A stretch of DNA of 45,146 nt, taken from positions 1-45,146 of the forward strand of contig CACYZW010000032.1 of the NCBI GenBank assembly GCA_902778995.1, read 5' to 3'. Below the pieces are notes generated by a model. It worked only from the letters and a program-made list of their open reading frames with translations. It was not told the origin of the DNA and did no database searches. The translations under genes and the position numbers were made by a program. Below are positions 1-45,146 of this stretch, piece after piece (position 1 is the stretch's first letter; every line of letters begins with the position of its first letter). This stretch comes from an uncultured Eubacteriales bacterium (lineage in GTDB: Bacteria; Bacillota; Clostridia; Christensenellales; Aristaeellaceae).

Positions 1-41
1 TTTACCTTCGGAGCCCTGTTGAGGGGGAATGTTGTCATTCC

Positions 42-116
42 CTATGCTGATTTAAATTCGTGACTTTGCTTTTGCAGATTGTGCGGTGTTTCCTTAAGCC
101 AATTCCAAACTTTCAT
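42..116 (-). CDS. possible 24-residue small ORF
   Basis: An ATG at 116 is preceded by GAGGTAAC-type Shine-Dalgarno sequence and, about 30 bases further upstream, by an extended -10-like TGGTATACT. It encodes a 24-residue peptide ending in TAG. It lies downstream of, and on the same strand as, the radical SAM gene, and is followed by a small palindrome (GGGAATG..CATTCCC, 25-42). No family is recognisable. It may be a real small peptide gene or chance; only the initiation signals support it. Confidence 0.22.
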   Translation of the reverse strand: MKVWNWLKETPHNLQKQSHEFKSA

Positions 117-186
117 AGTGTTACCTCGCATTCAAAACTCAGAGTATACCATTGCTGGCGAGCATTTTTCTATATCTAATATCACG

Positions 187-1881
187 TTAGTCTTTTATAT
201 CGTCCTCCATCAGCGCAAAAGCATCATCAAAACTAATTTGGTTTTCTAGCACCTTATTCTTTTTTGAAGATTGTTGAGTTCCTTTCTTCAAAAAATAGTA
301 AGGGATTATCATAGAAAACTTCTTGGGGATAATGGTATTCCTCAACTCAGCGATTGGAAGAGAAACCAAATCCATTAGTTCTTCTTTATCTTCTTTGCTG
401 AGTTCAGAATAAAGTGCCTTCCATGCGTTTGTTTCTCCACTATCTTCATAGTATTTTCTAAACATTATCATGTCGCGAGGCATTGCAAGTATAATTCTGA
501 ATTCTTCTTCATTTTTACCAAATGCTTTATAGAAGAAATCTGAACCTGCTGCTACAACACCTTTGGTAACATGGAGTATGGCAGAAATTGCCTGAAGAGA
601 TTTTCTTTTCCATTCTTTTCCCACATACAGCCTGTCAGTCCTATAGATAGGGGCAAATCGCATGGGAAATGAGAATATTGTTATGCCAAGTTCTTGATTT
701 AATTCAATATTGATTTCCAAACGCCTGTAAAGATCTTCTGGTTTATCATTGAAGTTAAAAAGAATATAATTTGATAGTTCAGTAACACCATGCTCAAATG
801 CGAGGTGGACAGCATCTCTATACACTTTTTCATAAGCAATATCGTCAAACGCAATTCGCAATGGGCGAATTGCCAGTCGTGCTAACTGTGCCATTGTTTG
901 GTTGTTTATTTTACGACCATCAACACCTTGATTGAAGTCAATATATCTATTACTTGACGCTTTACTTTTATACTTGTCGATAATTGGCCTTAATGCCTCT
1001 TCATTGTCAAGCATATATTGTGCATAGTCTTCAACGCCTTCTGAATCAATTACAATTTGCAGAAAGGTGTCTAATAAATCTTTTGACTTGATTCTTTTTT
1101 TGAATCCAGACAAGTATTTTTGTAGTCTGACATCCAAGAAGCTGGCTCTATCGCCATTGTGATACCTCATTAAGACAATATCAAAATCGCTTGGTTTTAC
1201 AAATTTCGCACCACGATAGAAACCCGCTTCACATAGCGAATCCACGATTTCAGTCAGGTTTGGGGCATTTAGAATATTATTATCCAACATCAAAAGGTTT
1301 TGCTTTGGCCCAAACCTCCTATCAATTTCATGAATCTGTTCTACGATATTATTTGTTACAATGAATTCTGGTTCCAGTATAGGGACAGCACAGAACTTAC
1401 AATGGTTAGGACATCCTCTTGATGTATATGCAAAGTAATTATCTCCCGCAGGATACTTGTATGATACTTGCTCTAAAATATCATAATCCAAAGGTAGCGT
1501 ATCAATATTGATATCATTATCATCTCCAACCACAGACGTGTCTGTAAATAAGCCAATAAGAATATTCCTGTCTTCTAACCCTGTGGCCTCCTTAACCTTA
1601 TCAGGCATAAGTGAAGACATGATACCACCAACATAAATATCGTTGATGTCATCAACTAACAGCTTATAGTAATTTATAGTTTCAACTGTAATATCAAAAT
1701 CAAAGGTAAATAGCGTGGTGACATATATGCGGTCCCACGCCAATCCTTCTTTTGTTCTATCTATTCCCTTTACAAAGGTAACCTCATCCCCCATCATTTT
1801 ATGGTATTGGCTAATTTTCATCAATCCCATAGGAGGATATTTATTCTTGTAAGCTGGCTCTACAAGTAAAATACGTCTCAT
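187..1881 (-). CDS. radical SAM protein of a putative defence operon
   Basis: A 564-residue protein. The sequence GCPNHCKFCAVP supplies the CxxxCxxC triad (C157, C161, C164) that binds the 4Fe-4S cluster and S-adenosylmethionine in the radical SAM superfamily. The first ~150 residues resemble the Rossmann-like, cobalamin-binding-type leader found in many radical SAM enzymes (ILLVEPAYKNKYPPMGL), but the canonical DxHxxG B12 motif is not evident. The C-terminal half has the barrel-like segments FNQGVDGR and LFNFNDKPEDLYRR. Substrate unknown. Its start overlaps the stop of the Hsp90-like gene by 4 nt, so it is translationally coupled as the last gene of xre-nurA-herA-hsp90-rSAM. It could modify a protein, a nucleotide or DNA; the neighbours suggest a nucleic-acid-related role. 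The codon composition is AT-rich compared with the core. Confidence 0.85.
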   Translation of the reverse strand: MRRILLVEPAYKNKYPPMGLMKISQYHKMMGDEVTFVKGIDRTKEGLAWDRIYVTTLFTFDFDITVETINYYKLLVDDINDIYVGGIMSSLMPDKVKEATGLEDRNILIGLFTDTSVVGDDNDINIDTLPLDYDILEQVSYKYPAGDNYFAYTSRGCPNHCKFCAVPILEPEFIVTNNIVEQIHEIDRRFGPKQNLLMLDNNILNAPNLTEIVDSLCEAGFYRGAKFVKPSDFDIVLMRYHNGDRASFLDVRLQKYLSGFKKRIKSKDLLDTFLQIVIDSEGVEDYAQYMLDNEEALRPIIDKYKSKASSNRYIDFNQGVDGRKINNQTMAQLARLAIRPLRIAFDDIAYEKVYRDAVHLAFEHGVTELSNYILFNFNDKPEDLYRRLEINIELNQELGITIFSFPMRFAPIYRTDRLYVGKEWKRKSLQAISAILHVTKGVVAAGSDFFYKAFGKNEEEFRIILAMPRDMIMFRKYYEDSGETNAWKALYSELSKEDKEELMDLVSLPIAELRNTIIPKKFSMIIPYYFLKKGTQQSSKKNKVLENQISFDDAFALMEDDIKD

Positions 1882-3470
1882 TTTTTCTTCGCTCTCAACT
1901 CTTGGATTATTGCGGCTCTTAGTTTCTCTGCTGTCTCATGTTCTTCAGCAAAGAAAGAATCAACTACCTCAATAATCCGCTGGTATAATTTCCTTTCATC
2001 TCGACTATAACTTGAAGGCAAATCTCCCTTTGTTGCATAATCAGCCTTTACGATTTTCGTTGATATATTAACTGCGTCCTGTGTAGCCTTTTTCGTTTTA
2101 TCCAACACATCTTGGGCTTTTTCCTTGCGTTCCGCTTCCAGAACACCACTCTCTATAGCTTTGCGAAGCGTAGCTTCATCGCGTTTGATTTGCTTCTGGA
2201 CCTTTTCCAGTTCATTTTTCAGTTCTTCTTTCTTCTGCTCTGAAGAAATAGCGCCATTGTCAATTCGTTCCTCTATGTCCCGCTGGCGAGCAATTCCTTC
2301 TTCAATTCTTCGCATGGCAGAAGAAGCATTTGATGTTCCCCTGCGATATTTTCTGTTGATTTCTCCCGCCCACTGAGACAAATATTGTCTCATTTCTGCC
2401 AGTGCTGCATTAGGTTCAAAATCATCCCGCTGTGAGTTTGGGATGATATTTTCATCTAACACATGTATCTCGCCTGCAAACATCTTATTTGCGGTATAAC
2501 CTTCAGAGGGAAAGTAGCTATCAAAAGTCTGTGCATCGCCTATTAGAATATTGTTTTTCCGCAGACGAATTCCACGCAAATTCTCATCCTTTATCTGGCC
2601 TGAAAAATCTGTAATCGCAAGCCACCCTATATACATGGGCCTTCCATCAGAGTATTCCTGATAGAGTAGTTCTACTTCCTTTATATATTCGTTCTCCTTC
2701 TTTCGCCGCAAACCTACAGAAGTATCAAGGCGGCGCGTATACAGTTTATAAACTGGCATTCTTCTTTTGCCAAAGAATATCTTGTATGTTGATATCTGTT
2801 GTTCCTTTTCAGCGAAAAAATCCTTTATCCTTTTTGCCTGTCTAAACTTCTGGGCATCAAAATCAACAGGAGCGACAATTGAAAGATATTGCTTTATCTC
2901 ATTTTCGTCAATTAGGACTTCTGCTCCCTCAATAATACCCTTCATTACAACTTCAAAATAGTGTGTTCTGCTGTCTTCTACAGTTCTTTGTTCAATCGTT
3001 GTTATTGCCTCGATGACACCAACAATGTCTGGAATTTCATTGTTGCTGGGAGAAACCAGTTCACGCATTCTCTTACAATCCCAGCGCATAACTGATTCAA
3101 CTGCTTCATTTGCAGCCTTTGAAATAAAATACAGGTTATCACAATAAGCTAAGCCTCCAAGTCTACCTATGCCACGAAAACCCCTGTCTTCAGCATAATC
3201 CTTGGATGAGTTGCCAATATCTGACAAAGTGTTCCATACTTTTTCTACAGCAATACCTGTTCCATTGTCACGAATCCTGATTTCCCTTTTTTCTGGGGTA
3301 ATCGTGATATGGATTTCCGCATCATCTTTACTGATAAGACCATCCCGCATTGCATGATCAATGGAATCTGTGGCATTCTGAATATACTCGCGGTAAATTG
3401 CACGCGGGTCAGCATACATGCCAGTTGAAAGAGATTCCAATGTGAACTTTCCAATGACAATATCGCTCAC
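1878..3470 (-). CDS. Hsp90-like (GHKL) ATPase
   Basis: A 530-residue protein with the N-terminal ATP-lid fold of the GHKL family: REYIQNATDSID supplies the catalytic Glu28 and Mg-binding Asn32, DNGTGI at 68-73 is the DxGxG motif, and GFRGIGR at 97-103 is the lid motif. Residues ~385-470 are highly charged and probably coiled coil. The size and absence of an Hsp90 client domain separate it from HtpG; similar stand-alone GHKL ATPases occur in bacterial defence loci. It overlaps both neighbours by 4 nt, so stoichiometric expression with the HerA-like and radical SAM proteins is likely. Inference: it is an ATP-driven conformational switch or clamp that senses or scaffolds the HerA/NurA nuclease machine. 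Confidence 0.85.
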   Translation of the reverse strand: MSDIVIGKFTLESLSTGMYADPRAIYREYIQNATDSIDHAMRDGLISKDDAEIHITITPEKREIRIRDNGTGIAVEKVWNTLSDIGNSSKDYAEDRGFRGIGRLGGLAYCDNLYFISKAANEAVESVMRWDCKRMRELVSPSNNEIPDIVGVIEAITTIEQRTVEDSRTHYFEVVMKGIIEGAEVLIDENEIKQYLSIVAPVDFDAQKFRQAKRIKDFFAEKEQQISTYKIFFGKRRMPVYKLYTRRLDTSVGLRRKKENEYIKEVELLYQEYSDGRPMYIGWLAITDFSGQIKDENLRGIRLRKNNILIGDAQTFDSYFPSEGYTANKMFAGEIHVLDENIIPNSQRDDFEPNAALAEMRQYLSQWAGEINRKYRRGTSNASSAMRRIEEGIARQRDIEERIDNGAISSEQKKEELKNELEKVQKQIKRDEATLRKAIESGVLEAERKEKAQDVLDKTKKATQDAVNISTKIVKADYATKGDLPSSYSRDERKLYQRIIEVVDSFFAEEHETAEKLRAAIIQELRAKKK

Positions 3471-5134
3471 TTCTTACTTCCTCCCTGATGGTAAGATGGG
3501 AATGGGAATGTTACCTTTAGCAATGTCTTAAACACTGGATGATGAATAATCAAATCACCTTTGCGCAATCGCGTCATCATGTTTGCATACACATTGGGAA
3601 TAAACTTATAATCTGGACGCGATACCTCTATTGCGTTTGTACGTCCATATATATTTGTTCCACAATTCCCTTTTATTCTTTCATGAACAGCACTTCTAAA
3701 CTGTTCTGCTGAAAAGAGAATAACGCCTTCAGAGCGTCCCCTCTCAGTTATATCAAGAAGGTTGGAAAGCAAGGGTGAGTTTTTATTTGAGGTTGTTGGT
3801 GCGTATTTGTTCAATTCATCTACGAACACAATTACCTTTTGCGGGATTTCACGCTTTGTGGTTCTTGCATTTTCATCATAATCACCATGCTTCAAACCAT
3901 ACACAGACTGAATAACATCGCCAAACACCAAACACTGTAGTTGTTCATTCAATCCAGCGATGTCAACAACAAAGACTTGGCCGCCCTCTATGTTATTGAT
4001 AGCATCAGAAATATGGGTCTGATGGCGTTCTTTAGACCCTGACAAAGAATTCTGAAAAATCCTGTCATTTACAGAATTATTGATTAAACGACTGAAACGA
4101 CGCCAAGACTGTACTTGGATTTCCTTATTATCTGTTTTTCCAGTCTTATTCACATATTGACGTAATTTGTCTTTGAAATCATCCCAACTTTCAACATCTT
4201 TGAATTCAGAAGACGTTTCAATATAATTAAGAATAGATTCAATGGTCCAGTTAGGGTCATCGACATTGGAAAAAAGCATGGATAGCTTGCTGACATCATG
4301 TTCAAAAGTATAAACATAATTGTCAGCTAATCCTTCTGAAAACTGTTCTGTAATATCGTCATCAGGGATTGCAGAATTGGCATATTGTTTTTCTTTCCTG
4401 CCACTATAAGGATAGAAATAATGTACCGCTTCAAAAGGAGCGCAGGGAACGTTTAATGATTCCCACTCTTCCTTCTGTGCTTCTGTGATATACTGGTTGG
4501 GACGATGGAGATGTAACAAGTCATCGCCCTTAACATTCATTATTATAATTGCCACATCGCCCTTCAATTTGTGCTGAATCGCTTTAAGCAAAAACATGAT
4601 ATAACTTGTTTTTGTGGCAAGACCAGATATACCAGATACATTTGCGTGTGCGCCTTCAGGTCCTACAATGAAATCACCATTGAACATGATAGGAACAGTT
4701 ACGTCATTTGATGCTTTCATTAGACCTGCGGGAATTGCTGACTCTTCTGGTATGGCATCAAGGCCAAGAGCGACCTTTATATCATCCTCATTGGTTGTAT
4801 AAACAGCAGCACCATCAGGAAGAGGCATGAAGTTTTCTTTTGTATTATGAATCACTGAACATTTGGCGTAAGACAACCCCAGCTTCTTTGTCATGGGTTT
4901 CGCTTCTGCATCGCCAAAATCAGATGAAACATAATTACTGATGTGACTTGGACTATCAGTAATATGAAGAATGTCCTGTACAACGCCATAGGTTTCAGAA
5001 TCATCTATGGCGTTATGGACGCGAACGATATCGAAAGGGCTAAGAATAGTGCTATCTGTCAGCCAGAAAGAGAAATCATCACATGTAGATGGGTTTTTCT
5101 CTGTCGCAGATACTTTGCCAATAATCTTGTTCAT
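3467..5134 (-). CDS. HerA/FtsK-like hexameric ATPase (DUF87-type)
   Basis: A 555-residue P-loop ATPase. An N-terminal beta-barrel-like region (residues 1-60; HerA HAS-type, inferred) is followed by a Walker A variant GISGLATKTS (168-177), where the usual GxxGxGKS is replaced by an ATKTS ending, and a clear Walker B IVFVDEL (435-441, D439/E440). The segment ERGRSEGVILFSAEQF resembles the region after Walker B in HerA/FtsK pumps. HerA proteins are DNA-translocating hexamers that work with NurA nucleases, and a NurA-like gene lies 11 nt upstream. The stop overlaps the Hsp90-like gene. The long region between the Walker motifs (180-430) is larger than in archaeal HerA and may hold a partner-binding insert. 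The family is fairly certain, the biological substrate is not. Confidence 0.87.
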   Translation of the reverse strand: MNKIIGKVSATEKNPSTCDDFSFWLTDSTILSPFDIVRVHNAIDDSETYGVVQDILHITDSPSHISNYVSSDFGDAEAKPMTKKLGLSYAKCSVIHNTKENFMPLPDGAAVYTTNEDDIKVALGLDAIPEESAIPAGLMKASNDVTVPIMFNGDFIVGPEGAHANVSGISGLATKTSYIMFLLKAIQHKLKGDVAIIIMNVKGDDLLHLHRPNQYITEAQKEEWESLNVPCAPFEAVHYFYPYSGRKEKQYANSAIPDDDITEQFSEGLADNYVYTFEHDVSKLSMLFSNVDDPNWTIESILNYIETSSEFKDVESWDDFKDKLRQYVNKTGKTDNKEIQVQSWRRFSRLINNSVNDRIFQNSLSGSKERHQTHISDAINNIEGGQVFVVDIAGLNEQLQCLVFGDVIQSVYGLKHGDYDENARTTKREIPQKVIVFVDELNKYAPTTSNKNSPLLSNLLDITERGRSEGVILFSAEQFRSAVHERIKGNCGTNIYGRTNAIEVSRPDYKFIPNVYANMMTRLRKGDLIIHHPVFKTLLKVTFPFPSYHQGGSKK

Positions 5135-5145
5135 GATGAATCCCC

Positions 5146-6264
5146 CTAAAAATTCTTCTTAAACTGATTGATAAAAGCCAAATCACCCATAAAGGACGAT
5201 TTTACCATTGTCTCTGTCAGATAGACAGGGTAAAGGTGTGCAGCCCATCGTTCATCCTTACCATGACAGGTTGGAGTGCATTCTTCAAGCAGAGAGCAGG
5301 AAATGTTATCAATCACATCGCTCTCAAATCCGCTTTCAAACTCTTCTTCCCTTGCCATCTTCTCAACTTTGATAATGCCTTGAAGTGGACTGTTGACATG
5401 CGGCTTGGGTCGAATTCGTAAATACCAACATCCAAACACTCGTCCGCGACTGTTTTTTTTATAGAATACTGGCGTTCTCTCAGCATAATCAAGGTTCAAC
5501 AATTGCGATCCTATTTGCTGACCACCCCTTGTTCTTTCAGAAATTGGGAGCATGGGATCAAAAGATTTAGATACACCCACAACATTGTAGAACAAATCTG
5601 CAAAATCCTTCTTCCCTGTATCTTCTTTCAAAAACTGAAGTGGTCCATCCACTATCAGCATTCTATCTGTATCAAGATCGTTTGATCTAACCATCTGGCT
5701 TAGAATGCCAATCTCCATCTCGTGCATTATGCTGTTTGCCTTTGCTATGGCAGCATTCGTTGGCGCAAGGTCCTTCTGGCGATCATATTTATAGGCAATG
5801 ACATCCAGCTGCAAACTTTTTGCCATCGCTGTTTTTAGGATTCGCATACGAAATTCTTCAAAATCATCGTCGTTTATGCGGCTTGTAACCAAAAGCAAAT
5901 TCTTTTGATCAAGGATGTGTTTATGTACTTTCTTGTCATCGCCTCTATATCCACAACCAGCGCGAACCTGTGCAACAACGACAGGAAAAATCTTTGAGTT
6001 CTGTAAGACAATATCACCTATTTTGTAGGTTCGTCTTGACCCATCCATAAAAAAGCAGAAGTTGGACATTCCTTCCCGCACAAAGGACAGCTTTCTCTTC
6101 TGCTTGGTGGTTATACTCTCAAAGGGTGTCCCCATTTCATATTGATCAGGATTATCCTCATCCATGTCTTGATAAGGTTCCTGATAATAATGATCAAGGT
6201 CAAGACTCTCATTTTGATAAAGAGGAATCTTTACCTTTGCGAACATATCCTTCAGAGTGCTCAT
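5146..6264 (-). CDS. NurA-like nuclease
   Basis: A 372-residue protein with NurA-domain hallmarks: FFMDGSRR (D74), a second acidic site LIVDGPLQF (D206), a lysine in VGVSKSFDP (K233), and a C-terminal LYPVYLTETMVKSSF strand. NurA is a Mn-dependent 5'-3' exo/endonuclease acting with HerA in DNA end processing. The ATG at 6264 is chosen because GAGGGGAAA lies just upstream; an upstream in-frame extension to 6387 would overlap the xre gene in another frame and lacks a ribosome binding site. The first ~60 residues, acidic and Tyr-rich, are not typical of archaeal NurA. It is the first nuclease gene of the operon, 34 nt after xre. In bacteria nurA-herA pairs are often found in defence or mobile contexts, which fits the AT-rich surroundings. 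Confidence 0.8.
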   Translation of the reverse strand: MSTLKDMFAKVKIPLYQNESLDLDHYYQEPYQDMDEDNPDQYEMGTPFESITTKQKRKLSFVREGMSNFCFFMDGSRRTYKIGDIVLQNSKIFPVVVAQVRAGCGYRGDDKKVHKHILDQKNLLLVTSRINDDDFEEFRMRILKTAMAKSLQLDVIAYKYDRQKDLAPTNAAIAKANSIMHEMEIGILSQMVRSNDLDTDRMLIVDGPLQFLKEDTGKKDFADLFYNVVGVSKSFDPMLPISERTRGGQQIGSQLLNLDYAERTPVFYKKNSRGRVFGCWYLRIRPKPHVNSPLQGIIKVEKMAREEEFESGFESDVIDNISCSLLEECTPTCHGKDERWAAHLYPVYLTETMVKSSFMGDLAFINQFKKNF

Positions 6265-6298
6265 TTTCTTTTCCCCTCTTTTGTGGCATAACTCAGCA

Positions 6299-6502
6299 TC
6301 AGGAATTGACATGCTCCATGATGTCCCCATAATCCGCTTTGAGCACATCACAGATTCTATCAAGGATGGGCAAGGCGACAACCTCATCCCTTCGCAGCTT
6401 TGTCATAGTGTTGGGAGCGATTGCCGCCGCCCTGCGAAGGTCTGCCGCGCTCATCTTCTTGTCTATCAATAGTTTCCAGAGCTTGTTATAACTGACTGCC
6501 AT
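6299..6502 (-). CDS. Xre/Cro-type HTH regulator (67 aa)
   Basis: A 67-residue single-domain helix-turn-helix protein (MSAADLRRAAAIAPNTMTKL..ILDRICDVLKADYGDIM), of the short Cro/YozG type. A Shine-Dalgarno GGAGG precedes the start by about 8 nt. It is the promoter-proximal gene of the nuclease/ATPase operon and is the obvious candidate autoregulator, controlling the promoter at 6527-6555. Short Xre genes commonly lead defence operons that are toxic when over-expressed. No ligand-binding or protease domain is present, so release from DNA would have to be by titration or by a partner. Confidence 0.85.
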   Translation of the reverse strand: MAVSYNKLWKLLIDKKMSAADLRRAAAIAPNTMTKLRRDEVVALPILDRICDVLKADYGDIMEHVNS

Positions 6503-6526
6503 CTTGTACCTCCATTATTCTGTCTA

Positions 6527-6555
6527 ATTATAGCACGTTTCTTTAACAAACGCAA
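6527..6555 (-). promoter_or_regulatory. sigma-A promoter of the xre-nurA-herA-hsp90-rSAM operon
   Basis: Read on the minus strand: TTGCGT (6555-6550), a 17-bp spacer, then TATAAT (6532-6527), about 25 bp before the xre start. It is flanked by two direct copies of ATTATTCT (plus-strand 6514-6521 and 6559-6566), 45 bp apart, which bracket the promoter and are candidate Xre operators. Confidence 0.75.
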
Positions 6556-6744
6556 CTTATTATTCTCAAGATATTGGGAATTGCTCGCAAATAACGTACC
6601 TAGTCATAAAGCAGTGAGTTTATTTTATCTAACATACTTAAGATCAATAAATTTCTCAGAGTGTAGTCAAATCTATTTTTCGTTTCAGAAGAAAAAACCT
6701 GAATCCCATTCTAATCCAACCACCTATCCGATGGAGGTGAGTGA

Positions 6745-6996
6745 ATGAAACAGTATAACACATTCGCAGAAACAGAAGCCTTGCTTCTAACCGCAATCAA
6801 CATGAAGGGTAACACCGTCAAGGACATAGGAGCCGCAACTGGAATAAAGGCCGATACGCTCTACAAATGGAAAACCACCGAAGCGCATCTATCTCCCGCA
6901 AAGGCAGATGCCCTTCTTTTATACTTCATCCAAAACGAACCCCAGCGGCTTGAACTCGCAGAAACCGTTCTCGCTGCTAAGAATAATACTTTATAA
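6745..6996 (+). CDS. small HTH-like protein (83 aa)
   Basis: An 83-residue protein with a good ribosome binding site (GATGGAGGTGAGTG). The central part (GNTVKDIGAATGIKADTLYKWKTTEAHLSPAKADALLLYF) looks like a helix-turn-helix of the phage or plasmid excisionase/repressor sort, with the recognition helix around TLYKWK. It is divergent from the nuclease operon. It probably co-transcribes with the 96-residue gene that follows 59 nt later. It could be a second regulator of the island; no enzyme domain is seen. Confidence 0.6.
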   Translation: MKQYNTFAETEALLLTAINMKGNTVKDIGAATGIKADTLYKWKTTEAHLSPAKADALLLYFIQNEPQRLELAETVLAAKNNTL

Positions 6997-7055
6997 TAAT
7001 ATTATACTACTTCCATCCTTTCCTTTGATGGGAGGTATCTATAGGAGGAATAAAA

Positions 7056-7346
7056 ATGTCTACTTTTGACGCTTTTAAACAATATCAATCCGAACAGGCG
7101 CGTATCAGGCAGAAGATACGCGATGAAGAAAACCCTTTCCATGCTGCCCACATCCAGGAATTCAATGAAATGATGGACGAAAAGATACGAACGCAGGTTC
7201 CCATGCTGATCCAGCAATATAACGAAAGGCAGAAAGTCAATGTTGACGCCTATTTCAACGGCAAGCCCGCCACAGACGCAAACATCGTCAAAGGAGTGCG
7301 GGATATGGTTGCGAAGGCACTCAAAAGCATTGGAAAACGGAGATAG
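7056..7346 (+). CDS. hypothetical protein (96 aa), helical and charged
   Basis: A 96-residue soluble protein behind a strong Shine-Dalgarno (TAGGAGGAATAAAA). It is rich in Gln, Glu and Lys (QYQSEQARIRQKIRDEENPF..), predicted mostly helical, with no membrane segment or signal peptide. The tail VRDMVAKALKSIGKRR is basic. The family is not recognised; the size and composition resemble small proteins of prophages and integrative elements. It lies between the HTH gene and the WYL regulator. Confidence 0.6.
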   Translation: MSTFDAFKQYQSEQARIRQKIRDEENPFHAAHIQEFNEMMDEKIRTQVPMLIQQYNERQKVNVDAYFNGKPATDANIVKGVRDMVAKALKSIGKRR

Positions 7347-7355
7347 TTCCAGTAA

Positions 7356-7442
7356 AGTTGATGATTGTTCTTCCAGAATTGTAAGAAGTTGTGGTATAAT
7401 CATATCAAGTTGTTTGAAGTTGCAGAGAGTTGTAGGGGGTTA
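7356..7442 (+). promoter_or_regulatory. WYL gene promoter with helically phased AGTTG repeats
   Basis: An extended -10 element TGGTATAAT (TATAAT at 7395-7400) lies 47 bp before the WYL start; no good -35 is seen. The pentamer AGTTG recurs at 7356, 7387, 7408, 7418 and 7428, with AATTG at 7377. Spacings of 21, 10, 21, 10 and 10 bp place all copies on the same DNA face on both sides of the -10. This looks like a cooperative operator, most simply for the WYL protein itself. Confidence 0.6.
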
Positions 7443-7446
7443 CAGC

Positions 7447-8457
7447 ATGTCCAAGAGGCAAAATCAAAAGTTGAAGCTTTTTTATCTGAAGCAGATTCTG
7501 GAGGAATACACCGATGCAGACCATGGAATTACCATGAATCGTATTCAGGAACTTCTGGGTATGCGCGGCGTCGTGGCAGAGCGCAAGAGCATCTATGACG
7601 ATATTGATACCCTCATCAACGATTTTGAAATGGACATCCAGAAACCTTCTGGCCGCGATTTCACCTACAGACTGAACTCCCGAGACTTTGATATCGCAGA
7701 ATTGAAGTTGATTATCGACAGCGTACAGTCTTCCAAATTCCTTTCCGTGAAGAGCTCGCGGGAAATCATCAGGAAGATGGAAAAGCTTTGCAGCAAGCAT
7801 GAGGCATCCCAGCTTCATCGCAAGATCATACTGACAAACCGCGTGAAAAACGAGGAAGACCTGATCAGCAACAACGTTGGGAATATCAATGCCGCCATGG
7901 ACAGCGGCGAACAGATCAGCTTCAAGTATTTCGACTACAACATCCAGAAGCGAAAGACCTATCGAAAGAAAGGCCAATTGTATACAGTCAGCCCCTATGC
8001 GTTGGTATATTCTGATGAAAACTACTATATGCTTGCTTATGCCGAAGAGCATGGTGAAGTGCGGCCGTATCGCGTGGACCGCATGGAAGGCGTGAAAGTG
8101 CTCGCTGGTGTCGTGCGGCAAGGAAAGGAAGTCTTTGACAAAATCGACCTTGCCCAATACCAGAAGTATACCTTCTCCATGTTTGGCGGCAAGGTGGAGC
8201 CTGTGACAATGGTCTTCCAGAACCGCATGATGAATGCTGTTATTGATAGGTTTGGCCGCGATATCATGGTGATGAAGGAGGATGACAACCACTTCCGCAT
8301 TACCGTGAATGTCGCCGTTTCCAACCAGTTTTACGGATGGGTGTTTGGACTTGGAAATATGGTTAGGATTGTTGGTCCTGAGCATGTGGAGCAGGGGATG
8401 AAGGATCTTCTGGAGAGCGTGCATGGGAGGTATGATGATAAAAAAACAGAAGCCTGA
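7447..8457 (+). CDS. WYL-domain transcriptional regulator
   Basis: A 336-residue protein. An N-terminal winged HTH (residues ~5-70, ITMNRIQELLG..SIYDDIDTL) is followed by a WYL domain around ISFKYFDYN..SPYALVYSDENYYMLAY and RPYRVDRMEGV, and a C-terminal WCX-type extension ending near 330. WYL regulators sense nucleic-acid or nucleotide ligands and frequently control defence islands (BrxR/CapW type), although many Clostridia also have housekeeping members. The start at 7447 is chosen for homology and because upstream sequence holds the promoter; an in-frame opening further 5' overlaps the preceding gene. The GC content is intermediate between island and core. Confidence 0.88.
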   Translation: MSKRQNQKLKLFYLKQILEEYTDADHGITMNRIQELLGMRGVVAERKSIYDDIDTLINDFEMDIQKPSGRDFTYRLNSRDFDIAELKLIIDSVQSSKFLSVKSSREIIRKMEKLCSKHEASQLHRKIILTNRVKNEEDLISNNVGNINAAMDSGEQISFKYFDYNIQKRKTYRKKGQLYTVSPYALVYSDENYYMLAYAEEHGEVRPYRVDRMEGVKVLAGVVRQGKEVFDKIDLAQYQKYTFSMFGGKVEPVTMVFQNRMMNAVIDRFGRDIMVMKEDDNHFRITVNVAVSNQFYGWVFGLGNMVRIVGPEHVEQGMKDLLESVHGRYDDKKTEA

Positions 8458-8527
8458 GCAGCCCTTTCAACCGCACAGACTCAGTATTATATTCCATGGC
8501 TTTCAAATCTTAATTGTGTAAAATAGA

Positions 8528-8640
<113 letters not shown>

Positions 8641-8646
8641 CTCCTC

Positions 8647-8683
8647 AAAATCGTGCATTTCGTACAGAGATGCACGATTTTTC
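8647..8683 (+). terminator. rho-independent terminator after the tRNA-like gene
   Basis: A perfect 12-bp stem AAAATCGTGCAT / ATGCACGATTTT with an 11-nt loop, ending in a T run. It directly follows the tRNA-like gene by 6 nt, so the unit looks transcribed. Confidence 0.85.
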
Positions 8684-8833
8684 TATGGTATTTGCACAAG
8701 AATCATTCAGCTTTCACTTAACCGCGATTCAATCAAAATCGCAATCGGCCGATTCACGCACAGAATTTGCACAAAACCAGTTGGAAAAATGGCCGAAAAC
8801 CCTTGCGGCATTTTTGTTGTCGCGGGGATGGAC

Positions 8834-8877
8834 ATATCGTTCGGAAGTATTGAGCACAAAGGGACCGTCTCTGTGTG
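8834..8877 (+). repeat. REP-like repeat, copy A
   Basis: A ~44-bp repeat containing AAGTATTGAGCACAAA followed by GGACCGTC and a GTGTG end. It is nearly identical to 10255-10298, with a shorter inverted copy at 10147-10175. The GGGACCGTC..TTTGTG type of element is widespread in Bacillota and often associated with RAYT/IS200-like transposases; none is encoded here. Confidence 0.65.
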
Positions 8878-8902
8878 TTTTGCATTAATCGTAAAATGAA
8901 GA

Positions 8903-8944
8903 GGCTGCCTCAAATTGACCTTTTCATGTCATTTTGAGACAGCC
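8903..8944. terminator. palindrome/possible terminator 3' of the secreted-protein gene
   Basis: GGCTGCCTCAAA (8903-8914) pairs with TTTGAGACAGCC (8933-8944) with one mismatch. On the plus strand a short T run follows (CTGATTTTT). It lies 23 nt past the stop of the minus-strand secreted-protein gene. GGCTGTCTCAAA is also a common transposon-end motif, so it could be a MITE relic. Confidence 0.45.
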
Positions 8945-8966
8945 CCTGATTTTTGGAGAGAGAGGG

Positions 8967-9698
8967 TTATTTCCAGGAGAAGGCGATATATTCACCCTTT
9001 TGGGCCAAATCGGACAGATAGGCGCGTTTGATTTCCAGATAGTAGGTGCCCTTGGGCTGCATGCCCTGAGTCACGCATACGTTTCCACGGTCTGAACAGC
9101 TGAGTTCATTCAGGTTCCTGTCGTAGAGGGTAAATCCATATTGATCAATGCCATTAAATGTGATGGATTGTGTCTTCTGTAGTTTGATCCTGTACCAACG
9201 ATAGTAATTATTGCTCTTGGTCTGGGCGATTTCCACCTTCTTCCCGGCCTTGACAGTGACGGCCTTGCCCATGCAGTAGTTGGGCTTGTTGACGGTCACG
9301 GCTCTTTTGGTGCTGAACTTCACCTTGCCACTTTCTTTGTTGTCATACATGCTGATGTAATAGGTGCCAGAATAGAGGACGTATCCCAACGTTCCGGAAG
9401 AGGTATCGTATATTCCACTGGAAGCGATAGTATCATCACAGGATTTATCACGGTTTATGGAGAGATAGGCAAAATTATCGTTTGTCTTAATGTTTTTCCA
9501 GTTGATGCTGACAATGGTATCACCGGTTACTTTCAACTTATAGATCGTCGTGTTTCCGGAATAATCTTGCAGTCTGTACCATTGATTGAGTTTTAGGGTT
9601 TCAACCTTGTAAGAATCTGCCAGTCCGGCGGCGGGAAGGGTGGCGAGCAGTAACAGAACGGTCAGCATCAGTGCAAGGAGTTTTCGGGTACGGTTCAT
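8967..9698 (-). CDS. secreted protein, beta-sandwich (PPC-like) repeats
   Basis: A 243-residue protein with a clear Sec signal peptide (basic MNRTRK, hydrophobic LLALMLTVLLLLATLPAAGLA, cleavage near ADS/28). The mature part consists of two similar all-beta segments (YYISMYDNKESGKVKF and YYLEIKRAYLSDLAQKGEYIAFSW endings), reminiscent of pre-peptidase C-terminal domains that bind carbohydrate or act as adhesion modules. No catalytic residues or anchoring motif are visible, so it is probably released or loosely surface-associated. It is monocistronic with its own sigma-A promoter and the Shine-Dalgarno AAAGGAGG. Confidence 0.75.
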   Translation of the reverse strand: MNRTRKLLALMLTVLLLLATLPAAGLADSYKVETLKLNQWYRLQDYSGNTTIYKLKVTGDTIVSINWKNIKTNDNFAYLSINRDKSCDDTIASSGIYDTSSGTLGYVLYSGTYYISMYDNKESGKVKFSTKRAVTVNKPNYCMGKAVTVKAGKKVEIAQTKSNNYYRWYRIKLQKTQSITFNGIDQYGFTLYDRNLNELSCSDRGNVCVTQGMQPKGTYYLEIKRAYLSDLAQKGEYIAFSWK

Positions 9699-9728
9699 AT
9701 GGAAGCCTCCTTTTTATAATATATATGC

Positions 9729-9757
9729 ATTATAACATGGAAAATTCAAATAGTCAA
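9729..9757 (-). promoter_or_regulatory. sigma-A promoter of the secreted-protein gene
   Basis: Minus-strand TTGACT (9757-9752), a 17-bp spacer, then TATAAT (9734-9729), 31 bp before the start codon. Close to consensus. Confidence 0.8.
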
Positions 9758-9831
9758 CTATATTAATATCGAAATCAACCAACCTAATATTCACTGCCTG
9801 CATACTTTTTGTGGAATGGAGTGTGAATTCA

Positions 9832-10119
9832 GTGGATTTTGGAAATAGGCTCAAGGCTCTCAGGACGAGTGCCGGGTTGACCCAGGCACAGCTGGGAAAT
9901 CAGGTTGGGGTGACCAAATCAGTGATATCGTACTATGAATTGCAGGAGCGCAGTCCGTCCCCGGACGTGTTAATCAAGCTGTCGCAAATCTTTCATGTCA
10001 GCACGGATGAATTGCTCGGAGTTTCAAAAGGGGAATCGGTTGATGTGACCGGCTTGAGGCAGGAGGATGTACTTTTGATTCGAAATCTTGTGGAGCGACT
10101 TCGCGGGGAGGGCCATTGA
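9832..10119 (+). CDS. Xre-family HTH repressor (95 aa)
   Basis: A classic Cro/C1 HTH in the first 65 residues (GNRLKALRTSAGLTQAQLGNQVGVTKSVISYYELQERSP..LSQIFHVSTDELLG), followed by a short helical tail that probably dimerises. The GTG at 9832 is preferred because TGGAG lies about 10 nt upstream; a GTG at 9811 would add seven unrelated residues and lacks spacing for a ribosome binding site. It is divergent from the secreted-protein gene and may control it. Chromosomal regulators of this length are common in Clostridia; nothing ties it to a phage. Confidence 0.85.
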   Translation: MDFGNRLKALRTSAGLTQAQLGNQVGVTKSVISYYELQERSPSPDVLIKLSQIFHVSTDELLGVSKGESVDVTGLRQEDVLLIRNLVERLRGEGH

Positions 10120-10146
10120 AAGAAGGTAACGAGGGGCGATTCCTAA

Positions 10147-10175
10147 CACACAGTGACGGTCCTTTTGTGTTGACG
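10147..10175 (-). repeat. REP-like repeat, copy B (inverted)
   Basis: An inverted, shorter copy of the 8834 and 10255 repeats; on the minus strand it reads ..AACACAAAAGGACCGTC..GTGTG. With copy C it forms an inverted pair, a BIME-like arrangement. Confidence 0.55.
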
Positions 10176-10199
10176 TGAAAGGGCAAGACATGATACAAT
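10170..10199 (+). promoter_or_regulatory. promoter for the 53-residue ORF
   Basis: TTGACG (10170-10175), an 18-bp spacer and TACAAT (10194-10199). It overlaps the end of REP copy B by a few bases and points towards the small ORF at 10319. Confidence 0.5.
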
Positions 10200-10254
10200 C
10201 TGGTCGGTGATCGCAATGGCGCGAAAGGCAGGCCGCGATCAGGGGTATCCTTTG

Positions 10255-10298
10255 GTATCGTGCGGAAGTATTGAGCACAAAAGGACCGTCCCCGTGAG
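10255..10298 (+). repeat. REP-like repeat, copy C
   Basis: Nearly identical over ~44 bp to the repeat at 8834-8877 (shared CGGAAGTATTGAGCACAAA, then RGGACCGTC). Confidence 0.65.
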
Positions 10299-10318
10299 TT
10301 TTTAAAGGAGGCAGCGAA

Positions 10319-10480
10319 ATGAGAAACGAAGAGAAAGAACCGTCAACGGAAGAAGAAGTCTGCAAACCCCTGACGGATGAGGAATTCAAAGAATATCAGG
10401 AAAAAGACGCGCGTACAACCAAGAAAGTGATGGGGGTTTTCTCAGCTGTCTGGGATGCGATTACCACGTTTTTCAATTAA
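10319..10480 (+). CDS. small acidic/amphipathic protein (53 aa)
   Basis: An ATG at 10319 lies 7 nt after a strong AAAGGAGG. The 53-residue product starts with a very acidic half (MRNEEKEPSTEEEV..) and ends in a short amphipathic, aromatic helix (VMGVFSAVWDAITTFFN). A promoter-like element lies 120 bp upstream and a terminator 116 bp downstream. No family is recognised; the C-terminal helix could associate with membrane or with a partner protein. Confidence 0.5.
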   Translation: MRNEEKEPSTEEEVCKPLTDEEFKEYQEKDARTTKKVMGVFSAVWDAITTFFN

Positions 10481-10595
10481 AGAAATAATAAATAATACAA
10501 AACCCGGAGTCAAAACCATGGCGACAGATTCAGGTATGGCGGGGTGCATCGGTTGAATTGGGGCGCATGACAGCCCTGATGTCGGACAGGACACG

Positions 10596-10627
10596 ATCCC
10601 AGGTCGAAAGGCCTGGGATACTTTTTG
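10596..10627 (+). terminator. rho-independent terminator
   Basis: ATCCCAGG (10596-10603) and CCTGGGAT (10612-10619) form an 8-bp stem followed by ACTTTTT. It probably ends the 53-residue ORF transcript. Confidence 0.75.
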
Positions 10628-10652
10628 GTTCTTCACGTTTTCCTGTGGGTTT

Positions 10653-10790
10653 TTGGGGAACTCCCTCAGTCATGCTGCGCATGCCAGCTCCCTCAGGGAG
10701 GGAGCCTTCAGGCGGCGAAGGCGGTCATCCTGCCTCCCTCACCGAGGGAGGTGGCCGATCACAGAGAGGCCGGAGGGCGTTTTCATTCCA
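10653..10790. repeat. dispersed palindromic intergenic repeat
   Basis: A GC-rich series of hairpins: GCTCCCTC/GAGGGAGC near 10685-10705, CCTCCCTC-acc-GAGGGAGG near 10734-10752, and GGCC..GGCC. The text GAGGGAGGTGGCC and GGCGGTCATCC are familiar from interspersed elements of gut Clostridia; GGCGGTCATCC recurs at 25070-25080. The rest of the 10481-10955 gap shows only the terminator at 10596 and no gene. Confidence 0.55.
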
Positions 10791-10955
10791 CTACTTTCTG
10801 TGAAGCGCCTGTTTTTTGCCCTGCTTATAGGACGATAGAGGATTTGTGGAGGTTATGTCATGCCAGCCAGGCGTCCTGCCACCGGATGGGATGGCCGATA
10901 TCAACGGCATTATTGCCCTCCCCTTCGGGCCTTTCCCCGGATACAACAGGCCCTT

Positions 10956-12644
10956 TCAGTCAAGGCCCTCCGCCGCCGGTTTCCCGTCGCCTCCCAAGGG
11001 CGTCGCCTCTCCAAGGGACGCGCGCACAAATCCTGTAAACAGGGGGTGCGGCCTGTTGGGGCGGCTCTTGAACTCGGGATGGAACTGCACGCCGATGAAG
11101 AAGCGCTCGCCGGGGATTTCCACGGTCTCCACCAGCCGCCCGTCGGGGGAGAGGCCGGAGAGGGTGAGGCCGGCGGCCTGCAGCGCGTCGCGGTAGGCGT
11201 TGTTGAACTCATAGCGGTGGCGGTGGCGCTCGCTGATCTGCAGCGCATCGTAGCAATGGGCGATGGCCGTGCCCCGTTCCAGCCTGCAGGGATAACTGCC
11301 CAGCCGCAGCGTGCCGCCCTTGTCGATCTCGTCGTTCTGATCGGCCATGAAATGAATGACCTGATGCGGGCTGTTCTCGTCGAACTCGTGGGAATTTGCC
11401 TCGGCGAGGCCCGCGACGTCGCGCGCGTACTCGATCACCGCGATCTGCATGCCCAGGCAGATGCCGAAGTAGGGCACATGGTGTTCGCGGGCATACTTTG
11501 CCGCCAGGATCATGCCCTCGATGCCGCGGTTGCCGAAGCCGCCGGGGACGATCACGCCGTCTACCGCCCCGCAGGATCGCGCCTGCGGGCCCGCTTTGCC
11601 TGAAGCCCCGGACAGTATGGCCTCATAGTTCTCCGCGCTCAGCGCTTCCGAATCGATCCACTCGATCTCCACCCGCGCGTCCAGCGCGTAGCCCGCGTGG
11701 CGCAGCGCCTCGGCTACGGACAGATAGGCGTCGTGCAGCTGCACATACTTGCCGACGAGGCCGATTTTCACGGCTCTGGACTGGTGGTGGATGCGCTTCA
11801 CCAGCGCCCGCCATTCCGCCAGGTCCGGCGCCGGCGCGTCGATGCGCAGCTCCCGGCAGGCGATGCCGGACAGGTTCGCCTGCTCCAGCATCAGCGGCGC
11901 TTCGTAGAGGTTCGGCAGCGTGCGGTTTTCGATCACGCAGTCGGGCTTGACGTTGCAGAAGTGGGCGATCTTGGAGAAGATGCTCCCGTCGGTGATTGGC
12001 TCGTCCACCCGCAGCACGATGATGTTCGGCGCGATGCCCATGCCCTGGAGCTCCTTCACGGAGTGCTGGGTGGGCTTCGACTTGTGTTCGCCGCTGGCCT
12101 TCAGGTACGGCACCAGCGTCACGTGGACGTACAGCGCGTTCTCACGGCCCACCTCCAGCCCCACCTGGCGGATGGCCTCGATGAAGGGCTGGGATTCGAT
12201 GTCGCCGATGGTGCCGCCGATCTCGGTGATCACCACGTCGGCGTCGGTCTTCTTGCCCACCTGATAGATAAACGTCTTGATCTCGTCGGTGATGTGGGGG
12301 ATGGTCTGGACGGTGCTTCCCAGATACCCGCCCCGCCGCTCCCGCTGAATGACGTTGGAATAGACCTTTCCCGTGGTCAGGTTCGAGAACTTGTTCAGGT
12401 CCTCGTCGATGAAGCGCTCGTAGTGGCCCAGGTCCAGGTCGGTCTCCGCGCCGTCCTCGGTGACGTATACCTCGCCGTGCTGGTAGGGGCTCATGGTGCC
12501 GGGGTCCACGTTGATGTAGGGGTCCAGCTTCTGGGCGGCCACCACCAGGCCCCGGGCCTTCAGGAGCCGCCCCAGGGACGCCGCCGTGATGCCCTTGCCC
12601 AGGCCGGACACCACGCCGCCGGTGACAAAGATGTATTTCGTCAA
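10956..12644 (-). CDS. pyrG: CTP synthase (glutamine-hydrolysing)
   Basis: A 562-residue PyrG: an ammonia-ligase domain with P-loop [10 protein letters not shown] at the N-terminus and the signature [19 protein letters not shown], then a class I glutaminase domain (FGICLGMQ with nucleophile Cys; VQFHPEF). It amidates UTP to CTP with glutamine. The family is usually 535-545 residues; the excess is mostly a ~15-residue insertion just before [10 protein letters not shown], encoded by a palindrome (11568-11589). The start codon is TTG at 12644 (no in-frame ATG or GTG fits), preceded by AAAGGGTG. The gene follows gltD by 6 nt and ends the glt operon, which ties pyrimidine amidation to glutamine supply. 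Confidence 0.96.
11568..11589. repeat. in-frame palindromic insertion in pyrG
   Basis: CCCGCAGG-atcgcg-CCTGCGGG, an 8-bp perfect inverted repeat inside a ~45-nt in-frame segment (about 11565-11615). It encodes residues of the type [11 protein letters not shown] that are absent from the typical PyrG alignment between the ligase and glutaminase domains. Confidence 0.6.
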
Positions 12645-12650
12645 TGCATA

Positions 12651-14003
12651 TCACCCTTTCAGAAACGCGTGAACCTCCATCGCCGCCGCCCGTCCGTCCG
12701 CCAGAGCGCGCACCACCAGCGACTGGCCCGTGCGCATGTCGCCCGCTGAGAAGAGGTTGTCCCGCAGGCGATGGCTGCCGTCGGCGGGCAGCAGGTTGCC
12801 CCGCGAATTGCGCTCGACGCCAAAGGCGGCTGCCGTCTCCGCCTCGCACCCCACGAAGCCCGCCGCGATCAGCAGCAGGTCGCAGGGGATGACCTGTTCC
12901 GTGCCGGGAATGGGATCGAAGCCCCTGAGCTTCACGGTTTCGACTGCGCCGGGGAGGGCGCGCCTGACCGTCGTCTCATAGATTCGCGGGTCGCTGCCCT
13001 GGCGGTGAATCGCCTCCAGCTGGCCGTAGTCGGTGCGCAGCGTGCGCGGCCACTCCGGCCAGGGGTTGTTCGCTATGCGCTCTGCGGGCGGCGCGGGCAT
13101 CATTTCCAGTTGTACGACACAGGCGCAGCCCTGCCGCAGCGCCGTGCCCACGCAGTCGTTGCCGGTGTCGCCGCCGCCCACGACGACCACGTGTCTTCCC
13201 CCGGCGTCAATGACCGGTTCGCTCCCGGACAGTACAGCCCTGGTCGCCGCCGTCAGGTAGTCCACGGCGAAGACGCCCGCCACATTCAGCGCCCGCGGCT
13301 TCTTCGCGCCGCCGCAGAGTATCACGGCGTCGTATTCACCCATGATTTCGGGCGAGGCCTCCGTATTCAGCAGGAAGCGCACGCCCTCGGCTTCCATCAG
13401 CCGGATCCTGCGCGCGACGACGCCCTTCGGCAGCTTCATGTTGGGAATGCCGTACATCAGCAGTCCCCCGGCGCGGTCGGCGCGCTCGATGACCGTGACC
13501 TCGTGGCCCAGCCGGTTCAGCAGATCCGCCGCCGCCAGGCCGGAGGGGCCGCTGCCGACCACGGCCACGCGCTTTCCCGTGCGCGCCCTTGGAACGCGCG
13601 GCTGCACCCACCCGTTTTCAAATCCCGTTTCGATCAGGTACAGCTCGTTGTCGCGGTTGGTCAATGCCTCGTCTTCCAGGTTGCACGCCTTTTCGCACAG
13701 CGCCGGGCACACCCGGCCCGTGAACTCCGGGAACGGCGCGGTCTGCAGGAGCCGCTCCAGCGCCTCGCGCGCCTTGCCCCGGTACAGCAGGTCGTTCCAC
13801 TCCGGGATCAGGTTGTGCAAGGGACAGCCGAAGTCCGACTGGCAGAAGGGCACGCCGCAGTTCATACAGCGGGAGGCCTGCGCTCGCCGGGCGTCGGCGG
13901 GCTGGGAGATGTGCAGATCCTCAAAGTCGCAAAGGCGCGCTGCCGCATCGCGGTATGGATTCTCCCCGCGGGCGACTTCCATGAATCCTGTAGGCTTGCC
14001 CAT
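12651..14003 (-). CDS. gltD: glutamate synthase small subunit
   Basis: A 450-residue beta subunit of NADPH-GOGAT. The N-terminal cysteine-rich domain (CMNCGVPFC..GCPLHNLIPEWNDLL..CPALCEKACNL) carries the two 4Fe-4S clusters, followed by FAD and NADPH Rossmann motifs VVGSGPSGLAAADLL and VVVVGGGDTGNDCVG. It passes electrons from NADPH to GltB, which makes two glutamates from glutamine and 2-oxoglutarate. The ATG overlaps the gltB stop as TGATG, giving direct translational coupling. Length is normal. Confidence 0.96.
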   Translation of the reverse strand: MGKPTGFMEVARGENPYRDAAARLCDFEDLHISQPADARRAQASRCMNCGVPFCQSDFGCPLHNLIPEWNDLLYRGKAREALERLLQTAPFPEFTGRVCPALCEKACNLEDEALTNRDNELYLIETGFENGWVQPRVPRARTGKRVAVVGSGPSGLAAADLLNRLGHEVTVIERADRAGGLLMYGIPNMKLPKGVVARRIRLMEAEGVRFLLNTEASPEIMGEYDAVILCGGAKKPRALNVAGVFAVDYLTAATRAVLSGSEPVIDAGGRHVVVVGGGDTGNDCVGTALRQGCACVVQLEMMPAPPAERIANNPWPEWPRTLRTDYGQLEAIHRQGSDPRIYETTVRRALPGAVETVKLRGFDPIPGTEQVIPCDLLLIAAGFVGCEAETAAAFGVERNSRGNLLPADGSHRLRDNLFSAGDMRTGQSLVVRALADGRAAAMEVHAFLKG

Positions 14004-17000
14004 CAATCACGCCCCCTTAAATAATCCAGGTATTCGTCCGATATGACGGCCTTGAACTTCGGCAGCCACGCCTCGAAGTTCGCCAGGATGTCCCTGGCCC
14101 TTTGGGAATCGGTGTGCCGCGCGTGCATTTCCAGCAGCTGCCTCAATTCCACGGCCTGTTCCCGGGTGAGCGCATGCACCCTCACCAGGCCGCTGTTGAT
14201 CTGCCGCTCGAGGGTGCCGTCCGCGTCCAGCACCCAGGCGATGCCGCCGGACATGCCCGCGCCGAAGTTGTCGCCCACGGGCCCCAGCACCGCCACGCGC
14301 CCGCCGGTCATGTACTCGCAGCCGTGGTCGCCCACGCCCTCAACGACGGCCCACGCGCCGGAGTTGCGCACGGCAAAGCGCTCGCCGGCCACGCCCGCGA
14401 TGAACGCATAGCCGGAGGTCGCGCCGTAGAGGGCGACGTTTCCGATGAGGGTATCGTCCGGATTCCACACCGCGTCCGCGGGCGGGCAGATGGCCAGCCT
14501 GCCGCCGGAGAGCCCCTTGCCCAGGTAGTCGTTGGCCACGCCGTACAGCGTGATCGACTGCCCCTTCGGCAGGAACGCGCCGAAGGACTGTCCGCCGCAG
14601 CCCTGGGCCTGGATGTGCCTTTCGCCCTTCAGCAGCGCGCCGAAGGCGCGGTCGGTGGTCGTGAGCTGTACGTGATCCTGGACCAGGCGCGCGTCCGTGC
14701 GCTCATAGAGCCTGAAATCGTGCCTGGATTCCGGCTGGAAGTGGGTGTTCCGCGCAAAGCCGATCAGGTCGGAAAGGTCGATGGGCGCGCCGTCCTTCAT
14801 CTTCAGAAGGTCGCTCCGGCCCACCAGCTCGTCCACCGTCCGCGCGCCGAGCTTCGCCATGATGCCGCGCAGCTGCTCTGCGATGAAGATCATGAACCGC
14901 GCCACGTACTCCGGCTTGCCTTTGAACCGTTTGCGCAGCTCCGGGTCCTGCGTGGCCACGCCGAAGGGACAGGTGCCCAGGTGGCACACCCGCATCATGC
15001 GGCAGCCCATGGCGATCAGCGGCGCGGTGGCGAAGCCGAACTGCTCCGCGCCCAGCAGCAGCGCCACGGCCACGTCGTGCCCGGTCATCAGCTTGCCGTC
15101 GGTCTCCAGCGTCACGGTCTGGCGCAGCCGGTTGCGGCAGAGCACCTGATGCGTCTCCGCCAGGCCGATCTCCCAGGGCAGGCCCGCGTGGTGGATGCTG
15201 CTCATGGGCGCCGCGCCGCTGCCGCCCTCGCCGCCGGAGATCAGTATGCCGCCCGCCCCGGCCTTGGCCACGCCGCTGGCGATGGTGCCCACGCCGGTGG
15301 AGGACACCAGCTTGACCGTAATTTTGGCGTCTTCGTCGGCGCATGGGGCGTCAAACCCGCGGTTTCGCGGTTCAGCGCTTTGGGCTGAACCGGCCTGGCA
15401 TAATCCGGGATCATGGCAAGCTGCCTGCAGGTCGTAGATCAGCTCGGCAAGGTCCTCTATGGAATAGATGTCGTGGTGGGGCGGGGGAGAGATCAGCGAT
15501 ATGCCGGGCGTGGCGCAGCGGGTTTTGGCCACGCTCTCGGTCACCTTCGCGCCGGGCAGATGCCCGCCCTCGCCGGGCTTCGCGCCCTGGGCCATCTTGA
15601 TCTGTATCTCCTTGGCCGACAGCAGATAGGGCCGGGTCACGCCGAAGCGCCCGGAGGCCACCTGCTTGATGGCGGAGTTCAGCTCCGTGCCGAAGCGCTC
15701 GGGCAGCTCGCCGCCCTCGCCGCTGTTGCTCCTGCCGACCAGACGGTTCATGGCGACGGCCATGCACTCGTGGGCCTCCTGCGATATGGAACCGTAGGAC
15801 ATCGCCCCGGTCCTGAACCGCCTGACGATGCTTTCGACGGGCTCCACTTCATCGATGGGCACGGGATGGCATACGTCATAGTTGAAATCCAGCAGGGCGC
15901 GGATGGTGCGCGGGCCGTCATGCTCAACCAATGCGGAATACGCGTCGAATTTGGCTTTGTCATCTGTCCATACCGCCTGCTGGAGCAGGTGGATCACCTT
16001 CGGGCTGTAGAGGTGCTCCTCGGCACCCGCTCCAGTGCGCAGCCTGTGGCGGCCAATGCCGGGAAGGGATGCCTGGATGGGGTTCAGGAACGCCTCGTCG
16101 TGCCAATACCGGCTGTCGGCCTCCACGTCGTGCAGCCCCTTCCCGCCCAGGGCGGCGGGCGTGTTGGTGAAATACTGTTCGACAAACTGCGCATCCAGGC
16201 CCACCGCCTCGAACAGCTGGGCGCTCTGGTACGCCTGCAGCGTGGACACGCCCATCTTGGAGGCGATCTTCAAAACGCCCGCGGTGAGGGCACGGTTATA
16301 ATTTGATATGGCGTCCCCGGACAGGCTTTCCCGGATGACTGCGTGCGCCAGGTACGGGTTCACCGCCCGCGCGCCGTAGGCGATGAGCATGGCGAGCTGG
16401 TGGGTGTCGCGGGGCTCGCCGCTCTCCAGAATGACGGAGACCTTCGTGCGCTTCTTGATGTGGATCAGATGCTGCTCCAGCGCTGAGATTGCCAGCAGCG
16501 AGGGAATGGCCAGATGTTCGGCGTCCACGCCGCGGTCGGACAGTATCAGGATGTTCGCGCCGTCATGGCAGGCCGCGTCGCAGGCCGCGAAGAAGGCCCC
16601 CATGGCCTGGCGCAGGCGGGTTCTGACCGGGTAGAGCAGGGAGATTTCCCGCACCCTGAAGGACGGATGGTCGATGCAGCGGATGCGCTGCAATTCCCCT
16701 TCCGTCAACACCGGCGAGGGCAGCTCCAGCACGGCGCAGTTGTCGGGATCGTGGGACAGGAGGTTGCCGTCGTCGCCGATATAGATGGCGCAGTCCGTCT
16801 TGCAGGCCTCCCGCAGCGCGTCGATGGGCGGGTTCGTCACCTGGGCGAAGCGCTGCCTGAAGTAATCGAACAGCGGCGGATGCGCCTTTGAAAGCGCCGC
16901 CAGCGGCTCGTCCGCGCCCATGGAGGCGATGGGCTCCTGGCCCTTTTCGGCCATCGGCAGTATAATGTCCTGAACGTCCTCGTAAGCATAGCCGAAGGCT

Positions 17001-18373
17001 TTGCACAGGGTTTCCGTATCTTCAACGGCTCCATCCATTTGGCCTTCGGGGAGGTCGCTCAGCCGGACGATCTGCTTCACCCACGTCTCATAGGGATGCT
17101 CTGCGGCAAAGCGGGATTTCAGCGCGTCGCCCTCCAGCAGCTCGCCGGTTTTGAGGTTCGCCGACAGCACGTCCCCGCCCTTCAGCTTCCAGCGGCGGCG
17201 GATGTGGGCGTTTTCCTCGAACAGCACGCCCGCCTCGCTGGACAGGATCAGCCGCCTGTCGTCCGTCAGCGCGCAGCGCAGCGGGCGCAGGCCGTTGCGG
17301 TCCAGCGACGCGCACACGCTGTCGCCGTCGGAATAGAGGATCGCGGCGGGGCCGTCCCAGGGCTCCATCATCGTGGCGTAGTAGCGGTACAGGTCGTGCC
17401 AGATTTTCGGCGCCCGCTCGCCCTGCCACGGCTCCGGCAGCAGCACCATCCCCGCCAGCGGCAGCTCAAAGCCGTTCATCGCCAGGAATTCCAGCGTATT
17501 GTCCAGCATCTGGGAATCGCTGCCGTCGGGGTCGACCACGGGCAGTACGCGCTTCATCGAATCGCCCATCACGGCGGAGCGCATGGTTTCCTCCCGGGCC
17601 TTCATGCGGTCGTGGTTGCCGCGGATGGTGTTGATCTCGCCGTTGTGCAGCAGCATCCGCTGCGGGTGGGCCTTCGACCAGCTGGGGAAGGTGTTGGTGG
17701 AGAAGCGGGAATGCACCATCGCCATCTGCGACACGTAGCGCACATCCTGCAGATCGTCGTAGAAGGACCGCAGCTGGCTCACCAGCATCATGCCCTTGTA
17801 GACGATGGTGCGGGACGACAGCGAGCAGATATAGGTGTCGGTGTCCTGCTTTTCAAATACCCGGCGCAGTATGTACAGCTTTCTGTCGAAGTCCGCCCCC
17901 GGCGCGACGTCGGCGGGGCGCTTCAGGAAGCACTGGCGAATGCGCGGCATCGTCCGCCGCGCGCCCGCGCCCAGCTGGGCGGGATGGCAGGGCACGTCCC
18001 GCCAGCCCAGTACCGTCATGCCCTCGGAAACGGACAGCTGATCGAATATGCGGCAGATGTTTTGAACGCCCACCTCGTCTTCCGGCAAAAAGAACATCCC
18101 GACGCCGTAGTCGCCGGGCTTGCCAAGCTGTATGCCCTCCTCCCGGGCCCACACGGAAAAGAACTCGTGGGGCAATTGGGTCATGATGCCCACGCCGTCG
18201 CCGGTCGTCCCCAGCGCGTCCGAGCCCGCGCGGTGGGCCAGGCGCTCTACGATGGTGAGCGCCTGGTCCACGGTGCGGTGCGTCGCCCTGCCGCTCAGAT
18301 CGACGATCGCGCCGACGCCGCAGGACTCGTGCTCCATTTCGGGATGGTAGAGCGGATATTGTCGATCACGCAT
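14003..18373 (-). CDS. gltB: glutamate synthase large subunit
   Basis: A 1456-residue alpha subunit of GOGAT: class II glutaminase domain with Cys18 after a short propeptide (HESCGVGAI), central domain, FMN-binding synthase barrel (GRFGVTRPYL..IKMAQGAKPGEGGHLPG..PPPHHDIYS), the 3Fe-4S cysteines in CRMMRVCHLGTCPFG, and the C-terminal GXGXG beta-helix (~1200-1430). An extra segment of ~28 residues (about 981-1009, containing CHDPGLCQAG and SAEPRNRG) interrupts the conserved DLQAA..ITVKLVS strand-loop and is encoded by a palindromic stretch. It starts inside the end of the ANTAR gene (8-nt overlap) after the Shine-Dalgarno AGGGGG and forms one operon with gltD and pyrG. Confidence 0.96.
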   Translation of the reverse strand: MRDRQYPLYHPEMEHESCGVGAIVDLSGRATHRTVDQALTIVERLAHRAGSDALGTTGDGVGIMTQLPHEFFSVWAREEGIQLGKPGDYGVGMFFLPEDEVGVQNICRIFDQLSVSEGMTVLGWRDVPCHPAQLGAGARRTMPRIRQCFLKRPADVAPGADFDRKLYILRRVFEKQDTDTYICSLSSRTIVYKGMMLVSQLRSFYDDLQDVRYVSQMAMVHSRFSTNTFPSWSKAHPQRMLLHNGEINTIRGNHDRMKAREETMRSAVMGDSMKRVLPVVDPDGSDSQMLDNTLEFLAMNGFELPLAGMVLLPEPWQGERAPKIWHDLYRYYATMMEPWDGPAAILYSDGDSVCASLDRNGLRPLRCALTDDRRLILSSEAGVLFEENAHIRRRWKLKGGDVLSANLKTGELLEGDALKSRFAAEHPYETWVKQIVRLSDLPEGQMDGAVEDTETLCKAFGYAYEDVQDIILPMAEKGQEPIASMGADEPLAALSKAHPPLFDYFRQRFAQVTNPPIDALREACKTDCAIYIGDDGNLLSHDPDNCAVLELPSPVLTEGELQRIRCIDHPSFRVREISLLYPVRTRLRQAMGAFFAACDAACHDGANILILSDRGVDAEHLAIPSLLAISALEQHLIHIKKRTKVSVILESGEPRDTHQLAMLIAYGARAVNPYLAHAVIRESLSGDAISNYNRALTAGVLKIASKMGVSTLQAYQSAQLFEAVGLDAQFVEQYFTNTPAALGGKGLHDVEADSRYWHDEAFLNPIQASLPGIGRHRLRTGAGAEEHLYSPKVIHLLQQAVWTDDKAKFDAYSALVEHDGPRTIRALLDFNYDVCHPVPIDEVEPVESIVRRFRTGAMSYGSISQEAHECMAVAMNRLVGRSNSGEGGELPERFGTELNSAIKQVASGRFGVTRPYLLSAKEIQIKMAQGAKPGEGGHLPGAKVTESVAKTRCATPGISLISPPPHHDIYSIEDLAELIYDLQAACHDPGLCQAGSAQSAEPRNRGFDAPCADEDAKITVKLVSSTGVGTIASGVAKAGAGGILISGGEGGSGAAPMSSIHHAGLPWEIGLAETHQVLCRNRLRQTVTLETDGKLMTGHDVAVALLLGAEQFGFATAPLIAMGCRMMRVCHLGTCPFGVATQDPELRKRFKGKPEYVARFMIFIAEQLRGIMAKLGARTVDELVGRSDLLKMKDGAPIDLSDLIGFARNTHFQPESRHDFRLYERTDARLVQDHVQLTTTDRAFGALLKGERHIQAQGCGGQSFGAFLPKGQSITLYGVANDYLGKGLSGGRLAICPPADAVWNPDDTLIGNVALYGATSGYAFIAGVAGERFAVRNSGAWAVVEGVGDHGCEYMTGGRVAVLGPVGDNFGAGMSGGIAWVLDADGTLERQINSGLVRVHALTREQAVELRQLLEMHARHTDSQRARDILANFEAWLPKFKAVISDEYLDYLRGRD
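15369..15391. repeat. in-frame palindromic insertion in gltB
   Basis: GGTTCAGC-gctttgg-GCTGAACC, a perfect 8-bp inverted repeat within a ~85-nt in-frame segment (about 15345-15430) that interrupts the conserved FMN-domain sequence of GltB. A second small palindromic area (CCGCGG, GCGG/CCGC) adjoins it. Confidence 0.6.
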
Positions 18374-18899
18374 CGTCCATACCCCCTTGTAAGATTGTCA
18401 ATGCGTATTCCGTCATTTTAATGCCGTGGCGCATGGCGTAGCGCTGCATGCGCCGGTGGGCCTCCGGCTCGTCGATGCTCCATTTTTGCATCAGCAGGCC
18501 CTTCGCCGCCTCCACCAGCTTCCTGTCCTCGCCGCTTCGATGGGGCAGGCGCATATAGTGCAGCTGGGAGAGCATCTCGATCGCGCCGATGACCGCGCTG
18601 CCGGAGCAGGGATAGCTCAGCTTGAATACCTGGGGCGACTCGCACGCTTCAAGCGCCTCCGGCCTGCCGATCAGGAGAAACTGAAAGAGGGTCCCGAAGT
18701 CGGCGGCGATGTCGTCCGGCCGGGCGTCCATGAGTCCACCCGTGATGATGACGATGCCATCCTCGCATTCCGTGAGCGCCCGCCTCAGTTCACCGCTGAA
18801 CGCGCACAGTCGGTACACCGAATAACCGGATGAAGCCAGCAGTCGGGAAAGCTGTGTGCGGCTGGCTTCGGACGCGCCGACGATGATGATCCTGGCCAC
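18366..18899 (-). CDS. ANTAR-domain antitermination regulator
   Basis: About 177 residues from the GTG at 18899, which has GAGGTG 6 nt upstream; a GTG at 18908 would add three residues. The N-terminal 115 residues form a receiver-like fold (ARIIIVGASEASRTQLSRLLASSGY) without the usual phospho-acceptor acidic pocket, so it is probably not a classical response regulator. The C-terminal ANTAR domain is clear (VEAAKGLLMQKWSIDEPEAHRRMQRYAMRHG..). ANTAR proteins bind tandem RNA hairpins and prevent termination. It lies between glnA and gltB and overlaps gltB by 8 nt. Family knowledge and context suggest control of this nitrogen operon, perhaps through the glnA leader terminator. Confidence 0.88.
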   Translation of the reverse strand: MARIIIVGASEASRTQLSRLLASSGYSVYRLCAFSGELRRALTECEDGIVIITGGLMDARPDDIAADFGTLFQFLLIGRPEALEACESPQVFKLSYPCSGSAVIGAIEMLSQLHYMRLPHRSGEDRKLVEAAKGLLMQKWSIDEPEAHRRMQRYAMRHGIKMTEYALTILQGGMDDA

Positions 18900-18929
18900 T
18901 GGCTTCACCTCGCTGTCTTGCCTGGGGTA

Positions 18930-19082
18930 TCGGGGGCGGCAGCACCCCGATTATCAATCGTGCGCGGCGGCGTGTACGCCGCGTGCGGGGCCGTTTTTGT
19001 GGCAGGGAGCCTGCCGACCAGAACAAAAACGGCTTCTTTACAGATTTTGCGACCGGAGGCTTCATGCCTCAGGCAAAATCTG
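18930..19082. repeat. cluster of nested palindromes between glnA and the ANTAR gene
   Basis: Four hairpins: TCGGGG..CCCCGA (18930-18950); CGGCG-tgta-CGCCG (18968-18981); an 11-bp perfect outer repeat GCCGTTTTTGT (18990-19000)/ACAAAAACGGC (19023-19033) enclosing GGCAGG-gag-CCTGCC; and a 10-bp outer repeat CAGATTTTGC (19041-19050)/GCAAAATCTG (19073-19082) enclosing GAGGC-ttcat-GCCTC. The last two share one architecture: a long outer stem, short unpaired joints and a 5-6 bp inner hairpin. They lie in the transcribed leader of the ANTAR-gltB-gltD-pyrG unit. Confidence 0.7.
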
Positions 19083-19123
19083 GTGGGGTGGTCGTGGCGG
19101 GGGCGCTTGCTCCCCTGACCACT

Positions 19124-20455
19124 TTAATACATCACAAGATACCTGTCGATCTCCCATGAACTGACGTGGGTCCTGTAGGCATCCCATTCCTTTTCCTTGC
19201 CCTCGACGTACTGGGAAAGCACGTGCCCGCCCAGCGCCTCGCAGATCACCGCGTCGGCCTTCAGGCACTGCACGGCGTCGTGCAGCGTGCCCGGCAGGCT
19301 CTCGATGCCCTTGGCCGCGCGGGTGGCGGCGTCCATGGAGAAGATGTTTTCGGTGGTTTCCTCCGGCGGGGTCAGGCCCCTCTCGATGCCGTCCAGCCCT
19401 GCCGCCAGGCAGACGGCCATGTTCAGGTAGGGGTTGCAGGACGGGTCGGGGCAGCGCAGCTCCACCCGGGTGGCCTGTCCGCGGGCGGCGGGGATGCGGA
19501 TCAGCGCGCTTCGGTTGCTGGCCGACCATGCCAGATAGCAGGGCGCTTCGTAGCCCGGCACCAGGCGCTTGTAGCTGTTCACCAGCGGATTGGTGATGGC
19601 CGCCATGCCCCGGATGTGGGCCAGTATGCCCGCGATGAAGGCGTAGGCTTCCCTGCTCAGGCCCCTGGCATCGGACGGGTCGGCGAATACGTTCCTGCCG
19701 TCCTTGAACAGGCTCATGTTGGTGTGCATGCCGCTGCCGTTGATGCCGAACACCGGCTTGGGCATGAACGTGGCGTGCATGCCGTTCTTCTGGGCCAGGG
19801 TCTTCACCGCCAGCTTGAAGGTCATGATGTTGTCGGCGGCGGTCAGGGCGTCGGCATATTTGAAGTCGATCTCGTGCTGGCCCTGCGCGACCTCGTGATG
19901 GCTGGCCTCGATCTCAAAGCCCATCTGCTCCAGCGCCATGCAGATCTCGCGCCGGGTGCTCTCGCCGTGGTCCAGCGGGCCCAGGTCGAAGTAGCCCGCC
20001 TCGTCGGAGGTCGTGGTGGTGGGCCTGCCCTGTTCGTCGGTCTGGAACAGGAAGAACTCCATCTCCGGGCCCACGTTGAAGCTGTAGCCCATGTCCGCCG
20101 CCTTCGCCAGCACCCGCTTCAGCGTGCCGCGGGGGTCGCCCGTGAAGGGGGTGCCGTCCGGGTTGTACACGTCGCAGATCAGCCGCGCCACCTTGCCGTG
20201 CTGGGGCCGCCAGGGCAGTATGGCGAAGGTGTCCAGGTCGGGGTACAGGTACTGGTCGGACTCGTTGATGCGGACAAAGCCCTCGATGGAGCTGCCGTCG
20301 ATCATGATCTCGTTGTTCACGGCCTTCTCCACCTGGCTTGCCGTGATGGCCACGTTCTTCAGCTGGCCGAAGATGTCCGTAAACTGCATGCGGATGAATT
20401 CCACGTCGCCGTCCCTGACGAGCCTGACAATATCTTCCTTCGTGTACTTGCTCAT
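19124..20455 (-). CDS. glnA: glutamine synthetase, type I
   Basis: A 443-residue GSI-alpha enzyme condensing glutamate, ammonia and ATP to glutamine. The motifs are complete: [16 protein letters not shown] (metal-binding Glu), [40 protein letters not shown], and RIPAARG in the ATP site. The adenylylation loop typical of GSI-beta is not seen, which fits Bacillota feedback-inhibited enzymes. The ATG at 20455 is preferred over a GTG six bases upstream because GGAGGTG has correct spacing. It leads the minus-strand nitrogen cluster; its leader contains an intrinsic terminator and several GC-rich hairpins. Confidence 0.97.
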
Positions 20456-20550
20456 AATCACACCTCCGAATGGTTTGGTCGGGCAACGGGCCCGACAGGG
20501 CCGTTGACCGGGTCACCGGGCCGCCGTGGCGGGCACGGCGACAACCAAAT

Positions 20551-20591
20551 AAAAAAGGGGCAAGGGAATCGTTCAACACGACTCCCTTGCC
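20551..20591 (-). terminator. intrinsic terminator in the glnA leader (attenuator candidate)
   Basis: Read on the minus strand: a 14-bp stem (20591-20578 pairing with 20572-20559, one G-T pair), a 5-nt loop, then CC and six T residues (20556-20551). It sits between the promoter (20634-20605) and the glnA start. Between it and the ribosome binding site are more hairpins, bounded by TTTGGT..ACCAAA (about 20473-20548). Conditional readthrough is expected if this promoter is used. Confidence 0.8.
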
Positions 20592-20604
20592 TTGTCACGC
20601 AAAA

Positions 20605-20634
20605 AGCATAGCATATCCATGGGCGGGCTGTCAA
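20605..20634 (-). promoter_or_regulatory. sigma-A promoter of glnA
   Basis: Minus-strand TTGACA (20634-20629), an 18-bp spacer and TATGCT (20610-20605). The start site would be near 20598, immediately before the terminator hairpin. A weaker second candidate (TTGTAA, 16 bp, TATAAC) lies near 20693-20720 on the same strand. Confidence 0.6.
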
Positions 20635-20737
20635 GTGGTTTTGAATGTTAAATGAATTGTTTATGCGAATTTGGCGCAAAAACGGCCTGTTATAATGAAA
20701 TATTGCAAGTTTACAAATTCTTAATTGCATAATGCTA

Positions 20738-20766
20738 TTGACAATGCTGCTTTACCATGATAAAAT
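20738..20766 (+). promoter_or_regulatory. sigma-A promoter of the T-box/asnB unit
   Basis: TTGACA (20738-20743), an exact 17-bp spacer, TAAAAT (20761-20766). It starts a ~390-nt leader. Confidence 0.85.
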
Positions 20767-20796
20767 GCACGCAAAATTCCAAAGCGAAAGCGTTGC

Positions 20797-21120
20797 GGAA
20801 GCAGAGTAACCCGGCGGAGCCTCACCCTTGCGGGGCCCCGACGGCGGCATCCCAGAGAGCGGGCGACGGTGAAAATCCCGCATGAGCCACCGGGCGAAAA
20901 ACCCTTCCAAGTCCAAACTGAAAGCAGCGATGTCATTAGGGGCGGCGTGGCGGCGGCACGTTACAGCGGCCAGGGTTTGTCAGCATCCCTGCCGGGGGCA
21001 GGGTGTCCGCGCCATTGGCGCGGATGGCACAGGCCGAATCAAGGATTCGGGCTTTGCCGCTTTAGACCCGATAAGAGAAGCAAATCAGGTGGCACCACGG
21101 AGCGGCGGCCTTCGTCCTGA
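20797..21120 (+). ncRNA. T-box riboswitch, Asn specifier, upstream of asnB
   Basis: Stem I base GGAAG (20797-20801)/CTTCC (20904-20908), 5' specifier-loop AGAGTAA, upper helix CCCGG (20810-20814)/CCGGG (20890-20894), the distal AGAGAGC motif (20854-20860) with GGTGAAAA, and the 3' loop CGAAA-AAC-C, so the specifier codon is AAC (20900-20902), Asn. The T-box bulge AGGTGGCACCACGG is at 21087-21100; its TGGC would pair with an uncharged GCCA end, matching discriminator G of tRNA-Asn. The expression platform is unusual: no long terminator with a T run is seen, only CGGCctTCGTC..GACGAttGCCG around 21104-21143. Control may be partly translational, since GCACC can pair with GGTGC at the asnB ribosome binding site. 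Confidence 0.9.
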
Positions 21121-21165
21121 AATAAATATCATGACGATTGCCGACCCTTTACGGAGGTGCTTTTT

Positions 21166-22746
21166 ATGTGTTCCATTTTCGGCGTGACGAGCAAGGCGAT
21201 TCCCGAAGCGACCCTGCGCGCGTGCTTTGACCGAACGATCTCCCGAGGCCCGGACATGAGCCGGTTTGTGGAGATTCCCTGCGGCTGGCTGGGCTTTCAC
21301 CGCCTGGCCATCATGGGGCTGGACGCCACGGGCATGCAGCCCTTTCAATTGGGCGATGATTACGTGGTCTGCAACGGCGAGCTGTACGGCTTCCGCCCGC
21401 TGCGCTCCCGGCTGATGGAGCGATACGACCTCATCTCCCGGTCCGACTGCGAGATCCTTCTCCCCCTGTACCGCGAATACGGCGTGGAGATGTTCAAGAC
21501 GCTGGACGCGGAGTTCGCGCTGATCCTGTACGACGCAGCCCAGGACAGGCTGATTGCCGCCCGCGACCCCATCGGTATCCGCCCGCTCTATTATGGCAAA
21601 TTGCCGGACGGCGGCATGGCCTTCGCCAGCGAGCCGAAGAACCTGGTGGGCCTGTGCGAAACAATCCTGCCCTTCCCGCCGGGATGCTACTGGGTGGACG
21701 GGGAATTCGTCCGCTATGCCGACCCGGCCCACGTGGACCAGTTCACCATGAAGGACGAGGACTACATCTGCGCGAAGCTGCGCCGCCTGCTGATCGACGG
21801 CGTGGAGAAGCGCCTGGACGCCGACGCCCCCATCGGCTTCCTGCTCTCCGGCGGACTGGATTCCTCGCTGGTGTGCGCCATCGCCCAAAAGCTGCTGAAG
21901 CGGCCCATCCGCACCTTTGCCATCGGCATGGACGTGGATGCCATCGACCTGAAGTATGCCCGCATGGTCGCCGACTACATCGGCAGCGACCACACCGAGG
22001 TCATCATCTCCGAAAGGGACGTGCTGGACGCCCTGCCTGCGGTGGTGGAGCTGCTGGCCACCTGGGACATCACGACCATCCGCGCATCCATCGGCATGTA
22101 TCTGGTTTGCAGGTATATCCACGAGCACACGGACATCCGCGTGCTGCTGACCGGCGAGATCAGCGACGAGCTGTTTGGCTACAAGTACACCGACTTCGCG
22201 CCGAACGCCGCCGCCTTCCAGGAGGAGGCCGAGAAGCGCATTCGGGAGCTGCACATGTACGACGTGCTCCGCGCCGACCGCTGCATCAGCGTGAACAGCC
22301 TGGAGGCCCGCGTGCCCTTCGGGGATTTGAAGTTCGTGCGCTACGCCATGAGCATCGATCCTGAGCTCAAGATGAATCGCCACAACATGGGCAAATACCT
22401 GATCCGCAAGGCCTTCGCAGAGGATCACATACTGCCCGGGGAGATCCTCTGGCGGCAGAAGGCGGCCTTCTCCGACGCGGTGGGCCATTCCCTGGTCTCC
22501 GACCTCAAGGCGCTGGCGGAAAGGACCTACACCGAGCAGGAATTTCTGGACAGGGCGGCGAAATACGACTACTGCCGCCCGTTCACGAAGGAGAGCCTGC
22601 TCTACCGGGAGCTCTTTGAGCGATACTATCCCGGGCAGGCGCAAATGATCGCGGGCTTCTGGATGCCCAACAAAAGCTGGCCCGGCTGCGACGTGGACGA
22701 CCCCTCGGCGCGGGTGCTTTCCAACTACGGGGACAGCGGAAAGTGA
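21166..22746 (+). CDS. asnB: asparagine synthase (glutamine-hydrolysing)
   Basis: A 526-residue AsnB. Met-Cys2 (MCSIFGV) gives the N-terminal nucleophile of the class II glutaminase domain (CNGELYGFRPLR), followed by the synthetase domain with the PP-loop SGGLDSSLV and downstream GEISDELFGY. It amidates aspartate to asparagine with glutamine and ATP. The ATG at 21166 follows GGAGGTG. It is controlled by the Asn T-box just upstream, consistent with its product. Length and motifs match the ~525-residue bacterial AsnB class. It is divergent from glnA. Confidence 0.95.
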   Translation: MCSIFGVTSKAIPEATLRACFDRTISRGPDMSRFVEIPCGWLGFHRLAIMGLDATGMQPFQLGDDYVVCNGELYGFRPLRSRLMERYDLISRSDCEILLPLYREYGVEMFKTLDAEFALILYDAAQDRLIAARDPIGIRPLYYGKLPDGGMAFASEPKNLVGLCETILPFPPGCYWVDGEFVRYADPAHVDQFTMKDEDYICAKLRRLLIDGVEKRLDADAPIGFLLSGGLDSSLVCAIAQKLLKRPIRTFAIGMDVDAIDLKYARMVADYIGSDHTEVIISERDVLDALPAVVELLATWDITTIRASIGMYLVCRYIHEHTDIRVLLTGEISDELFGYKYTDFAPNAAAFQEEAEKRIRELHMYDVLRADRCISVNSLEARVPFGDLKFVRYAMSIDPELKMNRHNMGKYLIRKAFAEDHILPGEILWRQKAAFSDAVGHSLVSDLKALAERTYTEQEFLDRAAKYDYCRPFTKESLLYRELFERYYPGQAQMIAGFWMPNKSWPGCDVDDPSARVLSNYGDSGK

Positions 22747-22755
22747 AGGAAGGTA

Positions 22756-22784
22756 TTGATTGTACCGCCGCTTCGTGGTATGCT
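22756..22784 (+). promoter_or_regulatory. promoter of the GNAT gene
   Basis: TTGATT (22756-22761), a 17-bp spacer, TATGCT (22779-22784), 37 bp before the chosen start. Confidence 0.6.
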
Positions 22785-22821
22785 GGTGGTGTTCAATCAG
22801 TATTTGACGGAGGTTATCGGG

Positions 22822-23298
22822 GTGATCAGAGCATACAGGCCATCCGATATGGCGGATATGATCCGCATTTGGAATGAAGTCGTCGAAGAGGGCATTGCCT
22901 TTCCCCAGGAAGAATGCCTGAATCCGGAAAGCGGGTCGGCCTTCTTTTCCGGGCAGAGCCATACGGGCGTTGCTCAGATCGATGGCAGAATCGTCGGATT
23001 ATACATCCTTCATCCCAACAATGTCGGAAGATGTGGACATATCTGCAACGCCAGCTATGCGGTCTCATCGGATGCCCGAGGTCGGCATATCGGCGAACAG
23101 CTGGTGCTGGATTCCCTGGCAGTGGGAAAAAGGCTGGGCTTCCGCGTCCTGCAGTTCAATGCGGTTGTCGAGAGCAATATCCATGCGCGGCATCTCTACG
23201 AGCGTTTGGGCTTTCAACAGCTTGGCACGATTCCGGGCGGGTTTCGCATGAAGGATGGCCGCTACGAAAACATCTGCCCCTATTATCGCGAACTCTGA
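22822..23298 (+). CDS. GNAT-family N-acetyltransferase
   Basis: A 158-residue single-domain acetyltransferase starting [23 protein letters not shown], with the acetyl-CoA loop region [18 protein letters not shown] and the C-terminal [23 protein letters not shown] motif of the phosphinothricin/ribosomal-type GNATs. The GTG at 22822 is chosen because GGAGG lies 8 nt upstream; an earlier in-frame opening at 22756 overlaps the promoter. Substrate unknown, probably a small amine or antibiotic-like molecule. It lies 38 nt before guaA and may be co-transcribed with it. Confidence 0.85.
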
Positions 23299-23336
23299 TG
23301 CCAAATATCAACTTATCCCCCCACAAGGAGGCAAAC

Positions 23337-24880
<1,544 letters not shown>

Positions 24881-24881
<1 letters not shown>

Positions 24882-25040
24882 AGTGTGTTTCTAAAATGAG
24901 GCATGTGTAGTTTCGAGTGGATTTGCCTGCAGTTCAAGGCGATTTTCCGCAGGCTTAGTGGGGCTAAGTCAAGGGAAATCAACGCAGAAATAAAGGCAAA
25001 GACGCCGAAAATGCATCTTGGCGAATTTAGAAACACACTC
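24881..25040. mobile_element. 160-bp MITE with TA target duplication
   Basis: Perfect 15-bp terminal inverted repeats GAGTGTGTTTCTAAA (24881-24895) and TTTAGAAACACACTC (25026-25040), flanked on each side by TA (24879-24880 and 25041-25042). No ORF inside. TA duplication and short TIRs are typical of IS630/mariner-derived miniature elements. The insertion overlaps the guaA stop codon. Confidence 0.88.
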
Positions 25041-25092
25041 TAGGCCAAAACGCCCATCGTCGGGCGAGGCGGTCATCCCTACAGGTAATCAA

Positions 25093-25139
25093 AAGGAACC
25101 ACCGCACAATGCGCATGGCGCATTGTGCGGTGGTTCCTT
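25093..25139 (-). terminator. perfect 22-bp hairpin after mnmA
   Basis: Arms 25093-25114 and 25118-25139 are perfectly complementary with a 3-nt loop (ATG). On the minus strand the stem is followed by TTTTGATT. It is the likely terminator of mnmA and is unusually long and perfect, so it may also be a mobile palindrome. Confidence 0.7.
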
Positions 25140-25167
25140 AATGACATGGCTGGCCGGGCAGCGACGG

Positions 25168-26232
25168 TTATTCTATGATCGCGCCGCCCAGGCACACCCG
25201 GCCCTGATAGAATACCGCCGACTGTCCGGGGGTGACGGCCCGCTGGGGGACGGCGAATGCCATATGGGCCCGCCCGTCGCGCAGCGTCAGGCGGCAGTCC
25301 TGCAAGGGCTGGCGGTGGCGCAGGCGCACCTGACAGTCCAGGGGCTCGCCCTCCGCCGCCGGGGGCCGCTCCGCAAGCCAGGTCAGCTCCGAGCCCACGG
25401 CGCTGCGGCTGAACAGGGCGTCGTCCTCGCCCTGGCTGACCACCAGGCGGTTGTGCTCCAGATCCTTGGCCAGCACGAACCAGCGCTGGCCGTTGCCGCC
25501 GCCGCCGATGCCCAGGCCCCGGCGCTGGCCGAGGGTATAGTACATCAGCCCGTCGTGGCGGCCCACCACCACGCCCTGGGGCGTGACCATGTCTCCCGGC
25601 TGCGCCGGCAGGAAGCCGGAGAGGAACTGCTTGAAATTGCGCTCGCCGATGAAGCACACGCCGGTGGAATCCTTCTTTTCGCTGACGGGCAGCCCCGCGT
25701 CCCGGGCGATCTGCCGAATCTCGGCCTTGGTCAGCCCGCCCACCGGGAAAAGCGCCTTCGACAGCGCCCGCTGGCCCAGCATATACAAAAAATAGGTCTG
25801 GTCCTTGTTTTCGTCCGCCGCCCGCAGCAGCCGGTATTCTCCGCCGACGCAGTCGATGTTCGCAAAGTGCCCGGTCACCAGCTTTTCCGCGCCCAGGCTC
25901 TCGGCAAAATCCAGGAACACGTTGAACTTGATCTCCCGGTTGCACAGCACGTCCGGATTGGGCGTGCGGCCCTTGCGGTATTCCGACAGGAAGTGCTCGA
26001 ACACCCGCTCGCGGTACTGCCTGGCGAAATTGACGGCATAATAGGGAATGTCCAGCGACTCGCACACCAGGCGGACGTCCGCCCAGTCCCGTTCGCTGGT
26101 GCACACGCCGTTTTCGTCCTTTTCCTCCCAGTTTTTCATGAACACGCCGATCACCTCGTGACCGGCGCGCTTCATCAGCAGCGCGGCGACGGAACTGTCC
26201 ACGCCGCCGGACATGCCCACTACTACGCGCAT
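25168..26232 (-). CDS. mnmA: tRNA-specific 2-thiouridylase
   Basis: A 354-residue MnmA that thiolates U34 of tRNA Lys, Glu and Gln. PP-loop [15 protein letters not shown] at the N-terminus, TPNPDVLCNREIKF with the first catalytic Cys, GHFANID, DQTYFLY, and STGVCFIGERNFKQFL with the second catalytic Cys; the C-terminal beta-barrel ends RVCLGGAIIE. The ATG at 26232 follows GGAGGCGCC. It lies downstream of the MotAB-like operon on the same strand, separated by a 10-bp GC-rich palindrome. Confidence 0.96.
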   Translation of the reverse strand: MRVVVGMSGGVDSSVAALLMKRAGHEVIGVFMKNWEEKDENGVCTSERDWADVRLVCESLDIPYYAVNFARQYRERVFEHFLSEYRKGRTPNPDVLCNREIKFNVFLDFAESLGAEKLVTGHFANIDCVGGEYRLLRAADENKDQTYFLYMLGQRALSKALFPVGGLTKAEIRQIARDAGLPVSEKKDSTGVCFIGERNFKQFLSGFLPAQPGDMVTPQGVVVGRHDGLMYYTLGQRRGLGIGGGGNGQRWFVLAKDLEHNRLVVSQGEDDALFSRSAVGSELTWLAERPPAAEGEPLDCQVRLRHRQPLQDCRLTLRDGRAHMAFAVPQRAVTPGQSAVFYQGRVCLGGAIIE

Positions 26233-26255
26233 GGGCGCCTCCTCGGTTGTCTTGA

Positions 26256-26280
26256 TTGGCGGGGGACGCGCCCCCGCCAA
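26256..26280. repeat. GC-rich palindrome upstream of mnmA
   Basis: TTGGCGGGGG-acgcg-CCCCCGCCAA, a perfect 10-bp stem with a 5-nt loop and no T run. It may be a weak terminator or processing site between the membrane operon and mnmA. Confidence 0.5.
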
Positions 26281-26288
26281 ATATCGAT

Positions 26289-26852
26289 TTACTGCACCAG
26301 GACCTCCGTCTCCAGGCCCTCGTTGTCCTCCTCCGGCTCCACCAGCACGGTCTTTTGCTGCATGCCGATGATCTTCCACTGGCCGCCGGTCTTGACCAGC
26401 GTGATGTCGTAGCGGCCCCCCTGCCAGCGGGGGATGCGCTCGGAAACCTCGTTGCGGCGGCTGGAGATGACGCTGCCGGAGATGGAGGGCACGCGCTCCA
26501 CCACGGTGCAGTTGGCGTAGGCGTCCCAGGGCCAGGCCCACAGCTTTTCGATGGTCAGTTCGTACTCGAAGCCCGTGATGTTGTAATCCGAATAGACGCT
26601 GTTGCCGTTCAGCGCGCCCTCCAGCGCCGCGTCGGCGATCAGGAAATCGGCGTGGAAATACTTGTTCAGCTCCTCGGCCTGCTGGCGGGTGAGGATCACG
26701 TCCACCCGCTTTTCCATGCCCTCGTTGAGCACCACATAGATATTCGCGCCGTTCATGGCCATGAAGAAGCCACACACCAGCATGCCCAGCAGCGCGCAGA
26801 TCAACATCATGCGCGAGGCGACAAACCAGATCAGTCTTCGGAAGTACAGCAC
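26289..26852 (-). CDS. single-pass membrane protein of the MotAB-like operon (187 aa)
   Basis: The family is not recognised. One N-terminal membrane segment (~residues 8-33, IWFVASRMMLICALLGMLVCGFFMAM) is followed by a ~150-residue extracytoplasmic domain ending in an acidic tail (EPEEDNEGLETEV). The segment YDITLVKTGGQWKIIGMQQKT resembles the final strands of an NTF2-like/SnoaL-type fold, which is inference. Start is a GTG at 26852 with GGAGAG upstream. It lies 21 nt after the OmpA/MotB-like gene and so belongs to the same operon, probably as an accessory subunit of the motor-like complex. Confidence 0.65.
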   Translation of the reverse strand: MLYFRRLIWFVASRMMLICALLGMLVCGFFMAMNGANIYVVLNEGMEKRVDVILTRQQAEELNKYFHADFLIADAALEGALNGNSVYSDYNITGFEYELTIEKLWAWPWDAYANCTVVERVPSISGSVISSRRNEVSERIPRWQGGRYDITLVKTGGQWKIIGMQQKTVLVEPEEDNEGLETEVLVQ

Positions 26853-26873
26853 GTTCTTTTTCTCTCCTGTCAG

Positions 26874-27896
26874 TTATGCGTCGTTTGCCTCAAGGATATT
26901 TTTCAACTGCTGGATCATCTGCTCGTCGGTCAGGCGGAACTTGAATACCACGCGGCGGGAGGCGTCCATGTCCTCGAAGCCGTTGGCGTCCAGCACAGGG
27001 TCGCTGAAGGAGCGCCCGTTGGCGGTGACCACCGCGCGCAGCTGCTTCTTCTGGGCGGTGTTGATGCCGCGATAGTCGTCGTCCAGCACATAGGAAGCCA
27101 CGGCCAGCGCGCGCTGCTGGGACAGGGCCAGGTTGTCCAGGTACGTGCCCAGGGAATCGGTATGGCCTTCGATGATGATTTCAGAGACGTATTCCCGGTA
27201 TTCGTCGGAAAACAGCACGTCCAGATACACGGGCAGGAACCGGTCGATGAACCGCTCGCCCCGCTCGGACAGGTCGTACCTGCCCAGCTCGAACATCACG
27301 TCGGATTCCAGGGCGATGGAGCCGTTGGCGGGGTCCACCTGGGCCGATATGTTGGCGGCCTTCAGGGCGCTGGACAGCGATGTGATGATGCGGGTGCGCA
27401 TGCCCACCAGCGCTTCGATCTGGTTTTGCTGATCCTCCAGGACCTGCTGCTGCCGGTCGATCTGGGTCTGCTGGGCGCCCAGCTGTATGCTCAGCGCGTC
27501 CAGCTGCTCCTTCTGGGCGGCGATTTCGTCCTCCTTTTCGGTGAGCAGCGACTGGGCCTTGCTCAATTCCTCCTGCTGGCTGGTCAGCACGCTCTGGGCG
27601 TCCTCCAGGCCCTTCTGGGCCGCCTCAAGGCGAATCTGCTGGGCGATCAGCTGGGTTTCCGATTCGGTCAGCTTCGTCTTCTGCTCCTCCAGGCTTGCGT
27701 TGGCCTGATCCAGGTCGTATTGCTGGCGGGCGATTTCAGCCATGTTGATTTCGTACATATCGAAATACTGATACATGATATAGAACATGATCAGTATGAA
27801 TATCAGCAAAAGGGCGCTCATCAAATCCGAAAAGCTGAGCCATTGCACGCCGTTGTTGCTCACCCTGCGATGGGTGTGGGCGCGAGCGCTTCTCAT
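26874..27896 (-). CDS. MotB/ZorB-like OmpA-family stator protein
   Basis: A 340-residue protein. A single TM helix (~20-42) begins WLSFSDLMSALLLIFILIMFY, with Asp24 in the position of the proton-carrying Asp of MotB/ZorB. Then comes a long coiled coil (~50-165, Q/E/L-rich heptads) and a C-terminal OmpA-like peptidoglycan-binding domain (VMFELGRYDLSERGERF..IIIEGHTDSLGTYLDNLALSQQRALAVASYVL). The long coiled coil between TM and OmpA domain is larger than in flagellar MotB. Start ATG 27896 with AGGAGGGTTGCC upstream. It pairs with the MotA/ExbB-like protein encoded upstream, forming a proton-driven stator. Confidence 0.85.
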   Translation of the reverse strand: MRSARAHTHRRVSNNGVQWLSFSDLMSALLLIFILIMFYIMYQYFDMYEINMAEIARQQYDLDQANASLEEQKTKLTESETQLIAQQIRLEAAQKGLEDAQSVLTSQQEELSKAQSLLTEKEDEIAAQKEQLDALSIQLGAQQTQIDRQQQVLEDQQNQIEALVGMRTRIITSLSSALKAANISAQVDPANGSIALESDVMFELGRYDLSERGERFIDRFLPVYLDVLFSDEYREYVSEIIIEGHTDSLGTYLDNLALSQQRALAVASYVLDDDYRGINTAQKKQLRAVVTANGRSFSDPVLDANGFEDMDASRRVVFKFRLTDEQMIQQLKNILEANDA

Positions 27897-27917
27897 GGGC
27901 AACCCTCCTTTCAGAAT

Positions 27918-28145
27918 AATGGGGAATGGGGAATGGGGAATGGGGAATGGGGACAGCGAGCGCCCGGGAAACAGTCCGGTGGACTGTTTCCAGTAAGCTG
28001 GGGCCGGCAGGCCCTTGGGGTGGAGGAAATCCTTGCGGATTTCTTTTTTCATTCAACCGTGTACGCGGGGTTGGAGCATGAATCGAGAATCAAACAAATC
28101 CCGCAGGGATTTGCACCTTCATTCCCAATTCCCAATTCCTAATTT
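27918..28145. repeat. ~230-bp intergenic element bounded by inverted heptamer repeats
   Basis: The left edge has about five tandem copies of ATGGGGA (27918-27953); the right edge has two to three copies of ATTCCCA (28121-28145) in inverted sense. Between them is a run of palindromes: AACAGTCC-ggt-GGACTGTT (about 27970-27990), AAATCC-ttgc-GGATTT, and AAATCCC-gca-GGGATTT. It separates two genes whose products must act together and slightly overlaps the stop of the upstream gene. No ORF. Confidence 0.6.
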
Positions 28146-29509
28146 CTATAAAGTCTGTCCGCCGTGTCCTCCAGCGCCCGCTGGGCCTGCACCATGGCGT
28201 CGGTCAGGCGATCCACCTGGTCCAGGAAGCGGTTGCTGACGTCGGTGACCTCTGCGGGAAGCCCCTGCAGCGCGCCGGAGATGTTCGCGGCCAGGTAATC
28301 CACCCGCTGGGTGAACTGGTTGACGTAGTCGCGGTAGGCGTCCATGGTGCTGTTGAACTCCTCCTGAAGCTCGCGGCTGGCCTGCATGTGCACCTTTTCG
28401 ATGCTGGCGGCGGAGCCGCGCAGGTCGTTGGTGGCCTTCTGCATGGCGTCGACGATGCGGTTCAGGTCGGCCTGCATGGAGCTGACCGTCTTCAGGTAGT
28501 TGTTCTGCTGGCGGGAGACCAGCTCCATCTGCTCCACGGTTTCGGCCATCTGCCCGAGGGCGTCGTCGGCCTGTCGGCTGGCGTCGTTGAGCCGGCCGAC
28601 GTATTTGGACATGCCCTCGACGGTCTCGCGGGAGAGGGCCTGCATCTTTTGCAGATCCTCCAGCGCGTCCTTGGCCCCGGCCAGCGAGGCCCGCACCACC
28701 ACGCAGCTCTCCTGCTGCTGGCGGCTGGTCTCGTCAAGCACCTCGCCGAAGCGCTGCAGGCGGCTGCGCATGGATTCGTCCAGCCGATCGGCAAAGCGCT
28801 GCATCACCGCGTCCATAAAGCGCATCTGCTCCTTGGTGGATACGTTCACGAAGTTCTTGAAGGACTGGTTCAGCGGGTCGATGGCGTCGTGGACGGCGGC
28901 GGCCATGTTCTCGGTGAAGGCGCCGTTCAGATCCTTGGCCATGGTCTGGATCAGGGCGGTCTGCTCCTGCTGGTAGATGGCGATCTGGGTCATCGGGTCC
29001 ACGCTCAGCACGCCGGCGTGGCGGCTCATGGCCCCGTAGAACACCTTCAGCGTGTGCTCGCTGGAGCCGTACACCGCGCGGGTGATCAGCGTGAACAGCA
29101 CGCTGCCCACCACGCCGAACAGAAAGCCCAGGGAGGTCATGAGCCCGGGCAGCGATTCCGCAAAGGACGCCCGGCCGGGGCCGTACATGACGGTCTCCTC
29201 GTTGATGTAGTCCTCCACGTTGCTGGCGTTGTGGTATACGCCGTCGGCGAAGAACAGGTTGTTCAGGTATTCGCTCCAGTGGGGATACAGCGCGCCCTTG
29301 CCCAGAAAATCGTCCTGTTGCCAGGCGTATTTCTTGTCTCCCTCCGAGCGGATGCTGCGGATGGCCCGCCGCAGCGTGTTCCGGGTGTGCACAACCGGCG
29401 CGATGCAGCGCACCAGCCCCACCACGAACAGCGCCACGATGGCGACGTACACCACCAAATTGGACACGCCGCTCAGGGCATTGGAAAAGAAGGATTGAAA
29501 GAAGTTCAT
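28139..29509 (-). CDS. MotA/TolQ/ExbB-like (ZorA-like) proton-channel protein
   Basis: A 456-residue protein. TM1 at ~15-38 (VSNLVVYVAIVALFVVGLVRC) and a conserved PGLMTSLGFLF..GSVLFTLITRAVYG hydrophobic region at ~118-145, then a very long cytoplasmic helical/coiled-coil tail (~190-450). The tail recalls ZorA of the Zorya anti-phage system. The channel region appears short: the stretch normally between the PGLxTSLGxLGTF helix and the last TM helix is missing, leaving about two TM segments instead of three. The ATG at 29509 follows GGAGGTGC; a longer reading to 29650 lacks support. It is the first gene of the operon with the OmpA/MotB-like protein. Confidence 0.82.
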   Translation of the reverse strand: MNFFQSFFSNALSGVSNLVVYVAIVALFVVGLVRCIAPVVHTRNTLRRAIRSIRSEGDKKYAWQQDDFLGKGALYPHWSEYLNNLFFADGVYHNASNVEDYINEETVMYGPGRASFAESLPGLMTSLGFLFGVVGSVLFTLITRAVYGSSEHTLKVFYGAMSRHAGVLSVDPMTQIAIYQQEQTALIQTMAKDLNGAFTENMAAAVHDAIDPLNQSFKNFVNVSTKEQMRFMDAVMQRFADRLDESMRSRLQRFGEVLDETSRQQQESCVVVRASLAGAKDALEDLQKMQALSRETVEGMSKYVGRLNDASRQADDALGQMAETVEQMELVSRQQNNYLKTVSSMQADLNRIVDAMQKATNDLRGSAASIEKVHMQASRELQEEFNSTMDAYRDYVNQFTQRVDYLAANISGALQGLPAEVTDVSNRFLDQVDRLTDAMVQAQRALEDTADRLYRN

Positions 29510-29655
29510 ACGCACCTCCGGGTCCGGCGGGCTGCCTTCGCGGCGCGCCCGCGCCAGGGTCTGTCCGCCATTGGACGCATGCGCGCCGGCGGCGGTTCCA
29601 TTTATTGTCAGCGGGATGTGGGTGTAATCCCCCCAAGCATAATTACTCAATTATC

Positions 29656-29664
29656 AGTATAGCA
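29656..29664 (-). promoter_or_regulatory. extended -10 element upstream of the ZorA-like gene
   Basis: Minus-strand TGCTATACT (29664-29656). No convincing -35. The leader to the start at 29509 is about 140 nt and GC-rich. Confidence 0.4.
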
Positions 29665-29718
29665 TCACAATCGTTTATTAGTACGTAGAAAAGTTGACTA
29701 AATAATGACAAATGACGG

Positions 29719-29747
29719 TTCACATTCGCCCCGGTTTCGTGTATAAT
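29719..29747 (+). promoter_or_regulatory. promoter of the SDR gene
   Basis: TTCACA (29719-29724), a 17-bp spacer and TATAAT (29742-29747), 38 bp before the start. Confidence 0.7.
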
Positions 29748-29784
29748 GGGAACGGTTACCAGAAGCCTTGGAGGGAAGAGGAAA

Positions 29785-30576
29785 ATGAGCAAGGTCGTCA
29801 TACTCACCGGCGGCACCAGCGGCATCGGCCTGGCGACGGTCAGGCTCTTGCGGGAGAAGGGCTGCACGGTTTACGAATTCAGCCGTCGCCCGGCCCCGGA
29901 GGACCCATTCCATACCGCCGTGGACGTGACCGACGGCGCGGCGGTGAAGGCCGCAGTGGACGCCGTCGTCCGGAAGGAAGGCCGGGTGGACATCCTCGTC
30001 AACAACGCCGGCTTCGGCATTTCCGGCGCGATGGAATTCACCGATCCCGCCGATGCCCATCGGCTGATGGAGGTGAACCTGTTCGGCATGGACAACGCCA
30101 TCCGCGCCGTGCTGCCCCACATGCGCCGGGCCGGGGCGGGGCGCATCGTGAACATCAGCAGCGTGGCGGGCGTGTTCGCCATCCCCTTCCAGGCCTGGTA
30201 TTCCATCTCCAAGGCCGCGGTGCGCTCGCTGACCATGGCGCTGTACAACGAGGTCGCCCCCTTTGGCATCGACGTGGCCTGCGTGATGCCCGGGGACATC
30301 CGAACCGGCTTCACCGACGCCCGGAAGAAGAGCGTGGCGGGGGACGATGTCTACGGCGGGCGCATCCGCGCGTCGGTGGCGAAGATGGAAAGGGACGAGC
30401 GGAACGGCATGCGCCCTGAGGACGCCGCGAAGACCATCGCCCGGGTCGCCCTCAAAAACGGCAGGGTCAAGCCCTTCTACGCCATCGGCCTTTCCTACAG
30501 GTGCCTGGTGCTGCTGGACAGCCTGCTGCCCTGCCGGGCGGTGCGCTGGCTGTTGTTCCAGCTGTATGGGAAGTGA
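29785..30576 (+). CDS. short-chain dehydrogenase/reductase
   Basis: A 263-residue classical SDR. TGGTSGIG (NAD(P)-binding TGxxxGIG) near the N-terminus, NNAG, and the catalytic Ser-Tyr-Lys set in ISSVAGVFAIPFQAWYSISKAA. The Arg in EFSRRPAP after beta2 suggests NADPH preference. The C-terminal hydrophobic stretch (FYAIGLSYRCLVLLDSLL) may touch the membrane. The ATG at 29785 is chosen for the upstream GGAGGGAAGAGG and for family alignment; a 13-residue upstream extension is unlikely. Substrate unknown. The membrane protein gene follows 11 nt later. Confidence 0.9.
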   Translation: MSKVVILTGGTSGIGLATVRLLREKGCTVYEFSRRPAPEDPFHTAVDVTDGAAVKAAVDAVVRKEGRVDILVNNAGFGISGAMEFTDPADAHRLMEVNLFGMDNAIRAVLPHMRRAGAGRIVNISSVAGVFAIPFQAWYSISKAAVRSLTMALYNEVAPFGIDVACVMPGDIRTGFTDARKKSVAGDDVYGGRIRASVAKMERDERNGMRPEDAAKTIARVALKNGRVKPFYAIGLSYRCLVLLDSLLPCRAVRWLLFQLYGK

Positions 30577-30587
30577 CGGAGGAAGGG

Positions 30588-31130
30588 ATGAACGGCATGA
30601 ACGAGAGGACCCGCCGCCTGGCCGTCGGCGGCATGATGACGGCGCTGGCGACGGCCATACTGCTGATGGGCGGCGTGATTCCCGCCGCCACCTTTGTCGG
30701 CCCTGCGCTGGCGGGGATCGTACTGCTTCCGGTGCTGATCGAGGGCGGGCGGCGCATGGCGCTGGCGGCCTGGGTCGCGGTCAGCGCATTGAGCCTGATG
30801 CTGTGCGCGGACAAGGAGGCGGCGCTGCTGTTCGCGTTCCTGGGCTGGTATCCCGCGGCGAAGTGGCCGCTGGAATCGAAGCTTCCGGGCTGGCAAAGCC
30901 TGCCGGTGAAGCTGCTGCTATGGAACGCCTGCGCGGGGGCGCTGGCGGCGAGCATCTTCTTCGTATTCCGCATGGATCAGGTCATTGCCGAATACAGGGA
31001 GATGAGCCTGGCCATGCTGGTCGTGTTTGTCGTATTGGCCAACGTCACACTGATGCTGTACGACCGGCTGCTGAACACGATGGCGGTGGTGTACGTGAAA
31101 AAGCTGAGGCCGAAGCTGTTCAAGGGCTGA
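30588..31130 (+). CDS. polytopic membrane protein (ECF S-component-like)
   Basis: A 180-residue very hydrophobic protein with about five membrane segments (for example MMTALATAILLMGGVIPAATFVGPALAGIVLLPVLI, LAAWVAVSALSLML, LLLWNACAGALAASIFFVF, LAMLVVFVVLANVTLMLY). The RRLAVGGMMTALA beginning is reminiscent of substrate-binding S-components of ECF vitamin transporters. No transporter ATPase is nearby, so it would have to share a general ECF module; this assignment is tentative. It starts at ATG 30588 after GGAGGAAGGG, in an operon with the SDR gene. Confidence 0.7.
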   Translation: MNGMNERTRRLAVGGMMTALATAILLMGGVIPAATFVGPALAGIVLLPVLIEGGRRMALAAWVAVSALSLMLCADKEAALLFAFLGWYPAAKWPLESKLPGWQSLPVKLLLWNACAGALAASIFFVFRMDQVIAEYREMSLAMLVVFVVLANVTLMLYDRLLNTMAVVYVKKLRPKLFKG

Positions 31131-31195
31131 GGCTGCGAAATAGGGCGAAATTGCGCCTTATTACGGGGACCTGACAATTAAATACGCCCTCTTTC

Positions 31196-31222
31196 AATAC
31201 AGACTGCGGTCTGTATTTGTTT
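31196..31222 (+). terminator. rho-independent terminator after the SDR/membrane operon
   Basis: AATACAGAC (31196-31204), TGCG loop, GTCTGTATT (31209-31217), then TGTTT. Confidence 0.7.
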
Positions 31223-31599
31223 GGGCGGGCGCGCATCCGATGGGGCCAGACGCCCCCGCCTACGGGGCGTCCGGACCGCTGAAGGCAGGGTCACAATTCC
31301 GCCGCAATCCCCGGAGCGCCCGCGCCATGCCGCAGTTAACAAACGACCCCGGTCGTCTTAACAATTGGATTTTTGCCCGTTTCCCCTAAGGCCCCCTTCG
31401 GCGCACCCCATTGAGTCCAGCCGGGCATTCGGGGCCATTTTGGCCTTCCCGATTTCGGTTAATTGAATCCGGTCTGTTAATGTGCATATCAAAACAATAT
31501 GTGCTACGATCACACCTGGCGCATATTGGCGTCATACTTCGCGGGAACTTGCGGGCGTTTGGGCCTGTGTGCACACATTGTTATATGCCCATTATAGGG
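31223..31599. other. non-coding stretch without recognised content
   Basis: Short GC-rich palindromes (for example GACGCCCC..GGGGCGTC near 31250-31272) and an AT-rich end. No ORF with ribosome binding site and no known RNA family is seen. Confidence 0.5.
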
Positions 31600-31628
31600 T
31601 GGACAGTCCCCGCAATATCCGGTATAAT
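31600..31628 (+). promoter_or_regulatory. promoter of the MBL-fold hydrolase gene
   Basis: TGGACA (31600-31605), a 17-bp spacer, TATAAT (31623-31628). The leader to the start codon is about 145 nt. Confidence 0.75.
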
Positions 31629-31780
31629 AGACCATACAGGCGCCCCAACAGCGGTTGGAATTCGAAGCGCGGGCTCACCTGGCCGGCCCGCACGGCCGCA
31701 ACCGCCTGGCGGAACGGCAGGAAGCGTATGGCCCCGGACGGCGGCTGCGCATGGTGGCATTTGGAAAGGAGACAACGGGC

Positions 31781-32563
31781 ATGGATAAGGCGTTGTATGT
31801 CAGGGAAGTGCGCCCGGGCATCTATCTGATGGACGAAGCCCACGAGGCCACGGGGTATCTGGTGATCGGCCGCGATCGCGCCTGCGTGATCGATACGATG
31901 AACGGGTATACCGACCTGGGCCGGACCGTGAAAGGGCTCACCGACAAGCCGGTGGTCGTGGTCAACACGCACGGCCATCCCGACCACATCTTCGGCAACG
32001 TGTACTTCCAGGAGGCGTATATGAATCCCGGGGACGGCGCGCTCGCCCGGGGATTTATCGAAGATCCGGCCTTTCAGGCGGCCTGCCGGGAGCGCGGGCT
32101 GGCCATGCCGCCCTTCCGGGACATCCTCCCCGGCGACGTGATCGACCTGGGCGGCAGGACCCTGGAGGTATACGGCCTGCCCGGACATACGCCCGGCGGC
32201 ATACTGCTGCTGCTCAGGGAGGACAGGATACTGTTTACCGGCGACAGCGTCAACCACCATCTGTGGATGCAGCTGGACGGGTGCCTGCCGCTGCATGCGT
32301 TCCTGGAGGCGCTGGACAGGGTGATGTTCCTGCAGGAAGAGGCGGACATCATACTGCACGGGCACGCCCGGGACGTGGACGACATCTCCCTGATGCGCTG
32401 TATGCGGGAGGGCATCGCGGAAATATGCGCGGGAAAGACCCAGGACGACGCGCCCTACCGGTGGTTCGACGGCGTGGATCTGCAGCACGCCTACCGCTGC
32501 GACCCCGACGGGCGCTACCAGCAGAGCGAGCATGTGATCTGCTATCGGGCGGACAACGTGTGA
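31781..32563 (+). CDS. metallo-beta-lactamase-fold hydrolase
   Basis: A 260-residue MBL-fold protein. NTHGHPDH is the HxHxDH metal site, with LPGHTPGG, GDSVN and LHGHARD supplying further ligands. The layout matches glyoxalase II-like or general MBL hydrolases rather than RNase J or CPSF types. Likely substrate is a small thioester or lactone; not determinable here. The ATG at 31781 follows AAAGGAGA; upstream in-frame sequence is promoter and leader. Monocistronic, or with the MreB-like gene after 93 nt. Confidence 0.9.
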   Translation: MDKALYVREVRPGIYLMDEAHEATGYLVIGRDRACVIDTMNGYTDLGRTVKGLTDKPVVVVNTHGHPDHIFGNVYFQEAYMNPGDGALARGFIEDPAFQAACRERGLAMPPFRDILPGDVIDLGGRTLEVYGLPGHTPGGILLLLREDRILFTGDSVNHHLWMQLDGCLPLHAFLEALDRVMFLQEEADIILHGHARDVDDISLMRCMREGIAEICAGKTQDDAPYRWFDGVDLQHAYRCDPDGRYQQSEHVICYRADNV

Positions 32564-32656
32564 CGGCCTGCCACCGGTTCTGAATCGAAGCGTTCGCGCC
32601 CCGGCGCGTCGCAGGGATAGAGTAACGACACTTGGCCTGCTATGGAGGAATTGGGA

Positions 32657-33682
32657 ATGCGTTGGGATATCGGCATAGACCTCGGCACCCGGACCGCGCG
32701 CATGGCGGAGCTCAGGAACGGCCCGGTGCTGAGCGCTCCGGCGGCGCTGGCCTTTCGCGAGGGCAACCCCGTGCCCATCTGCGCGGGAGAAATCGCCCAG
32801 CGGCTGATCGGCCGCACCTGCGAGGGCGTGCGCGTCGTGCGACCGCTACGGGACGGCGCTCTGGAAAACAACCTGTACGCGGCGCGGATGTTTCAATGGC
32901 TGTTCAAGCGCTCGGAGGGCGTGAACACCCGGCGGCGCTTCGGCGCGATGATCACCTGCGTGCCCTTCGCGCGGCCCGTGCAGCGGGAGGCCATGCTCAC
33001 CGCAGCCATCGACGCCGGCGCGGCGGAGGCCATGCTCGTGCGCTCGGACGCGGCGGCGGCGGTGGGCGCGGGCCTGAACCTGAACAGCCCGGAGGCCAAA
33101 TTGGTGGTGGACGTGGGTGCGGGCAAGATCACCGCCACGCTGTTCACCTTCGGCCGGGTGGCGGCCTTCGGCTATTTGCCCTACGGGCTGAACCGCATCG
33201 ACGAGCGGGTGCGGCGCCTGCTGCGCAGCGACTTCGGCTATCGCGTGGGAGAACTGACCTCGGAGGAGATCAAGAACACCCTGGGCACGGCCATGCCCGA
33301 CAAGGCCCCCAGGGACGTGATCATGCACGCCACAGGCATCAACCTCGCCAAGCGCATGCCCATGAATTTCGACGTGGAGACCAGGCCGGTGCTGGACGCC
33401 TGCGAGGATGTGGTGGGCGAGCTGGCCCGGATGGTGAACACCGTGGTGGACAGCGCCCCGGAGGAGCTGTCCGCCGACCTGACCGACGCGGGCGCGGTGC
33501 TGACCGGCGGCGGCGCGGCGATGAGCGAGCTGGACCGGCGCATCGGCCAGGCGCTGGGCATCCCGTGCCGGGTGGCCGACGCGCCCGACACCTGCGCCGT
33601 CCGCGGCCTGCACCGGATCATGGAGCATCCCGACGCCTATCCCGCGGTGCTGATGGAGCGGCAGTCGAGGCAGGTGTGGTAG
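32657..33682 (+). CDS. MreB-like actin-fold protein
   Basis: A 341-residue protein of the MreB/Mbl/ParM actin superfamily. Phosphate-1 motif DIGIDLGTRTAR, phosphate-2 motif VVDVGAGKITATLF, and adenosine motif VLTGGGAAMSELD are all present. It is divergent from true MreB (LGTANTLVY is replaced by LGTRTARMA), and no mreC or mreD gene is adjacent. It is probably a secondary cell-shape or sporulation-type paralogue polymerising at the membrane. The ATG at 32657 is chosen because GGAGGAATTGGGA precedes it; an ATG at 32642 would place that site inside the coding region. Confidence 0.85.
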   Translation: MRWDIGIDLGTRTARMAELRNGPVLSAPAALAFREGNPVPICAGEIAQRLIGRTCEGVRVVRPLRDGALENNLYAARMFQWLFKRSEGVNTRRRFGAMITCVPFARPVQREAMLTAAIDAGAAEAMLVRSDAAAAVGAGLNLNSPEAKLVVDVGAGKITATLFTFGRVAAFGYLPYGLNRIDERVRRLLRSDFGYRVGELTSEEIKNTLGTAMPDKAPRDVIMHATGINLAKRMPMNFDVETRPVLDACEDVVGELARMVNTVVDSAPEELSADLTDAGAVLTGGGAAMSELDRRIGQALGIPCRVADAPDTCAVRGLHRIMEHPDAYPAVLMERQSRQVW

Positions 33683-33712
33683 ACAATCAGAATATGAAAG
33701 GCGGGTCTTGCC

Positions 33713-34423
33713 ATGAAGCGGGCAGTCGTCGCAAACGGTCGGCGCGTCGAATACACCCTGATCCAGTCGTCCCGGCAGAACGTGCTGTTCCAGGCGCTGC
33801 CGGAGGCGGGCCTGCGGGTGTACGCGCCGAAATACCTGCGCCTGCGGGATGTGGACGACATGGTTCGCCAGCGCGCGGATCAGCTGCTGGACATGCAGCG
33901 CCAGAGCGAGGCGCGGCTGGAGGCGGATCGCCGGGCCCATCCGGTCACGGACGGCAGCCCGATACTGATCGAGGGGAAGCGCTGCGTGCTGCGGCTGCGC
34001 CAGGGTTCGCGTCGCACGGGCAAGCTGGTGGGGGACGAATACCACCTGACCCTGCCCTGCCCGGACAGCGATGCCGACGTGCGCGCCGCCATCCGGGCGA
34101 CGCTGTCCACCGTGGCGCTGAAGCGCATCCGGGAGCGGCTGGATTACTATGGGCCTCGGATCGGCAGGGCCCCGGGCCGCGTGGCGATACGCGAACAGAA
34201 GAGCCGGTGGGGCAGCTGTTCCCGCAAGGGCAACCTCAACTTCAACTGGAAGCTGATCATGGCCCCGCCCCAGGCGCTGGACTACGTGGTGGTGCACGAG
34301 CTGTGCCATCTGCACGAATTCAACCATTCGCCCCGCTTCTGGGCGCTGGTGGCGGCGCAGCTGCCGGACTATGCGGTGTGGAAGAAGTGGCTGAAGGCGC
34401 ATGGAGAGGATTTGTATTTATAG
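33713..34423 (+). CDS. YgjP/WLM-type zinc metallopeptidase
   Basis: A 236-residue M48-like, DUF45-family protein. VVVHELCHLHEFNHSPRFW supplies HExxH plus a third ligand region, preceded by the family motif QKSRWGSCSRKGNLNFNWKL. Cytoplasmic, no signal peptide. Members of this family act on protein-DNA or SUMO-like conjugates in eukaryotes; in bacteria the role is unknown. Start ATG 33713, weak GCGGG-type ribosome binding site. It lies 30 nt after the MreB-like gene and 15 nt before the aminopeptidase gene, so it is operonic. Confidence 0.9.
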   Translation: MKRAVVANGRRVEYTLIQSSRQNVLFQALPEAGLRVYAPKYLRLRDVDDMVRQRADQLLDMQRQSEARLEADRRAHPVTDGSPILIEGKRCVLRLRQGSRRTGKLVGDEYHLTLPCPDSDADVRAAIRATLSTVALKRIRERLDYYGPRIGRAPGRVAIREQKSRWGSCSRKGNLNFNWKLIMAPPQALDYVVVHELCHLHEFNHSPRFWALVAAQLPDYAVWKKWLKAHGEDLYL

Positions 34424-34438
34424 CAGGAGGGAATATAT

Positions 34439-35845
34439 ATGTATAGAAAAAACGCATGGGAGCAGTATTCCGCAGAGGAGCGGGCGCGGCTGAACGCCTT
34501 TTCCGACGCCTACCGGGCATTCCTGGACAACGCCAAGACCGAGCGCGAGGCTGCGGCGGAGGCGGAGCGCATCTGCCGGGCGGCGGGCTTCCGCAATCTG
34601 GACGCGCTGATCAAGACCGGCGAGCCCATCGGCCCGGGGGACCGGGTGTACCGCAAGTGGATGAACAAGAGCTTCATGGCCTTCGTGATCGGGCGTCAGA
34701 GCATCGAGCGCGGCATGAACATACTGGGCGCGCACATCGATTCGCCCCGCATCGACGTCAAGCAGAACCCGCTGTTCGAGGATGAGTCCCTGGCCTACCT
34801 GGACACCCATTACTATGGCGGCATCAAGAAATACCAGTGGCTCGCCCTGCCCCTGGCGCTGCACGGCGTGATCGTGAAGCGGGACGGCGACACCGTGGAG
34901 GTGAGCATCGGCGAGGCGGAGGACGACCCGGTGCTGTGCATCACCGACCTGCTGCCCCACCTGGCCCACGAGCAGATGGAAAAGGCCGCGTCGAAGTTCA
35001 TAGACGGCGAGGCGCTGAACATACTGATCGGCAGCCAGCCCGAATGCGGCGGGGAGAAGGACGGCGAGAAGGCCGAGGCAAAGAAGGACGCTGTGAAGCG
35101 GGCCGTGCTGTCGGTGCTGAAGCGGGACTGGGGCGTCGAGGAGGAGGATTTCGTATCCGCCGAGCTGGAGGCCGTGCCTGCGGGCCGCGCCCGGGACGCG
35201 GGCCTGGACCGCAGCATGATACTGGCCTACGGCCACGACGACCGGGTGTGCGCCTATCCCAGCCTGATGGCCCTGGCCGACGTGGACGACGTGCCCGAGC
35301 GCACGCTCTGCGCGGTGCTGGCCGACAAGGAGGAAATCGGCAGCGTGGGCGCTTCCGGCATGAATTCCCACTTCTTTGAAAATACCGTGGCCGAGCTGAC
35401 CGCACTGCTGGGCTACGAGGGCGAGCTGGCCGTGCGCCGGGCGCTGCAAAACAGCCGCATGCTCTCCAGCGACGTGAGCCCCGCCTACGACCCCGCCTAT
35501 CCCGGCGTGTTTGAAAAGAAAAACCAGGCCATGCTGAACCTGGGCGTGTGCTTCAACAAGTACACCGGTGCCCGGGGCAAGAGCGGCGCCAGCGACGCCA
35601 ACGCCGAATATATGGCCGCCGTGCGCCGGGTGATGGACGAGGCGAACGTGTGCTGGCAGACCAGCGAGATCGGCAGGGTGGACGCCGGCGGCGGCGGGAC
35701 CATCGCCTGGCTGTGCGCCAAGTACGCCATGAACGTGATCGACTGCGGCGTGCCCGTGCTTTCCATGCACGCGCCCTGGGAGCTTGTCTCCAAGGCCGAC
35801 CTGTGGGAGGCGTACAAGGGATACTGCGCTTTCCTGGGGATTTGA
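34439..35845 (+). CDS. M18-family aminopeptidase
   Basis: A 468-residue zinc aminopeptidase of the aspartyl aminopeptidase/aminopeptidase I class. GAHIDSPRIDVKQNPL and DTHYYGGIKKYQW hold the first metal ligands, DKEEIGSVGASGMNS the catalytic Glu pair, and MHAPWELVSKADL the last His. The Lys/Glu-rich loop (~residues 200-225) is typical of the clostridial subgroup. It is cytoplasmic, probably a dodecamer, trimming N-terminal acidic or hydrophobic residues. AGGAGG precedes the ATG. A strong bidirectional terminator follows. Confidence 0.93.
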   Translation: MYRKNAWEQYSAEERARLNAFSDAYRAFLDNAKTEREAAAEAERICRAAGFRNLDALIKTGEPIGPGDRVYRKWMNKSFMAFVIGRQSIERGMNILGAHIDSPRIDVKQNPLFEDESLAYLDTHYYGGIKKYQWLALPLALHGVIVKRDGDTVEVSIGEAEDDPVLCITDLLPHLAHEQMEKAASKFIDGEALNILIGSQPECGGEKDGEKAEAKKDAVKRAVLSVLKRDWGVEEEDFVSAELEAVPAGRARDAGLDRSMILAYGHDDRVCAYPSLMALADVDDVPERTLCAVLADKEEIGSVGASGMNSHFFENTVAELTALLGYEGELAVRRALQNSRMLSSDVSPAYDPAYPGVFEKKNQAMLNLGVCFNKYTGARGKSGASDANAEYMAAVRRVMDEANVCWQTSEIGRVDAGGGGTIAWLCAKYAMNVIDCGVPVLSMHAPWELVSKADLWEAYKGYCAFLGI

Positions 35846-35851
35846 AGCATG

Positions 35852-35893
35852 CGAAAGCCCATGCCGGTGAAGCCGGCATGGGCTTTCGTTTTA
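35852..35893. terminator. bidirectional terminator between the aminopeptidase and GGDEF genes
   Basis: A perfect 16-bp stem (35852-35867 with 35873-35888), a 5-nt loop TGAAG, followed by a T run on the plus strand. It serves the convergent genes and slightly overlaps the GGDEF stop codon. Confidence 0.85.
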
Positions 35894-37039
35894 CCGCTCG
35901 TGCTCGCCGGGGCGCGCGCGCTTGATCTTGTACAGCTCGCTGTCGGCGGCTTCGATCAGGGCGTTGGCGTCCATGCCGGGATGGAATTCGCCCACGCCGA
36001 TGCTGAAGGCCAGCTTGTAGGGCTTGTTGGAGGATTTGTTCAGGTTTTCCAGGTTTTCGTGAATGCTCGCCAGCAGGGCGTCGGCCTCCGCCTTGGTGGA
36101 TTCGATCACCACGATGAATTCGTCGCCGCCGTAGCGGGCGATATACGGCCTGCGCCGATAATTCCCGCAGGCCATCTTCAGGGCCTTGGCGGCGCGGATC
36201 AGCGCGTCGTCGCCCTCCAGGTGGCCGTAGGTGTCGTTGATCTTCTTGAAGTAATCCAGATCCATCATGAACAGGAACAGCCTTTCAGAGTGGTTGAGCA
36301 CCTTGTAATCCAGGAAGCTCAGCAGGTTCTGGCGGTTGTTCACCTGGGTCAGCTTGTCCATGGAAATCTGCTGGGTGGAGGTGCCCATGTAGAGGCACAG
36401 CAGCTCTATGGTGATGGCCACGCAGATGATCGGGAAGGCCTCGCCCGCCAGCGACAGCACCCAGGCCACCGCCAGGCACAGCGGGAACGATGCCACCAGG
36501 CGCATGTGTCCCCGCTTGATGGGGTCGGTTTCATGGGAGGCGTATATCAGCAGCTTCACGCTGAAGGCCGCCGTCACGGCCACCAGTATGCCCATCTCCA
36601 GATGAAACAGCATGCCCCGGGTGTAGCCATGCTCGTCGATGACGAACAGGCGATGGGTCCACAGGTTGCTGACGATCAGCCCCGCCATGGCCAGAAGCGG
36701 TATGGACGAGAGCACCACCCGCTTGCGGGTGATAAACAGGTTGCCCCGGCATTCGGTATCGGCGTAGCCGCACCAGGCGAACACGCCGAAGCAAAGCATG
36801 ACGTGGTAGACCGTCTTGAACAGCCAGGAGGCGTGGCGGGTCAGAAAGAGCGGCGGCAGGATGCGGTCGAACAGCGTGAACAGGAAATTGGCGATAAAGC
36901 TGACCAGGAAGCCGATCAGCGCAGCGTGCAGCCAGCGCTCCGACGCAGAATGGGAGGAGCGCTGGTCCGACCAGTATTTGCACAGCCAGACGATGATGAT
37001 GCAAAAAAGGTATATCTCTGCGTAAAGTATTGCTTCCAT
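35891..37039 (-). CDS. membrane-bound diguanylate cyclase (GGDEF)
   Basis: A 382-residue protein. The first ~210 residues hold six or more hydrophobic membrane segments with no recognised sensor name; the C-terminal GGDEF domain has the active motif YGGDEF, with MDLDYFKKINDTYGH as the metal-binding strand. The RxxD inhibitory site upstream of GGDEF is absent (RRPYIARYGGDEF). It should make c-di-GMP from GTP without product inhibition through the I-site. The ATG at 37039 follows GGAAGGAAC; an ATG 15 nt upstream lacks a ribosome binding site. It may signal to the adjacent pilus-like cluster. Confidence 0.92.
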   Translation of the reverse strand: MEAILYAEIYLFCIIIVWLCKYWSDQRSSHSASERWLHAALIGFLVSFIANFLFTLFDRILPPLFLTRHASWLFKTVYHVMLCFGVFAWCGYADTECRGNLFITRKRVVLSSIPLLAMAGLIVSNLWTHRLFVIDEHGYTRGMLFHLEMGILVAVTAAFSVKLLIYASHETDPIKRGHMRLVASFPLCLAVAWVLSLAGEAFPIICVAITIELLCLYMGTSTQQISMDKLTQVNNRQNLLSFLDYKVLNHSERLFLFMMDLDYFKKINDTYGHLEGDDALIRAAKALKMACGNYRRRPYIARYGGDEFIVVIESTKAEADALLASIHENLENLNKSSNKPYKLAFSIGVGEFHPGMDANALIEAADSELYKIKRARPGEHER

Positions 37040-37290
37040 CTGTGTTCCTTCCAATATATATGATCGGGTTGAAATACAAAACCGGCGTCCTTGCGGTATT
37101 GCGGAAACGCCGCGCCGTGCGCCATGCGCCTTGCGCAGAATCTCCTTAATCTATATTATACTACATTTACTTGGATTTTTAAATACAGTGGAACATGTTT
37201 TCTGGCGGAATACCGTAAACTATATGTAAAAGATGCGCCGTAACCAATATATGTAATTAGCGTCGGCGACGATTTTTTTTTATCAAGCCG
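37040..37290. other. divergent intergenic region between the GGDEF and transglutaminase genes
   Basis: It contains a minus-strand TATAAT (37160-37155) without a good -35, a hairpin CGGCGT (37083-37088)/ACGCCG (37107-37112) in the GGDEF leader, and three tandem heptamers TGCGCCA/TGCGCCT/TGCGCAG (37118-37138). No c-di-GMP riboswitch consensus is visible. Confidence 0.5.
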
Positions 37291-37319
37291 TTGCATTGTG
37301 TCCGATGACATGGTATAAT
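37291..37319 (+). promoter_or_regulatory. promoter of the transglutaminase/pilus-like cluster
   Basis: TTGCAT (37291-37296), a 17-bp spacer, TATAAT (37314-37319) with an extended TGG, 33 bp before the start. Confidence 0.8.
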
Positions 37320-37352
37320 TTATCGTGCCAAATTATGAAAGGAATGACAACC

Positions 37353-38171
37353 ATGCGTCGATCCAATTTGCTTCGTGTGGGATTTGAATTTGTTTTGCTG
37401 ATGCTGCTCCTGTTGGCTGCGGGCGTGGCAGCGCACGCGTCCTCCGAGGACGCGGTGTGGCCGGAGAGCTCGGGTACGCAGGTGGCGACGGACGGCAAGC
37501 TGGTCATCGATGCCAGCCACATGGATCAGGGCTACGTCATGTGCTGTGTATCCGCGCCGACCAAGCACGGGCTGAAGGTCCGGGTTACCTTCAACGGCGC
37601 GCAGCTGACCTACGACCTTGACAACGCCGGCGATTACGAAGTCTTTCCGTTGCAGCTGGGCTCCGGCAAGTACGAATTCTCCCTGTTTGAAAACGTCAAG
37701 GGCTCCAAGTATTCCGCCCAGGGCAAGGTCGTGCTGTCGGCGAAGCTGTCCGATGAAAACGCCGCCTTCCTGGTGCCGAACCAGTACGTCAACTACGTGC
37801 GCACCACCAACGCGGTGCTGAAATCCGACGAGCTGGCCACCCAGGGAGACGTGTACAACGCCGTGCTCGATTTCATGCGCGATGAATTCGCCTATGACTT
37901 CGTCAGGGCCAAGACCATCCCGGCCGGCACGCTGCCGGAGATCGAGGAATGCTTCGACAACCGGGCGGGCGTCTGTCAGGATCTGTCGGCCATCATGGTG
38001 TGCATGCTGCGGGTGCAGGGCATTCCCGCGCGGCTGATGATCGGCTACGCCGACAAGTATTATCACGCCTGGACGGTCGCCCTGGTGGACGGGAAGGAAG
38101 TTTTCTGCGACCCGACCCATGAGATCGGCTGTCTCGACGCCAAGAATTACACCACAGAGCGATTCTATTGA
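37353..38171 (+). CDS. secreted transglutaminase-like protease-fold protein
   Basis: A 272-residue protein. N-terminal signal peptide or anchor (MRRSNLLRVGFEFVLLMLLLLAAGVAAHA). A beta-rich region (~45-145) precedes a transglutaminase-like core: Cys in NRAGVCQDLSAIMVCMLR, His in YYHAWTVAL and Asp in FCDPTHE. The family includes extracellular peptidases and cross-linkers acting on cell-wall or surface proteins. The ATG at 37353 fits AAAGGA 9 nt upstream. It lies 63 nt before the PilC-like gene and may process or link the surface structure made by that cluster. Confidence 0.88.
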   Translation: MRRSNLLRVGFEFVLLMLLLLAAGVAAHASSEDAVWPESSGTQVATDGKLVIDASHMDQGYVMCCVSAPTKHGLKVRVTFNGAQLTYDLDNAGDYEVFPLQLGSGKYEFSLFENVKGSKYSAQGKVVLSAKLSDENAAFLVPNQYVNYVRTTNAVLKSDELATQGDVYNAVLDFMRDEFAYDFVRAKTIPAGTLPEIEECFDNRAGVCQDLSAIMVCMLRVQGIPARLMIGYADKYYHAWTVALVDGKEVFCDPTHEIGCLDAKNYTTERFY

Positions 38172-38234
38172 TCTGCGGCCCCGCCGCAAAACATGAAAAC
38201 AATACGCAATACATCAATAACGGGAGGTTTTCAC

Positions 38235-39287
38235 ATGGCCGGTAAGGTGAAACGTGGGCTTGATTCTGCGGAGCTGTCCAGCTTTTGCAGCCAGGTGGCG
38301 CTGATACTCAGCGCGGGTTTGCCGCTCTATGACGGCATGGAGACGCTGGCGGAGACGACAAAGGGCAGCGAATACGCCGACCTGTATGAGAACGTCAGCA
38401 AGGCCGTCAACGAAACCGGTTCGCTGTACCAGGCCCTGCAGCGGGACGACCGCTGGCCCACCTACCTGGTGGAGATGACGGGCATCGGCGAACAGACCGG
38501 CCAGCTGGAAAACGTGATGAACGACCTGGCGGAATACTACGCCCGCGAGGATCGCATACGATCCTCCCTGATCGGGGCGATCACCTATCCCCTGGTGCTG
38601 GGCGTCATGCTGGTGCTGATCATCGCCATCATGCTGTGGAAGGTGCTGCCCGTGTTCCAGCGGGTGCTCAACAGCATGGGCGCGGAGCTGTCCGCCTCGG
38701 GCAGCGCGCTGATGCGCCTGGGCTCCACCATCGGCTGGGTGGTGCTGGCCCTGGTGGCGCTGGTGGTGCTGGCCGTGGTGGTGTGCGCCATACTGATGAA
38801 GACCGGGGCGCGGGAGAAGGTGCTGAACCTGGTGCGCAAGCTCTTCCCGCCGGTCAGGAACCTGAGCATGAAGCTGGCCGCGTCCCGTGTCGCCAGCGTG
38901 CTTTCCATGATGCTGCACAGCGGCTTTCCCACGGGCGAGGCGTTCCGGCTGCTGCCCTCGGTGCTGTCCGACAGCGAGGCTGCCGAAAAGGTGCAGGGCA
39001 TCCAAAAGGATCTGGACAACGGCGCGTCCTTTGCCGACGCGATTTCCAATTCCAAGCTGTTCGACGGGCTGCACGACCGCATGATCCGCATGGGCGTGGC
39101 CGCAGGGCGCGAGGATCAGGTAATGGGCAAGATCGCCGGTCTTTACGAGGAACAGGTGGAGGACGGCATTTCCCGCCTGGTGGGCATCATCGAACCGACG
39201 CTGATCGCCCTGCTGGCGGTGGTCATCGGCGCGGTGCTGCTGTCCGTGATGCTGCCCATGGCCGGCATACTGTCCAGCATGCTGTGA
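38235..39287 (+). CDS. PilC/GspF-like inner-membrane platform protein
   Basis: A 350-residue T2SS/T4P platform protein with two GspF domains: FCSQVALILSAGLPLYDGMETL..YLVEMTGIGEQTGQLENVMNDLAEYY, then two close TM segments (~110-185), then VASVLSMMLHSGFPTGEAFRLL..MIRMGVAAGREDQVMGKIAGLYEEQV and a last TM (~325-350). It anchors the assembly ATPase to the membrane. GGGAGG precedes the ATG at 38235. First secretion gene of the cluster. Confidence 0.93.
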   Translation: MAGKVKRGLDSAELSSFCSQVALILSAGLPLYDGMETLAETTKGSEYADLYENVSKAVNETGSLYQALQRDDRWPTYLVEMTGIGEQTGQLENVMNDLAEYYAREDRIRSSLIGAITYPLVLGVMLVLIIAIMLWKVLPVFQRVLNSMGAELSASGSALMRLGSTIGWVVLALVALVVLAVVVCAILMKTGAREKVLNLVRKLFPPVRNLSMKLAASRVASVLSMMLHSGFPTGEAFRLLPSVLSDSEAAEKVQGIQKDLDNGASFADAISNSKLFDGLHDRMIRMGVAAGREDQVMGKIAGLYEEQVEDGISRLVGIIEPTLIALLAVVIGAVLLSVMLPMAGILSSML

Positions 39288-39325
39288 CGGATTCACGCAT
39301 TGCCGAATAAGGAGGCGACGGGCGA

Positions 39326-39634
39326 ATGGCATACAAGCGGGAGATTGCGATCGTGCTGCTGATGATATTGCTGCTGTGCGGGGCCTGGATATTGATTACC
39401 CGCGTGGGCAGCAGCAGCGGCGCGGCTCAGACGGAATTTGTAACCAAGGCTGTGCACAACGCCGCGCTGACCTGCTACGCGGTGGAGGGGGCCTATCCCA
39501 GCAGCCTGGAATACCTGCGCTCCAACTACGGCCTGGCCTACGATCAGTCGAGATACATGGTTCGCTATGATTCGTTCGGTTCGAATCTGATGCCCGATAT
39601 TTCTGTGACGGAAGTGGAGGCGAGCGATTCGTGA
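39326..39634 (+). CDS. small pilin-like membrane protein (102 aa)
   Basis: One N-terminal TM helix (EIAIVLLMILLLCGAWILI) and a ~75-residue outer part with CYAVEGAYPSSLEYLRSNYGL, a phrase typical of type II/IV pseudopilin-like proteins (YPxSLxxL). The G/E prepilin-peptidase cleavage site is not classical. AGGAGGCGAC precedes the ATG. Its stop overlaps the next GTG start by 4 nt (GTGA). Confidence 0.75.
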   Translation: MAYKREIAIVLLMILLLCGAWILITRVGSSSGAAQTEFVTKAVHNAALTCYAVEGAYPSSLEYLRSNYGLAYDQSRYMVRYDSFGSNLMPDISVTEVEASDS

Positions 39635-40116
39635 GCGGAAATCACAAGACGGTGCAGCACAGCATGCAGGGCGTGTTCGTGTTCGTGTTGCTGGGGCTGT
39701 TCGCGGTGATGTCCACGCTGATGGTGCTGCTTGGGGCGCAGATGTACCGCAACACGGTGGATCGGGCCGCGGCGAACAACGAAGACCGCGTGCTGGGCGC
39801 GTATGTGCGCAGCATGATTCGCGCCGAGGACGCGGCGGACGCCATGGAAACCGGCGAATACGACGGCGTAAAGACGCTGGCGATGCGCGAGGATCTTGAC
39901 GGCGAGGTCTACGTCACCTGGCTTTACTGCTATGAGGGCCAGCTCTACGAGTGGTTCACCAGCGACGACGGCTACTTCAACCCCACGTCCGGCACGGCCA
40001 TCTGTCCGGCGCAGCGCTTTGAGCCCCGGCTGGAAAACGGCCTGCTGACCGTGGACATGACCAACGGCAAGGGCGAGCAGGAGACGGTGTGCGTGGCCCT
40101 GCGCTGCGCGAAGTAG
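39631..40116 (+). CDS. DUF4860-like membrane protein (161 aa)
   Basis: An N-terminal TM (~14-36, GVFVFVLLGLFAVMSTLMVLLGAQMY) followed by an extracytoplasmic domain (YVRSMIRAEDAADAMETGEYDGVKTLAM..) that matches my memory of DUF4860 proteins found in clostridial pilus-like operons. Start is GTG overlapping the previous stop. Function unknown; probably a minor subunit. Confidence 0.78.
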   Translation: MSGNHKTVQHSMQGVFVFVLLGLFAVMSTLMVLLGAQMYRNTVDRAAANNEDRVLGAYVRSMIRAEDAADAMETGEYDGVKTLAMREDLDGEVYVTWLYCYEGQLYEWFTSDDGYFNPTSGTAICPAQRFEPRLENGLLTVDMTNGKGEQETVCVALRCAK

Positions 40117-40128
40117 AAGAGGTGCGAG

Positions 40129-40557
40129 ATGAGAAACAAGAATCGATCCAACGTGCTCTTGGTTGAAATCCTCATCGCGGTGCTTTTCTTCATGCTGTCC
40201 GCCACGGTGCTGGTGAAGGTGTTTGCCGCGGCCAGGAACATGACCGTGCGCGCCGGTGTGGAATCGGTGGCCGTCGCCGATGCCCAGAACGTGGCTGAGA
40301 AGCTGTACGCCGCCGGGGACATCGACGCCACGCTTTCGGAGATGGGCTTCTTCAGCTCCCACGGCGCGTGGACCCTGGATCGCGGCGATTATACGCTGTA
40401 CGTCGCCGGTCAGAGTGCGCCCACCGAGGCGGGCGAATTGTGGAGCGGTACGGTGAGCGCATTTTACAAGCTGCGCAATCTCGATGCCGCCCGTGCCGAG
40501 GATGAGGAGCTGTTTTCGCTGACCTGCACGCGATACAAGGGGGTGGCGATGCCATGA
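40129..40557 (+). CDS. pseudopilin-like protein (142 aa)
   Basis: The N-terminus NVLLVEILIAVLFFMLSATVLVKVFAAA resembles the hydrophobic pilin helix including a Glu near +5, without a clear G before it. The remaining ~100 residues are extracytoplasmic and acidic. The next start overlaps its stop by 4 nt. Probably a minor pilin of the same structure. Confidence 0.72.
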   Translation: MRNKNRSNVLLVEILIAVLFFMLSATVLVKVFAAARNMTVRAGVESVAVADAQNVAEKLYAAGDIDATLSEMGFFSSHGAWTLDRGDYTLYVAGQSAPTEAGELWSGTVSAFYKLRNLDAARAEDEELFSLTCTRYKGVAMP

Positions 40558-40997
40558 GGCGCAAGAGCAACGTGTCCTTCGGTCCCGGCGCCGCTTCCCT
40601 GATATTGATCGTGGTGATACTGAGCATGGGTGTGCTGGGCATGCTGGCGCTGATGAACGCCCGGAACGACGCCCGGCTGAGCGACCGCAGCCTTGAGGTG
40701 GTGGCCGCCGGCTTTGCCCTGAACGACCAGGCGGAGCGGAACGTCGCAGAGCTGGACGCCGTGCTTGTGCGATGCGCGGCGGCGACCTACTCGGACGAAG
40801 CCTATCTGAACGCGGTGCGCAGCAACCTGCCGGACGGCATGCTGATGGGCGAGGGCGAGAGAATCGTCAGCTGGGAGCTTACCGACGGCCTGCGTACATT
40901 GAGCTGCGCCGTGGAAATATTGCCCCAGGGCGAGGCGGAACGGCTGCGCTGGCACGAGCACCGGCTGACGGCGGTAACGGAGGACGTATGGAACTGA
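40554..40997 (+). CDS. minor pilin-like protein (147 aa)
   Basis: TM helix at ~14-36 (AASLILIVVILSMGVLGMLALMNA) followed by a helical neck (ARNDARLSDRSLEVVAAGFALNDQAERNV) and a small outer domain. GspI/GspK-like layout, but no specific family is recognised. Overlaps the previous gene by 4 nt and the PilT-like gene by 10 nt. Confidence 0.72.
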   Translation: MRRKSNVSFGPGAASLILIVVILSMGVLGMLALMNARNDARLSDRSLEVVAAGFALNDQAERNVAELDAVLVRCAAATYSDEAYLNAVRSNLPDGMLMGEGERIVSWELTDGLRTLSCAVEILPQGEAERLRWHEHRLTAVTEDVWN

Positions 40998-42040
40998 GAG
41001 AATTATTGCGCAAGGCCTATGAATTGGGCGGATCGGACATATTTATCATACCGGGTGCGCACGTGACCTGCAAGGTCAAGGGCGATATGAAGCACCTGAC
41101 CGACGAAATTGTGAAGCCTTCGGGCACCGAGGCGCTGGTGCGGGAGGCCTATGAGATGGCGCACCGCGACATCGGCAAGCTGTACGAGGATGGGGACGAC
41201 GATTTCTCCTTCGCGCTGGCGGGACTGAGCCGCTTCCGCTGCAACGCCTATGTGCAGCGCGGCACCATAGCGGCCACCTGCCGCATGGTGGCCTTCGGCC
41301 TGCCGGATCCCCGTTCTCTGGGGATTCCCGACCTGGTGATGGAGCTGACCAAGAACCTGAACGGCATGATTCTGGTCACCGGCCCCGCCGGCAGCGGCAA
41401 GAGCACCACGCTGGCCTGCATGGTGGACCGCATCAACACCACCCGCCACGGCCATATCGTGACCATCGAGGATCCGATTGAATACATCCACAATCACAGG
41501 CAGTCGCTGGTCAGCCAGCGCGACGTGCCCAACGACGTGCCCACCTTCGCCCGCGCCCTGCGTGCGGCGCTGCGACAGGCCCCGGACGTGATTCTGCTGG
41601 GCGAGATGCGCGATCTGGAATCCATACGCATCGCCATTACCGCCGCCGAAACCGGCCATCTGCTGCTGTCCTCGCTGCACACCACCGGCGCGTCCAAGAC
41701 CGTGGACCGCATATTGGATACCTTCCCCGCCGAGCAGCAGGCCCAGGTTCGCATGCAGCTTTCCATGGTGCTGCGGGCCGTGGTTTCCCAGCGCCTGGTG
41801 CCCAAGAAGGAGGGCGGCCAGATCGCCGTGTTCGAGGTCATGACGGTGAATCCTGCGGTGCAAAACCTGATCCGCGACGGCAGGACCCATCAGATCGACA
41901 ACGCCATCTTCGGCGGCGCGGGGCAGGGCATGATCTCCATGGACGGCGAGCTGCAGCGCCTCTATCGCGCGGGAACCATCACCCGCGAGGTGGCGCTGAC
42001 CTACGCGGTCAACCCGGAAACGCTGGCAAAGCGGCTGTGA
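40988..42040 (+). CDS. PilT-like type IV pilus/secretion ATPase
   Basis: A 350-residue hexameric ATPase of the GspE/PilT superfamily. Walker A GPAGSGKSTT, Asp box HIVTIEDPIEY, Walker B VILLGEMRD, and His box LLLSSLHTTGA, with PilT-type C-terminal QRLVPKKEGG..FEVM. The length and short N-terminal domain fit PilT (retraction) rather than PilB or GspE. No PilB is encoded here, so this enzyme may drive both motions, or the partner lies elsewhere. The ATG at 40988 overlaps the previous gene by 10 nt. Confidence 0.93.
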   Translation: MELRELLRKAYELGGSDIFIIPGAHVTCKVKGDMKHLTDEIVKPSGTEALVREAYEMAHRDIGKLYEDGDDDFSFALAGLSRFRCNAYVQRGTIAATCRMVAFGLPDPRSLGIPDLVMELTKNLNGMILVTGPAGSGKSTTLACMVDRINTTRHGHIVTIEDPIEYIHNHRQSLVSQRDVPNDVPTFARALRAALRQAPDVILLGEMRDLESIRIAITAAETGHLLLSSLHTTGASKTVDRILDTFPAEQQAQVRMQLSMVLRAVVSQRLVPKKEGGQIAVFEVMTVNPAVQNLIRDGRTHQIDNAIFGGAGQGMISMDGELQRLYRAGTITREVALTYAVNPETLAKRL

Positions 42041-42121
42041 CGCCTGTGCGATAACAGTCGGCATTGAGCGCCCGCGGGCGCTTGGATATATACATACCTA
42101 TTTGATTGGAGGATTGACCAC

Positions 42122-43348
42122 ATGGCGGATACCGTGCGGATTACGATGATGGGGAACTTCCTCATTTATATCAATGAACAGCGTGTTGAAAACCCGGTCA
42201 GTAAATCCCGCAAGGGTACTGCGCTGATGGAGTTCCTTGTGCTTCACAGGGGGCGCTCCGTGCCCAATCCCCAGCTGTTGCATGCCCTGTGGCCGGAACA
42301 CAGCGTTTCCAATCCGGAAAACGCGCTCAAAACGCTGGTCAGCCGCATGCGCACGCTTTTGAACCAGATGTCCGACGGCATGGGCAGCTGCATCGTATCC
42401 GACCGAGGCGCCTATCACTGGCAGAGCCTTCCGGATATGAAGATCGACGCGCTGGAGCTGATGGATCTGTTCGACGCGGTGCCTCTGGAGCGCGATCCGG
42501 CGCGCCAGCGGGAGCTTTACAAGGGGATACTGGAGCTGTACCAGGGCGATTTGTATCAGACCGGTGATTTGGACGGCGACGCGGGCTTTGCCCAGCAGCT
42601 GCACACCCAGTATCTTACGTCGGTGTACAACTATATCGAGCTGTTGCGCAAGGCGGAGGACTACAATGAAATCTGCAGCGTGTGCCGCTCTGCCCTCGAG
42701 GTGGACAGCTTCGACGATCGGCTGCACATCGAGCTGATGAAGGCCATGATCAGCATGAACCGCACCAGCGACGCTCTGGTGCAGTACAAGCACGCCACAA
42801 ACCTGACCTATCGCTATCTGGGCGCGCCCCCCAGCCCCGAAATGGCGGCCTTCTATCAGGAGATGAGCCGCACCCGCCAGACGCTGAAGGAAAACCTGGA
42901 GGCCATTCGCCAGGAGCTGCACAACAGCAGCGACGAGCGCGGCGCCTTTGTGTGCGACTACGAGATGTTCAAGGCCATCTATAACCTGGAGATGCGCAAC
43001 CTGGAGCGCCTGGGCACCACGATGTTCCTCGGTATCATCATGGTGGGCGAATCAGAGGACGGCAACTACGACAGCATTCGCCAGGAAAACATCATGAACG
43101 GCCTGGTGGAAATATTGCGCGACAACCTGCGCAAGGGGGACATCATCACCCATTTCAGCACCAACGTGATCGCGCTGCTGCTGCCCACCGTGAATTACAA
43201 GACCGGCAACATGGTGATGGACCGCATACGCAAGCTGTTCTTCCAGCGCTTCCCCAATTCCGACATCCCCTTCAACTACCGCCTGGGTCTGTTGGGTAAG
43301 GACGCCTTCACCGTTCCCGCAAAGGAAGCGGAGGCCGAACAGGGATAA
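42122..43348 (+). CDS. SARP/BTAD regulator with degenerate GGDEF tail
   Basis: A 408-residue protein. An N-terminal winged helix of the OmpR/SARP type (residues ~5-100, SKSRKGTALMEFLVLHRGRSVPNPQLLHALWP..ALKTLVSRMRTLL), a BTAD/TPR region (~110-265, LYQGDLYQTGD..YNYIELLRKAEDYNEICSVCRSALEVD), and a C-terminal domain (~300-400) that threads onto GGDEF: LGIIMVGESED..LRDNLRKGDIITHFSTNVIALLLPTV, where FSTNV replaces GGDEF. It probably binds DNA and maybe a nucleotide without catalysis. Start ATG with TTGGAGGA upstream. It follows the PilT gene and likely controls the cluster. Confidence 0.85.
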   Translation: MADTVRITMMGNFLIYINEQRVENPVSKSRKGTALMEFLVLHRGRSVPNPQLLHALWPEHSVSNPENALKTLVSRMRTLLNQMSDGMGSCIVSDRGAYHWQSLPDMKIDALELMDLFDAVPLERDPARQRELYKGILELYQGDLYQTGDLDGDAGFAQQLHTQYLTSVYNYIELLRKAEDYNEICSVCRSALEVDSFDDRLHIELMKAMISMNRTSDALVQYKHATNLTYRYLGAPPSPEMAAFYQEMSRTRQTLKENLEAIRQELHNSSDERGAFVCDYEMFKAIYNLEMRNLERLGTTMFLGIIMVGESEDGNYDSIRQENIMNGLVEILRDNLRKGDIITHFSTNVIALLLPTVNYKTGNMVMDRIRKLFFQRFPNSDIPFNYRLGLLGKDAFTVPAKEAEAEQG

Positions 43349-43366
43349 AGGCCGGGAAAACAGGTT

Positions 43367-43394
43367 AGGAGGGAGGGCAATAGCCCTCCCTCCT
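43367..43394 (+). terminator. hairpin after the SARP gene
   Basis: A perfect 12-bp stem AGGAGGGAGGGC/GCCCTCCCTCCT with loop AATA. No T run follows, so termination efficiency is uncertain. Confidence 0.6.
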
Positions 43395-43463
43395 GCCGTT
43401 GTACCGCACATACCCGTCGGGCATACGGCGCTGCGTCGCAGCATGGATTCAGGTATTTTATAG

Positions 43464-44216
43464 TCACATTGTCCGAAAACGGTCATAGATATCGGAAAAG
43501 TCAGCGGGAGGAGCCGATTCGGAAGGAGAATCATTCTCTCCCATTTCGTTAGCAGGCTTTGGAACAAATGGACGTGTTTTCAATCCACCACCAAAAAAAT
43601 ACTTATACAGTTTTGAGGATTCCATTTCTTTAATTAGAGTTTGAGGAGATACCTCGTCTACTATTGTAAAATCAAAACTCTGTATGTACTCTTTTAGATC
43701 ATTATCTAGTTTTACTCCATCACTGGTTATCTTATTCTTTTTTCTGCAATATTTATCCCAGTTACTAGTAAGGTATGCATTAATACGTTCTGGATGCTCT
43801 ATAAGAGTTCTTAAGCTATCACCAATACCATTACTTCCAACAATATAGTACTTCTCAGGAACTCGATATGTTCCTTTCCATGTATAATAACATAGCTTTC
43901 CGAATTCGACACAATATATAGCAGGACTTAAAGGTTTATTACAGTGTTTACATTGATATATATCAATCTTGTCGGTAGGAGAGGCATAATAGGCCACAAT
44001 ATCTCTTCCTGCGTCTTTTGAACCGCCTACTGTGCATACATTAGCATAATTTTTCACCTTTAAAACCCAAGCTGCCGTTAAGTCTTCGAACTCAGTATCA
44101 GACATTGTTCTTATTCGATCATAGGGGGAGATCGATTCATCAAAAATACGATTGCATTTACCTGATAGAGAAGGCATCTCTAAGGCTCTAAGCGGAAAAG
44201 AATTATCCTTTGACAT
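43464..44216 (-). CDS. Mrr-type restriction-endonuclease-fold protein
   Basis: A 250-residue AT-rich gene product. The N-terminal half shows the Mrr-like PD-(D/E)xK pattern: EFEDLTAAWV (E43/E45), GGSKDAGRDIVAY (D72), and DIYQCKHC with the Q-x-K triad (Q88, K90). Two CxxC-like pairs are partial. The C-terminal part (~130-250) is charged, has no recognised domain and ends in a low-complexity stretch (ENDSPSESAPP). The start at 44216 is chosen because GAGGAG lies 7 nt upstream. It is a likely anti-foreign-DNA nuclease or the effector of a multi-component system; no methylase is adjacent. Composition suggests transfer. Confidence 0.78.
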   Translation of the reverse strand: MSKDNSFPLRALEMPSLSGKCNRIFDESISPYDRIRTMSDTEFEDLTAAWVLKVKNYANVCTVGGSKDAGRDIVAYYASPTDKIDIYQCKHCNKPLSPAIYCVEFGKLCYYTWKGTYRVPEKYYIVGSNGIGDSLRTLIEHPERINAYLTSNWDKYCRKKNKITSDGVKLDNDLKEYIQSFDFTIVDEVSPQTLIKEMESSKLYKYFFGGGLKTRPFVPKPANEMGENDSPSESAPPADFSDIYDRFRTM

Positions 44217-44280
44217 CGAAACGCTCCTCATATGTAATTCAACTAGAATAGCAAGTTCATCGCCAGAATCGCCTATACCT

Positions 44281-44309
44281 ATTTTAACATATTATTCAGA
44301 TTACATCAA
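44281..44309 (-). promoter_or_regulatory. promoter of the Mrr-like gene
   Basis: Minus-strand TTGATG (44309-44304), a 17-bp spacer, TAAAAT (44286-44281), 64 bp before the start. Confidence 0.7.
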
Positions 44310-44345
44310 CGATGTTTTTGGGGACATGCTTGTCGGTCAAACGAA

Positions 44346-44373
44346 GAAAAACCCCAAGTCTTTTGACCTGGGG
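44346..44373 (-). terminator. minus-strand terminator upstream of the Mrr-like gene
   Basis: Minus strand: CCCCAGGTC-aaaa-GACTTGGGG (9 bp with one G-T) followed by TTTTT. It would insulate the Mrr-like gene from transcription coming from the right. Confidence 0.75.
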
Positions 44374-44410
44374 AAGTGTCCTTGCACGACTTATAGCATA
44401 CGATTTTACG

Positions 44411-44470
44411 TGTTCACACGTATTCCTACGTATTGGCACGTGTTCCGACCTGTTCACACGTGTTCCGACA
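44411..44470. repeat. six tandem 10-bp repeats
   Basis: Exact 10-bp periodicity: TGTTCACACG, TATTCCTACG, TATTGGCACG, TGTTCCGACC, TGTTCACACG, TGTTCCGACA; consensus TRTTCCSACG. One repeat per DNA turn suggests a regulatory or iteron-like protein binding array. It lies in the 435-bp gap between the Mrr-like gene and the helicase remnant. Confidence 0.7.
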
Positions 44471-44651
44471 TTATAGGTTCTACTGGATATCAGTTATTGT
44501 CTGGCTTACTAGCGGACGGTGAGTCATTTTTTTGGTGGTTTCGTAGCGAAATATGCGATTATGTAGAAAAACTGCGCGTGCCCGATTATCGTCGCGAAGA
44601 AAGACAAGATATGATAAAATAATGTTGAAAGGAAAAAACATATGGCAATAG

Positions 44652-44807
44652 CTTGAGGAGGCTCGGTTGAATCTGCTCAGCAATCTTATCGCCGCCGGCC
44701 GCATGGAAATCAAAATTGCTTTCATGGAAGATGACAATACCATTGGTATGTTCCACGAAAAACTCGGCCTCATGTACGACGCTGAGGGAAACATTATCTT
44801 GACTTGA
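44652..44807 (+). pseudogene. fragment of a PLD-domain helicase/nuclease
   Basis: The plus-strand frame from 44652 to the TGA at 44807 encodes LEEARLNLLSNLIAAGRMEIKIAF..GMFHEKLGLMYDAEGN, which resembles the phospholipase D-like HxK segment in DEAD/DEAH helicases of restriction-like systems. A stop lies just upstream (44649-44651) and the helicase core is missing. It is a truncated relic, consistent with a decayed defence locus. Confidence 0.6.
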
Positions 44808-45034
44808 TGCTCCTAGATATGGACATGGAGGTCGATGATAATCCCTTCGGTGAAGATATCGAAGATGATGACCTTGATTCCGATGAGGATGACTTCCTAA
44901 CCCGCGACGAGTACGAATTTGCCGATGTTGATCCGGAAGTGTTCAGAGATCCTACTTTGCTCGTCAAACTACTAAAGAGGCAGGCACAAGACAGTGAGGA
45001 AGGCAGTTCTTCCAACACAGTAGCTTTATCCTGA
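44807..45034 (+). CDS. acidic ORF (75 aa)
   Basis: The ATG overlaps the preceding relic's TGA. The product is extremely acidic (MEVDDNPFGEDIEDDDLDSDEDDF) then ends in a basic helical stretch (LLVKLLKRQ) and a Ser-rich tail. No ribosome binding site and no family. It could be an out-of-frame remnant or a small acidic inhibitor-like protein; coding status is uncertain. Confidence 0.3.
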   Translation: MLLDMDMEVDDNPFGEDIEDDDLDSDEDDFLTRDEYEFADVDPEVFRDPTLLVKLLKRQAQDSEEGSSSNTVALS

Positions 45035-45063
45035 TATTTCTCCATAATTGGATATACCGCTCC

Positions 45064-45146
45064 GTGAGTGCACCAAAACCGCCCGAATTGAGCACCGATT
45101 CCGCTGGGATTGAGCAGCATCGCCGGCGAGATTGAGCAGTGTCACC
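45064..45146. mobile_element. possible IS21-family terminal repeats, cut by the window edge
   Basis: ATTGAGCA occurs at 45087, 45109 and 45131, exactly 22 bp apart, with a degenerate copy near 45065. Reversed, the motif reads TGCTCAAT. Multiple spaced repeats of this type form the ends of IS21-family elements. The transposase genes would lie beyond 45146. Confidence 0.5.

Follow-up and report, generated by a model that had tools for sequence, protein, structure and literature searches.

The window analysed here is one entire contig of 45,146 bases from a source genome of 239 contigs. It carries five genes on the minus strand, and their ORF coordinates agree with a sequence-only reading that had described a same-strand run with 4-nt overlaps among the last three genes. 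The operon is headed by xre (6299..6502), which encodes a small Xre/Cro-type repressor (Pfam HTH_26, E 5.7e-18), and continues with the genes for a NurA-type nuclease (5146..6264, 372 aa), a HerA-type DNA translocase (3467..5134, 555 aa), an Hsp90-like GHKL ATPase (1878..3470, 530 aa, GTG start) and a radical SAM enzyme, hereafter rSAM (187..1881, 564 aa). The overlaps of 4 nt lie between HerA and GHKL (3467-3470) and between GHKL and rSAM (1878-1881); gaps of 34 nt and 11 nt separate xre from NurA and NurA from HerA, the NurA start being taken as an ATG downstream of a stretch that overlaps xre. On the ORF map, the presumed operator/promoter is the stretch that separates xre from a divergently oriented HTH gene (6503..6744). 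A promoter scan returned 20 promoter-like sites versus 20.3 in shuffled sequences, with none above chance in this region; the single promoter described in the earlier reading is neither borne out nor contradicted by it. Of loci L001-L028, blastp finds xre relatives in just two, L005 and L010, plus L003, the short locus of the latter, and the gene was not found in all relatives. The contig edge lies 187 bases downstream of rSAM; therefore, DNA past that point is outside our view.

The operon is carried by an accessory low-GC island (1..11010), delimited by GC content and by alignment of relatives. The GC fraction is 0.37-0.46 over 1-10 kb versus 0.53-0.70 over 10-43 kb, which bears out the AT-rich composition noted earlier, and alignment with genus relatives starts at 11,011-11,028. 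The WYL and HTH genes that had been described as adjoining the operon are both recognised by Pfam, the former at 7459-8457. The island lies beside pyrG and has no homology there in any of the seven genus relatives compared (12 with pyrG were found). Window-type NurA is present in 2 of 200 family genomes, one of them the window's own, and the four-gene set in 4 of 398 phylum genomes, the window's own included. The NurA count and the island missing beside pyrG in 7/7 relatives rule out the operon as constant core DNA, a point that the earlier reading had left to be checked.

Neither HerA nor NurA matched a Pfam model at 0.1. The sole PDB match of HerA by phmmer is 7f6d_B (E 2e-39), an entry whose molecule name is HerA and which we take to be the Deinococcus radiodurans HerA-NurA; the Walker A stretch is shared. 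HerA displays a variant Walker A (GISGLATKTS) and a Walker B of DELNK, with K175, T176, D439 and E440 invariant in 59/59 aligned rows, and among solved HerAs its profile matches 7f6d at 3.6e-132 and the next best at 1.6e-10. As a single sequence NurA matches the 7f6d NurA weakly (E 0.0062), and as a profile it matches 7f6d_H at E 1.6e-20 and TM1739 at E 3.5e-5. Residues D74, E184, D206, H343 and Y345 are invariant in 58/58 rows, the first three being presumably the catalytic acidic residues known from archaeal NurA. In all residue alignments the window is one row, and rows shorter than 300 (NurA), 480 (HerA), 430 (GHKL) or 400 aa (rSAM) were dropped. Judged by homology and by the conserved Walker and acidic residues, HerA and NurA are a 7f6d-type pair. 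As is typical of these families, a HerA hexamer and a NurA dimer would assemble into a motor-nuclease that draws in duplex DNA and cuts both strands.

The GHKL protein matches HATPase_c_3 (E 2.4e-9), and its AlphaFold2 model (pLDDT 90.5) displays an N-terminal ATPase and a middle region resembling TRAP1/HtpG, followed by a long helical tail. Foldseek retrieves TRAP1 structures 5tvu (E 1.2e-15, TMq 0.46) and 4z1i_A (365 residues, TMt 0.65), and E28, N32, D68, G72, G97, G100 and G102 are invariant in 68/68 rows. By sequence and predicted fold, the protein is an Hsp90/HtpG-type N-terminal ATPase with a middle domain; beyond approximately residue 350, the part to be compared with the Hsp90 C-terminal dimerisation domain, the model consists of long helices.

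The rSAM protein combines a Rossmann-like N-terminal part with a radical SAM domain (Pfam Radical_SAM E 3.7e-6, 27.7 bits, slightly below the curated cut-off of 29.5). The cysteines of its CxxxCxxC motif, C157, C161 and C164, are invariant in 86/86 rows, and the Foldseek neighbours of its AlphaFold2 model (pLDDT 91.9) are radical SAM enzymes, including MgmA, MiaB, AprD4 and RimO. On this motif and the predicted fold, the protein belongs to the radical SAM superfamily. Searched against the PDB, a profile built from 49 rSAMs retrieves no close relative (best E 0.69). Cobalamin-dependent radical SAM enzymes carry a B12-binding domain with a DxHxxG motif; such an assignment is ruled out, the window protein having no Pfam B12-binding match at 0.1 and the aligned N-terminal domains no His conserved at 90%. 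Methylthiotransferases of the MiaB/RimO kind use three further cysteines for an auxiliary cluster, and this assignment is ruled out as well, despite the fold likeness, as C157, C161 and C164 are the sole cysteines among columns conserved at 90% or more.

In public genomes, NurA, HerA, GHKL and rSAM occur in the same order and on the same strand in 53 of the best 80 rSAM loci, across 10 named phyla, which answers for unrelated genomes the question of co-occurrence raised by the earlier reading. Of the 27 loci without the full set, 11 begin at a contig edge and 16 do not. The 80 loci are those most similar to the window's rSAM out of at least 504 relatives in 590 candidate stretches, and 53/80 is therefore not a frequency for all relatives; the recurrence of the ordered set nevertheless excludes a chance arrangement. 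Loci L040, L062 (lying close to a contig edge), L063, L071, L089 and L091 contain a split or short core gene, which the count scores as present, and the gene-family profiles, built partly from the first loci, match those loci by construction. Across four-gene loci the median gaps are 6, 3 and -4 nt, and the four proteins are correlated in their pairwise identities (Spearman 0.52-0.91). A fifth constant gene is ruled out: the largest recurrent family among 563 flank ORFs from 57 loci occurs in 6. Loci L054 and L077 each have a second GHKL gene. Further comparisons use 58 four-gene loci, namely the 53 together with L005, L010, L023, L024 and L028, leaving out the window.

The quick HerA tree, built without a mixture model as was the rSAM tree, contains cross-phylum sister pairs: Thioploca with Caldilineaceae (starred support 100) and Syntrophomonadaceae with Planctomycetaceae (starred support 99). 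These pairs suggest transfer of the cassette between phyla.

The set exchanges its partners in two ways. In the phylum search, a methyltransferase gene abuts all eight HerA-NurA loci that lack GHKL and window-type rSAM (that of L142 is split). By phmmer, a methyltransferase lies within 5 kb in 2 of the 58 four-gene loci, not adjacent in either, and in 1 of 15 control regions; this count is used in place of a motif heuristic (0/58) that misses HsdM, YhdJ and a ParB-MTase. A Pfam scan of ten window proteins recognised none. The methyltransferase-linked and rSAM-linked HerAs form two clades (starred support 99 each), so that the exchange is a single event on the tree and 8/8 versus 2/58 do not amount to 66 independent points. 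The sister loci encode a IIG-like gene in 8/8 and an N4/N6 methylase in 5/8 cases, and in L137-L141 the order is type IIG enzyme (1083-1111 aa), NurA, HerA and N4/N6 methylase (409-431 aa). Two of the eight contain another rSAM (L136, with a sub-cut-off B12-binding match, and L135, alike by eye); therefore, an rSAM need not replace the methylase.

The second exchange concerns the motor and nuclease. Window-type rSAM lies beside PbeC in L025, L026 and L027, joined by GHKL in the last two, and PADLOC confirms PbeA in L026. Across a sample of 21 of 22 Pbe genomes (G522, with internal stops, was left out), the 18 further loci have no close rSAM and three of them have a divergent one; a weak motif heuristic flagged no methyltransferase in the 21 loci, with or without rSAM. 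Window-type rSAM also adjoins helicase, DndB-like and ParB-like genes, where the helicase and ParB-like names were given by eye and Pfam gave the 'ParB-like' proteins no ParB match; the DndB-like proteins of L038 and L044 are DNA-sulfur modification-associated by Pfam. The occurrence of GHKL with rSAM in loci without HerA and NurA ties it to rSAM at least as strongly as to HerA/NurA. Mapping HerA-NurA onto the rSAM tree takes 8 label changes, 5 of them forced by starred branches, and some may reflect loss or an unseen neighbour, e.g. in L101 (GHKL only) and L047 (cut by the contig edge). Two sister rSAMs from Geobacter differ in partners: L040 has HerA-NurA, and L044 ParB-like/DndB genes. Both partner swaps, as read from gene neighbourhoods, suggest function, and the earlier claim that rSAM makes a modification or a signal is favoured only indirectly, through the methyltransferase swap.

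We compared the operon with known systems. Against PADLOC-2023, rSAM and NurA match no family at E 1, HerA matches only mad8 (1e-5, part-length) and GHKL only JetC (0.011); a known PADLOC system is thus rejected, and a literature search, which was not exhaustive, found no published description of the four-gene set, in keeping with the earlier suspicion that no named system covers it. PbeABCD, or CxC-ABC-ATPase-DndE, likewise joins a DNA motor to a nuclease set but, where the window operon has HerA-NurA, relies on PbeA (a helicase-HKD nuclease), PbeC (an ABC ATPase) and DndE (PMC6459918, PMC10853773). The former paper does not mention radical SAM; the main text of the latter has no Hsp90, GHKL or NurA and names 'radical SAM' only in relation to DndC. 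PADLOC matches no protein of the window operon to Pbe, and PbeC was not found in G000 at a 1e-40 limit, which rejects this identity for lack of PbeA and PbeC. The closest described layout is the Thermus tdtA operon on ICETh1, where, according to the available part of the report, Tth111II (type IIG, 1106 aa), NurA (377 aa), TdtA and an N4/N6 methylase (410 aa) follow one another (PMC5365140). It shares with the window operon adjacent same-strand NurA and HerA genes, in that order, on a low-GC accessory element, TdtA being likened to HerA by description, and its order is that of L137-L141. It differs by having two methyltransferase-type genes in place of GHKL and rSAM, and in its known role, DNA donation, which excerpts of two reports describe as lower by orders of magnitude in nurA and tth111II mutants (PMC5365140, PMC7767461). 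The window operon is rejected as a tdtA-type operon, as no flanking type IIG enzyme or N4/N6 methylase is recognised among the ten window proteins scanned by Pfam and a methyltransferase lies within 5 kb in only 2/58 loci.

Other HerA machines are related more loosely. SIR2-HerA and DUF4297-HerA couple a HerA-type motor to an effector enzyme against phage; to our knowledge they have no rSAM or GHKL. They resemble the window operon in the motor and differ from it in the effector; both are named in the accessible text of PMC12977600. The same partial text has the Thermococcus kodakarensis HerA-NurA cutting both strands, with an antiviral role suggested by its authors, and the Deinococcus pair as a predicted end-resection machine (PMC12977600). 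The latter resembles the window pair, with a HerA of one family that shares the variant Walker A and a NurA homologous by profile. We know of no rSAM or GHKL partner for it. In phage thymidine hypermodification, a radical SAM isomerase acts on DNA bases beside ParB-like enzymes; the likeness to rSAM with ParB-like genes is by description only, and HerA-NurA is lacking there.

A role against foreign DNA appears probable. The fuller reading that we prefer, at somewhat less than even confidence, is that the four genes form a mobile, self-contained, restriction-like cassette, a proposal built on sequence, predicted folds and analogy. The HerA hexamer and NurA dimer would reel in duplex DNA and cut both strands, as in their families. 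GHKL would be an Hsp90 N+M-type clamp, driven by ATP, that works with rSAM, and rSAM would use its 5'-deoxyadenosyl radical to attach a covalent mark (to DNA most likely) that separates self from non-self, while Xre would hold the operon quiet in the window. The rSAM-GHKL pair would fill the slot held by DNA methyltransferases in sister HerA-NurA operons. That the pair is the selectivity or modification half is nearly an even call, and that the mark is placed on DNA is more doubtful. We consider it somewhat unlikely that rSAM-GHKL acts as a 'radical marking' core of general use, coupled to three or more unrelated motor/nuclease sets (HerA-NurA, Pbe, helicase/ParB-like), a restriction-modification class in which self DNA is radical-marked and an Hsp90-like clamp takes part, as opposed to methyltransferases, phosphorothioation or deazaguanine. 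Against the restriction-like reading stand the donation role of the sister-layout tdtA operon in the available text (PMC5365140), the 0/18 further Pbe loci with a close rSAM, and the acidity of rSAM (73 K+R versus 86 D+E).

Neither HerA-nuclease machines nor restriction systems are new in kind; the conserved partnership of HerA-NurA with rSAM and an Hsp90-like ATPase does not feature in the papers or PADLOC models covered here. With at least 504 rSAM relatives and the full set in 10 named phyla, it is common enough that it may widely affect phage infection or gene transfer. A DNA mark made by rSAM would add a chemistry to restriction-modification, and the lack of one would reveal a DNA-degrading motor under the control of a radical enzyme and an Hsp90-like ATPase; a four-gene operon makes both outcomes directly testable.

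In a rival explanation, which follows the model of the sequence-only reading, no DNA mark is made: rSAM would modify a cassette protein or produce a small molecule, and HerA-NurA would be held inactive by the Hsp90-like ATPase until infection is sensed. The predicted GHKL fold, typical of ATP-switched clamps, fits this, as do the lack of any DNA-binding domain recognised by Pfam in rSAM or GHKL and the position of the pair beside several unrelated gene sets, as expected of a shared sensor. The methyltransferases in that place in sister operons, and the DndB-like neighbours in L038 and L044, speak against it, and we judge it unlikely. Accessory DNA repair, in which rSAM would reverse a lesion like spore photoproduct lyase, GHKL would act like MutL and HerA-NurA would resect ends, draws on the resection predicted for the Deinococcus pair, whose HerA is the sole PDB match, and on other relatives lying beside genes annotated as SbcD/SbcC-like (L006, L008 and, by layout, L009). 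It is quite unlikely, given the patchy spread, the island site and the signs of transfer between phyla, which are unlike housekeeping, and given no spore-photoproduct-type lyase among the 50 Foldseek matches listed for rSAM.

A shade less probable again is an engine for DNA export in the manner of Thermus TdtA-NurA, with rSAM and GHKL replacing the restriction enzyme that starts transfer. The tdtA-like order of L137-L141 in the sister clade favours it. Against it, the cassette is common to phyla that differ strongly in cell envelope, and integrases do not regularly accompany it: of 144 flank proteins, 2 match Phage_int_SAM_3 and 4 DDE_Tnp_1 (25 of 155 families listed), and a family that looks recombinase-like by eye is present in 3 of 57 loci. 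Finally, the cassette could serve the DNA metabolism of phages or plasmids that carry it, or modify their DNA against host defences. Marinitoga camini virus 1 encodes NurA-HerA and an rSAM, and of the first 48 of 80 IMG/VR loci (2 of them without an rSAM ORF) three have the four-gene set and 13 have GHKL adjoining rSAM. Viral scans with HerA or GHKL alone confirmed nothing. Viral contig labels may cover proviruses and misassignments, and of the 25 flank families listed, out of 155, for 20 loci of chromosomal type, most are not specific to phages; we judge this reading very unlikely.

The flanks also bear on the restriction-like cassette that we prefer, and count against it, though not decisively, in that defence genes are not clearly more frequent there than in controls. 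Scanned as batches, both sets match PADLOC families (144 flank versus 114 control ORFs, with 25 families listed for each set out of 52 and 46, respectively), and the control matches are mainly to CRISPR genes, as the control sample happened to include a CRISPR locus. Among ten chosen flank proteins, three, from two loci, match type IV restriction enzymes.

The NurA-HerA-GHKL-rSAM cassette (GHKL, an Hsp90-like ATPase; rSAM, a radical SAM enzyme) is a genuine and widespread four-gene unit. Its first relative was found in L005, a human faecal contig labelled phage, and the next ones in genomes G016, G200, G288 and G454. A contig scan with an alignment of ten rSAMs returned at least 504 relatives, of which the best 80 were kept. 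Fifty-three of these best 80 loci carry all four genes in the same order on one strand. Ranked through NCBI from their record titles, they represent 10 phyla, and some records are unranked; the check proposed by the sequence-only reading, co-occurrence of the genes across unrelated genomes, is thus borne out. Among the nearest named relatives is the operon of Ruminiclostridium hungatei DSM 14427 (L034, 5615-11680); Roseburia faecis M72 and Dysgonomonas macrotermitis DSM 27370 are further native hosts. The other 27 hold HerA-GHKL-rSAM (4), GHKL-rSAM (13), rSAM only (8), NurA-HerA-rSAM (1) or a NurA-rSAM remnant (1), and in 11 of these 27 a contig end lies <300 bases from the start. Gaps of at most 20 nt are found between NurA and HerA in 49 of the 53 full sets, between HerA and GHKL in 49 and between GHKL and rSAM in 48; the GHKL-rSAM gap is exactly -4 in 24. 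The identities of the four proteins covary (Spearman 0.52 to 0.91 over 53 sets including the window, relatedness ignored), and the flanks are variable—the most frequent neighbour family occurs in 6 of 57 loci. Sister pairs in the HerA tree join Thioploca with Caldilineaceae (100, starred), Syntrophomonadaceae with Planctomycetaceae (99, starred) and Thermoguttaceae with a Clostridia bin (98, starred). The tree is a quick one and several of the cross-phylum members are MAG contigs, possibly misbinned, but the pattern recurs, and the system shows signs of horizontal spread. A second type of GHKL is placed between the first GHKL and rSAM in L054 (7346-9004) and L077 (4637-6289); L108 has one more protein of this type (7328-8992), and a 333-aa gene precedes its rSAM.

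The window ORFs place rSAM (187-1881), GHKL (1878-3470), HerA (3467-5134), NurA (5146-6264) and xre (6299-6502) on the minus strand, in agreement with the positions read from the sequence alone, and the 4-nt overlaps noted there were found at HerA/GHKL and GHKL/rSAM. One entire contig of a 239-contig assembly makes up the window, so the stretch past rSAM is outside view. Its GC content is 0.37-0.46 across the first 10 kb versus 0.53-0.70 for 10-43 kb. The genus comparison covered 7 of 12 relatives with a pyrG match, with sequence fetched beyond pyrG. The pyrG-side region aligns at 82-86% in these seven and every alignment ends at window 11,011-11,028. The first 11 kb of the window have no blastn match in the fetched stretches, and six neighbour proteins have no tblastn match there; some of these stretches stop early (e.g. 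L202, at 3.3 kb). Among 200 family genomes, this NurA occurs in 2: the window's own and G016, a member of the same genus whose HerA sits in the opposite half of the midpoint-rooted HerA tree. Given this placement, the two copies within one genus seem to have separate histories. The contig is low in GC a second time at its right end (43-45 kb), where a 255-aa ORF (43464-44231, minus strand) includes GGSKDAGRDIVAY...QCKH and, judged by eye, resembles an Mrr-type PD-(D/E)XK nuclease. In L024 (G454 contig 15, position 1-98) the contig ends ~100-190 bases past the rSAM stop, as it does in the window; perhaps a repeat lies there.

The window HerA matches the HerA of PDB 7f6d (E 2e-39), and both carry GISGxATKTS as an unusual Walker A sequence. 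For NurA, a profile finds 7f6d_H (1.6e-20) and TM1739 (3.5e-5); the single sequence gives a marginal match (0.0062). The AlphaFold2 model of GHKL (pLDDT 90.5) finds its best solved matches in TRAP1-type Hsp90s (E 1.2e-15, TMq 0.46), followed by a long helical tail. The rSAM model (pLDDT 91.9) has MgmA, MiaB/RimO and AprD4 as its nearest folds, all at low TM (TMq 0.35-0.47); a profile search of the PDB gave no close relative, and no cobalamin domain was recognised in the window rSAM. In the residue alignments, from which short rows were dropped before counting, the only conserved rSAM cysteines are the three radical-SAM ones (86 of 86 rows). Invariant residues include D74, E184, D206, H343 and Y345 in NurA (58/58), the Walker residues K175, T176, D439 and E440 in HerA (59/59), and E28, N32, D68, G72, G97, G100 and G102 in GHKL (68/68).

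The cassette's content, gene order, intact motifs and folds are shown, as are two swaps of partners. The first swap is METHYLTRANSFERASES: the window HerA, searched in 398 phylum genomes, was found in 12, four of which carry the cassette (the window, G200, G288 and G454). The remaining eight (L135-L142) have NurA-HerA and lack a GHKL match; the strongest hit to the window rSAM family among them is a faint one in L136 (1.2e-8). A restriction-methyltransferase resembling type IIG enzymes adjoins their NurA-HerA. It measures 1083-1111 aa in seven loci, is split in L142, and was matched by PADLOC at E 0 in both loci tested (L136 and L139); in five of the eight an N4/N6 methylase is present as well. 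A search with phmmer seeds places a methyltransferase no more than 5 kb away in all eight. It does so for two of 58 four-gene loci, where the genes are Dam-like and at distances of 1.0 and 2.9 kb; the count is 1 of 15 for other same-phylum stretches, by motif only. Methyltransferase-linked (seven rows) and rSAM-linked HerAs form two clades, each at a starred 99, and the HerAs of phage MCV1 and those linked to SbcCD branch outside both. On this tree the exchange of methyltransferase and rSAM is therefore a single event, not many. The Thermus tdtA operon on ICETh1, with TdtA as its HerA, is described with the gene order seen in L137-L141 (IIG enzyme - NurA - HerA - methylase) and is required for DNA donation (PMC5365140, PMC7767461). 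L136 carries, in addition, a DUF3800 gene and another, different rSAM gene (14505-16025) whose B12-binding match is weak; L135 looks similar by eye, its rSAM gene lying at 1927-3537. In Marinitoga camini virus 1 (L004), the "hypothetical" gene UF08_54 (9677-10759) is a relative of the window rSAM and adjoins the phage's NurA-HerA pair on the opposite strand. On plasmids L006, L008 and L009, the genes after HerA carry the annotations SbcD and SbcC, or similar ones; a NurA-sized gene precedes HerA in L006 and L009, and L008 adjoins TIGR02680, TIGR02678 and DUF2397 genes, which we take to be Wadjet-like.

In the second swap, rSAM stands beside other DNA-motor sets. Genes of the PbeABCD system (PbeA, helicase-HKD nuclease; PbeC, ABC ATPase) are followed by rSAM and GHKL in L026 and L027, and by rSAM alone in L025. 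PADLOC identifies PbeC in all three and PbeA in L026, the PbeA of L025 and L027 being recognised by likeness to it. PbeC is present in 22 of 398 phylum genomes; among the 21 Pbe loci read, three have a close rSAM and three more a divergent one of ~400 aa beside PbeA/PbeC (L173, 13733-14965; L177, 6800-8056; L181, 11308-12483). In one genome, G372, two such arrangements coexist: L139 is a methyltransferase-type NurA-HerA locus, and L025 is a Pbe-rSAM locus. Proteins of ~1000 aa lie directly downstream of rSAM in L080 (11949-14852) and upstream of PbeA in L026 (532-4002). They match RNA polymerase alpha-CTD and/or sigma-70 region 4 and give weak PglW or MzaA hits.

Further neighbours of rSAM are DndB-like (L038 and L044 by Pfam, L042 by a one-sequence profile) or ParB-like, the latter named by eye (L037, L041, L044); Pfam gave no match for the ParB-like proteins of L037 and L044 (both), and no more than a faint GmrSD_N match for L041. 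From IMG/VR, 48 of the 80 loci fetched were read; a GHKL hit occurs in 14 of these, in 13 of them beside rSAM, and the hit in L226 is weak and lies ~1.2 kb from rSAM on the opposite strand. Three of these 14 hold the four-gene set and eight hold relatives of the L044/L037 ParB-like proteins. In the four of the eight listed ORF by ORF (L210, L217, L220, L221), a helicase-like protein (by eye) of 450-493 aa lies between or beside two ParB-like genes; a small gene intervenes in L210 and L220, and in L217 this helicase/ParB-like group is on the opposite strand. Mapped on the rSAM tree, the label HerA-NurA requires 8 changes, 5 forced by starred branches; gene loss or a neighbour out of sight can account for some of the 8 (L101, L047). 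The Geobacter rSAMs of L040 (HerA-NurA) and L044 (ParB-like/DndB) are sisters (100, starred). ParB-like genes, rSAM and GHKL, sometimes with DndB, make up a recurrent second set. In L044 (4266-11614) it has no visible GHKL; it also surrounds the rSAM of L209, L210, L211, L214, L217, L219, L220 and L221, with ParB-like genes on the opposite strand in L211, L214 and L217, and includes a helicase-like gene where listed (L044, L210, L217, L220, L221). In L043 (7676-8494), L048 (7678-8442) and L049 (7739-8542), GHKL-rSAM is immediately preceded by a protein of 254-272 aa that contains F[IVL]D[IV]LG, has no Pfam match and is, by eye, possibly cyclase-like. The L049 locus also has an N6_N4 methylase match in one protein and, by eye, a terminase-like gene.

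Across the swaps the constant part is rSAM, mostly with GHKL, and the variable part is a DNA motor with a nuclease. In classical restriction systems, the modification half defines and marks self. Because rSAM(-GHKL) is constant and methyltransferases hold that slot in the sister clade, we favour a model in which marking or selectivity would fall to rSAM-GHKL, and unmarked DNA would be destroyed by HerA-NurA. A sensor-gate model accounts for the swaps nearly as well. The cassette may instead serve DNA donation or DNA repair, since its nearest studied relatives perform these functions. The marking model is well motivated as a whole; within it we infer complex formation, DNA as the target, use in telling self from non-self, and repression by xre. 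The sequence-only reading knew of no named system with all four genes, and none turned up: the searched literature (bioRxiv preprints and most subscription papers outside its scope) yielded no description of the combination and PADLOC 2023 no name, though a later name is possible. One listed paper, on D. radiodurans DHH proteins (PMC11229311), mentions NurA, HerA and radical SAM together. The composition of the system is unusual and, to that extent, the system is undescribed.

Nearness to other defence genes, a check proposed by the sequence-only reading, was assessed by comparing 144 flank proteins with 114 control proteins, and the flanks showed no clear enrichment of defence genes. The flank proteins come from 20 loci that belong to Bacillota or to the phylum of the window (22 chosen; L024 and L089 yielded none). 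The controls come from 15 stretches (20 sought), each taken at one set position of contig C1 in genomes from the listing. PADLOC listed 25 of the 52 families matched in the flanks, among them type IV restriction enzymes with 3 members, PbeA (2), mad3 (2), and HEC and PDC candidates with 1 each; for the controls it listed 25 of 46 families, of which 24 are Cas models and one is DpdF. Pfam finds transposases, SLFN_AlbA_2 and AbiEii-like AAA proteins in the flank set, alongside plain housekeeping genes. One locus, L059, has a type IV-like enzyme on both sides.
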